From NCBI GenBank assembly GCA_905250025.1, contig CAJNOJ010000020.1, positions 558,001 through 622,000 on the forward strand: DNA of 64,000 nucleotides, read 5' to 3'. The stretch's first letter is position 1; the number at the start of each line of letters is the position of its first letter. The stretch comes from Adineta ricciae. Its lineage: Eukaryota; Rotifera; Eurotatoria; Adinetida; Adinetidae. The translations under genes and the position numbers were made by a program. Below, in pieces: positions 1-64,000 of the stretch. Below the pieces are notes generated by a model that made no database searches, was not told the DNA's origin, and saw only the letters and a program-made list of their open reading frames with translations.

Positions 1-628
1 AAATGAACAAGATCGCGCTGAACAAACGCTGTTGCTGGTAAATGTTCACCGCCTGGATTGCCATAGGCCAACGCCATTTCTTTCATAGATGGATCCGACG
101 GCGAACGAAGATAACTTAATTTGGAATGTTGTCGTGAAAGTGGCGGATCAGGCTGATTTATGTAATTCAATTCAAGTGATGATATATGTGGAATGTATAA
201 AGCACAAATACAGATATCCGTTTCGGGACCAAAGGCAATAAATCGACAATGACCTTTGAAATCAATCTGTACATATACGAAGAAATCATTCGAATCGAAG
301 TAAGATGTTAACTGAATAGGTTTACTTTGTTTTCAAGATTTTCTTCGTCTTCCTTTTTCACATCGAATAGTTGTCGAAGAACAGGCGAACCTTTGATGAT
401 TTCGCATACAGTATGAATGGAACCTGATGGAAGAATTGGTGAACAATAAGGTGTTAAATAGAATTCTTGTGAACGAATATTTGACTTTTGATTTGTACCA
501 CTAGTCAATGGTGTCGAAGGATTCACAGTTGGCGATGCTGGCGTTTGTGGCATAACCCGAAAGTCATATTTAAGAAGAACATGTGGGTATGATTCGAGTA
601 AACAGACAGGTAAAACCACAACACGCAT
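1..628 (-). CDS. 5' end of an unrecognised protein-coding gene (runs off the left edge)
   Basis: Two exons are visible on the minus strand. The first starts at the ATG at 628 and ends near 326. A 59-base intron (267-325) has GT and TACAG ends, and reading continues in frame from 266 to the window edge. The protein starts MRVVVLPVCLLESYPHVLLK and continues through a Pro/Ser/Thr-rich stretch. The second exon includes IDFKGHCRFIAFGPETDICI and looks like a folded domain. I do not recognise the family; there is no clear signal peptide or membrane segment. The gene is divergent from VAP, with about 540 bases between the two starts. The exon pair is convincing as coding; the function is unknown. Confidence 0.6.
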
Positions 629-1164
629 TTTGAAAGTTTAATGAATAAAGTGAAGATATTGACTTGTTCTAGAAGTAGATAAGAGAGAAATGACAAAAGA
701 GAAACTTTTCATTTTCATAGCGTCAAAGAAAATAAATTATTGTTTATATTCGACTGTCTAACTTTTCTTTTCTCATCTTGTTCGTTAATTTTAAAAGAAA
801 AATCTCTTTCTCTCTCTCTCCTCCGTTTAGTTCATCTTTAACCAAAAAGTGAATTCATCGAAGATAATTATTGAAATTATGAATATTTAGAAAGAGAACA
901 CCTCATCATACTTTATTTTTCTTCCTCACCCTCAAAGTGCATAGATGTGCTAATTTCGCGCAATGTAAAACGATTGATTGATTATCTATATAGTACATAT
1001 TTATTATTTATTCTTTTTTTTGTGACATCATGCGATAGTAGCTGTAATTGATGTTTAACACTTTTCTAGATAGTAGTCTTATCAGAAAACGGCATATTAA
1101 ACTTAATTTATTTAATATCTAACAATTGTACATCCATTAAACAGGACTTTGTTAAGAGAGAGAT
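629..1164. other. Divergent intergenic region
   Basis: AT-rich spacer between two divergent genes, containing pyrimidine runs near 800-830 and 1010-1020. A splice-acceptor-like tract ending in AG at about 1143-1144 precedes the VAP ATG by about 20 bases. No other gene is seen. Confidence 0.5.
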
Positions 1165-2734
1165 ATGACACTCGAACTCATTCCGAATGGTGATCTTATT
1201 TTTAAAGGTCCATTCACTGCGGTTTCGACAACAACGTTAAAACTATCTAACAGTGGAAATGAACGACTAGCTTATAAGATAAAAACAACTGCTCCGAAAC
1301 GGTATTGTGTCAAACCGAATAGCGGTTTTCTCGATGCCAATGCAACTGCTAACATTCAAGGTAGAAAAAAAAGAGATGATCTTTTTTCGATAGGCCATAT
1401 GTCTCTCGTTGTTTTAGTTATGTTACAACCACAAATACCAGGTCAATCTGATGATCGTTCAAAGCATAAATTCATGGTACAGTGGGTTGCAGTTCCAAAT
1501 AGTTATGGCGACGACGTGGAGAATTTCGTATGGGAGAACTCGACTGGAGATAGGATAGAAAAAATCTGTTTTTTTTTGGTTTTCTAGTGGAAACAGGATT
1601 TAAAGAGCTTGAATGTTCAGGATTCGAAGTTAAAATGTGTCTTTGCCGAAGATCAATCAGCCGCAGTCGTACCTAACGATTCAACTGATCATCGTGGCTC
1701 AGAGACAGTAAGTTATGAAAAGAATTCGTCAGCTAGATTAAATATCAATCATATAAATACGATATGGTCACAAAAAACAAGCTGATAAGACGGATATAAT
1801 TAGTTTTTCTTTCCTTTCTGCTCTATCATTGGAAATATTAGCCTGTGCAGTTTATTCGACTGGTTTCTTTTCTCCGCTTATGATGATATGCATTTGTCTA
1901 TACGATAATGAGGGAAAAAAATGACATGAGGGTTTCCTCGAGGACGCATCAATTAACGACTGATTGATTGTCGAAAATCTAATCGATATGATTTCTTTTG
2001 TCTGTTTAGAACACCACACGCACTGTAAGTAGTTTCAGTGACGTTTTTCGTTTTTGTTTGCTGTTTGTTTTTTCGTGATCGATCGCGAACAAAACTGCTT
2101 GATATTTTTTTCATAATTGCTTGCTTGACTAACCCTGCGAGTTTAGACTGATTCAGCGCATGTTGCCGACAGCCGCACCCAACAATCCGCTCCATCAGCA
2201 TCGATTTCCAATCAACGTTCATCTCCAATAACCTCACGTGCAATCAACTCTATTCAATCACAAAGTCAAGATCGACAACAGGTTCTCTTCTATACACATG
2301 CAGACGCGTCACATTTATGTCATACACACTTGCTCAAACTTTTGTCTATACGATATGAGTTTCGACATAACTTTACATTTGAATCTGTGCTTTAGGACAC
2401 AAGTGATGATTTGAATAAATCACGTCCTCGACAACAAGATATCGAACGGTTGAAGAGTGAAAATGATTCATTAAAAGTACGCAGTGCGTTCTGGTTTGTT
2501 CTTCACGGAATCTCATCGAATGTTTAGGAAAAGCTCAAACAAGCCGAAGGTGGCCTACGACAAAGAACAACAGGCGGCAATTCCGCAGTCGACCGATCGA
2601 AATCCAGTCAACAGCAAAATGGTCTCGTTCTGTTCGGCATTGCTTTAACTGAGCAACTCGTTCTCGTTGCTTTTGTTATCGCATTATTATTTGGCTTTTC
2701 ACTCGGTTATTTTTTCTTTTCATGTAGCAATTAA
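1165..2734 (+). CDS. VAP: VAMP-associated protein (VAP), ER membrane contact-site tether
   Basis: Seven exons (1165-1360, 1418-1527, 1588-1707, 2010-2024, 2147-2281, 2396-2476, 2528-2734) sum to 864 bases, or 287 residues, in one frame. Residues 1 to about 120 form an MSP domain (LELIPNGDLIFKGPF, then SKHKFMVQ). A Ser/Gln-rich linker follows, then a coiled coil (DIERLKSENDSLKEKLKQ) and a C-terminal membrane anchor (LVLVAFVIALLFGFSLGYFF), the standard VAP order. The family tethers the ER to other organelles by binding FFAT motifs with the MSP domain. Length is close to animal VAPA/VAPB. A 15-base micro-exon (2010-2024) keeps frame but is inferred only from splice sites. A polyadenylation signal AATAAA begins within a few bases of the stop. 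Confidence 0.93.
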
Positions 2735-3445
2735 AATAAACAATATATATTAACACAAAAAAAAAACGAACACTCATAATCTTCTACATACGCACACGCA
2801 AAGTAACCTTTCTTACTAATATTTTCTTTTTTGAAACGCACATGTATGAATTCTAACCTTTCTAAATAGGAAAAATAAATGTTAGACTTTTCTCGTCGTT
2901 TTCCGGTGTTGTGCTACATGGCAAGAACTACATTTCTACGAAAAATAATGTGCGCGATGTCAACCTTCTATCTTTAATGTTCAACTGTTCGTTTCTTTCT
3001 CTTTGTCCAATGTAATCAATATCTTGTGCGTCTTTCTGTGTAAGTCAAATGAGAATAAGTCATGCAAAAGCAAATACCAACAGCAACAGACATGTTATAA
3101 AATCATATGTGAACAAGTTTCTCTTCTGTATTTCGCAACTCCTTCCTGATTGATAATTCTTTTTTTTTGTTCTTTGTATCTTCGTACTTATCTTAGAAAG
3201 AAAGTTCTTTATATCGTTTGCAAACCAAAAAATCGAATGAATCTATAGAAGGTTTCTCTAATCTCTCTATTTAAGCATTGTTGTGTTGTTTACTTCGCGT
3301 TCTCTTCTTCTTTTCTTTTCGTTTTTCTGGAAATAAGTTAACAAACTAACATACTAAACATTTTGCAGTTATTACTTTTGTTGTCTTTTGTTTGAAGATT
3401 TTGATTTCGTTTTGAAAGAGAAAAAACTCGAAAAAAGAAAGACTC
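2735..3445 (+). other. Intergenic region between VAP and gamma-tubulin
   Basis: AT-rich sequence with AATAAA near 2736 and near 2875 and several pyrimidine tracts. An acceptor-like tract ending TTTTGCAG near 3368 could mark the 5' end of the gamma-tubulin mRNA. No ORF worth calling. Confidence 0.4.
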
Positions 3446-5901
3446 ATGCCTAGTGAAATCATCACATTACAATTGGGACAATGCGGCAATCAAAGTAAGC
3501 CGAACACTGTACAAAAATCAACCTTCACTAAACGTAGTCAACACACTCTAGAATAATCTTCGTAGAATTTTCATTCTCCTTCTCGAACTAAATCGTAATG
3601 TTTGCATGCGATTCTCAAGTAGAACTAAAATGACTTCGAATAGGCATGAACAGTCCTTTGAAGTTATTTTCTAGTTTTATATGAAAATATTGTAATTTTT
3701 AGTTGGTATGGAATTCTGGAAGCAATTATGTGCCGAACATGGAATAAGTCCAGAAGGCAAATTGGAACCGTTTGCCAAGGAGGGTTCTGATCGTAAAGAT
3801 GTGTTCTTTTATCAAGTTAGTTTTCGAATGGTATCCTAAATACGAATGCATGTTGATGTATATCGTAGGCGGATGACCAACATTACATTCCACGTTCTGT
3901 TCTGCTCGATCTCGAACCTCGGGTTATCGATGGAATCCTAAAATCACCGTATAAACATTTGTATAATCCGGAGAATGTTTATATTTCAAAAGATGGTGGT
4001 GGTGCTGGTATGTTGTCGATTCGAAACGAGGAATTGCATTGTGGAATTTGTTTTGCATAGGTAATAATTGGGCTCAGGGTTATCATCAAGGTGACAAATT
4101 AACCGAAGATATATTCGATATTATCGATCGTGAAGCTGAAAACGGTGATTCTCTTGAAGTTAGTCTAAATCACTTGTCAAAATTGAATGATTTTGAATGT
4201 AATTTTTCATAACTAGGGTTTTGTGCTTTGCCATTCGATTGCTGGAGGTACAGGATCAGGCATGGGTAGCAATATCCTTGAAAAACTCAATGATCGGTAA
4301 GAAGAACTTTTGTTCCGAAACAGGTTTACATCTCTGTTGTTTCACGTTCTAGTTTTCCGAAGAAATTAATCCAAACCTACTCCGTTTTTCCGATGACTAA
4401 TGAAGTGGTAAGATCAAGTGCGACTAATCTCTATTCAATTCACTTCTACTAATGACATTTTGCAATCCAATTTCTTTAACACAATCGTTGTCAGTTCTGT
4501 TGATGATGCATCAGATAGAATTCTTTGACTAAAAAGTACTAGTAGACAAGGGGTCGTATCCGACATTATCTCGTAATTACAAACTGGCATAACAAATGTC
4601 GTATCGATTATCATCTGGAGTCGATCGAGACTGACAAATAACGACATTTTTAGTTTAATTGCTCTTGATTGATTGATTGAGCTTTGTTTTCACTTAGGCG
4701 GACGTCGTTGTTCAACCATACAATTCCGTTTTAACTCTCAAACGATTAACTGAAAATGCCGATTGCACTGTAAGTCAAATATCAACGAAGAGAACTAGTA
4801 AAGAATTCTCTTTGTGAAACAAAGGTTGTTTTGGATAACACGGCACTCAATCGCATCGCTACTGAACGTTTGAAAAAGGCAACGCCGACATTGGCTGAAC
4901 TCAATCAACTGGTAATATCTTTACAAATATATTCCATTATACTGTATAAATTGTAGGTGTCGACGATCATGTCGGGCAGTACATCAACACTTCGTTATCC
5001 AGGTTATATGAATAATGACTTAATAAGTCTTATATCGTCATTGATTCCAACACCGCGTTTGCATTTTCTTATATCCGCTTATACTCCATTGACATCGGAT
5101 AATACAGTAAGACGAAATTCTTCAGTGAGCAGAGTGTATCATTTTTCGTCACAAATAAAATAGGAGTCGGAAGTACGTAAAACGACTGTGCTTGATGTTA
5201 TGCGTCGTTTATTACAACCCAAGAATGTTATGGTGACAACTGCATCTCGTGATAAGAACATCACTCATTGTTATGTTTCGATTTTGAATATAATTCAAGG
5301 CGAAGTCGATCCGTCCGAAGTAACTTCATTTTCTTATTCTCATTACTAGCAATCACGAATTTGACGTAGGTTCACAAAAGTTTAATGCGTATTCGTGAAC
5401 GTAAGTTGGCTGAATTCATACCATGGGGCCCAGCATCCATTCAAGTGGCTTTATCGAAAAAATCGCCATATGTCACCACACAGCACCGTGTCAGTGGGTT
5501 AATGCTCGCTAATCATACTGGTATATCATCAGTATGTAGTTCCTACTTTCTTTAAATAAGTGAAATCAATCTTGTTTGAGTAGTTATTCGATCGAATGTG
5601 TGATCACTATGATAAACTTATCAAACGAGAAGCTTTTGTCGAAAACTTCCGACGTCTACCGATGTTTAAAGATAATCTTGATGAATTCAATGATTCACGT
5701 GAAGTAAGAAGATCCTTTGTCTAGAGTGTAAGATAAAATATTTGAATATGTAGGTTGTACAACAACTTATGGATGAATATCGAGCGGCAACGCGAAAAGA
5801 TTACATCAACTTCGGTAATACTCAAACTGCTCAGGTACGAAAATGGATTTTAACATGAAATTTGTTTCTATAAAGTCTATTGTCTATTTCAGGGTGAATA
5901 G
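3446..5901 (+). CDS. TUBG1: Gamma-tubulin
   Basis: About 14 short exons with 45-60 base introns, plus one of about 290 bases (4409-4697), encode a protein of about 455 residues that aligns end to end with animal gamma-tubulin from memory. Diagnostic stretches are [15 protein letters not shown] at the start, [14 protein letters not shown]-like sequence ([11 protein letters not shown]), GGTGSGMGS (the nucleotide-binding T4 loop), [39 protein letters not shown] and [13 protein letters not shown]. The first and last exons are secured by the conserved N-terminus and by a short final exon encoding GE-stop after an intron. Gamma-tubulin nucleates microtubules in gamma-TuRC at centrosomes and basal bodies. 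Beta- and alpha-tubulin are excluded by the [11 protein letters not shown] and [13 protein letters not shown] segments. No odd features. Confidence 0.97.
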
Positions 5902-6199
5902 ATAGCAATCGCTTCGGTGCTAATTAAAGTTGTTTTAAATTTTGTGGCTTGTTTCTAGCGACAATTTGTGTTAATTAATGAATCAAAATAATGTTTTAAT
6001 CCGTTTCAAATAATAAAGAAAACGTACGCTTTACATGTCTATTTTGTGCGAAAATGTTATAACTATCTGAGAGAATATCCGATAACAGACGTATACTTCC
6101 AACTAGTTGTAAATATAACTAATAAGGAGAGTATTTGATTATAACAAATTCGAATAGGAAAACGGAATAAAAAAGAAATAGCTGCCAATATTCATATAA

Positions 6200-6884
6200 T
6201 TTAGTACTCTGTAGATAACGAGTACCGGTAAATCCACTGGTGATTAGTACAGATCCAGTTTTCAATACAGATGACACATGCTGCTAGTAATTGATCAGGT
6301 TGAAGCGAACGGATCATAGAGCTCAATACAATTTGGCATAGTATCACTGATCCTTTCCACAATGATTAAAACTTTTCCATTTGTCAGCAGAGACGTTGTA
6401 TGCGCCTATCTTCCAGAAGATGTGTTACCAGTAGATGACCATGTTCCCGTCGACAGTTTATAACATTAAGCAGTATTTAGTTCATCACCGATACCAAGAC
6501 CACCAGCAAGTAGCCCTTTTCCACCCTTTAGTATCAGTACAGCTACAACATGTGATTGTCGACTCGAGTGATCCTTCCAAATGCACTAGAACGATAAAAA
6601 CTCATCCGTGGCGCTCCTTAGCTGTTATACTTATGTCTAATGTTGTACTAGCTCATATTGTCGTATGCATGATTCTGTTTGGTCGTACCAATCCCATCAA
6701 AGTAACTCCACTAGTTAACAACACTGCTCAATTTTTGACCTCGCGCATATAGTCAACAGCATGAACTTCATTGACAACAAAAATAACAGCCAAACCTGTA
6801 ACACCAGGTACAGCAACAACTATCACTACCTCACTTCCGAGAGCTCCTTTTCGTAAATCACTCAAATTGAGGATTGAAGCCATC
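6200..6884 (-). pseudogene. Decayed kelch-repeat gene
   Basis: Reading the minus strand from an ATG at 6884 gives a 51-residue open start (MASILNLSDLRKGALGSE) with a hydrophobic segment (VVIVVAVPGVTGLAVIFVV) and then stops. Further along, short open pieces carry kelch-repeat signatures: LLAGGLGIGDELNTA, LSTGTWSSTGNTSSGR, HTTSLLTNGKVLI and CIELYDPFAST. About six in-frame stops interrupt the frame and at least one kelch Gly-Gly pair is lost. Spacing of the repeats (about 50 residues) fits a beta-propeller of the kelch type with an N-terminal membrane anchor. I infer a dead copy of such a gene. A plus-strand ORF over the same bases (6435-6752) has no protein-like features. Confidence 0.6.
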
Positions 6885-7743
6885 TTACGCTAAGAATCGA
6901 TCTGCATCACTAGTTTGTTTCTGATTCATGAAAGACTAAATGATGTCGAGTTGAATAGGAAAACATCGAAATTGGGTTATTAATAATAAATTTGAGTCTG
7001 AATACAGTCGATGAATTATTATAAAATCGAATTTGATGATGTTGATCGTCCATCTCTCATTTTGCTTCGACAGATAACAGAATAAGGAAAGAAAACTTCT
7101 TATGATGGCTAACAGACAAGTAGATTGGTTTTTTTTACAACCCATGACGATATGGTCATTATTCCTACGTACAAGTATCCTTTTCCTCGACTTTTATTTC
7201 TATTATGAGTCTGTAGATTTATTTTCTCAACATCTCAGGTTCGTAACATAACTCGAATGTCGATGGATTTGTCGTTACGATGTTTCGTATACAGAGAACA
7301 TTTACTGAGTGTGAGGACAACAAAGGAAGAATCAAGGTAACCAGCTAAGTGTTTGATGAAGATTATTCGACAACGATGATAAGACGAAAGGCACAGAACA
7401 TAAAAATTTGTATTTTTCAAACATATTGCTATCGGCATGAATTTATTACCATTGAATATCGAATATCAGAAATTTTGAGTACGATAGTTAATAATATTTT
7501 ATTTTGCTATGGCAAATATATGATTATATTGATAAGTGGAAAGTCAAATTTCACAAATTGGAGTAATAAGATTGATGGAGAAGAAGAGGAAGACTAATGC
7601 ACATGATAGAAGAAGAAGAAGAAATTTAAAGTCTACATTTTCACAAAAAAAAAACGTGGAAGTCAAATGACAAAAAATTCTCATAAGATAAGTGGAAGAA
7701 AATGATTGAATATATATACAAGTTTCCATGAAGATCAGACATC
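6885..7743. other. Intergenic region before the alpha-catenin 3' end
   Basis: AT-rich sequence with only short ORFs lacking any recognisable domain. A purine-rich GAA/GAAGAG stretch lies near 7578-7615. No gene supported. Confidence 0.4.
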
Positions 7744-10700
7744 TTAATTTTGAAATTGGCTCAGAACGTGTAAAGGTTCGAGTCGTTTTTTGGTAGCACC
7801 TTTTCTTACTCGCACATCAGAATCATTCGGGCGATCAGTTAACACCAATGGTTTCTTTTCTGGCAAACGCATTTTCCATTGAACAATTGGCTAAACAGAT
7901 CCAATATGTGAGATAAACCATCAGTCTGATCATCATTAATATTACCTCTTTGTTTCCTGATTTGTTACGATATTTGGTGGAAGCTATATAGGATGCTTTG
8001 ACAGTGAGTACAACTGCACCCATTAAGTTTTTCGCTGCTGTAATCAACGAAGTAGCGCTGTCAAGCTAAAGAAAGGAGAAAGAGAATGAAGAATATCGAG
8101 ATTTAGATGACTTACTCCGCTAACGATAAGTTCGCCACTTATATTTTGAACATCAGCTTTCACTTTACTCGTAATATCCAATTGGTGACAATAGAGAGTG
8201 ATACCTAGAAGTAAAATTAGATATTAAACAAGATAAACAAGAATTTTCTCCAATTACGATCAACATAAGCAGCAAGGTCAGATTTTGATTGGGATTCGAC
8301 ACACTGAAAAGCGAAAAGCAAGGTTGATTTTCGTATGAAATGTCATTTTACTTGTGCAGCAATATCTTTCGCTAATTTATTCAATTTAGATCCACATTCT
8401 GAGATCATTTTTGCGGCATGGATCACATCCATTGTTGTACGTAATGGTCCACGACCCCTGAACGACAAACAAAGCGAAGTATTACTTTTTCGAGAAAAAC
8501 CCAAAGAGTTTTACCGGGTAAAGTCCGTCATTTCCATCATAATCATGCACATTTTTTTCGCAAGAACAATGATATCATTGCCACGATCATCCCATTTAAG
8601 AACTTCACGTTCGAAATCGCGTTTTGTTCGTTTGAAGCCTTCAACTTGAAGTTCGATTTGCTCTCGTTCTTCTTTAGGTAATCGTCTCATCATGTCCTAA
8701 TTAAAGTACGCATTGATGAAACAACACAAATGAAAAGACGTTGCGTGTCATACTCGACTTGGATTGTCATTATTGCCTGGATGCATTTCCATATCAGTTT
8801 GTTGACTATCCACCGATGGTCCGTGACTTGATGCTTGAGATGGAGCATAGATTTCATCATTGAATCCTTCTTCATCGTCACTTGGCCATTCAAGATCCTA
8901 CTCAATCATGAAATTTCATGTACAGATTTTGCATTTCTCGTTTATGTGACTCACTGGATTCATTAAGATACTATTTCGAATATCTCTTATACCATGATAG
9001 ACATTGCTGGATGCTTCAATTAATTCTTGTTCATTTATTTCGTACTAGAATGAGAAAATATTTTCGATGAAGAAGCAAATGAATGATTTACCTTGCGATC
9101 ATCCTGTGTCGATTTCATTCGAAGAGTGTCAATTGATATTTTGATTCTTTCAGCAAAACTCGGCATGACTAAAATGAGATATACTGTTCGAACCAACGGA
9201 AAATCGAAGAGCTCATCTTTACTTTGGTCTCGAAGAACGCGAACACTTTCCAGAACAGTTTCGGTATATTCTCCAGGTTCGTATTTGTCCATTTCAGCAG
9301 CAACCACATCAATAACACGATCGGCTCGTCCACGAATCGCACCCGCAGTTCGATCAACACCTGAAATCACGAACAGATCTTCCTTAAATTCCCTCTCTAT
9401 TCAAACTCGTTTCACATACGATCTGGATTTTGTTCGACCATGGCTTGAATGCATGAGTTAATATCTTCGAGTATATGATTCTCCGAAATAGCAAGAAAAT
9501 CTTCAATGGTAGTTATTTCATCAACAGCTTCTGTAAGCAATCGCACGTGTTTTTCCCATGTTTCACGAAAAACATCCAGATTTTCTTGAGCAACTTTTGA
9601 GGTCGAACGAGCAGCAAGAATTCGTGCAGCACTCACCACCTACAATAGGCATTTCCCTGACGATTTCTTTTCTCCGATGATTTAACGAAAAACTTACTTG
9701 TGGAGAAAGATGTTCAATATGTTTTGCAGCTAGACGAACTAATTTGATGCCTTCAACCGAATCTGACATTGAACAAACGATATTTGCAACCTACGAGGAT
9801 GAGTTTCATATCCAAACTGACATCTATATTTTAAACATACTTCAACCAATTTAGTTGCATGTTCCATGAAGATCTGTGCTGTTTGTTCGACGAGTTGAAT
9901 ATTCCCACGTCGTGCTGCATCGATAAGAGCTACAAGTGGAACGTTTGTCGCGACAAACGTATCACTAACATGATCGACAGCAGCTTTACGAAGCTAAACA
10001 AAAGAATAAAGAAAATTTTAAAAAAAAAGTCGAAAACTTCGACTACCGGCAAATCTTTCACGCCTGTGGGTGTCAAAAATGAACATTCAATTGATTCTAA
10101 CGATGATGGTGACGAGGATAACTCTCGATACATTCGAATACTCGTACTTTTTTGCGTTGGACTCGGAAAAGTATCACACAGATAGACATACATTTTGACT
10201 CGTTTTATGTGTATAAACTGATGAGAAAGACGCGTAATGAATTATTCAATCTTTGTCTATCATTGACGCATGATGATTATGATGATGATAACGATAATGA
10301 CAATACGCATATTGACATTTTAGTCTGTCTCTCCATTAACAATCAAAACGTATTGACAGATGAATCGACTACTTTCATAGCGTTTTACCTTTTTCGTTCA
10401 TTCTCTCTTACTCGCCGCAAAGATTCATTCAACAGGGTAGTTGTATATAATTGAATATCGAACATGAAAGAATAACAGTCGGTTCATACAAATAGATTTC
10501 ATTTCTTTCCTAACTTTCTCGAGGGTGTGAACATATGGGATTGATGATGACAAAGAGAGAAAAAAAACATGTTTCATTTACCTGTTTTCGTAGATCACGA
10601 GTTTTCGTTTGCATTATCTGAATCTTTTCATTGACATTGTCTTCTGAACTCTTCTTTTTCGACTAAAACAGATGAATCAACAATTCTAGTGAAGATACCC

Positions 10701-12310
10701 CCTAAGATTTGAACAAGTTACTTACATATCGGATGTATTCATCCAATAATTCTTGCAATGCTTGTCGAACTGCGTTACATTCTTGAACAATTCGATCACG
10801 ACGTTCTTCTCGTGTCGAGAGAGAGTCTGCTAATAGAGCAGCGCCTGAGATGATACTTTCCAGATGTTCTTCGAGCTGTGGTCGAACAACTTGTTCATTG
10901 AATTTCTGTGGTTTCATCATGACTACCCGCTAGAGGAAGGAAAAAAAGATAATTTTCTTTTTAATAAATTTGTACGAATTACATCGAATTCATTCAATGC
11001 TCGAGTGAGATCTCCGACAGTATTCAATGCTGCATCTTGTTTTATCGTTTCTGTGTGCCCTTGAGTAATTGAAGAAATTACGTGGACCGCCTCGCGTAAT
11101 TGATTGTAGACAAAATCACGATTTTCACGTGATGATGGTATCTCCGGATGACGTAAATAAGTTTTTGCTGCAGTCAATAACATCATGGATGATCGTTTGA
11201 TTGTAGCGCGTGCTGCTGCTAAGCTTTCCTGTTCATCTCGATCCACTAAATCCTGAACGAGAGATAAATATATTTTCAAACCTAAAATCGCACCGGTTTT
11301 TTCGATACGTTACTTGCTGTCTTCGTTGAGCATGATAACCCAAATTGCTAACATCTTTTCCATATTGTTTATAGAACTGGATCAATTCATCCTGATTCGC
11401 TGCATCATGAATTTGTTGTAAATCATTTTCCACCTAAATCAATTCGTCAGAATCTATTTGATTGCTCATAAAATCTTCTTACCAAACGAATAGAATTCAA
11501 AATAATTTGCACATCCACATAATCAGCTAACATCAGTAGACGAGTAACCGATGAAAGTAAACCTCGAGCGGCGACAATCATCTGCTCGCGTTTAGATTTT
11601 GAACATGGATCATCAGCAAAGCCCTTTGATAGAACAGCCATTTCGTCGCCTAAATCATTTCAAAACGACGCCTTTAAATCGCGTGAATCATCTCTTCACT
11701 TACCTGCTCGTTTCACTTCATTCATACTCTCGATTAATTCATTTCTCATACCAGGATTTTCATGAACGATCTCGTCGGCCTTGTGGATGAAATTTTCCGT
11801 TGCTTGAATAACATTTGCGACTAGAAGATGGGCGCGCTTTGAACGACCTTTCTTCATAGCTGATGGTTGTTCCGATACCAACGAACTGACCTAAAGTCAA
11901 TGGCAAAAAATCATGAACTTTATCTCGAAAGTTGACATTCGCATTGGAAATGCTGGCTAGACCTTTCGTATTAGAGCAAAAGCGAAGCATTTGACATTAA
12001 TAGAATCGTCATTCAATGAGAGTCTCAGTGAATTTCAAAGCAAACCATTCATTGGTCATTTATATTTCAAGTACCTCGAGGCCTTTCAATTGCGGCGTTT
12101 GTTTCCTTCGAAAACTTATTCAAGCATGCATAATAACGTCACTTTTATATGAACTCAGAAACGATGTTGATCAATTAACTAATGAATTGTCCAACGCGTC
12201 ATTGTTTAAATGAAGAAAACAAACAAACCTCTGCTATTAATGGATCCAACGTTCGTTGTACCGACCATGTTTTAATTTGCATTTTGCTTGGATTAAATTT
12301 CGTATACATG
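7744..12310 (-). CDS. CTNNA: Alpha-catenin
   Basis: About 16 exons on the minus strand, first ATG at 12308-12310, stop at 7744-7746. The start reads MYTKFNPSKMQIKTWSVQRT, very close to animal alpha-catenin. Further hallmarks are KKGRSKRAHLLVANV, FADDPCSKSKREQMI, LESIISGAALLADS, RKAAVDHVSDTF, NHILEDINSCI, DRTAGAIRGRADRVIDVV, GNDIIVLAKKMCMIMMEM and AKNLMGAVVLTVKASYIAST. It carries the three vinculin-homology regions, including the C-terminal actin-binding domain, with predicted length near 900 residues as in the family. Alpha-catenin links cadherin-beta-catenin complexes to actin at adherens junctions. Vinculin is excluded by the N- and C-terminal matches. Two introns are unusually long (338 bases at 11891-12228 and 588 bases at 9994-10581). 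Confidence 0.96.
9994..10581 (-). other. Long intron of alpha-catenin with GAT-type repeat
   Basis: This 588-base intron separates exons ending ...TRDLRKQ and starting LRKAAVDH; most other introns here are near 55 bases. It contains a degenerate GAT/GATAAC repeat near 10267-10305. Short ORFs exist on both strands but none has a recognisable domain. Confidence 0.6.
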
Positions 12311-12807
12311 ATTTATTTATTCAGAATTTAGAAATGAGCATTCGAAGCACTCGTTTTCTTTATGCCAAAAAATGCCAACTTTGACAAATAGACAGAACAT
12401 GCATGCACATAAACTTTTTTCTCTTTCTGGACCAATAAAATTCCTCTTTCTCAATTTCACTTCCAATTGGTTCATACATTTAACCTGTAGATATCCCTGA
12501 TGATCTCACTCATTCATTCATATTCATCTATCGATAGTATGTTTCTCTTTCTCCTCTTCTTCCACCATTGCGTTGTCGAGTGAACGTGTACACTGAGTTT
12601 TTTCCTCTTCGCTCCTGTTTAGTTACTTTCGTCATAAAAAGAGAGAAAGTCTTTCTTTCTGCTGCTTTTTTCTTCTTCTTCTTCTTCTATTCAAGTATGT
12701 CGACGTCCTTCAAACACTCAAGTCAATATTTTTTTGTTTCGTCATTTAATTTCTCTTTGAATTTAAATTAGAAAATTAATTATCTCCTTTATCGTTCTCG
12801 TTTTTAG
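12311..12807. other. Divergent promoter region, alpha-catenin / F-box gene
   Basis: About 500 bases between divergent starts. It holds pyrimidine-rich runs including a TTC repeat near 12665-12690. It ends in a splice acceptor directly against the F-box gene ATG. Confidence 0.5.
12806..12807 (+). promoter_or_regulatory. Probable trans-splice acceptor
   Basis: TCTCGTTTTTAG ends exactly at the base before the F-box gene ATG, with no evident donor exon upstream. This fits a spliced-leader acceptor or a 5' UTR intron. Confidence 0.55.
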
Positions 12808-15800
12808 ATGAATGGTTATCGAGAACGTCTTGGTCTCAGTCGACGATTCGAACCATCGAACACATCGATGGGTAGGTTCTTTTCGAATCGTCTTCGAGAT
12901 TCATTACACGTTGGTGGTGCTCTAACAACAACTGTACGAGGAAACTTCGACCAAACTCTACCAGATAAGGAAGCAACACCTGAGCCACCGATGAGTATAT
13001 ACGATGTCAATCGTTCGATTATCGCACCGATTCCGGCAACAAACGAGTCGTACTTTACTCAAACGACGCCTGATATACAGAAGTTTTCTTGTCGAGTTGA
13101 ACTATCATCAGGCTACAACATTCTCAAGAATCGAACTAGTTCACAACCAACACGTTTACCGCCAGAATTGCAAGGACGTACTCCTCTTGCTCAATTGAAT
13201 CCGTTACCAACGACGACAACAACAACATTGACACCAAATAATCCTGGTGATTACCGTCAACGACGTCTTTCTTTCACTGATCATCATCGTACACAACAAT
13301 TAGCTTATCATCAACATATCTCACAACAGTTCAACACTGATGGTACTCGACGTCCGTTTTCATCCGACAGTCCAATACCACCAGCACAACCATCAACGGG
13401 TTTAACCTCGCATTACATATCATCTGCACCGCCTTTACACAATCGTACAACATACGAACCAATTGAGCCGTTAAAACTCGTAACGGAACAAGAGGATAAT
13501 TCAATGGCTGCATTATCACGCGAATTACGTGCTGCTGCTTATCCGACCACACATAAATCATCGAATCATTCGCCAACACGCGAAACATCGCCAACAACAA
13601 CACGCTACACCAGTCGATTGAGTTCGAAACGAGCACCACCGCGCGCATTACCAAAGATTCAAACCAATGATCAACAATCATCTCTTTCGACTGCCAAAGT
13701 TGTACATCATTTTCATCATTCACATCACCATGAATCAAAAAAACATTCGGCAAACAATGAAGATCGTTCACAGAATTCCTCGTCGACAACAATTTTACTC
13801 GATCAATTTTTCCATGTAGAACAAACATCACCAAACAAAGAATCAATGGTACAAACACATGAAACCGTTCCTGTTAACAGCGAAAAACTAAGTAAATCAG
13901 AAGAGTTTATCAAATAGTCTTCTTAACGTCATTGTTTTGTTCTAGTTCGTGAGCAATCATCCATTGTACTACTCAAAACTCCTCCGCCATTACCGGAAGA
14001 TGCGACAATATCATTTGTTTCGAAGTTCGCTCGTCTAGCACCCATCATTACTAATCATCCAACAAATGGGACTACGACAGCCGTATCTGCTGATGAAAAT
14101 AACAATAGTGTCAATCGTCCGATTCATTTCGATATCAATCTACATGAACAAACATTCGATACACTCCACGACATATCTGGATTCCACACAGCGAGTGCAA
14201 CAATTACAGATGATTTACTTCCGATACTCGATATGACTCAAGATGATGATGCAATCGAACAAGCAGATGAAAGTTACTCATATGTGCCATTAAAAGAGCA
14301 ACGAACAGCAGTAGATGACGTTCCATTGCTCGAATTGGATGAATTGGAAACGAACAGTGATATTAGTGAATCGCAATTAGTTCCGATTATTTATGCGAAA
14401 GAATTGGCAAATGAAATCGAGTTGTTACAAAGAGCACATTCGTTGAAACAACAACAACGATCCATGTCCACAAACCATGAGAATGATCGACTGAACGATA
14501 ACAATTCTGTTCCACCACCAGCGAACATGGAATTATTAAATTTCGAAGCATTAGACGAAGAATTCTCGACTGTACATCACTGTGATGAAGATTTACCTTT
14601 ATCTTCAGCAAGAATTGCTTCAGCAACTATGGATATTTCGTCATCACCAAAACCCACACCGAATGAAATCGCAACTCCGAGTATGACTGTCATTCAGCAT
14701 AGTATTCTTGTACATAATCGTCTTTCACCTTGGTTTAAATTACCAACTGAACTGTGGTTCAAAATTCTACCATTCTTAACGACAACTGAGCTACATAACT
14801 TTTCCTATGTTTGCAAACGATTTTATTTACTTGCGCAAGATCAAGCGTGTCAACATCGGATTGTGTTCAATCATCGAAAGCCACTCGAGCAACTTTGGTT
14901 TGATACTATTGCTCGACGCAAACCTCGTGCGTTGACATTCATTGAACACCGGCAACAGAGCGCGGACAGTAGTCAACAACCAATCGAACACGAGTAGGTC
15001 ATTTCGAGCAAAAAATACTTGATTTGATTTCTTGACAAAAAACCTATTTTAGTACAAATCAGATCAAATGGAATGAATTTTTTCACGCCATTGGTTCGAA
15101 TCTTCTTGAATTCACTATGTCTGGATTTTATCATGAACCTCTCACGCCTAACACACTTCTTCCATTCATCGTTCAAACTTGTTCAAATCTTGTTTCGTTG
15201 AATCTTCGTTGGAGTCGCATGACTGCATCCACATTGAATCATCTCGTTGATTATCCGCAATTTATTCATTTGCAAACACTGGATCTTACCGGTTGTCAAA
15301 CATTGGATGACACATTATTAATCAACATGTTTATTCGTTCAGAAACACAATTTCAGTTGAAAAAACTCATTCTTGAGGGATGTATGAATATCAGTTGGAT
15401 CGGCCTTGACACCGTCGCCATCTGCATTCCCGATTTACTTCGACTAAATATCAGTCGATGTATCGGTTTGAAAAATCTGTCATCCAATTCGACTTCGACC
15501 TGTTTTCATCATTGGCCCAAACTTCAGTCGATTGATGTTGGTCATCTCGTAACACTCACCGATCAAGATCTTGCAGTTATATTTGACCATTGTAAATATT
15601 TGAATGCTTTAGTATTCGATGGTTGTCTTAGCATAACTGATCAAATATTTCATCATTTAACATCGAATTTTCGAGTGCTTAGTTTAAATGGTTGCACAAA
15701 CATAAGTACGAATGTCTTATTGAATCTTAACGAACAATGTCCACAAATTGAAGTTCTTCATTTGAATTCCATACTGAACTTCAACGATTCCTGTTTGTTG

Positions 15801-16007
15801 AAATGGTCCGAGCAACCGTTGATGAAACTACGACACTTAACGATCGATAATTGCAAACAATGCTCATTAAATAGTATCGACAAGTTTCTTAGTAAACATG
15901 TCAATCTAAGAGAATTATCATTAACGGGTGATATGGTAACAAATTTAATCGAACGAAAGATTTTAGAAGAGAAATTTTCCCATATTCAATTTGTCTTTCA
16001 ATCGTGA
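12808..16007 (+). CDS. F-box and leucine-rich repeat protein with long disordered N-terminus
   Basis: Three exons (12808-13891, 13946-14993, 15053-16007) give 3087 bases, or 1028 residues, in one frame. Residues 1 to about 615 are low complexity, rich in Thr, Ser, Pro, Gln and His. An F-box follows at about 620-665 (FKLPTELWFKILPFL...NFSYVCKRFYLLA). The last 300 residues are cysteine-containing leucine-rich repeats of the AMN1/FBXL type (LQTLDLTGCQTLDD, LRLNISRCIGLKNL, FRVLSLNGCTNIST). FBXL proteins bind SKP1 through the F-box and recruit substrates to SCF (cullin-1) ligases with the LRRs. I cannot assign a particular FBXL. The start is chosen because the ATG directly follows a splice acceptor. 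The next gene is a cullin in the same orientation. Confidence 0.85.
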
Positions 16008-16191
16008 TATTTAACGTTTTGTAGCATTTGTATTCTCGGCAAAACAAAGAAGAGCACCGTGTGTATAGAAATGTTCACAATTCTTTGCATGTTAATATAT
16101 TTTTTGTTTTCTTGTTTTGTATGTTAACTGATAAATTGAATATTTATATTGATCACAAAAGCAAATCAACAGTATAAATCGTCTCTTTTTT

Positions 16192-16193
16192 AG
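16192..16193 (+). promoter_or_regulatory. Probable trans-splice acceptor
   Basis: GTCTCTTTTTTAG ends 52 bases before the cullin ATG. The upstream F-box gene ends only about 185 bases earlier on the same strand. Confidence 0.45.
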
Positions 16194-16245
16194 ATTACCA
16201 TCATCAGAGTCTCTCAGCTCGCTTAGGAGCAGAAAAAGCGTTGTC

Positions 16246-19200
16246 ATGTCTATGTCGAGTTATAAAAATGTGGACTTCGATCATATTTGGCCTTCCGTTC
16301 TTGGAACTATTCACTCAGTGATCAATCGAAGTCGATATGGATCGACAGATATACCAACGTGGCAGACAAGATTCTTCGGTTTGGTTTACTAAAGGAGAAA
16401 TCAATGTCGTCTTTAATGATATCTTCTTTATATAGATATTTACAATCTATGCAGTGCTACGCCCTATCCATTCGCAGAGAGATTATACGCTCAAACGAAA
16501 GCAGCTCTGGAGAAGCATTGTATATCAATGGATGAGGTGAATATTTCTATGTAATTGAGGATTAAATATTGAAAATTTGCTTTTTGGTTTAGGAAATCAA
16601 CAAATCAGAACAAAATACATTGAGTGTTTACTTCAAATATTGGAAAGAATACAGTATGGGTGCAAGTTATTTGAATAATCTCTATTCGTAAGGAAGGAGA
16701 TGAGCATAAAACTGAAGAAATTTGTTTCTAATGATTAGATTTTTGAATAATCAACTTGTAAAGAAACGACCGATGGTGGACCTGGAAAACTATGAAATGG
16801 CAGAATTTCTTTCCGAACTTGATGAACGATTTTTTATTGAAATCGGGGAAGTAAGTTGAAGTGGATTTTTTTGTATTTAGAGCGAAGTTATTTTCTTTTA
16901 GTTGGCACTCGAATCTTGGATAAAACTTATCATAGAACCGTTGAAGGATCGACTTGTCAGATTACTACTCGAACAAATACATCTGTTTGTATTATAATGA
17001 GATTTTTGTTGACAATAATCATCCTTATTTCGGTTTTAGGGATCGTGTCGGAGAGGGTGTCAACCAAACAACGATCAAAGGTGTAATTATGTCATTTATT
17101 GAAGCGTGTCAATATCGAAGGCATAATACATTAGGAGTAAGACGACACATTCGAAATGAAAATTGAGTAAAGTTGATTTTCGTTTAGCTGTATGAAGAAT
17201 CTTTTGAAAATCTGTTCCTACAAGAAACTGGTGAATATTATCAGAAAGAAGGAGATCGTTTAATAGAGAAACTCGATCGTGTGGAATATATGAAAAAAGT
17301 AAGTAGCTTGTCTGATCTCCTTGTCTGATTTATTCAAATGATTTTGTATAGGTTATAAATCTAATCGATGACGAAGAATTTCGCAGTCGGAAATATCTAA
17401 ATCCAACATCTTATCCCAAAGTCTATCACGAATGTCTTCAACGTCTTGTTTGTAACCATTTAACCTTCATAACAGATGGATGCGATGAGTTTATTCTCCA
17501 AGAAAATCTCGATGGTATGAAGAAACCGCTCTACATCTGCGATCTTATTTTTACTGAATATTTCTTTCAGCTCTGAGAAATATGTATAAGTTATTAAAAC
17601 CGACACAGGCTGGTTTAGACCATATGGTGAAAAGATTTCAAGTGAATATGACCAATATTGGACATGAACGAATGCGGTGTGTCAAAGGAGAAAATGTTAG
17701 TCTGTTTGACGAAATTGTATTGAGTTGAAAGAAATATTGTTGTTTGTTGTAGTTATCAGCATTGTTTACTCAAGTATTATTGGAAATTCATGCGAAATAT
17801 CTGAATATCGTACGTGATATTTTCTCTAATCATGCTGATTTTATCTCAGCATTTGATAAAGCTTGTGCAAGCATTGTGAATACGAAATATGAAAATCGAT
17901 CGTTAGCTAAAGCATCTGAACTAGTAAGTGTGATCGCATGAAATTTGATCGTAAACACGTGTGCATTGATTTAGCTTGCTCATTACTGTGATAGTATTTT
18001 ACGCAAATCATCGAAAACAACCTGTGAGAGTGAAGTAGAAGAGAAATTGTTGAATGCGATAACAATATTCAATTACCTGGATGATAAAGATTATTTTCAA
18101 CGTGTAAGGTTCAATGAAAAGTCGTTGAAAGTATAGTAAATCGAGGTATGAATTTCAGTTCTATCAAAAGATGCTCGCGCGTCGGTTGATCAATCAACAA
18201 TCGACTTCGATAGATGCAGAAGAATTTATGGTTACAAGATTGAAGGTAAATCATTTTACTAGGAAACGTTCAGATCGAAATGAGGGTGTTTGTGAATAGG
18301 AAATGTGCGGTTACGAATTTACTAATAAACTAGCACGCATGTTTCAAGATATTAAAGTGAGCGAGGATCTATGTATGAAATTTTTCGAATCGCTCAAATC
18401 GCAATCGAATTCGACCATCAAAAATCAAACAATGACACATCTTCTCGGTTTGGATTTCAATATTTATATTTTACAAGTAACGATTATCCTATTTTCCAGC
18501 GTAAATTTCATTTTTTTTCCCTTTTATTACATAGGCAAACTCATGGCCTGTTTCTCAAACTCAAAATAACACCTTCTCCATCCCACCACTATTAGAAAAA
18601 TCAATTCGCTCAGTAAGCTAGTTCTTCATTTTCCATTCTAGTTCATACAGACATCCATATTTTCTAGTTCGAACTATTCTATAATGAACAATACAGCGGG
18701 AGAAAACTATCCTGGCTTCACAATCTATCGACCGGTATGTTCGATGAAATTCAGCCGTCTAAGAACTGGTTTTTTTTTAAACTTGTAGTCGATGTGCGAA
18801 TGTTTTACTTTGATCGTCCGTACTTTGTTACTATGGGTACATATCAGATGGCGGTACTAATACTGTTTAATGATCATCAGAAGCTGTCATTGAAAGAACT
18901 TGAAGAATCAACGAGGCTCTCGACAAAAGAACTCGAAAAACAACTCTCGATTCTAATTGAAAATAAATTATTATTGCGCGATGACGTATGATGAATATTT
19001 GCCTTTGTTCATACACATCTACTTTCGATTCTTGTAGACGGAATTCCAACCTCAGACAATTATTTCGTTAAATACAGATTTTAAAAATAAACGAACAAAA
19101 TTCAAAATATCTACAACAACTTCCAAAGAAGTTCACCATGTATGTATTCAAATGAACTATCATTTCGACAAAACAATCTTTCCATTCCAGGACATCGAAA

Positions 19201-19433
19201 CTGCTGAGCAAGCCGCAGATGAAGATCGAAAATTTTATCTTCAAGCTATCATCGTACGAATCATGAAAGCGCGGAATGTCGTGAAGCACAATCAGTTAAT
19301 TGAAGAAGTGTGTAAACAGTCAAAACAACATTTCATTCCATCGATCTCTCTCATTAAAAAATGCACTGAGATGCTTATCGATAGACAATATATAGAGCGA
19401 AACTCACCGGATGAGTATAGTTATATAGCGTAA
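16246..19433 (+). CDS. CUL2: Cullin-2, scaffold of a CRL2 ubiquitin ligase
   Basis: About 18 exons with short introns. The protein starts MSMSSYKNVDFDHIWPSV, matching the VDFDETW start of animal CUL2, and ends SPDEYSYIA like the CUL2 C-terminus. Conserved cullin blocks include KYLNPTSYPKVYHECLQRLV, FQRFYQKMLARRLI, MCGYEFTNKLARMFQDI, GRKLSWLHNL, MGTYQMAVLILFND, and the neddylation/winged-helix region ADEDRKFYLQAIIVRIMKAR with IKKCTEMLIDRQYIER. CUL2 pairs elongin B/C and VHL-box receptors with RBX1. Residues around the neddylation lysine fit CUL2 better than CUL1. The exon boundaries in the middle are read from splice sites and family alignment from memory. Neighbours are an F-box gene and an RBR ligase on the same strand. 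Confidence 0.92.
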
Positions 19434-20129
19434 GAGTATCTATTTTTTGTAAGGATGATTTTGACCAATACAACGAATTTTTGTGATATGCGAACTTCAT
19501 AACAGAAAGAACGCCTGGCCAATGTTCAATGCTGGTTTCTTAGTTTTTTATTTTTTCTACGTGCATTTGCGAAAAATGATGCAAAACTATCATCTCTATT
19601 ATACTTCTTACAAATGTTGTGATTTAACTCTTGTCTTCCTAATTTTCCTATTTTTATAAAATAAATTTATACAGGAAAGTGACAACTAAACTTGATATGA
19701 TAACGTCTGTTTAACATACACTATCTATAAGCAAGGATCATAGTTCGAGTGCACAATGAGTAAAGCTGTCTTTTCTTTCACTATTTCAAGGTAACTTCAA
19801 AATTGTACCATAAATCACTGCAGATACTTATGCTTTTAGTGGTTTATAATCGATGCATGTTATGTGACGTTGTCTTTTCTCTTGATTCATTCTATTCTCA
19901 TTCTGCAATAGTTGCTTGATCAATTCCTCTATTCTGAGTACTTGCCTTATGTCGGCAAGTTTACTATTTTCTGATTGGTTGAAAGATCTGTCAAATGATC
20001 TTTATCGAAACTAAAAAAACACAACACACGCACACACTCGATGATCATCATGATCAATATTGGTGTTTTGTTTTGTTTTCCTGTGCGACAAAGGACGTTT
20101 TTCGTTCTAAACTTTTCATTTTATTTTAG
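19434..20129 (+). other. Intergenic region between CUL2 and RNF217-like gene
   Basis: AT-rich, with AATAAA near 19660. A small inverted repeat lies at 19940-19960 (ACTTGCC, 7-base loop, GGCAAGT), of unknown meaning. The region ends in a splice acceptor at 20128-20129 abutting the next ATG. Confidence 0.4.
20128..20129 (+). promoter_or_regulatory. Probable trans-splice acceptor
   Basis: CATTTTATTTTAG directly precedes the ATG at 20130, so the mature mRNA would have almost no 5' UTR except a spliced leader. Confidence 0.55.
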
Positions 20130-22775
20130 ATGGCTAACAGCATTGGACATGAGAATGCTGTTCCACCATCTGTTGTCAATCATCACGATATCAAACAGTG
20201 GCAACACTGTTCACTATTCAATTTGGATCTTTTCACCGATGATAATAATTCATTAAATTTGACAAAAGATATCGATAATAAGATCGTTGATGGTTGTTGT
20301 TGTTCATCATCAACACCGAACGTCGATGATTCTTGTCAAAAAAATCATTTGAATCATTCATGTTCATTTGTTGTCCTACAAAAGAATTACACAACACAAC
20401 TTGAACATGTTGCCGAGACTTTGTTAGCAGACGGGAATAAAACACCAAATAATTGTTGTTATTGTTGCAATCATGAAGCAAACGATTCGAAAACACAATC
20501 ATTGAATCGAAAAATTCTCCTCGGCTCAACAGCGATTCTCGATAGTTTACTACGTAATAATTTAAAGTCCTTATCAGCATCGTCGCAACCCGCAACAGCA
20601 ACTACCACGTTCAATCATAGTTCAAAAACAAATATGAAATCGACCGGAAATCAACGACGATGGCATTCGGAACGTGGTAGTCGCCATCCGAATGTTCGTG
20701 CTAACTTACCTTTAACACCCGCCCAACGCCAAGTTCTCGAACGTTATATGAACTATCCGTTAATAAAGCCGCCGACAAATATTCGCTCGACACGTCGTTT
20801 ACATCATCATCAACCGTTAACAGGTAAAGCAAGCGATGCCACTGGCACTGCTCTCTCAGCGCTTGTTGAACAACCGACGACAATGTCCACTGCTGTTAAC
20901 AATCTTCGTAAAAACAGTGCCCCACCTAATCATACTCGACCATTATCATCAACTTCATCATCAGCATCCGCCATCTCCCATCATAGTGCATTAAATAGAC
21001 GATTTCTACCAGATACGATTAGATCTCGCGAAGTTTCTGACGAAGAGGAGAACGATGACGACAATGATGATGATAATGATGACGACGATGACTCAATTTC
21101 GTCTGAACTCGGTCAGACTAGTGACGAAGAAACTAGTGACACAAATCCAACCACAATAATCTCCAACCATCCTATGACAACATCGGAAACTCTCTCCGAA
21201 TGTGCGATTTGTTGCGAAATGAAACGTCTTCAAAAACGATCCTGTTGCAATTTCTACGTCTGTTCAACTTGTTTAAATATTTATGTTGAACAACAAGTTA
21301 AACAAGGTATAGTACGAATACAATGCCCCAATCAACAATGTCATACTTATATGCATCGAGATGAAATTAACAAACGGTGTATATCGCCTGAATTGCGACA
21401 GAAACTGACGAAATTTTTAGTCGATGCTAACCGTTCGATTAATATCAAAACATGTCCACGATGTTCAAATATTCACGAAATTGGTAAGGAAAGAGTGTTT
21501 TTCACTGAGTAGTCATCACAATGATTTTTCCATAGATCTCGAAGTGTATCGTTCGATGCGTCGTGCGCCGACTAAAGTTCAATGTGTTGAGTGTAACTTG
21601 ATTTGGTGCTTTCAATGCCATTCACCGTGGCACGATGGAATACAATGTAAAGAATTTCGTCGCGGTGATCGGATGTTAAAAAAATGGGCACGAGAAGTTC
21701 ATTATGGACAGCATAATGCACAGCAATGTCCTTCTTGCAAAGTAATACTGATTTGAGTTCGAGTATGACAAATATATTCTATTCGTTTATCGCAGGTATA
21801 TATTCAACGAACGAAAGGATGTGATCATATCGTTTGTCTGCGTTGTAAAACAGAATTTTGTTATAAATGTGGCGGTCGCTTTCGAGATATTAAATTTATC
21901 GGTAAGATTCTGTTTGTTGAGGAAAGTTTATCTCAATATTGCACGATTTCATTCACTTGTAGGCGATCATTACAGTGAATTGAGTGTTCTCGGTTGCAAA
22001 TATCGTTTCTATCCAGATCGACCATTCAAACGACGACTCATACGAGGTTCCATTCTTTGCGGGAAGATTTTAGCCGCACCTGTTATTCTCTGTTTGGCTA
22101 TGGTAGCCGGCGCTGTTTGTGCTGGAATTGGATTGCCTGCTTATTGTTGTTTCATGCTTGTTCGACATATTAAGGTATGAAAGAGAAAACGAAACGCGAT
22201 GAAGAGAATAGATTTGTAATTTCCTTTCTTTAGACGAAACGACGCAGACGTCATTCGAAATTGAAAGAACCTGTTTTGATGAGTTGTAAGTCATTTACTT
22301 GTCTATTCGAAATGCGAGTTACATTCGTGTACGTAGATAAAACATTGAATGACATGGTTCCTCAATTGATTCCACGTGATCCTGTGAACAGTGATGGTGT
22401 TAAATCAGGTTTTCATTCAATTCGATCGAATATTCCATTGAACGAAACAGTCAACATAGATATAGATCCAACTAATAATGCTCCTATTGCTGTTTTTGAT
22501 GGTAAGAAAAATAAGCATACCTTCTTCAGTCTTTTCCATTCTTCTAATCATTCTAGAATGTGATATTCATATTCCGACAAATCAAACAGGTACAGACTAT
22601 CCGTTCAAAAGCTAAAAATACTCACTTTTTTCAATTCTTTTCTTCAGAAGAAGCAATATCTATTCCGATCTCTTCTCTCTCATCAACTTATATTCCGACA
22701 ACATCACCTAACTTCCCTCGGTTGACGCCGTACACTACAACACGAAATTTGTTATCATCGAGACCTAATGTGTAA
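20130..22775 (+). CDS. RNF217: RBR E3 ubiquitin ligase, RNF217-like, membrane anchored
   Basis: About eight exons. Residues 1 to about 355 are low complexity with a run of acidic residues (encoded near 21045-21095). The RING-IBR-RING block follows: CAICCEMKRLQKRSCCNFYV (RING1), then the IBR with CVECNLIWCFQCHSPWHDG, then RING2 with CPSCKVYIQRTKGCDHIVC. The Cys of GCDH is the expected thioester-forming residue and is present. After RING2 come FIGDHYSELSVLGCKYRFYP and a hydrophobic segment (ILAAPVILCLAMVAGAVCAG), which match RNF217 in order and spacing. The C-terminal tail, spread over small exons, is Ser/Thr-rich and not conserved to my knowledge. RBR ligases take ubiquitin from E2 onto the RING2 cysteine before the substrate. 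RNF144 lacks the same post-RING2 motif. Confidence 0.9.
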
Positions 22776-23471
22776 AAAAAAACAAACCTTCTCTCTTTCT
22801 CATTAACTGCAATGATACTCGAATGATTGTTGCAGATACCAGATAGTGTGTATATTTAAAATATCTTCTTCTTCTCATAACAAATTAGTTGACCCTAGTC
22901 ACAAATCATTGCGCTTTGTTTGATTTTCCTCAATGAATTGTACACACACACATATATACGTAAACGTTTTTTCTCTTTCTCTCTCTCTCTCCTATTGTAG
23001 TTTGATTTTACGCAATCTGATTTTTCTCTTTCTTCTTTTCAAAAAAATCATCAATAACAGTATGTCAGCTTTTGCTGTTGTATCTTTGTTTTTTCTTCTA
23101 TATTTTAAACAAATTTTATTATATCTATATAAATTTAAAAAACCACAAATACAGTTGACCGAATGAAATCGATTCGTTTGCCATTGTTTGGAGTAATATA
23201 GAAGAAATATGTTATTCGAATCGCATTGCATCGAAAGAAAAACAACTAATGAGTTTTGTTAATATCGATATTTCAGTAGATGGTCAAGCGAGTCACTTTC
23301 GACGAGAGTTAGTTGTTTTATTTAACTACAGAACGGATTAATTAGCATAAGAATAATTTGTTGGGAGGAAATGTTAGAAAGACGAAAGAAACCCTGATTA
23401 AGCTGAGAGAAAAGTACGAAACGATTAGAAAAATCTAAGTGCACAAATGAAAACAAAAAAACATCACTATT
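22776..23471. other. Convergent intergenic region with TC repeat
   Basis: Lies between the 3' ends of the RNF217-like gene (+) and the receptor kinase (-). It contains a TC microsatellite near 22974-22992. ORFs on both strands here are compositionally biased and not called. Confidence 0.5.
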
Positions 23472-26400
23472 TCACAGATAACTGTCATCACGATCGTGCG
23501 GCTTTGAAGTTGTTCGCGTTGGTGCTGGTTGATTTATATAAGTTTGAGAAGGAGTTGTACTAGTATTCGTTTTTCCTGAGTTTGCAGTAGGCGTTAAATA
23601 TGAGTCGCGCGGATAATACGTATCGGATGTCGTCGTCGTCGGACGGAATGTAACATCATCGGCATGATTAGCATTCCGTGCACTATCGCCGTCAAATGAT
23701 GGAAGAACATCCACACCCTGCACCTCACCAAAACGTTCGACATTTTCACTCGTTGCATTTGCTTCTTGATAACGATCGTATTCCAACCGGTAGTACTACA
23801 AAGAACGAATGTCGATATGAATTGAACGAGAAGGAATTTTTACGTTAAAAATTTCTTCAGATAGCATTCTCGAGTGACATAGTAGAGCACGTATTTGTGT
23901 CATTTCTGGCCGACGATGTTCTTCAACAAGACAGTCACGAATAATTGCATAACTAAACAAAACGAATTCGATGTGAAGAAAAACGAGTACGTATGCGTTA
24001 GTGTTACATGTTTCGAGGAATTTCCGGTTGATAATCGATATATTGAAGAACACGACCTTCGTTGATAACTAGAGCAAGTCGATGGAAGAATGTTTTACCA
24101 TCGGGTTGCTGTGCCATTTCTTGCAATAGCTTTTCAAAAGGACGAACTCGACCTAAACAAAAAGAAATTTCATCTAGAATGACTATTGGACATGCTTATC
24201 CATACATTTGAGAAATAATGTCCATAAAAAGATTCCAAATGACCATCTAAACATTGACATAGACAAAACAAAGATCGATGGTATCAACGGACTTACACAT
24301 CGGACTTAATCGATGATTTATTTAACGCTAAATGTTCTCCTGTACTCGATGCACGTAGATATATCGTCGCAAGTTCTGGCGTTAAATTGTGTGTAGCTAG
24401 TTCATTCTAATCTCAAAGAATCTAGATTCAAACGATTTAATTCAACATTACATACACTTTTCTTTTCAAGTTGAACACTTTCATGTTGTGCCAATTGTTC
24501 GCGATAATCTTTATATGTTGTCCATGTTGCCAGACTAAATTATGGAAATTTTCCAATCGAACTTCTCATTTCTGAACTTCGCTTACCCAAAATCACATAT
24601 TTTCATGATGAATCTCGATGTTACCAAGACATTTCTCGATGCCAGATCACAATGAGCTATTTGTCTTCGATTTAAATAATCAATGCCACAAGCAACTTGA
24701 TAAGCAATTAATTTCAAATCATCATCTGTTAATTGACATTGTTCATACGCTTCATCAACAGTCATTTCTTTATTATTTTGTTTGGACAATGTTTGATATA
24801 AAGACGATTTGTTATGATTTGCTCGATCTGATGGTGATCGATTGAAGTACTTTAACATGGATTCTAGAGAACCGTTTGAACACAATTCCATTAGATAAAA
24901 CGAATCTTCATCTCGCATCGGCCCACCAACGAAAAGAAACTTAAATCTTGTCTCTGGATAAGCAACTTTCTTTAAAGCAACAATGTTGATATGCTTGCCT
25001 GCTTTATGCATAATTTTGATCTCTTCAATCAACATTTCTGCCGCTTTCTTCTTTTGATTTTCGTGTTCGTTTAACATTTTTTCGTTCTCTTCAAGATCAT
25101 GACTTTTCTTTCGTTCATCGCGACGGTGTTCTATTTTTCGTATCGTTTCCGGAAGACTCTTAGCAGCAACGAGTCCAACTTCAGGTAAATTCACTTGATA
25201 CACAACACCAAACTGACCGTGACCCAACTGTTTAAAATCTTCTTTTGTTGCAGGTGAAATATCTCCATTGAGATAACCGAGAAATGTGCGAATTTGAGGT
25301 GTAGTGGCGAAGTCATCGGGCAACGGAGTTTCTTTCAATTCATGAAAGATACTTTCATGAACTCGATGCTTCATTCGAAAGTACTTGATAACGAAGATTA
25401 TCAATAAAATAATGATCAGGAGAAGAAGTATAACTGATATGATCACTATCATTGCAGTGAAACGGCCATATTTCAAATATGGATTAGTACCTATTCAATA
25501 CGATGGGGGAAAATGTTCTGGAAAAACTAACATTTACCTTTGACTCGCAAATCAAAGCTTCGTTCAAGCGGTTGATCGCGTCCGTTGTTCAATTGACATG
25601 TATAGTAACCCGTATCCGTAGGTTGGACACGAGTGATGGATATACTACATAGAATGAGAAATATTCGCATTTGTCTACAAAATCTATTCGCAGGAGTTAT
25701 GTAGATACCTTCCGTTATTTTCACTGAATTGCAATGTTGAATCATCGTTTTTCAATGGCATCTTTCCTTTTAACCAGACTAGTTTCGGTTTAGGTCGTCC
25801 ATCGAATTTGCAATCGAATTCAACATTCTCTCCACTTTTTCGATCTAGCCGTAAAACCGTTGGCAAATTTGTTTTAAATTGTAATTGTTCAGGATCTACA
25901 AGTAGAAACTCTTTCTTGAAGCAGAACAATCAATTTTGTCTGTCAGTTTACCATCAACATCGATGAGGTATGTTCCATTGGCATTCGGAATAATATCTGA
26001 TCGTTTTGATAGTCCAATACATTGAAAATATCCATTATTACCTATCACTCTCAACACTGGCGTTTTAACTTCGATGATTGTACTATGAATATTTTCACTA
26101 AAGTCAAAAACAACGCAATTAAACTGAAAACCAAACAATCCTAGTGGGATTTATTACTTCACAGGTATATTCCAATCGACATCGACCTGTTTGAATTGAT
26201 TTGTGTCTTTGAGACGCCATCCTTGATCGAAGCGATTTCTTTCATAGGTGAATAATTTGTCATTGTAGATCATTTTTAAATCATCATAAACTAAATCGTG
26301 AGCTTCGCAGCGGTAAGTCAAAACATCGCCTGTTACTAGACTGAACTCGGGCTTGTCAACATGAAACATGTGACGATTGTGCGCGAGAATTGTTATTCCT

Positions 26401-28717
26401 TTCGCAATGTTCACCAATCCGTTCTGTTCATAACAACAGAGGTACTGATGGCCAATCGATGGATCATGAAGTGCATGAGAAGCACTGCTAATAAATTGTG
26501 TTTCATAATCAGTGATACGATTCGATGCTGTGCTGATTAGTTGTTGATCTGACGAAGTTTGACAAGTCTTTCGAATGAGATTTGCCAAGCACGCGTCAAG
26601 TGAACATTGAGAATAATGAAGAGAAACTCTCAATGGTCGATTGATATCGGCACGATGACGGATTGTACAAGCAACACGATAAGATTCTTGTTGGGAAACA
26701 CCATAAGGATATATGTTGATTTTATCTTTATGATTTTCATCACGCCATGGAATAGATCCAGTCTTTTGTTCAGGAACAAATGCGAATTGACCAACCGGAT
26801 CACCTGAAGTTCATCGAAACGATACATTCTAAAATATCTCGAATTTGTCTGACCTACCGATAATATTTGGTTTGATTACTACTGTCTTGGCTAATGCGGA
26901 TGATTTCGCTGAAATCTTCAAATCTTTTTCATCCTCGAACGTGATATTGTAAATCGTTAAAGAATATTCCAAGAATTGATTTTCTTGGTTTGTTCTAAAT
27001 TCAAATCATCCAACTTCGTGTTATTTCACATGTCAACAAACTCACATTGGTGTCAATTGGAAACGTTTATCGTTGTACAATGAAATGCCATTCCGTGATA
27101 ATTCGAGGATGACTGTCGAGCGTGGAATTGTGAAAATACTTATATCGTAAACAACATCTGATCCATAGGAAATCTTGTCATTCGATTCTGGTCCGCTTGG
27201 ATTTACTTCGAGATCGAGTGATGGCTCTAGGAAAATATTCAGAGATATTTGATTTTCACGAAGTTTTCTTTTTCAGTCGTACTATCAACACAAGTGATAT
27301 CGATCGAACGAGAATAAAGGCCTTGTTCAGAGACCCGTACACAATAGAATCGATAAACATTATTCGGTTTAAAACCACGTAATGTTATCGAAGTGTTTCG
27401 ACTGTAAATTTGACTCTGAAGATTAAAAACGGGTTTATCTGTTTGGTTCGAAATTAAATTCAACTAAAGAAACAAAACAAACACTAATTCACGTCTTATG
27501 ACACTACGAAAGAACTACTTTATAAATATCTTCGAACCAGAATAGTACAGGTGATTTACGATCCACTTTTGTACCATATTGAATTTCACATGTTAATCGT
27601 ATTGTTTCATCACTTATTATACTTAAACTTGGTTGATGGATTTGTACGTATTCAGCTACAGAACAAGAAAATCGTATATTGATTTAACATTTGATAATGC
27701 TTTTATTTTCACGTACGGTCAGATGGATCATACGGCACACGAGACTGTTGACTCGGTGTATAGTTGCTCTTACAAGTAAATTGATTCAAGGAATTCGCGA
27801 TGGTGGGATTTTCTAACGCAAAGCCAATCTGCGGATCAAAGAATACTTTCTAAAATAATCAATAAGATTCGATTTTTATCCTTCATCTCACATCGAAAAG
27901 CAATTTTACTTCGGGTTTTAAATTATCCGGTGTAAAATAAACTGGTATACATAAATCTTGACCAATACAAACAGGTATGTTGCATTTAAGTTCATCGACT
28001 CGTTGTTCACGATCATTACATTGACGTGATTGGCATTGGTTTGAATTTGGACACGAGATTCGTGAATACCAGTTCGTACTTTGGCATGGAATATTAAAGA
28101 AATGAATACCTGTTTGTTTGTAGATTGTCGGATATACGTTTTGTGTGAAAACAGATTTTCCATCTACAAGAAACATTTGTGTGAACATTTTTAACAGCGG
28201 AATGTTACCTTGGACATAAACATGAACTATTTTCTCATGTTTTTTATCTTTGACTGTTTCCGTGCATATATAACGTCCAATTAAGTCAGATGTCAATTGA
28301 TTTCGCCGTAATTTAGCAGTGATTGTGTTCGTATTATAATTAGTATCGAGGGATAGATGCTAGAATAACTTCGTAGAGATGGAATTTAATTGAAAATACT
28401 TACTTTTGTTGCTGAGTCGGGAACTGTAAATTGAATTGATTTTGTCGAACCTTTACATTGTAAAAAGTAGGGTAGATTGTCTTTAACTGCATTTGTATGA
28501 AATTGAATTTCATGGGGAACAAGATAATGACGAAGAATTGAATCCAATGAATCAATATCTTTTCGAACACGTTCTTCAATGAATTCATTACTTGGATATT
28601 CGATTTTAACACCTAAAAATATTTTATGTTGACAATAATTCGATTGTGTGAGTGAAAAAACATCGATTTACTTTGGTGAAGGGTCAAAATACCCAAAAGA
28701 AGTATAAATCGAAACAT
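23472..28717 (-). CDS. Ig-domain receptor tyrosine kinase, VEGFR/PDGFR-like, with unusual kinase motifs
   Basis: A many-exon minus-strand gene starting [15 protein letters not shown] (signal peptide; ATG at 28715-28717). The ectodomain holds several Ig-like domains with Cys and YxC patterns ([24 protein letters not shown]). A membrane segment follows ([20 protein letters not shown]), then a tyrosine kinase domain. The kinase has the glycine loop GHGQFGVVY, the VAAK lysine, a C-helix Glu, a short kinase insert, and DFG. The catalytic loop reads [10 protein letters not shown] rather than HRDLAxRN. The activation segment has no APE: YLRASST stands at that place, before KSDVWSFG. The C-terminal tail is Thr/Ser-rich with several Tyr. 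The first ectodomain repeat resembles VEGFR/PDGFR members; ligand unknown. Activity is uncertain given the two motif changes. Confidence 0.87.
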
Positions 28718-28980
28718 TCTTCAAAATAAGGCAAGAGTTTAGTCAACCATTGAATGCGAAAAAGAAAAAGAAAAAGAACGATTGAAACTTTCGTTCTGTT
28801 TTCGTTTACGAGTGTTATGATACATTTTATGTACATTCATCATACCTGACATCTAGGGATCATGCTTAGCATTCGCTCATTCGGTCGAACGACAAAAAAT
28901 TATTCATGCTGGGCTGATATGAATAGCAACGTCAATTGTTGCTAATCGCAAAACATAATATGTTGTAAATAGTTTGGATT
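28718..28980. promoter_or_regulatory. Divergent promoter region, receptor kinase / GPR155
   Basis: Only 263 bases separate two divergent start codons, so both promoters must lie here. No clear TATA or repeat is recognised. A possible acceptor (TTGTAAATAG) ends 8 bases before the GPR155 ATG. Confidence 0.4.
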
Positions 28981-31731
28981 ATGAATGAAACGATCATAGT
29001 GCCGCTGACTGTTGATAATGAACTATATCCAGCTTTGATTCAATGTTTCTTCATTATCTGCTGTGGCTACATAGCCGGTCAACTGAATCTGTTAACAACT
29101 GCTCATTCCATTGGTTTATCAAGGTATATAAGTAACTTTGCATTACCAGCGGTTATATTCAAGAATCTCGTCGATGTCCAATTTCAAAGTGTTTCATGGC
29201 AATTTCTTACATCTGTTCTGATTAGTAAATCAATCTTGTTTTTAATGACAATTCTTCTGACGTATATTGTTGAACGTCCGAAAAATCTCGCTAGCATGGG
29301 TCATTATGCGATCATGACTACTCAAAGTAATGATTTTGCATTGATTCTACCTATTATTCAAGCAGTTTATAAGCAATCTCATCCGGAATATAGTCGATAC
29401 ATTTACTTAATTGCACCTATCTCACTTGTCTTACTCAATCCGATCGGATTTATCTTGATTGAGACACAGACACGTTTGGATGATCAACGGCGACATCGCG
29501 GAAGTACTTGGTCGTACTTTCAACTGATATCGACTATTGTTGGAAACATCGCTCGAAATCCCGTCGTGATATGTACGTTACTCGGAGTGATATTCAATCA
29601 AATATTCCATCAGCATGTGCCAAGTTTAATCGACGGCGTTCTTACACCGTTAGCTCAATCATTTACAGCCACCGCGCTCTTCTATCTCGGTCTAACAATG
29701 GTCGGAAGACTCAATCGATTGCATGCACGCCTTGTTCTAACAGTATTTCTACTCAGTATGATGAAATTAGTCATCTTCCCGTTGATTTTACGTCAAGCTG
29801 TTTTCTTTCTCGTCAAACCACTGAACGGGAACCTGAGCTATACTTTGGAATATTCGAATTTTGGATTTTTATATGGAACGTCACCAACAGCACCGTCTGT
29901 GATGTTTTATGTTCCTGAATCAATGTTATCCCTACAAGCAATAGCATCGACAGAACTGGTCGTTTCAACTCTACTATCGGGACCTATTATTCTTGTTTCA
30001 GCAAAAATGATCAATTTACGCACATTGAGTACGAAAGTGACTGAATGCTATGACATGTTATTAGCAACAACAGCTTATGATGTTAGTATTCTATCGTTAT
30101 TCTGTACAATTATTGTGTTAATCGGATTCTGTTTACGGCATCGATGGTTTAAAACATCATTTATACATAAATACACATTTATTTTTGTTAGTTTACAAAT
30201 GATTTTATCGATATGGACAATAATTATGCACCATATTAAAGTATTTGCATCGCTTACTATGTCACCTATATTTGATTTAGGTAAAACAATAAGAATTCAA
30301 GTTTTCATTTTGTTCTCTTTCTTTTTTTTTTAGGCACTATATTCTTAGCATTGGCTACGCGAACATGGGCAACAAGTATATCCATCGCGTTAATGTTTAT
30401 CATCTGTCATTCGAATGAATTAGCTCGTCGATGTTCCTGGATGTATCATATATTTGGTTGGATTGTACCCGCATTAGTATCTCTGATCATCTATTTTTGC
30501 TCATTAATCTATCAACCAGAGGAAAATCCGGAATTAATAGGCGCAGGAAAGCTTGGAAAACTCCAAATAATTCTCTCGATTTTATTACTCAATGTATGTG
30601 TGTTGATCAACACGATTAGTCTTCTTCGTATCGCACGGCGGACGTATCAGTTAAGACACGATCTAGCCGATCATCGACCAGAAACTTCTAATGATTCGAA
30701 CTCAATAATGAGTGAAGCTCAAACATTGATCGATGATAATGATGAAGAAATGGACACGCCATTCATTTCTAGAGGTATCTTTTTCTGTTTATCTCATCGG
30801 ATTTTCTTACATATTGTCTTTGAAGAGCCCGAAGAAGTGAAATTTGTTGAAGGTGATGCACAATTATTTCGTCACGGCATCCTTATTGCCTTACTGACAA
30901 TCGATGCTGTCATTGTAAGTGTATTCGATTGAAAAGATGAGATTGTTATTAAATTTTATTGACATAGTGTGTAGCGGTGCTATTGTGGTTAATCATATCG
31001 CGTGATCGTGATGGTATTTATTATGAATTACAGTTCTTAGACACAGTTTTACTTTACGGACAAGTAAATAGTTTGAGTTCGTGTTTTTGCTAGATGAAAG
31101 TCTAATGTTTGTAGGGTATTATTTCTTTTCTTGTCTTTGCATTGGATGCTGACTTGCTTGTGCCGATCTCGCGAAAGTAAAATAGAAAATGAAGAGTAAA
31201 GAAACGAATAGTGACGGTGTGTCGTTTGTATTTAGATTAATGAAAATGTTTTATTGTTGCGGATTCAGTCGAAATTATACACGAAATCAAAACAGAACGG
31301 ATGCAACATTAGACTTTGAATTTCACATTCGACCAGAATTCATCCGTCATTCCAGGTAAGTGAAACTATTTTCAAAACTTTTACAAACATAATCTTTAAA
31401 GAACTAATATCGAATAACATGAATATGTATGTATTTCTATTCTGATTATTGTCCTTTGCTGTTCGATTGATTTTCTATAAATAGTCTCTTGTATTCAATT
31501 GAATAATCATTCGAATTTCTATTTAGTATGAAGCAATCGTCGGAACCAGTGTTTTGTGGAAATGAATTTTGTCAGTGGCTGATAGAACATGATTACATGG
31601 CTAATGAATCAATGGCTCGAGCTTATATACAGCAGATAGAAACAAATCAACAAATTGTTTGTCTCAATCGAAATCAAAACTCTGACGATGTTTACGATCT
31701 TTTAACGAATTGGTATGCTTTTTCGAAATAG
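28981..31731 (+). CDS. GPR155: GPR155/LYCHOS-like lysosomal membrane protein (transporter-like domain plus DEP domain)
   Basis: About seven exons. The N-terminal 300 residues form a transporter fold of the auxin-efflux/PIN type (MNETIIVPLTVDNELYPALI, GQLNLLTTAHSIGLSRYISN, ALPAVIFKNLVDVQF). Further membrane segments follow, including the GPCR-like helices (LGTIFLALATRTWATSI). The last exon (31528-31731) encodes a DEP domain (FCGNEFCQWLIEHDYM...YDLLTNWYAFSK). This architecture is specific to GPR155, known in vertebrates as a lysosomal cholesterol sensor upstream of mTORC1. Exons join in frame: after FDLG at 30280, across an acceptor at 30333, and so on to the DEP exon. The orthology is firm; cholesterol sensing in this animal is inference. 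Confidence 0.92.
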
Positions 31732-31852
31732 AAGAAACGGCTAAGCAGTCTTTCTTGTTTTATTTAACCAGTGAATGTTTTTTTAATCTTTTTTTCCATG
31801 TTAAGAATAAAATTTTGCGGGAAGAGAAAATTGTCATTGTTTTTCGTTTGTG

Positions 31853-33310
31853 ATGAACTGTCAATGTCCGTCGATATGTATGCCTATCTGCTATGATGAA
31901 CCGATCTTACAGGTAGATTTCTACTGGGCCGACGAATGATGGGAAACTTCTTCTTAGGCTCATGTGAAAAAAACGGATTTGAAACCGATCGAGTGTCTTT
32001 CGAATAAATGTGATGGTTGTTTGAATGAATATCTCAGCAAAGCTCTCCGACGTAGTCATTATCAGATCTTTCATAGTCACCAAGATACATTGGACATGGG
32101 TAGGCCAACAGCTGTTGTTTCTTCACCATCGGTTACAATTAGTGACGAAGAAATGAGTAAGATGCAAGATGAAGCTATTGAGAAACTAGATGAAATCCGT
32201 AAACGATACGCACTGATGCAAATGAACGACAAAGTTTTTATTTTGGGTGGTTACGCCATCGATAGTAAAACTGGAAGAAAGAGAATACCAAAACATGATT
32301 ATTTGTAAGTAAGTGGAGATGATAAAATGCACGTAACAATCACGAACATGTAGTTACGATCATGATAAGAAAGAATTGATTCCTATTCCTGCATTGCCTG
32401 GTCATGGTCGAATGGGTTTCGGAATAGCCGCAACTGACGACGACAAGATCATTGTTGCTGGTGGACACAATTTCGATTTTGAATCAATTTCCAATGTTAC
32501 TATGCTTGATACAAAAGCGGAAGTATTCCAGTGGCAAGATTTACCAAACATGCCCAGTAAATTTACTAATTTGAGAGGATTGAGAAATAAAAGTTTGATC
32601 ACCTTTTGAGATGGTACTATTGGTTCTGGTACAGGCATTATTTATAATGTTCTTTACATTATCGGTGGATTTGATTTTGTCGGATACGATATAGTCTGTC
32701 ATGGTGATGTACTTGCGTTGGATTTGGATAAGAAACAATGGAAAATATTAACAAATATTGATCCACCTCGAGCTCGACCGTTAGTTAGCGTCAATGATCA
32801 TGTTGATCCACCGTATGTTTTCCATCCAACAAAATGCTCAGTTACTAATTTCTCATTCACAGCACATTATATATTGCCGGTGGCTATAGTTTTACTGAAA
32901 AAGGCCAAGTTGTTCCATGTAAATGACGAATATTTGAGTATGTTTAACTTATAAATGTCATTTATTGTCTAGGTGGTAGAATTGAAGAATATCACGAAGA
33001 AAAGAAGACGTGGCAAGTGATTGCTGATATACCGCATTTCAAGACAACAAACGGATTGGCGACGAAAAACAACAAACTGTAAAAATATCTATAAAGACAA
33101 GTATTCTCGGCATCTCCTCTTTTGCATAGATTCCTGATGAATGTCGTGCCCGAGACTGGCGAGAATCGTGTTATTAAAGAATATAACCTCGAAACGCATC
33201 AATGGAAGAGCTTGCATGATCTGAAACGATCATCCTCTCATCATCTTAAAAAAGAATCATCGCGAATCAAACTCGCTGACGAACAGACTGGAGAAAAGGT
33301 TGACGAGTAA
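31853..33310 (+). CDS. Kelch-repeat protein with Cys-rich N-terminus; possible in-frame stop or mini-intron
   Basis: About six exons. The first encodes a Cys-rich start (MNCQCPSICMPICYDEPILQ). The second continues with CLSNKCDGCLNEYL and a helical stretch (DEAIEKLDEIRKRYALM). Kelch repeats follow: KVFILGGYAID, KIIVAGGHNFD, LYIIGGFDFVGYD and LYIAGGYSF, each ending near a Trp (FQWQDLP, KQWKIL, KTWQVIADIP, HQWKSL). Kelch propellers bind proteins; no partner can be named. A TGA at 32607-32609 interrupts the second kelch exon. It can be removed by a 42-base GT-AG intron (32594-32635) that leaves the frame open, but this intron is shorter than the usual 50-60 bases. The gene starts only 121 bases after the GPR155 stop on the same strand. 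Confidence 0.75.
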
Positions 33311-34178
33311 AACTCTGCTTGTTCATATTGTTTTCAATCATTACCATGCTCCTCTTTTTCGTTCTTCTCCTTTTTCTTAGCCTCGATTGTATCGAACGAA
33401 AGAAAAAACACGGTCGAGTGTTACATTTACACTTTCGAAATAGTCACACATGTTATCAATAAAAGTTATCACATCATTTCTTTCTCTCGCAACACACCAA
33501 GCGTGCTCTTTGAAGTCAATGTCGATTAAACGGGATATAAACTATGTGAATGTCGCATGTTAAGATCTCGTAAACACCTGCTATTATTTTTATACTACAC
33601 TTTCCGTTAGCATACCAAAGTGTATGATAATCAAGCGTTTCTGCCAACTTAACAGAACACAGTAGACTTGTTTGCCTTTGACAGAGAAACGCATATGCGT
33701 AGTAAATCTCCACGTGATTACAGCTCAGTTGCGTCGTGTAAGGCTTGATGAAACTATTTAATTATAATAAGTTTCATTTAAATATGAGTATGCGTCACTT
33801 CCTGAGAAGGAAAATTTTCAATTTCTACACGCTGCTTCGTACGTCAAGTGTTATACGAGCATACATAGCTATTCTTTGTCGTCACAGTGTTCTCTCTCCC
33901 CTCCCTCCTCTTCGATTTTATTTATCATATCTAAGGTCTAAACATGCATATGTTGTCGTTTCACCATTAATATTTTCTTTGAGTAATCACTGCATTTTTT
34001 TCTCTCTCTAGTCATTCTTCCCATCTTTTTGACGACTTTCCGTTCTGTTAAAATAATAAGTGAGAAAAACATGATTGATGTCAAGAAAAATGTGTGTTAA
34101 ACAGAAAGAAATACTCTTGTCACTTCAGATTGTGTGGGAGTACTAATTGGAAGTGCACTGAGCAGGAAGAATTAATCA
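33311..34178 (+). other. Intergenic region
   Basis: About 870 bases with an AATAAA near 33459 and pyrimidine runs near 33340-33380 and 33895-33915. An acceptor-like CACTTCAG near 34128 may mark the 5' end of the next mRNA. No ORF is convincing. Confidence 0.4.
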
Positions 34179-35402
34179 ATGGGCTCGAAAGTAAGTCGTC
34201 ATCATTTCAAAAATGGTGAGCAATTGAGTAAGAAAATGATCGATGAACTCTGCGAAGAGACAGGGTTTAGTGAAGAAGAACTACTCAACTGGCATACGTA
34301 AGTGCAAATTTGAAGTTATCTTGTGTAATAATGAGTCATGTTGCTTTATTTTAGAAACTTCTACAAGGATTGTCCAGACGGGCGTTTAACTTTGAAACAA
34401 TTCGAACATGAATATTCAAAAATCATGGGTCGACCGACGCAGAAAACAACTGATTATGTCAAACACATGTTCAACGTTTATGATCAAGATAAAAATCAAT
34501 TTATCGATTTTAAGTAAGATGTTCATTGCTGGCAAGCGAAACGAACTCTTCTTTTGTTATTAAGAGAATTTGTCACGGCATTATCAGCTGCGTCAGTGAT
34601 GAATCGTTTGCGTTTAGTTGAGACGATGTTCAGTATGTTCGATTTAGACCACGATGGACGAATAACCAAAGACGAAATGACCAAAATGTTACATACCCTC
34701 GTCGACGTGACAAACTCGAACAAAAAGCGTCAGCAGAATCACTCCAATAACGACAATACCAATCAACAGGCAAATCTACAAAAGCGTATTGATGACGCAT
34801 TCAACGAATTAAACGCCAACGCTGATGATCACATAACAAAAGATGAATTTATCGAATGGTACATGAAAACAGGTTTATTATCTGACGCCAAAGTCACCGG
34901 TATAAATATTCGTGATGCAAGTCGTGTTCAAGAACTCGACAAGAAATCGCGGAAAATCAGAAAGCAACAAGTTGATCCAAGAGATCGTGTCGATGAGTAC
35001 CAGTCGTCGCAAGAAAAACGACATATAACACGTATGACCGAACAAAGACCACCAACGAAGTCAACAACGGATGAAAGTGACGATGATGATGATGATGATG
35101 TCGTGATGGGAGATGATGACAGTTTACGTCAACAGACTTCGTCGGATGATACCGATTCTCATTATTCGAAAGAAAACGAACGTTGGCAACACTTGTTTAA
35201 TTCCGTTCTTGGACAGATTCGCGCGCAACGTGAATACAATCAAGAACAAGAACAAAAAGTCGAATTGAACGGACAAAATCGCATCAGTCATTTCAATTCA
35301 TGGAAAAAATATGGTGAAGAACAAATGAAAATCGAATACTTTCGACAGAGATCGACCGAAGGTGTCACATCACCGTCGGATGTCGTTACAATTCGATTTT
35401 GA
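34179..35402 (+). CDS. EF-hand calcium sensor with N-myristoylation motif and long acidic C-terminal extension
   Basis: Three exons. The start MGSKVSRHHF fits the N-myristoylation consensus (Gly2, Ser6) and is followed by EELLNWHTNFYKDCPDGRLT, the pattern of the neuronal calcium sensor family. EF-hand loops are seen at about residues 80-92 (DQDKNQFIDFKEF) and 115-127 (DLDHDGRITKDEM). A third degenerate one follows (ANADDHITKDEF). The first hand (DCPDGRLTLKQF) is likely inactive, as in NCS proteins. NCS family proteins are near 190 residues. This protein continues for about 175 more, with an Asp run encoded near 35078-35120 and a Gln/Glu-rich tail. The core fold call is firm; the tail is of unknown role. 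Confidence 0.85.
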
Positions 35403-35567
35403 GACGTTTTCTCTTACTACTGTCTTCCAAAGATTGTTCATTTACTTTTTCTGATAAATAAATCGGGTGAACTTCGGATAATTCAGAGAAATACATAAGC
35501 GAAGAAACAATCTACTGATTTATTAGTGAAATAGCTCATCGAAGCAAAGAAAAAGAAAGTGAGCTAA

Positions 35568-36107
35568 TTAGATTCGAGCGAGAAATTCGCCATTTTTCAG
35601 AAAAAAGCAAATATTATCATTAGATAAGAGTTTTTCATCTGAACAAATATCGTCGATCCATTGATGTAAGATAGATTGCGAATTTGAGCGTGGAAATGAT
35701 ACGGATCGAGACTTGCCGGATGGTTGTGAACGATGCTTTTCGTGCGATGGCGCATGAACAGAATGACTACGTGACGACGTTCGCGGCGTTTTCGGAGGTG
35801 TTGCTGCCAGATCATCGCGAGAATGGTAAGCGATGCGAAGCTTTTTTATGTAAAAATCTGTATCCGGATTGGTATGAACGATAATTTCTGAGCGAAATTG
35901 ACCTGGCTTGGTTGTATCATTGACTGTAAAACGAATTGGCTTTGTTTGGCCATTGATTTTGACTGGAATTGTATGGATAAAATGTCGTTGCTCGGCTTGA
36001 CATTCTATACGGATAGGTTGTGGTGCAGGGAGTCGAGAAGACGCTTTCCGCTCTCCATTCGTCTGTGGAGTCGGTGAAATAAGTAATTCTTCGTCGGGAA
36101 CAGTCAT
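35568..36107 (-). CDS. Hypothetical 179-residue protein
   Basis: A single open exon begins at an ATG 8 bases after a splice acceptor (TTTGCTTTATAG at 36116-36117). The middle is predicted beta-rich (HFIHTIPVKINGQTKPIRFT, FRSEIIVHTNPDTDFYIKKL), then comes a Ser/His/Arg-rich linker. The final 35 residues (SILHQWIDDICSDEKLLSND, then ICFFLKNGEF) resemble the end of a PX-type domain, but I would not rely on this. Convergent with the EF-hand gene, stops 165 bases apart. Supported as coding by its acceptor, composition and clean reading frame; function unknown. Confidence 0.6.
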   Translation of the reverse strand: MTVPDEELLISPTPQTNGERKASSRLPAPQPIRIECQAEQRHFIHTIPVKINGQTKPIRFTVNDTTKPGQFRSEIIVHTNPDTDFYIKKLRIAYHSRDDLAATPPKTPRTSSRSHSVHAPSHEKHRSQPSGKSRSVSFPRSNSQSILHQWIDDICSDEKLLSNDNICFFLKNGEFLARI

Positions 36108-36855
36108 CTGTTGATCTATAAAGCAAATAAAAACATTCGTTTTTTATTCGATATGAAAACCATTCTATATATAATACTTTGTAATCATACCACTATCGAT
36201 TCTAATACTTCGAAAAAGTAAATACCATTCGTTTTCTCACTTATCAGCTATTGACACTATTGACAGACATATATTTATGATCTTATCCTTCCTCTTCGCT
36301 CGCCTTTTTTTTTCAACATCAATCACCTGTATACAAGCATAATATGTTTAAAAGATTTGTCTATAATGATGTTTAACGGGTTCTGTTTCTTTTTTTGCTT
36401 ATCGAATACTACCTGGTACGGACAAAATAACAACATCTATACGATAGTGGTACCAAAAAAGAAAACGAGAAAATGAAAGTCTAGCTTGTGCCATTAGAAC
36501 ATCCTTTTCGTTGATTTTCGTTTACGATTGCCAATCAATCTTCCTCGCCAATTTCTTCCTCTCCCTCTCGTTTCTTTCATGGTTCGACTAAGGAAGAGAG
36601 AAAGAACAAAAACAACCCACCTTTTTTAAAACGAAGAACGAATAGAGAAACTTGAAAGAGACAGTTGGCCTTGGTGCGAGAATTGATGCCCTTTTATTTG
36701 TTGATTACACGTCTAATATCATCTTCTCTATTACAAATCGACAAAGACTACACATTCTATTTTCATTAATATTAAGACAACATTTATAATAAAATAGAAG
36801 ACTAGAGACAATATACGTATATATATATGCGTGTGAGAAGGAATAAAGAGTTTTC
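36108..36855 (-). other. Intergenic region downstream of EPS15-like gene
   Basis: About 750 bases with AT-rich runs and a TATATATA stretch near 36817-36828. Polyadenylation-type TTTATT (AATAAA on the minus strand) occurs near 36693. No gene is seen. Confidence 0.4.
36116..36117 (-). promoter_or_regulatory. Probable trans-splice acceptor
   Basis: Minus-strand TTTGCTTTATAG followed by ATCAACAG and the ATG of the 179-residue gene. Confidence 0.5.
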
Positions 36856-39090
36856 CTATGAGCCAAATACATCGAAGAGATCAGTAAATGCCTGTGTGCC
36901 AGGTTGTGGTGGAGCTTGACGGGTCGGTTCCCATGGCATTGCAGATTGCGGTCGATTGACTGCTGGTGCCGCCATTTGACTAAAATCACTTCCACCGAAC
37001 ATATTTGCACCAGGAGTTTTCGAACGGTTAGCCATAGATTTTTTTATTAGTTCATGTGCCGCATTGAAATCCACCGGTCGGAATGGATCCGATTCGTCTA
37101 ATTTCTGATTACCACCACCAGTTGATGCTGCCGAAGCCGAAAAGAATGGATCATCCGCTCGACTAACTCCGAACGGATCGGCTGTCGTTGGAAATGCATT
37201 GAATGTATTATTCGCATTAGCAGGCAAACCAAATGGATCAGCAGACGTGCTCGTCGGTGATGTGACTTGTGATTGTTGTTTTGGAGTAACAACTTTATTA
37301 GCTGTAGTTGGTGAAACTGCTGTTTTAACTGGACTATCAGCCAACTAAGGAAAACAATGGATAATCAATGATGAATGGAGAACAAAATGTGATCCTACCT
37401 GTTTGAATTTTGATGTCAATTCATTGATTGCTGAAAGTGAATCTTTTTGTTCACTCTTCATATATTCTTCAATGAGTGCACGTTGACCTTCGACAACATT
37501 CTGATATCGCTCGAGATCAAGTTTAACTTGATTGAATTGCTGTTGTTTGTTTAAAAGTCGACTTTCAATGGTATTTTTTTCATCACGGATTCTATTTAAT
37601 GTTTGACGAACTTCTTGCTGAGCATCGGTTTCAACGGATAGTTCATTGATCTTTTCTCGTGCCAACTCAATTAAGCGATTTTCCTCTTTGATTTGCTGTT
37701 CGATATCATGAATATCTTTGATTGCCTTTTCCTTACGGTTTTGTATATCGCTCAGTTCGCTCTGCTTTTCGGTCATACGTTGTTGACGCTCAACTAGCGT
37801 TGCATTGACTGTCCCGCATCGAAGTTCAAGGGATGCGAGTTCAGCACGTTTATCTTTGACCGCTTGTTGTTTTTCATTGAATTGGATTTCGCATAGACTT
37901 TTCTCGCTGGTTAACGCATTGACTTCGCTCAATAATCGTTGCAATTCAGCGTTGTCACTGTCATTAACTGAGAATGTCTTCGGCCGAAGCGATGGTGGAA
38001 TCATATCATGTGAAAGTTCCATAGGAATTTGGTAGTTCGGTGCTGAAAATGATCAAGAAAAAGAAGTTATTTTCGTATAAGAAAGAAACGAACCTTGCAA
38101 TTTCAGTTGAATGAAGTGCGATGCTAATGCAAACTGTTCAGGATTGAGTTTACCCGTTTGACCGATATCGCACAGATTCCATATATGCGACAGTACAAAA
38201 TTAGGTAGGCCACTTGTTAAAAATGTTTGAAAAACATCATTGCCTGACAGGAATCCATCTTTATCTAAGTCAAGTTGATGAAATAGCACATCGAATTTTT
38301 GCTTGTCTTCGAAACTAACAATCCATTGATCGTCCGTTCGTTTCGATGGTGAGATTTGCGAGGGTGCTAACGATGCTAATGCACCTCCTGTTGACATGAT
38401 ATTCGGTAGACTAATATTGATGTCAACACCCGATACTCGACGCATGCGTATCGGCATTAGATTTGTTGGTAATCGGTCGGGTAATTCGCGAATAGTTGCA
38501 GTTTTTACACCATGAATAAGAAACATTGCAATTGCGAATTCATTTCGATCTAATGCGCCATCTTCATCAATGTCACTTAAGTCCCAAATCTTATGCAATT
38601 GATCAGCTGATAGACCAGACTTGAGAAATATGGGCTTGACAGATGTACCTGGAAGTTTACTCATTGTTCCACTTAGTTTCTCGAATGCGACATCAAATGT
38701 ACAACGAGCTGTAGGTCCAATGGTCCACATATCTGCCACGGCAAGACTTATGCTTTGTGGAATGTCACCACCTAAGTTCGGCGGGACAATATCTTTCGTT
38801 ATATTTGAGTAATCATTGAAATCGAGGTTATTTTGTGCGAGAGCAATAAGTTTCAATCCAATATAAAATCCTCGCCGATCCAAATAACCTCGACCGTGCG
38901 GATCAGCTAAATTCCAAATAATTTTCAAATGTTCAGGTTTTAAATGTGCCCGTTGAAAGTAATTATTCGCTTCGATGGAACTCACGATACCATGATCGTG
39001 AGGGTCGGACTGTGCGAAATGATATTCATACAAAGCATATTGCGATTTGCCGACTACGGTATCTAAATCGATCGTGTCAAATTCAGACAT
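36856..39090 (-). CDS. EPS15: EPS15-like endocytic adaptor
   Basis: Three exons. Three EH domains fill residues 1 to about 345 (SQYALYEYHFAQSDPHDHGI, DIDEDGALDRNEFAIAMFLI and LDLDKDGFLSGNDVF). A coiled coil follows (LLSEVNALTSEKSLCEIQFN to ALIEEYMKSEQ). The tail has DPF motifs (SADPFGL, TADPFGV, DDPFFS, SDPFRP), which in this family bind AP-2. The order EH-EH-EH, coiled coil, DPF is the EPS15/EPS15L1 architecture. There are no ubiquitin-interacting motifs at the C-terminus, unlike the long vertebrate forms. The ATG directly follows a TTTTTTTCAG acceptor. It lies 161 bases downstream of the DNAAF2 stop and may be the last gene of the same transcription unit. Confidence 0.93.
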
Positions 39091-39092
39091 CT
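39091..39092 (-). promoter_or_regulatory. Probable trans-splice acceptor
   Basis: Minus-strand GTTGTTTCTTTTTTTCAG abuts the EPS15 ATG. No AATAAA is seen between the DNAAF2 stop and this site. Confidence 0.6.
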
Positions 39093-39251
39093 GAAAAAAA
39101 GAAACAACATAAAAGTGAATGTTTTTTTTTCTTTTTTCTTTTAAACACCACCAAAGAAATGTCAGTGTAGGAGGAAATGTAATAGTATATACAGAGACAG
39201 AAAGAAAAACACTAGATAACCATGCACATCACGAAAGAAAATTTGACGAAA

Positions 39252-41982
39252 CTAATTGTCTAATTCGAAAATAAGAGGATTAGTAAATTGAACAGCTGAT
39301 TTAGTTGTTGAGGCATTTCCATCTTCACTCTTCGACGATGCGATCCCGCTGGCTTGCCGAGCGATAACATCTTGAAATTCCACGGGATTTTTATATTCAT
39401 TCGATTGATTGGCTGACTTGTTTTTCTCCGATGTCGAATCATCTGGATCACTCGACTGAGAGTTGAGAGAGTCTTGCCGTTTACGCTTTTTCAATTTACG
39501 TTGTTGATGCGACGATAATTTTCTCATACCTGAAACAGGTCCACCTGGCTTAAATGTTTTTCTTGATACTTGATTGTTGAATGTCACATGTTTGACATTC
39601 AGCGACGAACTTGGTGTTGTACATAAACTACTACTACCACCGCTATCTGGCGATGTTACAATACTATTATTTTCATTACTACTAGTCAAATCATCAACAG
39701 TTGAACATGCTTCGAAAACAGGTTCTTCGTGTTGATTATCATTGTTCGAATTATCAAAATGTTCACTGAATGATGCTGAGTACGAACGATATTTTGTTGA
39801 ATTTTTCAGTATACCCTAGAAAAACGAAGGAAACTTAGTCGAAATGACTGAAAAGATATACTTTTAGTTTGAATTCTCCGTTTGATGTTATTCCCAGCTC
39901 AACTTGAGATTCTGACATATGGCGACGATAGACTGTTGGACGCGTAATACTTTTAGGCATTTCAGGAAGTTTGTCTTCCTCCTTTTCTTCATCGGTATTT
40001 GATTGAAGTGATATAGACGAAATTTCATTCGATAATTTATCGTTACTATCCGTTTTAGTTAACGAATTCTTTCGTTTTTGCTTGGCTATCTTTTTCGCTT
40101 GTTTCTTTGTTAATTGCTTCTGCTGGTCGCCATTCAACGAAGTAGACGAGTCCGATCTGGACATGAGAAAGTCGTCCTTGGTCATTGCTTGAGTAGATGA
40201 AGTGTTGGCTTTGTCAGGAGCGGGTGTATTCGATACAGTTGAATAATGCGTCTAAAACATGAAAAAAATATTTATCGATAATGAAAACAAATACCGTGCA
40301 CAGCTGGTAATGTTAGACATGATTCAATATTTGCATGCATGACTTATGAGGGGTGTTTATTTACCTTCATATCGTCGCGATTAACACTGCTTTGAAAATG
40401 ATCGATTTGTTTATTGTTGGAAGTCTTTTTCAAAACAACTAAAACATTGTCATTATTGAATGTTATGCTCGAAGAACTTTCGGCTGTGTCGAAGGTCATT
40501 GGTTCGTCGAAATCAAGACAAAGTTGATGTTGAAGTGGATAAAACCCAGAACCTAACGAGGATAACTGAATGATAACGTGTTGACCATCATTGTCTAGTT
40601 TGAAACTTGATTCATCAACATTTTTCACGTAAATAACAATTGCTAGATGTCCGGAACCTTGTTTGTATTCAAATGGAATTGATGTATAAACTACATTCGC
40701 AGGTTTCTCAATCGCTGCTGCAGGTTCTGCCGTTGGAATAGGTGAGTTGACTTCAGCAGTCTCTTCATTCGTCTCTTCTGGAGGAGTATTTGTTTGCATT
40801 TCAATGATCGTCGAAATTTCTTTGATAACAGCTAATACAACGAGTAACTTCCGCTGTTTTTTGTCAAAACGTGCATGACTATCACTCTCGCGAACTGGAT
40901 AAGATAATGGCAAATCAAGTGAATATTTTGGTGAATCACAGTGAAGTTTAAGTGAACGTTCACATACATCTAGATCGACATTACTCGATGATGCGCATAA
41001 TGGTAGATCGATTTCCACGAGTAATTCTTTCGGACGCATTGAATGTACTTGTGGAACGAGAGAATTTGTGCAATCTTGCATGTCGAACTCACCGCGATGA
41101 ACTATACGATATGTCGGAATCGTAAAACCATTTTCATCTGTACGAGGTGTGTTCGTCTCAGGCGGAGTGATACTGGCTGATGGAGGAGAACTGTTATTTG
41201 TTGAACGATTATGACTCGAAAGGATAACTTTATGGTTTTGAGCAGAAGATAGTGCCTTGTCGATGATTTCATCGCTAGAAAATGTTATTAATCGATGAAA
41301 TGAGATAGCAAATAGTTGCAAACACTTACGTTTTATCTTTTAATTGTTTTTCTGTTTCTTCCACAAAATTCTCTTGCTTTTTCCTAAGAATTGTTGCTTT
41401 TGGTATCCCTTTGAACTTCATTTTCAACCGTTTCACATTCTTTCGATCCAATTTACAATTGTAATTCTTTTCGACTGAGTCTAATGCTGATTCGTCGATC
41501 ATATTCATGAATTTCTCGTTTGTTTCACCCATTCGATAGGTATCCGGAGAGAAAATCACATCGTAAACAGTACATGATTTCGATTCATGATCGAGATCTT
41601 CGTGTGGACCAGCTAGACAATGTGGTAAACTCCACTGTGCACCTTTTTTTCCATTCGACCCATCGGTTTTTGCATAGGAAGGTTTATCTACATGTTCATT
41701 CATTGCAATGTTAATAAAACATTTGGTCTTATCACCAATTGTTGTTTTTAGTACATGACCTGCGTTCGGATGTATGAATGTCACATCCGAGCCACGTTGT
41801 TGCTCGGCAGCGCGAATTTCTTGCTCGTATAGCTCGCGATTCTTTGGATCATTGAGTTCTTCGGCGTATTGAATGAACAATTTGCGAAATTCTGCGTTTT
41901 GAAAAGCGTCCGAAAAGCGTTTCATTTCATCACCAGTTAAATTTAAATCTTTTAATTTATCTTGAAAGGTACTTGCAGTCAT
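39252..41982 (-). CDS. DNAAF2: Dynein assembly factor DNAAF2 (Kintoun), PIH1 domain protein
   Basis: Four exons joined across introns of 50-120 bases. The N-terminus (FQDKLKDLNLTGDEMKRFSD) and PIH1 domain (QWSLPHCLAGPHEDLDHESK, CTVYDVIFSPDTY, FKGIPKATILRKK) match Kintoun. A CS-like domain follows (RIVHRGEFDMQDC, KELLVEIDLPLCASSSNVDL, YSLDLPLSYPVRE). The C-terminal third is Ser/Lys-rich low complexity with a conserved-looking HVTFNNQVS. DNAAF2 acts with HSP90/HSP70 in the cytoplasm to preassemble axonemal dynein arms. The ATG at 41980-41982 is chosen because a splice acceptor (ATTGTTTCAG) sits just 9 bases upstream. METTL9 ends only 35 bases before this start. Confidence 0.92.
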
Positions 41983-41991
41983 AATTGTTAT

Positions 41992-41993
41992 CT
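41992..41993 (-). promoter_or_regulatory. Probable trans-splice acceptor between METTL9 and DNAAF2
   Basis: The METTL9 stop is followed by only 24 bases and then CATTGTTTCAG, leaving no room for a normal promoter or cis-intron. This is the strongest operon junction in the window. Confidence 0.7.
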
Positions 41994-42017
41994 GAAACAA
42001 TGAAAATGTACAATTTA

Positions 42018-42982
42018 TCATATTGCTAACACAAAGACATAATCAAATAGGAAATAATAACTCCGTTCCATATCGCCTTCACATAAATATGGTACACGCG
42101 TTAATTTTTCTAGATGAAAACCTGATGGCTGAATGACGTTCAGCAGAAAACTGTTAATTTGCTCCTCGGGTAGTTCACCTTCAATTTGTAATGATTCATT
42201 CGGCCGGTGATGACTGTTATATTCAAAATAGGGTTTGAACGGAAGAACAAGACTAAGAATTACACGACCGATCTGAGGATTTAGATGATCGCGAATCTGC
42301 TTGAGTAATTGCACAGGATTTTCACAACGATCAAGGACATTTAAACAAGTAATAACATCAAAGATATGATCTCCCCAATGGTTCGTATCGAGCACTGTGT
42401 AACCATAAGTTGATAAACGCCAACGCATAGTTGGAGATAGTTCAGTAACGTAGACTTTGTTAAAACTATTCGCCATGCGTTCAGTTATTGATCCATCGCC
42501 CGCACCGATGTCGAGTAAGGTGGCGAATGGTGATTTTCCATCTGATTCGATATCGAGTAAAGTTTTAAACTGCGCACTTGAGTAAACAAACATACGACCA
42601 CGGCCGAGTAGACCATTTGCTAAGAATAAATACCATAAACTTTTATCAGTTCGACGAAAAACGAAAACTTACCTGATGTTCGTGTCATAAACAATGTTAA
42701 CAAAGACGCAAATAGGGTATGAATCATTTGTAAGAACACATTTTCAGATTTCTCTTCACTTTGTTTGAGAAAGAATTGGGTGTCTTCATCTTCATTCAAT
42801 TGATAGAAACGTTCGCGATATTCATCATGCAATAAATCACTTCGGGATAAGCGATACCATTTCGTTCGATCAATGCTTTTTAAACATCGATCATTTTCAA
42901 TCTTGATCAACGCAGCTCTTGCCCATGACGAACGCACCAATGGATATGATGATTGGTGACAATTGGTACAGTATTCATTCAT
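42018..42982 (-). CDS. METTL9: METTL9, protein-histidine methyltransferase
   Basis: Two exons. The first (42982 to about 42675) encodes MNEYCTNCHQSSYPLVRSSW through the helical FLQMIHTLFASLLTLFMTRT. The second encodes the SAM-binding motif LLDIGAGDGSITERM, YVTELSPTMRWRL, VITCLNVLDRCENPVQLLKQ, RVILSLVLPFKPY and YLCEGDMERSYY. These match the DREV/METTL9 family closely in order. METTL9 makes 1-methylhistidine at alternating HxH motifs in several proteins. Length near 300 residues fits the family. The sequence NGLLGRG joins the exons, as in the vertebrate protein. Confidence 0.94.
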
Positions 42983-42990
42983 CGTTCTAT

Positions 42991-42992
42991 CT
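42991..42992 (-). promoter_or_regulatory. Probable trans-splice acceptor before METTL9
   Basis: Minus-strand CAATAAATTTTAG ends 8 bases before the METTL9 ATG, in the 101-base gap after the SDR stop. Confidence 0.6.
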
Positions 42993-43083
42993 AAAATTTA
43001 TTGTTTGTATACGTAATTTTTTCGTAAGAAAACGAATGATTAGAGAAACGAAATCACAGCGAGGAGTCGAGAGAATTTGTTAT

Positions 43084-44488
43084 TCAATTATTACGAATTT
43101 CTTTTAATGCATCTCGTAAATTTGTCATTTCTTCACTTAGCTTCCAGAGACGTTCAGCTGATTGTCTATCTTGCGATGTTTTCGATGATGGACATTCTTT
43201 ACATTCCCTGTAGATATTCAAATCTCGATGGAACAATATTTCAATAGAATAGCTAATACTCACGAAAAATATTTGCCAGTCACATGATCTAATTGCCGAT
43301 CCGTTGCAAGATAGATCGATGTCTGAGCGCCTTGTTCGGGAGTTTTCGTTAAACAGTACCATATAGGTGTAATCAACAGAATAATACCATCTAAAATACT
43401 TTGATAATTCCCCAGGATACTTCGTGTGACTTCCGTTCGAACAACGCCTATGAATAATTGATGAAATAAACTCAATCAGTAAGGATTTATTAATACCTGG
43501 GTGGAGGCTATTGGCTGTGATATTCGTATCTGAAATTGAATTTTTGATGAGCTGAGAATTCATTCGATGACAAAATGTACCTTGTAACCGCCGCGCTAGT
43601 TCATTGGTAAATAAAACATTGGCTAATTTACTATGAGAATAGGCATTCATTCTCCAATATGGTTTTGTGAAGTTGATGTCATCCCAATTGATTTGGAGTC
43701 CCCAAACTGAATTTCACGAGAGAAAATGAATGTTTTCCTCGTGGGAAAGAAGAAATGATTTACAAGCATGATTGATTGATGAGACATTGATAATCCGAGC
43801 TGATGGTGCTTTTTTCATCAAGTCCAAAAGAAGATTGGTTAGGAGAAAGTGACCGAGATGATTAACAGCAAAATGAATCTCATAACCGTCAACTGATTTT
43901 CCTGATGCCATCATAACACCTAAAGAAGCGCTCTGTTTTATCCCGAAATCATTTCGATGGTCTACTCACCGGCATTGTTGATTAAAACATCTAATTTTGT
44001 TAATCTGTCGCGTAACCGTTTAGCACACTCTCGAACTGACTGTAAGGAAGCAAGATCCAGCATTTCCATTTCAACTTTCTCACTCCCGGACAGTCGACGT
44101 ATGTCTCTTAATGCTTCTTCCGTTCGTTTCCGATCCCGACACGCTAATATCACATGTGCACCTATTCCACAATAAAGACAACCATTCGACAATCTAACTT
44201 CAATGATAAAAGTCTCTCACCTCGTCTAGCTAATTCAACTGCAGCATATTTTCCAATGCCTGTATTACTTCCCGTAATCACAACCGTTTTTCCATCCATT
44301 CGATCTGACGATGGACACCGTGTACCAGAGACATAGTAGATATTCACCAAATAAAGTAAAACTATAATAAACGAGGAAAAACAACAAATGAGAACTTTCA
44401 AGCGACTGATATCTCGTCGTACACAATAAGAGCAGCTTCACGTACACATGACAATACTAGCGAGGAAAATCCACATGAGCCAAGTCAT
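43084..44488 (-). CDS. Retinol-dehydrogenase-like short-chain dehydrogenase (RDH11-14 type)
   Basis: Several exons of a classical SDR. The cofactor motif [19 protein letters not shown] comes first, then [20 protein letters not shown], the NNAG motif, [20 protein letters not shown], a Ser within NVSSI, and the catalytic YSHSK followed by [17 protein letters not shown]. The end is [11 protein letters not shown]...EIRNN. The order fits the RDH11/12/13/14 subfamily, which reduces or oxidises retinoid or lipid aldehydes with NADP(H) at membranes. I place the start at 44488 ([14 protein letters not shown]), joined by an intron with donor GTACGT and acceptor TTATTATAG to [15 protein letters not shown]. 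Together these make a signal anchor. No ATG is available in the second exon upstream of the domain. Substrate unknown. Confidence 0.87.
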
Positions 44489-44502
44489 CGTGAAGAATTT
44501 AT

Positions 44503-44504
44503 CT
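44503..44504 (-). promoter_or_regulatory. Probable trans-splice acceptor between TSEN2 and the SDR
   Basis: The 34-base gap between the TSEN2 stop and the SDR ATG holds CTGTTTATTTCAG, ending 14 bases before the ATG. Confidence 0.7.
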
Positions 44505-44522
44505 GAAATAAACAGAGAAGAG

Positions 44523-45857
44523 TTAGTTAGTCTCATCTACTGATTGATGCTGCGTTGGTATCCATCGTTGAATTTCGACTGTTTTTATCTTGACATTCTC
44601 GAGAAACTCTCCGATATTATTCGAATTTGTATCTACGTTTTCAACATGAACTAGAAGCAATACTTTCGCCGCATTCAGACATGCTCGATTTAGACCGGAG
44701 AGAAATGACCATGTCGAACTGTTGATCTGCCAAAAATTCTCAATCGAAACGCAATAAACAGCGTGATTGAGGCTTGGACCAAATTTATAGAGCACTACAA
44801 ACGCGAAACAAACAATGTTCAATGAATACAAAAGCAGTTAACTCACTGTAGTCGCAACCAAATTTCAATCCACACTTGACTATCCATCCGCTACTACGAA
44901 AATAATAATAAACAGCATATTTCAATGGAAAATTATGATCTTTCAGAGTGAATCGGTGCCATAAATCATCTGGAGATAAAATCTACCATGAATTACCATA
45001 ATGACATGTAATTTTTAGAGTTAACTTACTTGATTAGTTTCATCTTTGACACTCAAACAGCCAAGACCATGTTGTAAAAAGATTGTCTATCAAAAATCGA
45101 AGGTCATTTCGGAGCAGAGATAAAACAATCCTACTTCTTCAGGTAAAAGATATACACGCTCGTAAAGGACTAACTTTGCCGATGAAATCTCCATATTGTT
45201 ATCTGAAATCGATTGGAATTCGAGCGGAAATGTCGACGAATAGATTCGTCTTTCTTCCAGAATATTCTGGCATGCTTGACGATTCTCTTCGCGAACTTGG
45301 TCGACAGATGACGCCAACATTTTTTGATTCAACTCTTGAAGAAATTCTTTTTCGAAGTCGGACATCGTTTCACTAAAAGTAAATTCGATCAAATCCGTTA
45401 AGAGCAGAAATTCTGAACGGCAAACTTTATTTCAGTTGATTCGACAGTTCGTAAACGATACGGTTTCTCATATCTTTTCCTGCTATTCGGAATTGTTTCT
45501 AAGAGTAACGATGGCGATGCTTGAGTAGTTGTCCGTACAAATTCACATTTACCAAAACTTCCCTGAAACCAAAGTAATGACACTTCCCGAAGAAATAGAT
45601 GATTCTGTGCTTACATATCTGAAAAGTTTATCACCTTGTTCAACATCGGGTATCATAACAAGATCGTCAACAATCTTAGCTTCGTAACATGGCCAATGCT
45701 CGTCATTTTCTTCGACCTTTACTCACAAGAACGAATATCGTATGACAATCCCATCGATTCTTCTTACTCGATCAATATCATAGATAAACAATGGAAATAG
45801 TTTCAAATATTTGATTCTGTTCGCTCGAACTTTACTAAAATGGGCCGTTCGTTTCAT
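44523..45857 (-). CDS. TSEN2: tRNA-splicing endonuclease catalytic subunit SEN2
   Basis: Seven exons, about 340 residues. The N-terminal part (HWPCYEAKIVDDLVMIPDVE, GSFGKCEFVRTT) aligns with the SEN2 N-domain. The C-terminal nuclease domain has YYYFRSSGWIVKCGLKFG and then CDYMLYKFGPSLNHAVYCVS, ending in NAAKVLLLVHV. The expected catalytic Tyr (LYKFGP), His (LNHAVY) and Lys (AAKVL) are all present. SEN2 cuts the 5' splice site of pre-tRNA introns in the TSEN complex in the nucleus. The long disordered middle of the vertebrate protein is missing. The start ATG (45855-45857) follows a TTGTTTGTTGTAG acceptor by 6 bases. First gene of the proposed operon. Confidence 0.9.
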
Positions 45858-45863
45858 TGAAAT

Positions 45864-45865
45864 CT
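45864..45865 (-). promoter_or_regulatory. Probable trans-splice acceptor before TSEN2
   Basis: Minus-strand TTTGTTGTAG, 6 bases before the ATG. A short upstream cis-exon cannot be excluded, since GGTGAGTT near 45899 looks like a donor. Confidence 0.45.
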
Positions 45866-46031
45866 ACAACAAACAAGAAAAAAGATTCGAACTCACCCAT
45901 CTCCGATATCCTAAAGGGAAAAATTAAAGCGTTTAGATCAATCACTAACATACTCGCCGATTAATTTAATGCTTGAAATCGTTCTACATAAAGCAATGAT
46001 GCGTAATTTCGTTTTTCGATTTGTGGTTTAT

Positions 46032-46060
46032 CTAACTACGTCATTGACATAACTACGTCA
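46032..46060 (-). promoter_or_regulatory. CRE-like direct repeat upstream of TSEN2
   Basis: TAACTACGTCAT occurs twice, 17 bases apart (46032-46043 and 46049-46060). Each contains ACGTCA, a core of CREB/ATF sites. It lies 175-200 bases upstream of the first gene of the proposed operon. Function inferred from position and motif only. Confidence 0.3.
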
Positions 46061-47578
46061 TGGTCGGAGGCAAGCTTGTATTCAAATCCGAACTGTATTT
46101 GCTTTTCAATGTTTAAACTTGTTTGATCAATGATCAATTCTGTGTTCGAGAAACAATTCATGAGTCACTTCACTATATGCAGATGATCGAACGAGCAACC
46201 AGTTAGTTGCTTAGATGTACCACACGAATGAGAACAGAAGAATACATGACTGGCACACAGCGACCTCTTAGTATGTATAGACAGTAACATAATGAACCAG
46301 CGTGGAATGCTCTATCTTGGAATTAGTTTCGAAATAACATCGATTCCAGGATTTCATGAGTATGTAATCATGCTGATCTGCAAAATTTCCGTGTAAAGGT
46401 CTCTGGGAACAATTTTTAGGTTGATTGATAAAAAGAGCATAAAATATCGATTAATGTTGTTGATTTATCTAAGATTTCTTTTCTAGGTGAAAAATAATCA
46501 ATTGTTCATGTTCCTTTGAGAGATAACGCAATGAAAGGCGAGATGTGATTTTTGTTTTTCAAAAAAACGAACATCAACAAGGGATTGGATTAATCAATAT
46601 GAAGAAGTTTTGTCGAGAAAATTTCTTTCGATCGACTATCTTTAACTTGTCAGGAATGTCAAAATATCCGTCGACGTCTATTTAGTTTTTTGTGTAAATA
46701 AATAAAGAACAAAAAGAATAGCCAATATACTATTAAGAAGGATAACGTTGAGAATATCGAAATGAGATTTGTTTTCCTTACACTGTTATGTTATTAGGAG
46801 AGATATATATGTCAACGCGAAGTCTTAATGAAAATTCTGTTTGTTACATTAGAAGAGCCAAAGGAATTATTCTATTTGTCTTTCTTCTCTTTTCCTACGA
46901 GTAGTGCCAGCGACTGCTGTTGTAAACAGCTAATTAACGCTGAATTACTGTTAACAAATCTGTAACGAGATGAGAAATGTATTCAATGAATTAACGAGTG
47001 GATGTTTGCTTGTCGGATATGGCGACAAGAAACGGTATAGGTACGAGAGTGTTCTCTTTGCTGTTTGCATTCGCTGAGGGAAATTAAACAATTCGTGAGT
47101 TCCTCGATTCATTCGATAGTCGAAGCGGTGAAAGTTGATCATGAGAGAGAAAATAAACATCATTCAGATATCGTTTATTTACATCAAATGAGACAAATAT
47201 AATAAACAAATAGTTTCGTCCGAGATACAATCTGCTAGAGTTGACGTACAAGATTCGATTATGATAAGGTCATGTGCAAAGTTGAAGATAGAGAGAAAGA
47301 TGATCTGCATTTTTTGCATATAAATCGAAAACGTGATCATCGGGACTAACACGTAAGTTTTGTAGAATTTAGAAATCGATCTATTTGTTTCGCTGAATGC
47401 ATTTTGAAAACTCACGGCGAGGAAGAAAAGATATCGGTTTCTGTTCTAGATGCATACAAATCATTTATTATTTAGATGAAATATTTTTCTTTGTATACAA
47501 TAACAAAAGGTGGTTCTCTCGATTCTCATGATAATATCAGCATAGAAATAAAACATTCTGCATCTTTTATTCTTCTAT

Positions 47579-47580
47579 AG
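47579..47580 (+). promoter_or_regulatory. Probable trans-splice acceptor
   Basis: TTTTATTCTTCTATAG ends 19 bases before the ATG at 47600 and supports that start over the later ATG at 47751. Confidence 0.5.
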
Positions 47581-47599
47581 GATATTGATTCGATACTCA

Positions 47600-49533
47600 A
47601 TGGCGTTGAGTGGAAATACAAACCTTATATGTAAGTTATACTCGTTGATTCTGATGGGAGTTTTTTTCGTCTTCTTCTTCTTCTTCTTCATGATAAATCT
47701 CAAGGATGAATTCTTTTCCTCTTTTCATATCCAACTAATTCTGTATCACAATGAACCTAAAATTGGCTAAAGAGTCCGAACGAGAAGGCTTTTCTTATTT
47801 GATTCTAGTGGGAGCTGCGCATTATCATAACCCTCAGCCTCATTCAACGTTTCATCATCAAACGTCCATACCTGAAACACCTAATCTTCACGCAATCAAT
47901 CGTCTAGCCGTGTCCGATCAGTCATTTGATGATACACTTTCTTTAACGTCTCCATGTACATCATCATCGTATCCGTATCTCGATCAGTTCGCCTTACGCA
48001 ATGCCTCAGTTTTCGCGATTTCAACATCGGATTATAAAGATCAAAAACTGTTCACTAGTTTGAGTCGATTGAATATGATTTCTTCAAATCCAAATGTACG
48101 CTCATCCAAAATTCAAACACCCGACGATACAAACAATAAGTCATCAGATGAAAATACCAGATCTACGTACGTCTCCAATATGACAACCATGATTCCAACG
48201 GATATTACACAAAAACAACTTCCAATCGAAATTCGTGCTCGCTGTATTTTCCTACGCGTGGGTGAAATCGATACACTCAATGAGCGATTCACCAGTGAGA
48301 TCTTCTTCGAAGCCTCGTGGTATACGCGAGATCACAAACATGGATCTAAATCTGACTCTCATCCAGGTCATTTCAATCCACAATTAGTTGTCCTCAATCA
48401 TATGGGAGATTCATTGAGACACGAAGTGAGTTGAGCTCTGTTTTCTTTTGTGTTGTTCAAAGATGTAGAAATGATTTTGAAAACTAGAAATGGTATTCAA
48501 CTAATGCGACAGCAGAAAACGGCCTGTTAGAAGTGACTGAACATCACAAATTCAAAGGTGTTTTTTGGGAGCGAATGGAATTAAATCATTTTCCATACGA
48601 TGTCCAAGAATTGTCAATATCGTTAACAACACCGTTGACTGTAAATGATATCTACTTTGTCGAGAATAAACAAAAACCTTCCGGTGTGAATCGAACTGTA
48701 TTCAGTGATCAACAATCGTGGCATTTGTACGAACATGTCGAGTTCCAATTCGAACAATACCGAGAAGAATATTCTTTGAATTACGATCAAATACATCCAG
48801 TTCTTGTTTGCACCTGCCATGTTGGAAGAAAATGTGGTTATTATATTTGGTAAAGTGAACCATTGTTTTCTGAGCTGAATCATTCTCGAACGTTTTGTCT
48901 AGGAATGCATATTTTCTCATATTTCTTATTACATCCGCGGCCCTCTCAACATTTGCTATTCCACCATCAAACTCACACGGACGCTTACAGATTACTTGTA
49001 CTCTTCTTCTCACATCTGTTACTTTTCGCTGGGTTGTCAACAAATCTCTGCCGTAAGTTTCGCAAAGTCACTGTCGAATTGCTTAATCAACTCGTTTTTT
49101 TCTCTCAACTAGAACAATATCCTATCTCACAGCATTAGACGGTAAGGAAAAGCAATTGCTTTACTCTTTCCAGACCTTTTCTCCTTGTTTAGTTTACGCA
49201 ATCGCGTCAATCGTAGCTTTGTGTATAATCAATGTATTTCATGGCGTTGTTAGTTATATCTATTATAATCAAATTTATGTAGCCGCTTATTTAACACCCG
49301 CTGCAACCAATGCACTTCATCTGTCTCTTTATCCGGAATACTCTCTTTGTCGTTTAGATCGAATCGGTTTTTATGTCTTGTCAGGTGCATTCTGTCTGTA
49401 TCAAATTTTTATCTTATTATGGACTTTTTGGAAGCCATATAAACGGCGTCGAGCAATGAAACGAAAAGACGAGAAAAATCGAGAAGATTTTTTGAATAAA
49501 CTCGGTAATGGCGAATCATCCAGTGGCAAATGA
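47600..49533 (+). CDS. Pentameric ligand-gated ion channel subunit lacking the Cys-loop
   Basis: Six exons (47600-47630, 47809-48425, 48488-48849, 48903-49052, 49113-49141, 49193-49533) sum to 1530 bases, or 509 residues. Residues 1 to about 150 are Ser/Thr/His-rich and carry no clear signal peptide. The ligand-binding domain follows (EIRARCIFLRVGEIDTLNER, GVFWERMELNHFPYDVQELS). At the Cys-loop, FPYDVQELSISL has Leu where animal receptors have Cys. M1 (NAYFLIFLITSAALSTFAIP), M2 (LQITCTLLLTSVTFRWVV, then KSLPTISYLTALD), M3 and M4 are present. The M2-M3 linker resembles GLIC-type channels. Ion selectivity and ligand are unknown. An alternative start at 47751 would give a different N-terminus. 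Convergent with an ordinary Cys-loop receptor gene. Confidence 0.82.
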
Positions 49534-50051
49534 CGGCAGTCAGCGGAATGCTTTATTCGACTTTTCTTTTGTCAATGTCAAGGCAACTCCACATTGTACT
49601 TGTATATCAATAAATATCTGTATCGATATGAGAGACACGATGACACCTTGTCACGGGGGGCAAAGCAATCGGTTGATTGGATTAAGTGCATTCACAACTC
49701 ATTCTTGTTTTGCGAAAGAATGATCGTCAAAATCAATTATATTTTCATTCATTCAAGAATAATAATAAAAAAAAAGAGAGAGAGAGAGAGAGAAAGAGAG
49801 ACAAAAAAACTTTCAATAGATACATAAGAATAGTTGTAAAGATATTTAATAATACATCGATCATGTATCACATTCAAGAAAAAGAGAGGCAATATACTGT
49901 TCGATGATGATCATTACATTGAAGAAGAAGAAAAACACGAAGAGGGAAAACGAAACAACATCATTGTATGGTATTCGTTGATAGATTTGAACAAGAAAAA
50001 AAGAGACAACTGCACTGTTGCTTTTCCTTCTTAATTGTGTGTCACTGTCAA
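49534..50051. other. Convergent intergenic region with AG microsatellite
   Basis: Short spacer between the 3' ends of two channel genes. AT-rich apart from the AG repeat at 49775-49802. No gene supported. Confidence 0.5.
49775..49802. repeat. AG microsatellite
   Basis: Run of AG dinucleotides with one AAAG interruption, following an A-rich stretch. Confidence 0.9.
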
Positions 50052-53000
50052 TTATTTTAAAATATATTCAACATGCATATTGAGATACACCATCCTAGAA
50101 CATGAGAAAGCAAATTGTCTTGACAGATGAATTGATTTCGAAAGCACACAGTTCTTACCAGTAGATAATATTAAATACAATGAAGGCAACAGGAAACAGA
50201 ACTGCTGAAACAAGATCGACCTTAATTAAACAAGCAAGTGAAAGGATGAAAATATGATTTTTCACTCACAAATTGTGCACTGTCACGAACAGGTTTAGCA
50301 GCTTTTGCTAACTGTGCTGGTTGTGACAAGACAACCTGTGGTGTTTGTGAAGGTGCACTAGTATTTGACATCGTAGAATAATGAGTGTGTGAAGTGGTGG
50401 TGGTGGTAGTTCCACCACCTAGATTTCTCTCAGCACCACTTGTTTTATGAACAAGTGTTTCCATTGTTTCAGCGTTACTATGATGTGCATCATCTTTCTT
50501 GTAGAAATGCACTTGAGCAAGACGATTGCCAATAACCTTGAAGACGAATATGAATAAAAAATGAAAATTCGAAAAGGACAACAACTAGTATGAGCTAATA
50601 TAGATGTAGAATGATAATGATAATGATAATATTGTGAAAATAATATATATGTACGTATATATATATATATGAATGTGTACGTGTATATGTGAGAAAAATA
50701 TAAGAAGAAGCTTTAGGGAAAATAGTCTAGTGACCACTACGTAAGAAAAAAAAATTCAATTGATTTACTCTCTCAGCAGCAAAAGATGAACCATTCTGTA
50801 GTTTTTGTATCAGAGTGACTTTTGGTGGTCTGTCTGGATTTTTCCTCTATAACATATTGTCGAAATATTTGTATCATACATATAGGCTAGATGGTCAAAG
50901 CAATGACATGGCAAGATGAAGAACTTACTTCTTTGGAGAATCGAACTTGTTGTTTGAGTTCGCCTTTCCGAGCAATAACATTAACAAGTGCATATTCAAG
51001 CAGGCCAGCAAAAACGAAAACAAGACATGCTGACATCCAGACATCGATGGCTTTTATATATGACACACGTGGCAATTGTGATCGAATACCTAAACATGAG
51101 AAAAACTTGGTTACATCGAGTTCGCCTTTTGGCTTTCGACGCGGGGCGATGAGGGTCAAAGTAATAAGCAAGGTCTTTAGGCAGCAAGGTGTGTTCATAT
51201 TCGGAGAGGAAATAAAACATGTCTTTCTGCCTGAAACCCATAAAAATAAGCAATGAAGCATTGTAGCTGTGTATTTGATGAACAGAAGAAGAAAGGAAGC
51301 AGTGAGCACGGTGTGAACAGGTGTAAAATGAATAGAAACGATTTGTTTTCATGACGAGTATTTGAATTTTGTGTTTTTTTTTAATAAGTTTTTCGTTACC
51401 TGAGCTTTGAGTAGTAACTGTAAGTACAGTTAAAAGACCGACTGAAATTCTCGCTGGAACCTGAATATAGTGAGTAGAAATACAAGTGTGCTAGTCGACT
51501 TGGATTGTGGGACCTTACCGACTTATGATCGATCCAGAATGAAACAAAAGAAAGAATCACAATAAGCATTGATGGAATATAAACTTGAACTATAGAAATG
51601 TACCTTGCTCGAATGCATACTCGCACAAAACAAAGTTCACTAAACTCACCAAGATAATAACCAAATAAACGTTTCAAATGAAGAACAACGAGAAGGCATG
51701 TGAAACTGCCTAGAACATCGATCGTTTAAGTGAATAAACGAGTATGAGATTTGAAAAAACTTTCTTCATTTGTGTATACTTTGCTGCTAACTCAGTCTAG
51801 GCAATAATTGAAGTGCATGGGAAGTAGTTGTGTGGTGAATTTCTCGAAAGGAAAAGTACAAACAAACGGACAAAGAGTGCAAGCAGAAAATGCGCGCGCG
51901 TGTGTGTTGATGAGCTTGGACTACTCAAGATAAAGGTTCAAGGAAGAGAGAGAGAGAGATAGTTAAAAAACAATAAGAAAGAGAAGTTTTTTTTGTACCT
52001 TCAGCCTTTGTTGTTACAGTAACAATGCTGAGTAGACTCAATAATGTTCGTGCAGGATGAGATTTATAGTCGATCCAGAATGCGATAAATGATAGAGCAA
52101 CAATTAACGTTGATGGTAAATAAAGCTGTTGTAAATATAAGTTGATGTTGCGTTGGAGAGCGAGATGTACTTCGATACAAGCGAATTTTCCTACGAGTCA
52201 GTCGAGGAGAAAAGCAAACTTATTACATAAGAAAAGACATATCATGAAAAGTAACTCAAATGAAGAAAGTTTTTTTTTTCTTTTGCCTTTGTAAATCAAA
52301 TTGACAAACAAAGAAATAGAAGCAAACCTGTTGCTGTCGTTCGATTACAGTATCTTGCTTCATGATTACTCAAAACAAAATCGGGCATTTCAAGATCTTC
52401 GTTGACTCGAATAGCACTGACATTTTGAGCTTCTTCCCAGAAAAAAGCCAAATCATTTGTAGCAAAGCCATCTAGAGATAAACAAATTATTTGTCAAGTA
52501 CTATTAACATTCGCTTTTTAGTACGTACAACTGCCTATGTTAACTACACATGTCTGGTTATCAAGTGGGAACTTTTGTAATTTCATTTGACAATCAAGTT
52601 TAAGTAGAAGTCTACGAGAACGAATCAAGAAGCAATCGATTGATAATTGAAACATGAAAAGACAACCAACCTTTGACTATAGAGGACTTTGCCATCGCGA
52701 TGAATACGAATCAACCGATTGGGCACCGTTATGTCGCTTCGTTTACCTTCTTTGGCATTCCGAAAGAATGAATCCGGTACCCAAATACGGTCAATCAGCG
52801 AATAATGTAAAGTGATTTGTGGTGATTTGGTCGCCCAATCTGTTCCAGTGTAATTCAACCTTGGATCGTACCACGACTGGCGAAAAATGAGATCTGTATT
52901 ATAATCCTGCAAGTTAATCATGAAGAAATTTCGTTGACATTGTTATGCTAACCTTACCATATTAACTTCATTAATCGCTGATATGGTGTTAATATGGATC

Positions 53001-53248
53001 GTCATTGTTACATTACATGCTTCTATAAAGAATAAGACAAAGTAATGAATGTAGAGATCGTTTGTAAGAAAGGATTTACTTTGTTGATCGAAGAACGGTC
53101 GAATACGTCGATCGTAACGACTTGAATTGATCAGTGTGTCAAGAAATTCTTCGACTGTATTTATAGTTGCATCATGCCGTAAATAATTTGTACTAGAAAC
53201 AAGCGTAAAAAGGGTTATCAAGCACTGTAAATCCAAATAGGAATGCAT
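50052..53248 (-). CDS. Anion-type Cys-loop receptor (glycine/glutamate-gated chloride channel class) with duplicated pore exons
   Basis: Multi-exon minus-strand gene. The local start encodes [19 protein letters not shown] (possible signal peptide). The ligand-binding domain follows ([51 protein letters not shown]). The Cys-loop is intact with 13 residues between cysteines ([15 protein letters not shown]). A second Cys pair ([13 protein letters not shown]) marks the GlyR/GluCl subclass. The pore segment exists in two versions (51400-51709 and 51999-52190). Common exons then give M3 ([20 protein letters not shown]), an M3-M4 loop, M4 ([20 protein letters not shown]) and a short tail ending HVEYILK. 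The PAR motif before M2 predicts anion selectivity. Ligand not determined. Candidate alternative first exons lie at 54856-54968 and 57020-57222. Confidence 0.9.
51400..51709 (-). other. Pore cassette B (three exons: pre-M1, M1, M2)
   Basis: Exons 51650-51709, 51519-51589 and 51400-51460 (60+71+61 = 192 bases) encode [20 protein letters not shown], then [20 protein letters not shown], then [20 protein letters not shown]. This is the canonical GluCl/GlyR sequence. It enters and leaves in the same phase as cassette A. Confidence 0.88.
51999..52190 (-). other. Pore cassette A (single exon: pre-M1, M1, M2)
   Basis: One 192-base exon encodes [20 protein letters not shown], then [20 protein letters not shown], then [20 protein letters not shown]. 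It has a proper acceptor (CGACTGACTCGTAG) and donor (GTACAA). It keeps the second-disulfide Cys and the PAR motif but differs at most M2 pore-facing positions from cassette B. Using both would duplicate the pore, so one must be chosen. Confidence 0.85.
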
Positions 53249-54855
53249 GTCTAGTTGACGATAAACGCGAGATGATGGCTGATGGATCGACTTTTAATAA
53301 TGATGCGTAGCATCAACCAACAGAAAATGAATAATGTAAATAACTGGCAAACACGAAGAATCTTAACCAAAAATGCAAGAAGAACAGCAACATCGTCTTG
53401 TCTCATACATAGATGATGTCCGATGTTCTTGATACGTGAATATTAATACCGATGACATTTTCAACGAAGAGAATATAAATAAATAGTTGACAAACGTATG
53501 GTTGTGAAATTTAATCTATTTTTCTAGATGTTTTTTTGATGAAAAGAAACAGACAGAAGTTTTCGACGCTGTTTATCAGAGACATCAATACGCAACCTCG
53601 AAGAGAGACGACATCATCGAACAAGCTGGAGCCAACAGTAGTAGTGGGCACAAACAACTGACAAGTGGTGAAATAAAAGAGAGAGAGAGAGAGACGAAGA
53701 AAAGCGGAAGAGAAGGAACAGTCGGCGAAGAAACGACGTCTTCTATTTGTCGTCGGACAAGAACGCTAATAGTAGAAGATCTGTCTAGGGTACTTGGCTT
53801 TGATGAAATATTAAAAAAAAAGTAATTGAACAACAAATTAACTCTCGATTTGACATGTAAAGCAATGCTCTCCTAGTGTCTTTGAATAAAGCAAATTTTT
53901 ATTCTACTCAATCAATCTATCTTATACATTATGTTTCCGATTCAACTCAAGGCCAATGAACAGGCAGCAGCATCAGTAGTGCTTCACATACTCTCATACA
54001 CTTCCTATTGAAACAAGTTCTTTTTAATCGAATATGGACTTGAACCATATTAATTAAATGTAGACACGGCAGGAAAAGAAAAGAATGCTTTATGGAAAAT
54101 TGAACAGGAATTTTTCAAATGTAATGCGCTCAGTCAGTAGGAAATTGCTTACATGAAACTTTCTCTCCTGATACGAACTAATCGATCCACTGACGAGAAG
54201 CAAAGGAGCAATCAATTTCACTACCACCCACATCTTTGTCGATCTTTCCATAGATTTCTTTATTATTTATGAAGTATGTTCATGCAAACAACTAATATTA
54301 ACTCTCTTCCTATTTGTATATACGGGCAATTCGTATTCATTCTGGTTGTTACTTATTAGTTCCACTTATCAATGCACTATTACTATCTTGGTATCTAGAG
54401 AGATAGACAATGAAGTTTGATAATCTCATCTTCGCCGAAAAATCATTTAACTGTCATACTATCTCTTCTCTATATTAGTTTAGAAAAAAACATTATAAAG
54501 TAGAAAGACAATGACAGGAAAATCCCTCCGGCAAGGTGTTTTTTTTTCTATGTAGATCAATTTACTCTCGACTGATGAGGGACGACAACAAAGCGTCTAT
54601 ACATGTATGATCTGAATAGGGGAAAGCGCCCATCAGATACGTATTGACAAATTTGAAAGCAGTTAATTAGCAAGTTTTCCACTGTTGTTACTATGATATA
54701 CACTCGAAAAGCACACAAACAAGATTTTATGCCTTAAAACGATTTTCTCTTATGCACTCGACATTTCCGCTTTTCGCTCTATTCTCGGGAGCTTGTTATT
54801 TACAAAATTTGAACTAGAAAAATTCAAAGGTAGAAGGCAAATTAGTGAGACCCAC

Positions 54856-54968
54856 CTTTCCACGGGCTCTTCGTGGGTTTTGCTCGCCCACATCTCTTGA
54901 GATGCGACTGGTTGATATAATAGACAAGTGTTCAAGACAAGTAAAATCAAAATGTTGAGAAGAATCAT
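54856..54968 (-). CDS. Candidate alternative first exon with signal peptide (anion-channel gene)
   Basis: Starts MILLNILILLVLNTCLLYQP, a good signal peptide, followed by VASQEMWASKTHEEPVE and a GTGGGT donor at 54855. It ends in phase 2 and would join the acceptor at 53192 to read ...[15 protein letters not shown] in the receptor frame. It could instead belong to another small secreted-protein gene. Confidence 0.4.
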
Positions 54969-56512
54969 TGTTGTCGATGATTAACATTGCCACTCCGAAG
55001 CTTATGTTAAGACATTCTCTAACTATTCATTACTGTTGCTGCACTGCTGCTAACAACATTATTTCTTCTATATTTCTCTCTCTACCCTTCATTCCCTTGT
55101 TTCTCCCTTTCTCGTTTCTCTATTCATAGCCACCGTAGCAAGTTTCTTTCTTTTAGTATCACTTCTATAATATGGAAAAAAAAGGATTTTTAGACGTGCG
55201 TGTCGATCAGAGCTTTGTTTTTGCTCTCCTCCATCGTTTTCTCTTCGTCTTAAATAGCTTTTCCTCTCTCTCTATCTCCCCCCTTCTCTCTCGTTTTCTT
55301 TTCTTTTTGTAACTTTCTTCTTTTTATTATACTGGAACATCAAGCTCCAAGTCAATGTACATCCACACACATTCTCTTCAGCAGTTTATAAACAAACAAA
55401 AAACTTTAAATAACGATTCCGTCGTTCTCATACAACGTTCACTTTCTTTACCGTCTTAATAAAGATTAACATTAACAATTTCTTCTGTTTAAACAAGGAA
55501 AACGATCCAGAGAGAGAGCAGACTTTGGACTCGACATTTGGGCTCTTTAACAAATGGGAAGAAGATGACGTCGACGAGAGAGAACGTAAATGAATGTAAT
55601 AATCGCCTGTAGAGGAGATTGAGCGACTCATAAACAACATCTTCTATATGATTTTCCTATTCCCTCAAGGCAAATCTATTTTATACGCCTGTGCTTTCAC
55701 CGTGATTAGAAAAAAAAGATAATGAGTTTCACAATATTCGATTTCTTCGACAACATGTATATGCACACAGAATAATCATTGTTGTTGTTAAACAAACGAA
55801 AGCATTTTGAAAGATAAATGAAATTTTCTTTGATCTTCATTGCTCATTCAGATTCTATTCCATAATCGAATTTCGAGTTATTGATGTTGTTCTTGCAATC
55901 ACTAACCGGATGTGGAAGCTTTCTGTTTATACATTCTTGGTGTAAGATATGGCGCCCTTTTTCTTTCTTATTTTTAGTACTTTGATTAGCATAAAAATGT
56001 GTATAAAGACGTATTGAAGACTCACAATTGGTTCAATGTTAAAAAGAAAGAATGAGAAGGATGGATGTCAAGGATATATTGTGAATCTCTTGTGCATTTC
56101 TTCAGATTATCAATAGAAAGAGTATATTGGAGAGAAAACTTTTCACAAACAGATCTCTTTTGTCCGAAGATCATCGAGAAAAGGAGGTAAAGGCGGGAAG
56201 AGGAAGAAAGGATCAATGCAAACTATTCACGCTCCCATGCACACATTGACTGAATTTCTCATATAATTGTAATGAAATGTAAGTCTCATGTTAAGGTGTA
56301 CTTCTTTTTATAATAATAATAAAAAAAAAAGTCGAATGATAATAGTGCATCCAGTTGCAATTGCATGTATGCTAAATGAATAAAGCTAACCAGTTAGACT
56401 TAATTGCTAGTTTGTCTAATGAGGAAGGATGGATTGCCGCTATTAGATTTCATGTTCGAATATCTTTCACTCTCTTATTAAGGATTAGTTTAAAAGAAAA
56501 AACGACAAGATA

Positions 56513-56528
56513 GTGTGTGTGTGTGTGT
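56513..56528. repeat. GT microsatellite
   Basis: Eight GT units in a row. Confidence 0.85.
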
Positions 56529-57019
56529 TCAATGGCGTTAAAATATCCTGTTTGCATGCATGTCATCGGCCAAGCAACAATCGTATGAAAGGAAGAAGTT
56601 TCTTTTCTCACTTTATTCTTTGTATTATGATTATTATGATTACTTTAATTTGACATCCTACCTAACACTTCAGCTAATTCTGGCAAGCAATTGTAGTTCT
56701 ACTACACAGTATATCTATCGTGTAATTAGACATATAGAGAGAGAGGAAGAAGCCGATCTCGTGTTGAATTTTAATATTAACAATCATAATGATATAAGAA
56801 CAAGATTAGACGAAGTGTTGCTATTATTCTCTCATTTGACTTGCGAACGAGTTATTTATGACAAGTTTCTGACATAACTTGCCGATAAAATTATCGACAG
56901 TATCAACCTTGTAAAACATTTTCTTCTTCTTCTTTTTTTTTATTCCTATTAGTTTAACTAAGCCCGCATGCCTTAGGCACACAAGAATATTTGTAAATTA
57001 GATCAAGATTTTAACCTAC

Positions 57020-57222
57020 CGATCAGATGAAGGAGACCGGCTCGGATCGACCATTTTCCTCCAAAGTTGGTGATTTGGATGACCGTCTTCTAGATCAGGT
57101 GTGTCCGTTGCGGTCGCTCCTACCATCGTTGTTGTTGCCTTAGCAGCAGCATGTGAACAAAAAACGAAGAATTGATTGTGAATCCAGAGTGTTAACGTAA
57201 GAATCAATTGTATGAAACGCAT
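57020..57222 (-). CDS. Candidate alternative first exon with signal peptide (anion-channel gene)
   Basis: Starts MRFIQLILTLTLWIHNQFFV (signal peptide), then a polar stretch (ATATDTPDLEDGHPNHQLWR) and a donor GTAGGT at 57019. It ends in phase 2 and would join the acceptor at 53192 as ...SPSSDRTNYLRHD. The implied intron is 3.8 kb, far longer than usual here. Coding nature is supported by composition and a clean start; the link to the receptor is inferred from strand, phase and absence of another gene. Confidence 0.42.
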
Positions 57223-57384
57223 GGCACATTACAACAGTAATAATGACTGACGATTCGTCAGCCTGGAGATGGATCATCCATCCATGTCATTGATAATGTT
57301 CGTCCATCTAATGAGTGTTTAAAGGAATTTATGTTTATATATACCGTGTAAGGAGTCGTAAAGCTAGTAGATGTGAATAAAGAG

Positions 57385-57412
57385 AAGGGAAGAGAGAGAG
57401 AGAGGGAGGGAG
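57385..57412. repeat. AG-rich microsatellite
   Basis: AG dinucleotides passing into GGGAGG, within a longer purine-rich stretch to about 57490. Confidence 0.85.
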
Positions 57413-59424
57413 ACGCATACACAGAGAGAATGAGAGAAAGAAAAATGAGAAGGAAAAACTGAGAGAGATCAGAAGAAAAAGGAAAAGAACAGAGACGAGC
57501 CGTAACGATATATCACGCATTACGTGGTAGATTTGTTATTTTTTATTTTCAGCTTTTTGTTCATTTCCACATTTCTATTCTCTCGGTTTTCTCTAGCACT
57601 CTCTTTCTCCTGTCTACATTTTTCTCCCTAGATATGTCGCGACTCATGTAGTAGAAAAGAAATAATCTTCCTTCTTCTGCTTCTTCATCTTCATCATCTT
57701 CCCCTTTTTTCTGTTGCGCCTTCTGCTATCAACGCTGTTAATGATAATAGGCGGATGGTGGTGATCCGTCTTTCTTATATAAATATAAACGTCTAGTGTC
57801 ATCAAAGTATATCTTGTCTTTCTTTCTTCGTTATCGCATCGATGAGTTCATATTCTTTTACTTATTATTAATTATTCGGACAAAATATTCCATCACACGT
57901 TGGCTTTTTTATGCTCTGCCTCTCTCTCTCTCTCTTCCTTCATCCTTATCTTATTCATCATCTTAGCAAATGAATACATGAGAGATTATATTTACCATTT
58001 AATTTCCTCTCTTAATCTCGACGTAATCAATAACACAAGGGAAATTTGTCCTATTCACCAAAGTATAACAAACAAAAACCTATTGAAATAATATTCGAAA
58101 AAGAAAGATCATGACTGTCCCTCGAAAGTCAATGTAAACATTACTATGATTAATTGAAGGAGATATATCTCTTTCGGAAGGAAAAAGACAAAAAGCCGAT
58201 TGTAGAGATGAATAACAAAAGGTTTTACTCTTCGATAAGCGATTGATAACTTTGGCATGTTGCCGTGGTGTTTTTCATGAAAAGATAATTAATCATCGTC
58301 GTAATGCTAAGAAAAACGAAAAACGACAAATTTATGACACTAATTCATATTGAATATGACAGAAAATGTGTTAAAGTAAGAAAAAGAAATCATTCCTAAG
58401 TCTTTGATCAAAGGACTGACGAAGAGTGTTGTGCAGCATTGCTCTGCGGGGAACGCGTCAGATAATTTCATTGCGAGAACAACGTGTGAAAAAAAGAAAT
58501 CGCTTTCATTTCATTGCCGCATCATATCTCAACGATCGAAGTCAATCGTTTGTTCCGTTTCGCTGTTGCTCGTGCCTGTTGAGTTCAACGGAAATCAATA
58601 GTCGTTGCAACAGATTGAGAAGAAGCAGAGAGTTCGGATTGTTGCAATTGAAATGATAAGACGTTTTCTTCTTCTTTACAGTCAATGACAATTATATCTC
58701 GTCGAACTATGCCGTTCCAAGAAAACTTTTTTTTTTTTCATTTACCATGTTAATCATTCAGTTGAGTTGTAATTTACTAGTCGATCCCTTAGGGACTACA
58801 AACATCAAACATAGTTCGAGTGGACGATTAACATATGATTATCTCCATTCGAATGAATGTTCTAAGTATGTAATAGACAATCTTGATGTAAAGAGAAAGT
58901 CTTGTCGAGATGTTCACAAATAACTTTCACAATCATTCTAATCGAGTAGAAATTTCTATCGAAATATAACGACCTTCGCGAAACGATCATCAACCATTCT
59001 TTCTTCTCCGAACAATTTGTTGTGTCGTTCGTATGCAATCAATTGGAAGACACATCTGGTTAGTTTCAATTTCAAAGACAAACTACTGGCCAAGCTGTTT
59101 CATCTAACTTTCTCGGGTATTGACATTGAAAAGCAAGTTATATCCGGTGCTGATAATAATATTGTACTACGTTCATGTAAATAGAACAAGACTAATCTTA
59201 TCCGATGTAATCTTTCATCTCCGAACTAATGTAATCCCATATTCAAATGATATCCTGTCGATAGTATCTTTAACGAAGGAGAATTCGAAGTTTCCAGATG
59301 TGAACATATTGAATCAGTTGTTTGTTTTAGGAATATTTAGCTAAGCATTTTTCAGTCAAGTTAAAAGAGAGTAGCATTCGAATTGAATATACAATATCAC
59401 AAAAAGAAAAGAAAACGAGATCAG

Positions 59425-61935
59425 TTAGTTTTGATGTTGTTGCTCGGAGGAGTCAGTAGAGGTGGCAGTCGCATCATTATGTGTCGGTGCATGAACAGTT
59501 TGTTTTTTTATCTGCATTCGGTAGACATACGTATCCTCAGTGGATTCAACTTGACCAGAATTTAGATCGAATGATCGACCTTTTGTTGCTAATGGCGATG
59601 CAGATGGTGCAGGACTCCACCATGACATAAGGTCTAGATAAAAAAAAAATTAACTAGATGAAAGGATTCTAATCGATGAAATCTTACTTGACACTAATGG
59701 CAACTGGCGTAGAAGGCCATCCTGAGCAAGTAGTTGCAGGTTTTCATCCTCGAGATCTTTTTGAGCTTTGACAATACCTTCTTTGATTTTTTCGGCCATA
59801 TCTTCGATGTATTTCAAGGAGGTTTCAATTTCCTTTCCAGCATGGGCGATTTTCTGTAACAAAATCTCCAGATCTTCACGTTTGCGGATCATACCTAAAC
59901 GCAAGTAGAGCATTGAATCCAATTCATCTGAGCCGCCGCCTAGTGAAAATGCCGAATCATTGCTTTGTAATTGCCGTGCTAGTTCCGATTGAATACGATT
60001 GACTTCATACATCGATGTTTCATTCATATCAGCCCGGTTGATTGTACTTGGAATATATCGAACAGCGCCAATACCTGCCCAATTTGGTATGGGAATGGCG
60101 ACCAAGTTTTCATGTTTTGCAATCGATGTTGATAGATTGACACGTGCTGCGATGGTTGCGAGAAGAATGTCAGTGAAGCGTTGAAGATCGTCGAGAAATG
60201 TTAGCATGTCATCCTGATCAATATTATCAACAAGATGTTCTAATGGTGCGAAGCGAAGTACATGGGCGGGAAGTTGATTCTTTGATTTGACACTTTGAAA
60301 ATGAATACTTTTAAGTAATTCTAAATTCATCTTCGAATATTGTTGAGAGAGTTTATCGAAAAGCCAGAGAGTTAAAAGGTCGAGGTAACCAATGAAATCG
60401 TCATTGTTTTCACACTAAAAATACATAACCGAGATAATATTGTGCTCATTGTTTTCTCTTTCAAATCGATAAATAGGAAACAACTGTCTCGTGAAAATGA
60501 GTTCTAATTGAGTAATTCTATTGTCATTCATTGCACTTCAACATCGTTTCGGAATGGAAAGAATAGAACAAAAATGAGTGTCTAATTTAACAGAAACATA
60601 CACAAGGCTATTGCCATTCCGAAACGACATTGGACTGTTATTTCCTCAAATCAGTGGCAAGGTCTTACTTCGCCGAATAAACCATCGGGTTGAAAACGAA
60701 AAACAACGACCGATCGCGGTAAACCATTGTCTAGCGCGTCGTCTGAGCAAATACGTGAATATGTATTGTATTCTTTTTCACATTCATCATTCAGTATTCG
60801 TATATGTTTTGTTTGTTTCAAACGCGTTAACAATAAGTCTGCCAGTTCGAATGATAACTTCATATGATGGAGAAGATTTTCATTTGAACAACGTTGACTA
60901 ATCGACCAAACGCTAAGAAAACTGATCGATGGACTATGGAGAATAAATTCATCGAGTGGATGGACTTTATTTGACGAATCATTGTCTTCGGCTTGTTTTT
61001 CATTGTTCAATGGTCGAAGAAAACATGTTAAATAAGGGAGATTTTGTATACCTAACAATTTCATTATATCTATTGTTAAACTATCACACATGATGCTAAC
61101 GTTGTCTTTCAATACTGGTAGTAATGCTAATGATCCTAGAAGATCGCCGATAACATGCACCCAAACGTCATATTGTTCGCAAAGAGCTTTGATCTTCTTC
61201 AGATCATCGCATCGACCTAAGAATGGTGATCCTGAAAGTAGAAGACAGCATACCGATCAAATGTGTTCTCCTGCAAATGAAATTTACCTGCATTGGCGAT
61301 GACCATGAAAGGATAAGATAAAGTATCATTTGCATCGCGTTTGATCAGTTCTTCTAATTGTTGAAGGTCGATCATATCATCATGTGAATTTCGGTTTTGG
61401 ACATGTTCGAATTTGATATTGGATATCGACGATGTTAAATCGAATTTCAAATTCGGCTCGAAATCCGTTGCGATATAAATAATCGCTTTTTTATATTGAT
61501 CAGTTTTCAATGCATAGCGAATGACGCGCTGAAATGCTTCGGAATAATACGTTGAACAAAGAATGGTCTGACTATGAATATGAAAGAACTTTTCGCACCA
61601 TTGAAGAATTTCGTTCTGATATTTTGGTAAAACCGATGTTTTGACATGATACGGAAGTGTGTCGAAGAAAGCGGCTAACTGAAATAAGACGAAGCAAATG
61701 CGTGAAAAAGATTTGTTTATGTTTTGTTTCTAGTTACCACTGCGACATCGCCAACACATTCTAAATATCGATTCCAAACAAGATGGACACATTGCCGAGC
61801 TTCTTCATCTTCATGGAGATAAGATAAACAATGGGACATAAAGTCAGTTTTCAGTCGATTGTTCAATTCAACGATTTGTTCTTCATTATCAACTGACAAA
61901 GTTTTATTTTCCATCTCGGCTTGTTCGGATGTCAT
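59425..61935 (-). CDS. PDXDC1: PDXDC1-like pyridoxal-dependent decarboxylase domain protein
   Basis: About six exons. Exon 1 starts MTSEQAEMENKTLSVDNEEQ directly after a splice acceptor. The fold-type I decarboxylase-like domain follows: SYPFMVIANAG, DVWVHVIGDLLGSLALLPVL, CDSLTIDIMKLLG, SISFLSVWSISQRC, RSVVVFRFQPD. A C-terminal region (GGGSDELDSMLYLRLGMIRK, then KEIETSLKYIEDMAEKIKEG) also matches PDXDC1 in order. The SxHK motif that carries the PLP lysine in active group II decarboxylases is not seen, as in vertebrate PDXDC1, so catalysis is doubtful. An intron near 60416-60665 (about 250 bases) is longer than the rest. The tail is Ser/Thr/His-rich. Confidence 0.85.
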
Positions 61936-61937
61936 CT
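61936..61937 (-). promoter_or_regulatory. Probable trans-splice acceptor before PDXDC1
   Basis: Minus-strand GGCCGTCGTTTCAG abuts the ATG. An AATAAA on the minus strand at 61968-61973 lies about 30 bases upstream, the polyadenylation-then-trans-splice spacing known from operons. Confidence 0.5.
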
Positions 61938-62264
61938 GAAACGACGGCCTTCTATTACTTTTTGCTTTTTATTGAATGAGTGTACACATGCACCCATTTA
62001 GTTGTTCTCTTTTCTCGTGTTAGAGGTAGAGAGAGAGAGAAAATGAGGACGTGGCAACTGAGAGAAGAGCAAAGGTGACAAATACATGTGTCTCCATTGG
62101 AAGAAAAAAAAAACCTATCGTTCATACAGAGTAGACAGTCTTCTCCTACAATTTGTTATATATACGCACCAACCGTAAGAAAGAACGAATAAAAAACAAT
62201 GAGTAACCTATAGAAAAGTCTATTTTACTGTTGTTCTCCTGAGCTAGAATTGAAAGAAAACAAT
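61938..62264 (-). other. Gap between ABCD4 and PDXDC1
   Basis: About 330 bases with an AG-rich stretch near 62027-62042. It probably contains the ABCD4 3' UTR and the PDXDC1 5' processing site. Confidence 0.45.
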
Positions 62265-64000
62265 TTAATTTATTAAGGGAAGATTTTCGAGCACATATCG
62301 GCCATTCTTAAATAATATCAATTTGATTTGATGATATTGTCGAAGACTATCCCGATGGCCAATACTGATGAGAGTCAAGTTTTTTTCGATCAAATAATTG
62401 TACATTTTCGTTTCCATCTGTGCATCAAGTGACGAGGTGATTTCATCAAGAAAAATAAGACTAAGGTTCGATGAATCAGCCGAAAGACGAAGAATCAATC
62501 GTAAAAAAGATAGACGTTGTAATTCACCGGGCGATAAGATATCTTGCCAAGGATATTTTGGACACACAAATACACTGCATTCTACACTATCGAGAATATG
62601 AGAAAGATTCCAGTCATGAAGGAGTTGTTCAATTTCTGTCTGACGCGCGATCAGTGGGACGTTCTCCACATTCGGATATTCAAGTTCATCGTGAATGGAT
62701 TGATTGGTGAAATACGGACGTTGTGGAAGTAAAAAGGCACGAGATGGGTTGTAAGAAAAATCACCATGGATGTTTACCGGCCATATGGAGTGGAGAATAC
62801 GGAAAAGGGAGGTTTTTCCAACTCCACTATCACCTTAAACGAGACTTTAACGTTTGAAATCAATTCTCTTCAAGTTCATACCTGTGATGAGCAATCGTTG
62901 GCCTTGATATAGAATTAAATTCAAATTTTTCATAAGAACATGTTTAGGTTTGTTTGGAATCGAATACGAAAGGTTTTTTATCGAAAGAATCTCATTCTGT
63001 TGATTGATCGGATTGATGGATTTCTCTGCCCATGTTGTATCGATATTTTTCATAAACTCAACAAATGTTTGCACACGATGTGTATTCGCAGCGATGACTG
63101 TGACGCGATCAGTTAAATCATTCAGTTGACTAAAACGGTATATCAAATACATAATCATAAACGACGTTTTACTAATCTTATCCACTAAAGCCGCCGGGGA
63201 CAAATTATCGTAAAAATGAAAGACAAAGATCACTAATGCTAATAGAAGATAACTTAAAATACTTCCGATATAATCGAATAGATTCATGGATAAATTAAGG
63301 GAAAGTTCTTGGAAATTTCGGCGGTAAAGAATTGGTGTAAGACTTTGTAGAAAATAATTATCGAATCGTTTGTGTTCAAATGCTCCGCCATTGTAAAATG
63401 CAATCGATTCATTATATGTTCGCACTTGAGTGTGAAGAAAACGGAAAGTACCTTCGAAAATATTTTGAGAGAAGATTGTTCGAGACACGGCTGATAAAAA
63501 GATTTTGTTGATCGCTGTCCAAATCACAAAGTAGAGCACGATAACTAATGGACCATAGTAACCTGTTACTTCCCATGTGCGATATGTGTAGTAGACAATA
63601 GTAAATGGAGAGATAAGAACGATTGGAAGAATAACAGATAGAGATCGGCATAGAGCATCAGCATCTTGAGTTATACGTTGATCGGGATTATCAATCAATG
63701 GCTTCGTTGTGGATAATAGACGAGGAGTAGTCGGAGAAATACCATCAACAGATTCGTCATCATTGTCATCGATATCAGTACTGAAAAGAAAAGAAATAGT
63801 TCGATTGGAGATTTCATATTCAGTATAGACACATCTTTGTTTTCGATCGGTGGAATTCTTACGTTTGTACTGTCTGATTTTCATAGACGCTTGCTTGATC
63901 ATGATCCGATCGATTGTGGTTCTGTTGTGTTGTATTCAATAAATGATAATATCGTTGTTTAGTGAAATAAATGGAATGTAGATAAAGAACAAGTCTCATT
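62265..64000 (-). CDS. ABCD4: ABCD4-like ABC transporter (3' part; start lies beyond the right edge)
   Basis: Three exons are visible. The membrane domain has DNPDQRITQDADALCRSLSV, ISPFTIVYYTYRTWEVTGYY, FEGTFRFLHTQVRTYNESIA and FDYIGSILSYLLLALVIFVF, a close match to ABCD4. The nucleotide-binding domain has Walker A GDSGVGKTS across an exon junction, signature LSPGELQRL, Walker B SLIFLDE, and the switch His in ISIGHRD. ABCD4 is a half-transporter that moves cobalamin out of lysosomes with LMBD1. Between the TM2-like YFTKQRYYHLLN and DNPDQR there is an extra polar, acidic linker of about 50 residues (DIDDNDDESVDG). The N-terminal 100 or so residues are missing from the window. Confidence 0.9.

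What the first reader, a model, noticed from the sequence alone, without database searches (positions are those of the whole stretch)
51400..52190. Two interchangeable pore cassettes in one anion-channel gene
The Cys-loop receptor gene carries two tandem versions of the pre-M1/M1/M2 segment. Cassette A is one exon of 192 bases. Cassette B is three exons also totalling 192 bases. Both begin after the same phase-1 junction and end in phase 1, and both rejoin [10 protein letters not shown]. Including both would give two pores in a row, so mutually exclusive splicing is the simple reading. The M2 helices differ strongly ([13 protein letters not shown] against [14 protein letters not shown]) while the PAR selectivity motif stays. 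Alternative exons in ligand-binding or loop parts of such receptors are known in invertebrates; a swap of the whole M1-M2 unit would change conductance or drug sensitivity. The different intron content suggests an old duplication.
Basis: partly seen in the sequence, partly recalled or inferred. Interest (0 to 1): 0.85.

Follow-up and report, generated by a model that had tools for sequence, protein, structure and literature searches.

The report
One channel gene, two alternative pores
A gene for a neurotransmitter-gated chloride-type channel carries two tandem, interchangeable versions of the segment that builds the pore, and the sequence around them holds complementary stretches that could act as an RNA switch choosing one version at a time.

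Summary
Observation confirmed. A complete Cys-loop receptor gene model lies on the minus strand (53248..50052). Cassette A (52190-51999, one exon) and cassette B (51709-51650, 51589-51519, 51460-51400) each total 192 nt, enter and leave in phase 1, and give 499-aa proteins. Both match Neur_chan_memb and glycine-receptor M1-M2. A looks like constrained coding sequence: 33 of 63 interior residues equal B's, 23 of those 33 by different codons.

Including both cassettes, or neither, keeps frame, so NMD cannot enforce choice.

New here: intron element 51772-51754 has a perfect 19-bp complement upstream of A (52275-52257), the longest perfect inverted repeat found within 700 nt in the window, and an 11-bp complement inside exon B1 (51685-51675). 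These pairings cannot coexist: one loops out A, the other encloses B1's acceptor. It is the window's only non-simple triad at 11 nt (2 of 100 random windows have one).

No transcripts or relatives were available, so exclusivity and the switch are inferred. TM2-exon and pore swaps are known (insect alpha6 exon 8; nematode avr-14). Verdict: real; new variant of a known kind.

The parts
52328..52471 (-). Shared exon E5, end of ligand-binding domain with first loop-C cysteine (RYC); donor into both cassettes
   Evidence: gene model
51999..52190 (-). Cassette A: single 192-nt exon, pre-M1, M1, M2 (GKFACIEV...[19 protein letters not shown])
51650..51709 (-). Cassette B exon B1 (60 nt), pre-M1 to start of M1
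51519..51589 (-). Cassette B exon B2 (71 nt), M1
51400..51460 (-). Cassette B exon B3 (61 nt), PAR motif and M2
50929..51089 (-). Shared exon E7: M2-M3 loop and M3, acceptor for both cassettes
52257..52275 (-). I1 arm: 19-nt perfect complement of the I2 element, in the intron before cassette A
51754..51772 (-). I2 element (candidate docking site) in the intron between the cassettes
51675..51685 (-). B1 arm: 11-nt stretch of exon B1, complementary to the same I2 element (competing pairing)
50052..53248 (-). Whole receptor gene model, 499-aa isoforms

Best explanation
The gene encodes an anion-type Cys-loop receptor subunit whose pre-M1/M1/M2 segment comes from either cassette A or cassette B, spliced between the same two shared exons, so that one ligand-binding domain and one M3-M4 half are joined to either of two pores. 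The confidence below is for this part. Proposed control (inferred, about 0.32 of that): the intron element at 51772-51754 is a docking site with two partners that exclude each other. Paired with the 19-nt arm upstream of A, it loops out A and leaves about 100 nt (52 + 44, outside the stem) between the E5 donor and the B1 acceptor, so B is used. Paired with exon B1, it encloses the B1 acceptor in a hairpin, so A is spliced on to the M3 exon. Both cassettes keep the anion PAR motif and the cysteine that would complete the loop-C disulfide, so both should make anion channels. A has bulky Leu at 2', Val at 9', Lys at 14' and Glu at 16' (numbering recalled), so conductance, gating or channel-blocker sensitivity should differ.
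For: Equal lengths and phases, GT-AG sites, full-length open isoforms. Both cassettes match Pfam and glycine receptors. Against GlyR alpha3, A keeps four residues that B has lost (K2, I6, E7, L51) and B keeps fifteen that A has lost, so A is not simply a decayed copy of B. Codon-position differences 29/16/39; 33 of 63 residues identical, 23 of those 33 by different codons. In simulated divergence, an A lineage drifting neutrally for all, three quarters, half or a quarter of the changes carries a stop in 79-93% of runs and reaches 33 identities without a stop in 0, 0, 0 (two settings) and 2 of 300 runs; with both lineages constrained it does so in 43 of 300 (omega 0.1), 8 of 300 (0.2) and 0 of 300 (0.3). 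The introns flanking the cassettes are 137, 289 and 310 nt; eight of the other ten are 49-64 nt. A 19-bp perfect complement joins the introns on either side of A: 0 of 1,000 dinucleotide shuffles (max 14), 0 of 20,000 order-2 Markov pairs (max 16), longest of 13 perfect inverted repeats of 12 nt or more within 700 nt in the window. A triad X / complement of X / X within 700 nt with X of 11 nt, simple repeats excluded, occurs once in the window, here; 2 of 100 random windows hold one anywhere.
Against: No RNA evidence at all. No relative was found in the collections that could be searched, so neither conservation of A nor covariation of the stems could be tested. A has lost more conserved positions than B (15 against 4) and its Pfam score is lower. 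The simulation is crude, and a weakly constrained pair (omega 0.3) fails it as neutral ones do, 0 of 300. Six of the 19 bp are an A/T run. The B1 pairing alone is moderate: chance of an 11-nt match is 0.0015 in 60 nt but 0.026 over the E5-E7 region (the figure that counts the search) and 0.074 over the gene; the B1 stretch is coding and may be conserved for that reason. Predicted pairing swings with the length folded (19-bp stem 0.00 to 1.0). A pairing between the middle and downstream introns that would loop out B was sought and not found (8 nt, 235 of 300 shuffles as good; element against I3, 230 of 300 random as good). The switch does not explain why A should not splice to B2, which would also keep frame.
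Confidence: 0.72

Rival explanations
1. Both cassettes are alternatives, as in the best explanation, but choice is by trans factors or splice-site strength; the complementary arms are incidental, for example a local template-switch mutation that left an inverted copy (that mutation class is recalled). This shares the two-cassette part and competes only with the switch.
For: Perfect 19-bp identity can also mean recent origin. A (CT) tract lies about 40 nt after the A donor (51959), but such runs occur 11 times in the window on both strands. Donor matches to the U1 consensus are unremarkable (5 of 9 for A, 7 of 9 for B3; range of the 13 donors 5-7).
Against: The arms sit on either side of A and the same element also matches B1; the triad is the only non-simple one of 11 nt within 700 nt in the window.
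Confidence: 0.4
2. Cassette A is a relic of an exon duplication, skipped in most or all transcripts; B is the only working pore.
For: B is nearer to known receptors (42 of 65 identical to GlyR alpha3, against 31 of 65 for A) and scores higher in Pfam. The 19-bp stem would favour skipping A.
Against: A is open, in phase, with both splice sites, and conserves Cys, PAR and FWID. Simulated neutral drift for half or more of the divergence never matched it (0 of 300 at each of four settings; 2 of 300 at a quarter). Recent loss of use cannot be excluded.
Confidence: 0.15
3. Both cassettes are included together, or both skipped, in a functional transcript.
For: All four combinations stay in frame. Simultaneous inclusion of duplicated exons is reported for silkworm alpha6 exon 3 (PMC1919356, section 6 read).
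Against: Inclusion of both would put two M1-M2 units in tandem and should wreck the four-helix topology; skipping both removes the pore (inference from family knowledge).
Confidence: 0.04
4. Assembly artefact: a segment of a paralogous or allelic copy was inserted into this locus.
For: The window's genome is not held, so read support cannot be checked.
Against: The two cassettes are only 56% identical in DNA, A is bounded by its own splice sites in phase, and tblastn shows no duplicated flanking exon in the window.
Confidence: 0.03

Closest known systems
Insect nicotinic receptor alpha6, mutually exclusive exons 8a/8b/8c
   Same: Cys-loop receptor in which tandem alternative exons swap part of the pore (TM2 and TM2-TM3 loop; PMC8505678, passages; PMC6393475, passages)
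   Different: Cation-channel family; alternatives are single exons covering TM2 and the following loop, whereas here the unit is pre-M1/M1/M2 and one alternative is three exons
Nematode GluCl gene avr-14 (AVR-14A/B)
   Same: One ligand-binding domain spliced to two different channel sequences (PMC3144221, passages)
   Different: There the sequence diverges from the channel onwards, intracellular domain included; here M3, loop and M4 are shared
C. elegans unc-49 (recalled; two searches gave no paper or listings only)
   Same: Shared N-terminus with alternative pore-bearing halves (recalled)
   Different: Whole C-terminal halves, not an internal cassette (recalled)
Docking-site/selector competing RNA structures (Dscam, 14-3-3 zeta, Mhc, srp; PMC6071210, passages and section 16)
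   Same: One element with alternative complementary partners that cannot pair at once; looping out of one variant
   Different: Dockers described there lie left or right of the cluster; here the candidate docker lies between the cassettes and one partner is inside an alternative exon
Vertebrate glycine receptor alpha subunits and C. elegans GluCl alpha (PDB)
   Same: Best sequence matches of the whole protein (352 and 304 bits; 60 of 187 matches were listed)
   Different: The loop-C stretch differs (CNRTTATG here against CTKHYNTG), so the GlyR loop-C aromatic (role recalled) is missing

Membership tests
Cys-loop (pentameric ligand-gated) receptor subunit | Ligand-binding domain and four-helix membrane domain | tested here: met
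   PF02931 155 and 154 bits, PF02932 117 (A) and 139 (B) bits
Cys-loop (pentameric ligand-gated) receptor subunit | Cys-loop of 13 residues between two cysteines | tested here: met
   [15 protein letters not shown] in the translation
Anion-selective Cys-loop receptor (GlyR/GABA-A/GluCl class) | Pro-Ala-Arg before M2 | tested here: met
   HPAR in A, VPAR in B; alignments. Ion selectivity itself not measured
Anion-selective Cys-loop receptor, GlyR/GluCl branch | Second cysteine pair across loop C, completed inside the cassette | tested here: met
   RYC in E5; FAC in A and FTC in B at the aligned GlyR cysteine
Glycine or glutamate receptor (ligand) | Ligand gating by glycine or glutamate | not testable with these tools
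   Best matches are GlyR then GluCl; the GlyR loop-C aromatic is missing; no assay
Mutually exclusive tandem exons | Homologous, adjacent, same phase, interchangeable length | tested here: met
   192 and 192 nt, phase 1 in and out, 35 of 65 residues identical
Mutually exclusive tandem exons | One and only one variant in each transcript | not testable with these tools
   No RNA data, no genome held
Docking-selector RNA switch | One element complementary to two or more competing partners placed to include or exclude variants | tested here: met
   19 bp with I1 and 11 bp with B1; the B1 half is only moderately beyond chance
Docking-selector RNA switch | Conserved or covarying pairing, effect on splicing | not testable with these tools
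   No relatives found
Steric-hindrance type exclusivity | Intron between variants too short to splice | tested here: not met
   289 nt, against 49-64 nt for eight other introns of the gene model
U2/U12 incompatibility type exclusivity | Mixed major and minor introns | tested here: not met
   Flanking introns are GT-AG and no donor looks U12-like; read by eye, no model was run

The most novel reading that the evidence does not exclude
A single intronic element between two pore cassettes chooses the pore of a ligand-gated channel by pairing either with an upstream intron arm (selecting B) or with coding sequence of the rival exon itself (selecting A): a bistable RNA switch that accounts for both halves of mutual exclusion and exchanges one exon for a block of three, giving two pores behind one binding site.
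Probability: 0.25. Interest if true: 0.75.

Novelty: new variant of a known kind. Interest (0 to 1): 0.57.

Why it matters
It would show that an animal can exchange the whole M1-M2 unit of an anion channel while keeping binding site, M3, loop and M4, giving natural isoforms that isolate what the pore contributes. A docker that pairs with an alternative exon, placed between the variants, would be a simple answer to how both unwanted junctions are suppressed, which the unidirectional docking-selector model leaves open (PMC6071210, section 16).

Tried and rejected
Own genome: none held. Relatives in viral contigs (40 pattern matches) and prokaryote genome contigs (pattern matches): none encodes a relative. 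Rfam at gathering thresholds, whole window: no match. A docking pair between the middle and downstream introns: not better than chance. I1-I3 pairing: 10 nt, 132 of 1,000 shuffles as good. CU-tract as splicing-repressor site: 11 such runs in the window. RNAduplex energy over whole introns was a blunt test (as good in shuffles: I1-I2 10 of 200, I1-I3 26 of 200, I2-I3 57 of 200); the exact-complement tests replaced it. A triad of 9 nt is not unusual (4 observed, mean 2.29 in random windows) and of 10 nt is weak (2 overlapping, both this site; 16 of 100 random windows have one); only the 11-nt triad is rare. The triad statistic was defined after seeing the pairing. dS between cassettes could not be estimated (NG86 saturated, YN00 and LWL85 failed). 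Searches looked for pore or exon swaps in such receptors or in tandem duplicated exons (one search found no paper), for docking-selector control, for bdelloid splicing and rotifer GluCl (listings only, nothing on this gene seen in them). I saw no identical case in these; the library lacks most subscription papers.

Full report
What is there. The region was read on the minus strand, with ORFs listed on both strands, and the gene was rebuilt on the minus strand. Fourteen exon blocks give a complete Cys-loop receptor: an N-terminal exon with a hydrophobic start (53248-53080), ligand-binding exons, either cassette A (52190-51999) or cassette B (51709-51650, 51589-51519, 51460-51400), an M3 exon (51089-50929), loop exons and M4 (to 50052). 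One loop exon (50846-50769, 78 nt) is tentative. Isoform A and isoform B are each 499 aa. Pfam finds both domains in both isoforms, and the best solved relatives are glycine receptors (352 bits) and then GluCl alpha (304 bits) among the 60 of 187 matches listed.

Both cassettes are real coding units. Cassette A alone matches GlyR M1-M2 at 4.1e-15 and cassette B at 3.3e-23, both along all 65 residues. A and B share 35 of 65 residues; B shares 42 with GlyR alpha3 and A shares 31. A keeps four consensus residues that B lost (K2, I6, E7 of the pre-M1 strand and L51 in M2), B keeps fifteen that A lost, so A is the more diverged but not simply a worn copy of B. Silent positions are saturated: of 33 interior residues that are identical, 23 use different codons. 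Simulations (300 runs each) asked for 33 identities and no stop at the observed DNA divergence: A lineage neutral for all of it 0, three quarters 0, half 0 (two settings), a quarter 2; both lineages constrained at omega 0.1 43, at 0.2 8, at 0.3 0. Neutral settings left a stop in A in 79-93% of runs. The model is simple (no rate variation among sites, started from B); it says that the pair is strongly constrained, more so than the average of the tightest setting (29.4 identities). The openness of A alone proves little (11% of intron-like sequence).

Pore differences. Both keep PAR, the M1 proline, FWID and the cysteine that pairs with the one in the shared loop-C exon. By the usual M2 numbering (recalled), B has Ser 2', Leu 6', Leu 9', Gln 14', Ser 16', and A has Leu 2', Leu 6', Val 9', Lys 14', Glu 16'. 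A large residue at 2' and loss of the 9' leucine should change conductance, gating and channel-blocker binding; this is inference.

Why exclusive, and how. Four outcomes are possible and all stay in frame, so decay of wrong products by NMD cannot enforce choice. The introns that touch the cassettes are 137, 289 and 310 nt; of the other ten in the gene model (two of them inside cassette B) eight are 49-64, one is 82 and one is 232. A middle intron of 289 nt argues against crowding, and nothing suggests a minor spliceosome; all sites are GT-AG with ordinary strength.

The new observation is in the introns. AAAAAACTTTCTTCATTTG at 52275-52257 (before A) is the exact complement of 51772-51754 (between A and B). 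No shuffle of 1,000 and no order-2 Markov pair of 20,000 gives 19 (maxima 14 and 16). Among 13 perfect inverted repeats in the window with arms of at least 12 nt and seeds starting within 700 nt of each other, it is the longest; none of 100 random windows had a non-simple one of 19 nt, while 17 had one of 15 nt or more. Paired, it loops out A and leaves 52 + 44 nt outside the stem between the E5 donor and the B1 acceptor, instead of 618. The same middle element is complementary over 11 nt to 51685-51675 in exon B1, enclosing the B1 acceptor. Since one element cannot pair twice, the two states exclude each other and predict B and A respectively. TTCTTCATTTG occurs four times in the window on both strands, three of them here (shuffles mean 0.14, 0 of 100 with four), and the 11-nt triad occurs nowhere else in the window (simple repeats excluded); 2 of 100 random windows contain one. 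The triad test was framed after the pairing was seen. The chance of the B1 match alone is 0.0015 for 60 nt but 0.026 for the region and 0.074 for the gene, so this half is only moderately supported. Folding of 1,543 nt of pre-mRNA puts the best structure, which holds the B1 hairpin, 1.1 kcal/mol below the best one with the 19-bp stem, and the favoured state changes with the length folded: the 19-bp stem ranges from 0.00 to 1.0 and the B1 hairpin from 0.0 to 0.96 (stem also). Such numbers on 0.6-1.7 kb are soft; they show that both states are possible, not which one forms.

What is shown and what is inferred. Shown: gene model, two homologous phase-matched cassettes, signs of selection on A, complementary elements beyond chance. 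Inferred: that transcripts use one cassette at a time, that the elements control the choice, that the pores differ in function. Not testable here: RNA, relatives, organism. Searches of viral and prokaryote collections found no relative, as expected for an animal gene.

Comparison with the known. Mutually exclusive TM2 exons are known in insect nAChR alpha6 (PMC8505678 and PMC6393475, passages; PMC1919356, abstract and sections 6 and 13). Splicing of one ligand-binding domain to two channel sequences is known for avr-14 (PMC3144221, passages). Ion channels are enriched among genes with tandem duplicated exon swaps (PMC9741552, passages). Docking-selector control is established in insects (PMC6071210, passages and section 16). 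What differs here is the unit swapped (pre-M1 to M2 only), one exon against three, and a candidate docker between the variants with a partner in coding sequence. Hence a new variant of a known kind.

Odds. 0.72 is for alternative cassettes used one at a time: about 0.32 with the RNA switch and 0.4 without it (first rival).

Noticed in passing
54968..54856 and 54233..54153, minus strand: Two short ORFs starting with signal-peptide-like stretches (MILLNILILLVLNTCLLYQPVASQ..., MWVVVKLIAPLLLVSGSISS...), each running into a GT donor, upstream of the receptor gene on the same strand; possible alternative first exons or parts of another gene.
   Followed up: no
50846..50769, minus strand: A 78-nt in-frame exon candidate in the M3-M4 loop followed by a 232-nt intron; may be an optional cassette exon.
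   Followed up: partly
52257..52275 and 51754..51772: Inverted repeats flanking cassette A could also favour back-splicing into a circular RNA of exon A (inference).
   Followed up: no
57388..57404 and 57922..57938: Second-longest perfect inverted repeat of the window within 700 nt, made largely of (GA)n/(CT)n simple repeats.
   Followed up: no
window 24586-25494(-), 28969-30330(+), 38056-39228(-), 40347-42668(-), 59653-60414(-), 62850-63935(-): Neighbouring genes by Pfam, from 20 of the 34 ORFs of 130 aa or more: protein kinase (PF07714), membrane transporter (PF03547), EH-domain protein, PIH1 domains and DREV methyltransferase, PDXDC1-like, ABC transporter membrane region; also EF-hand at 34518-35399(+) and MSP domain at 1156-1584(+).
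   Followed up: partly
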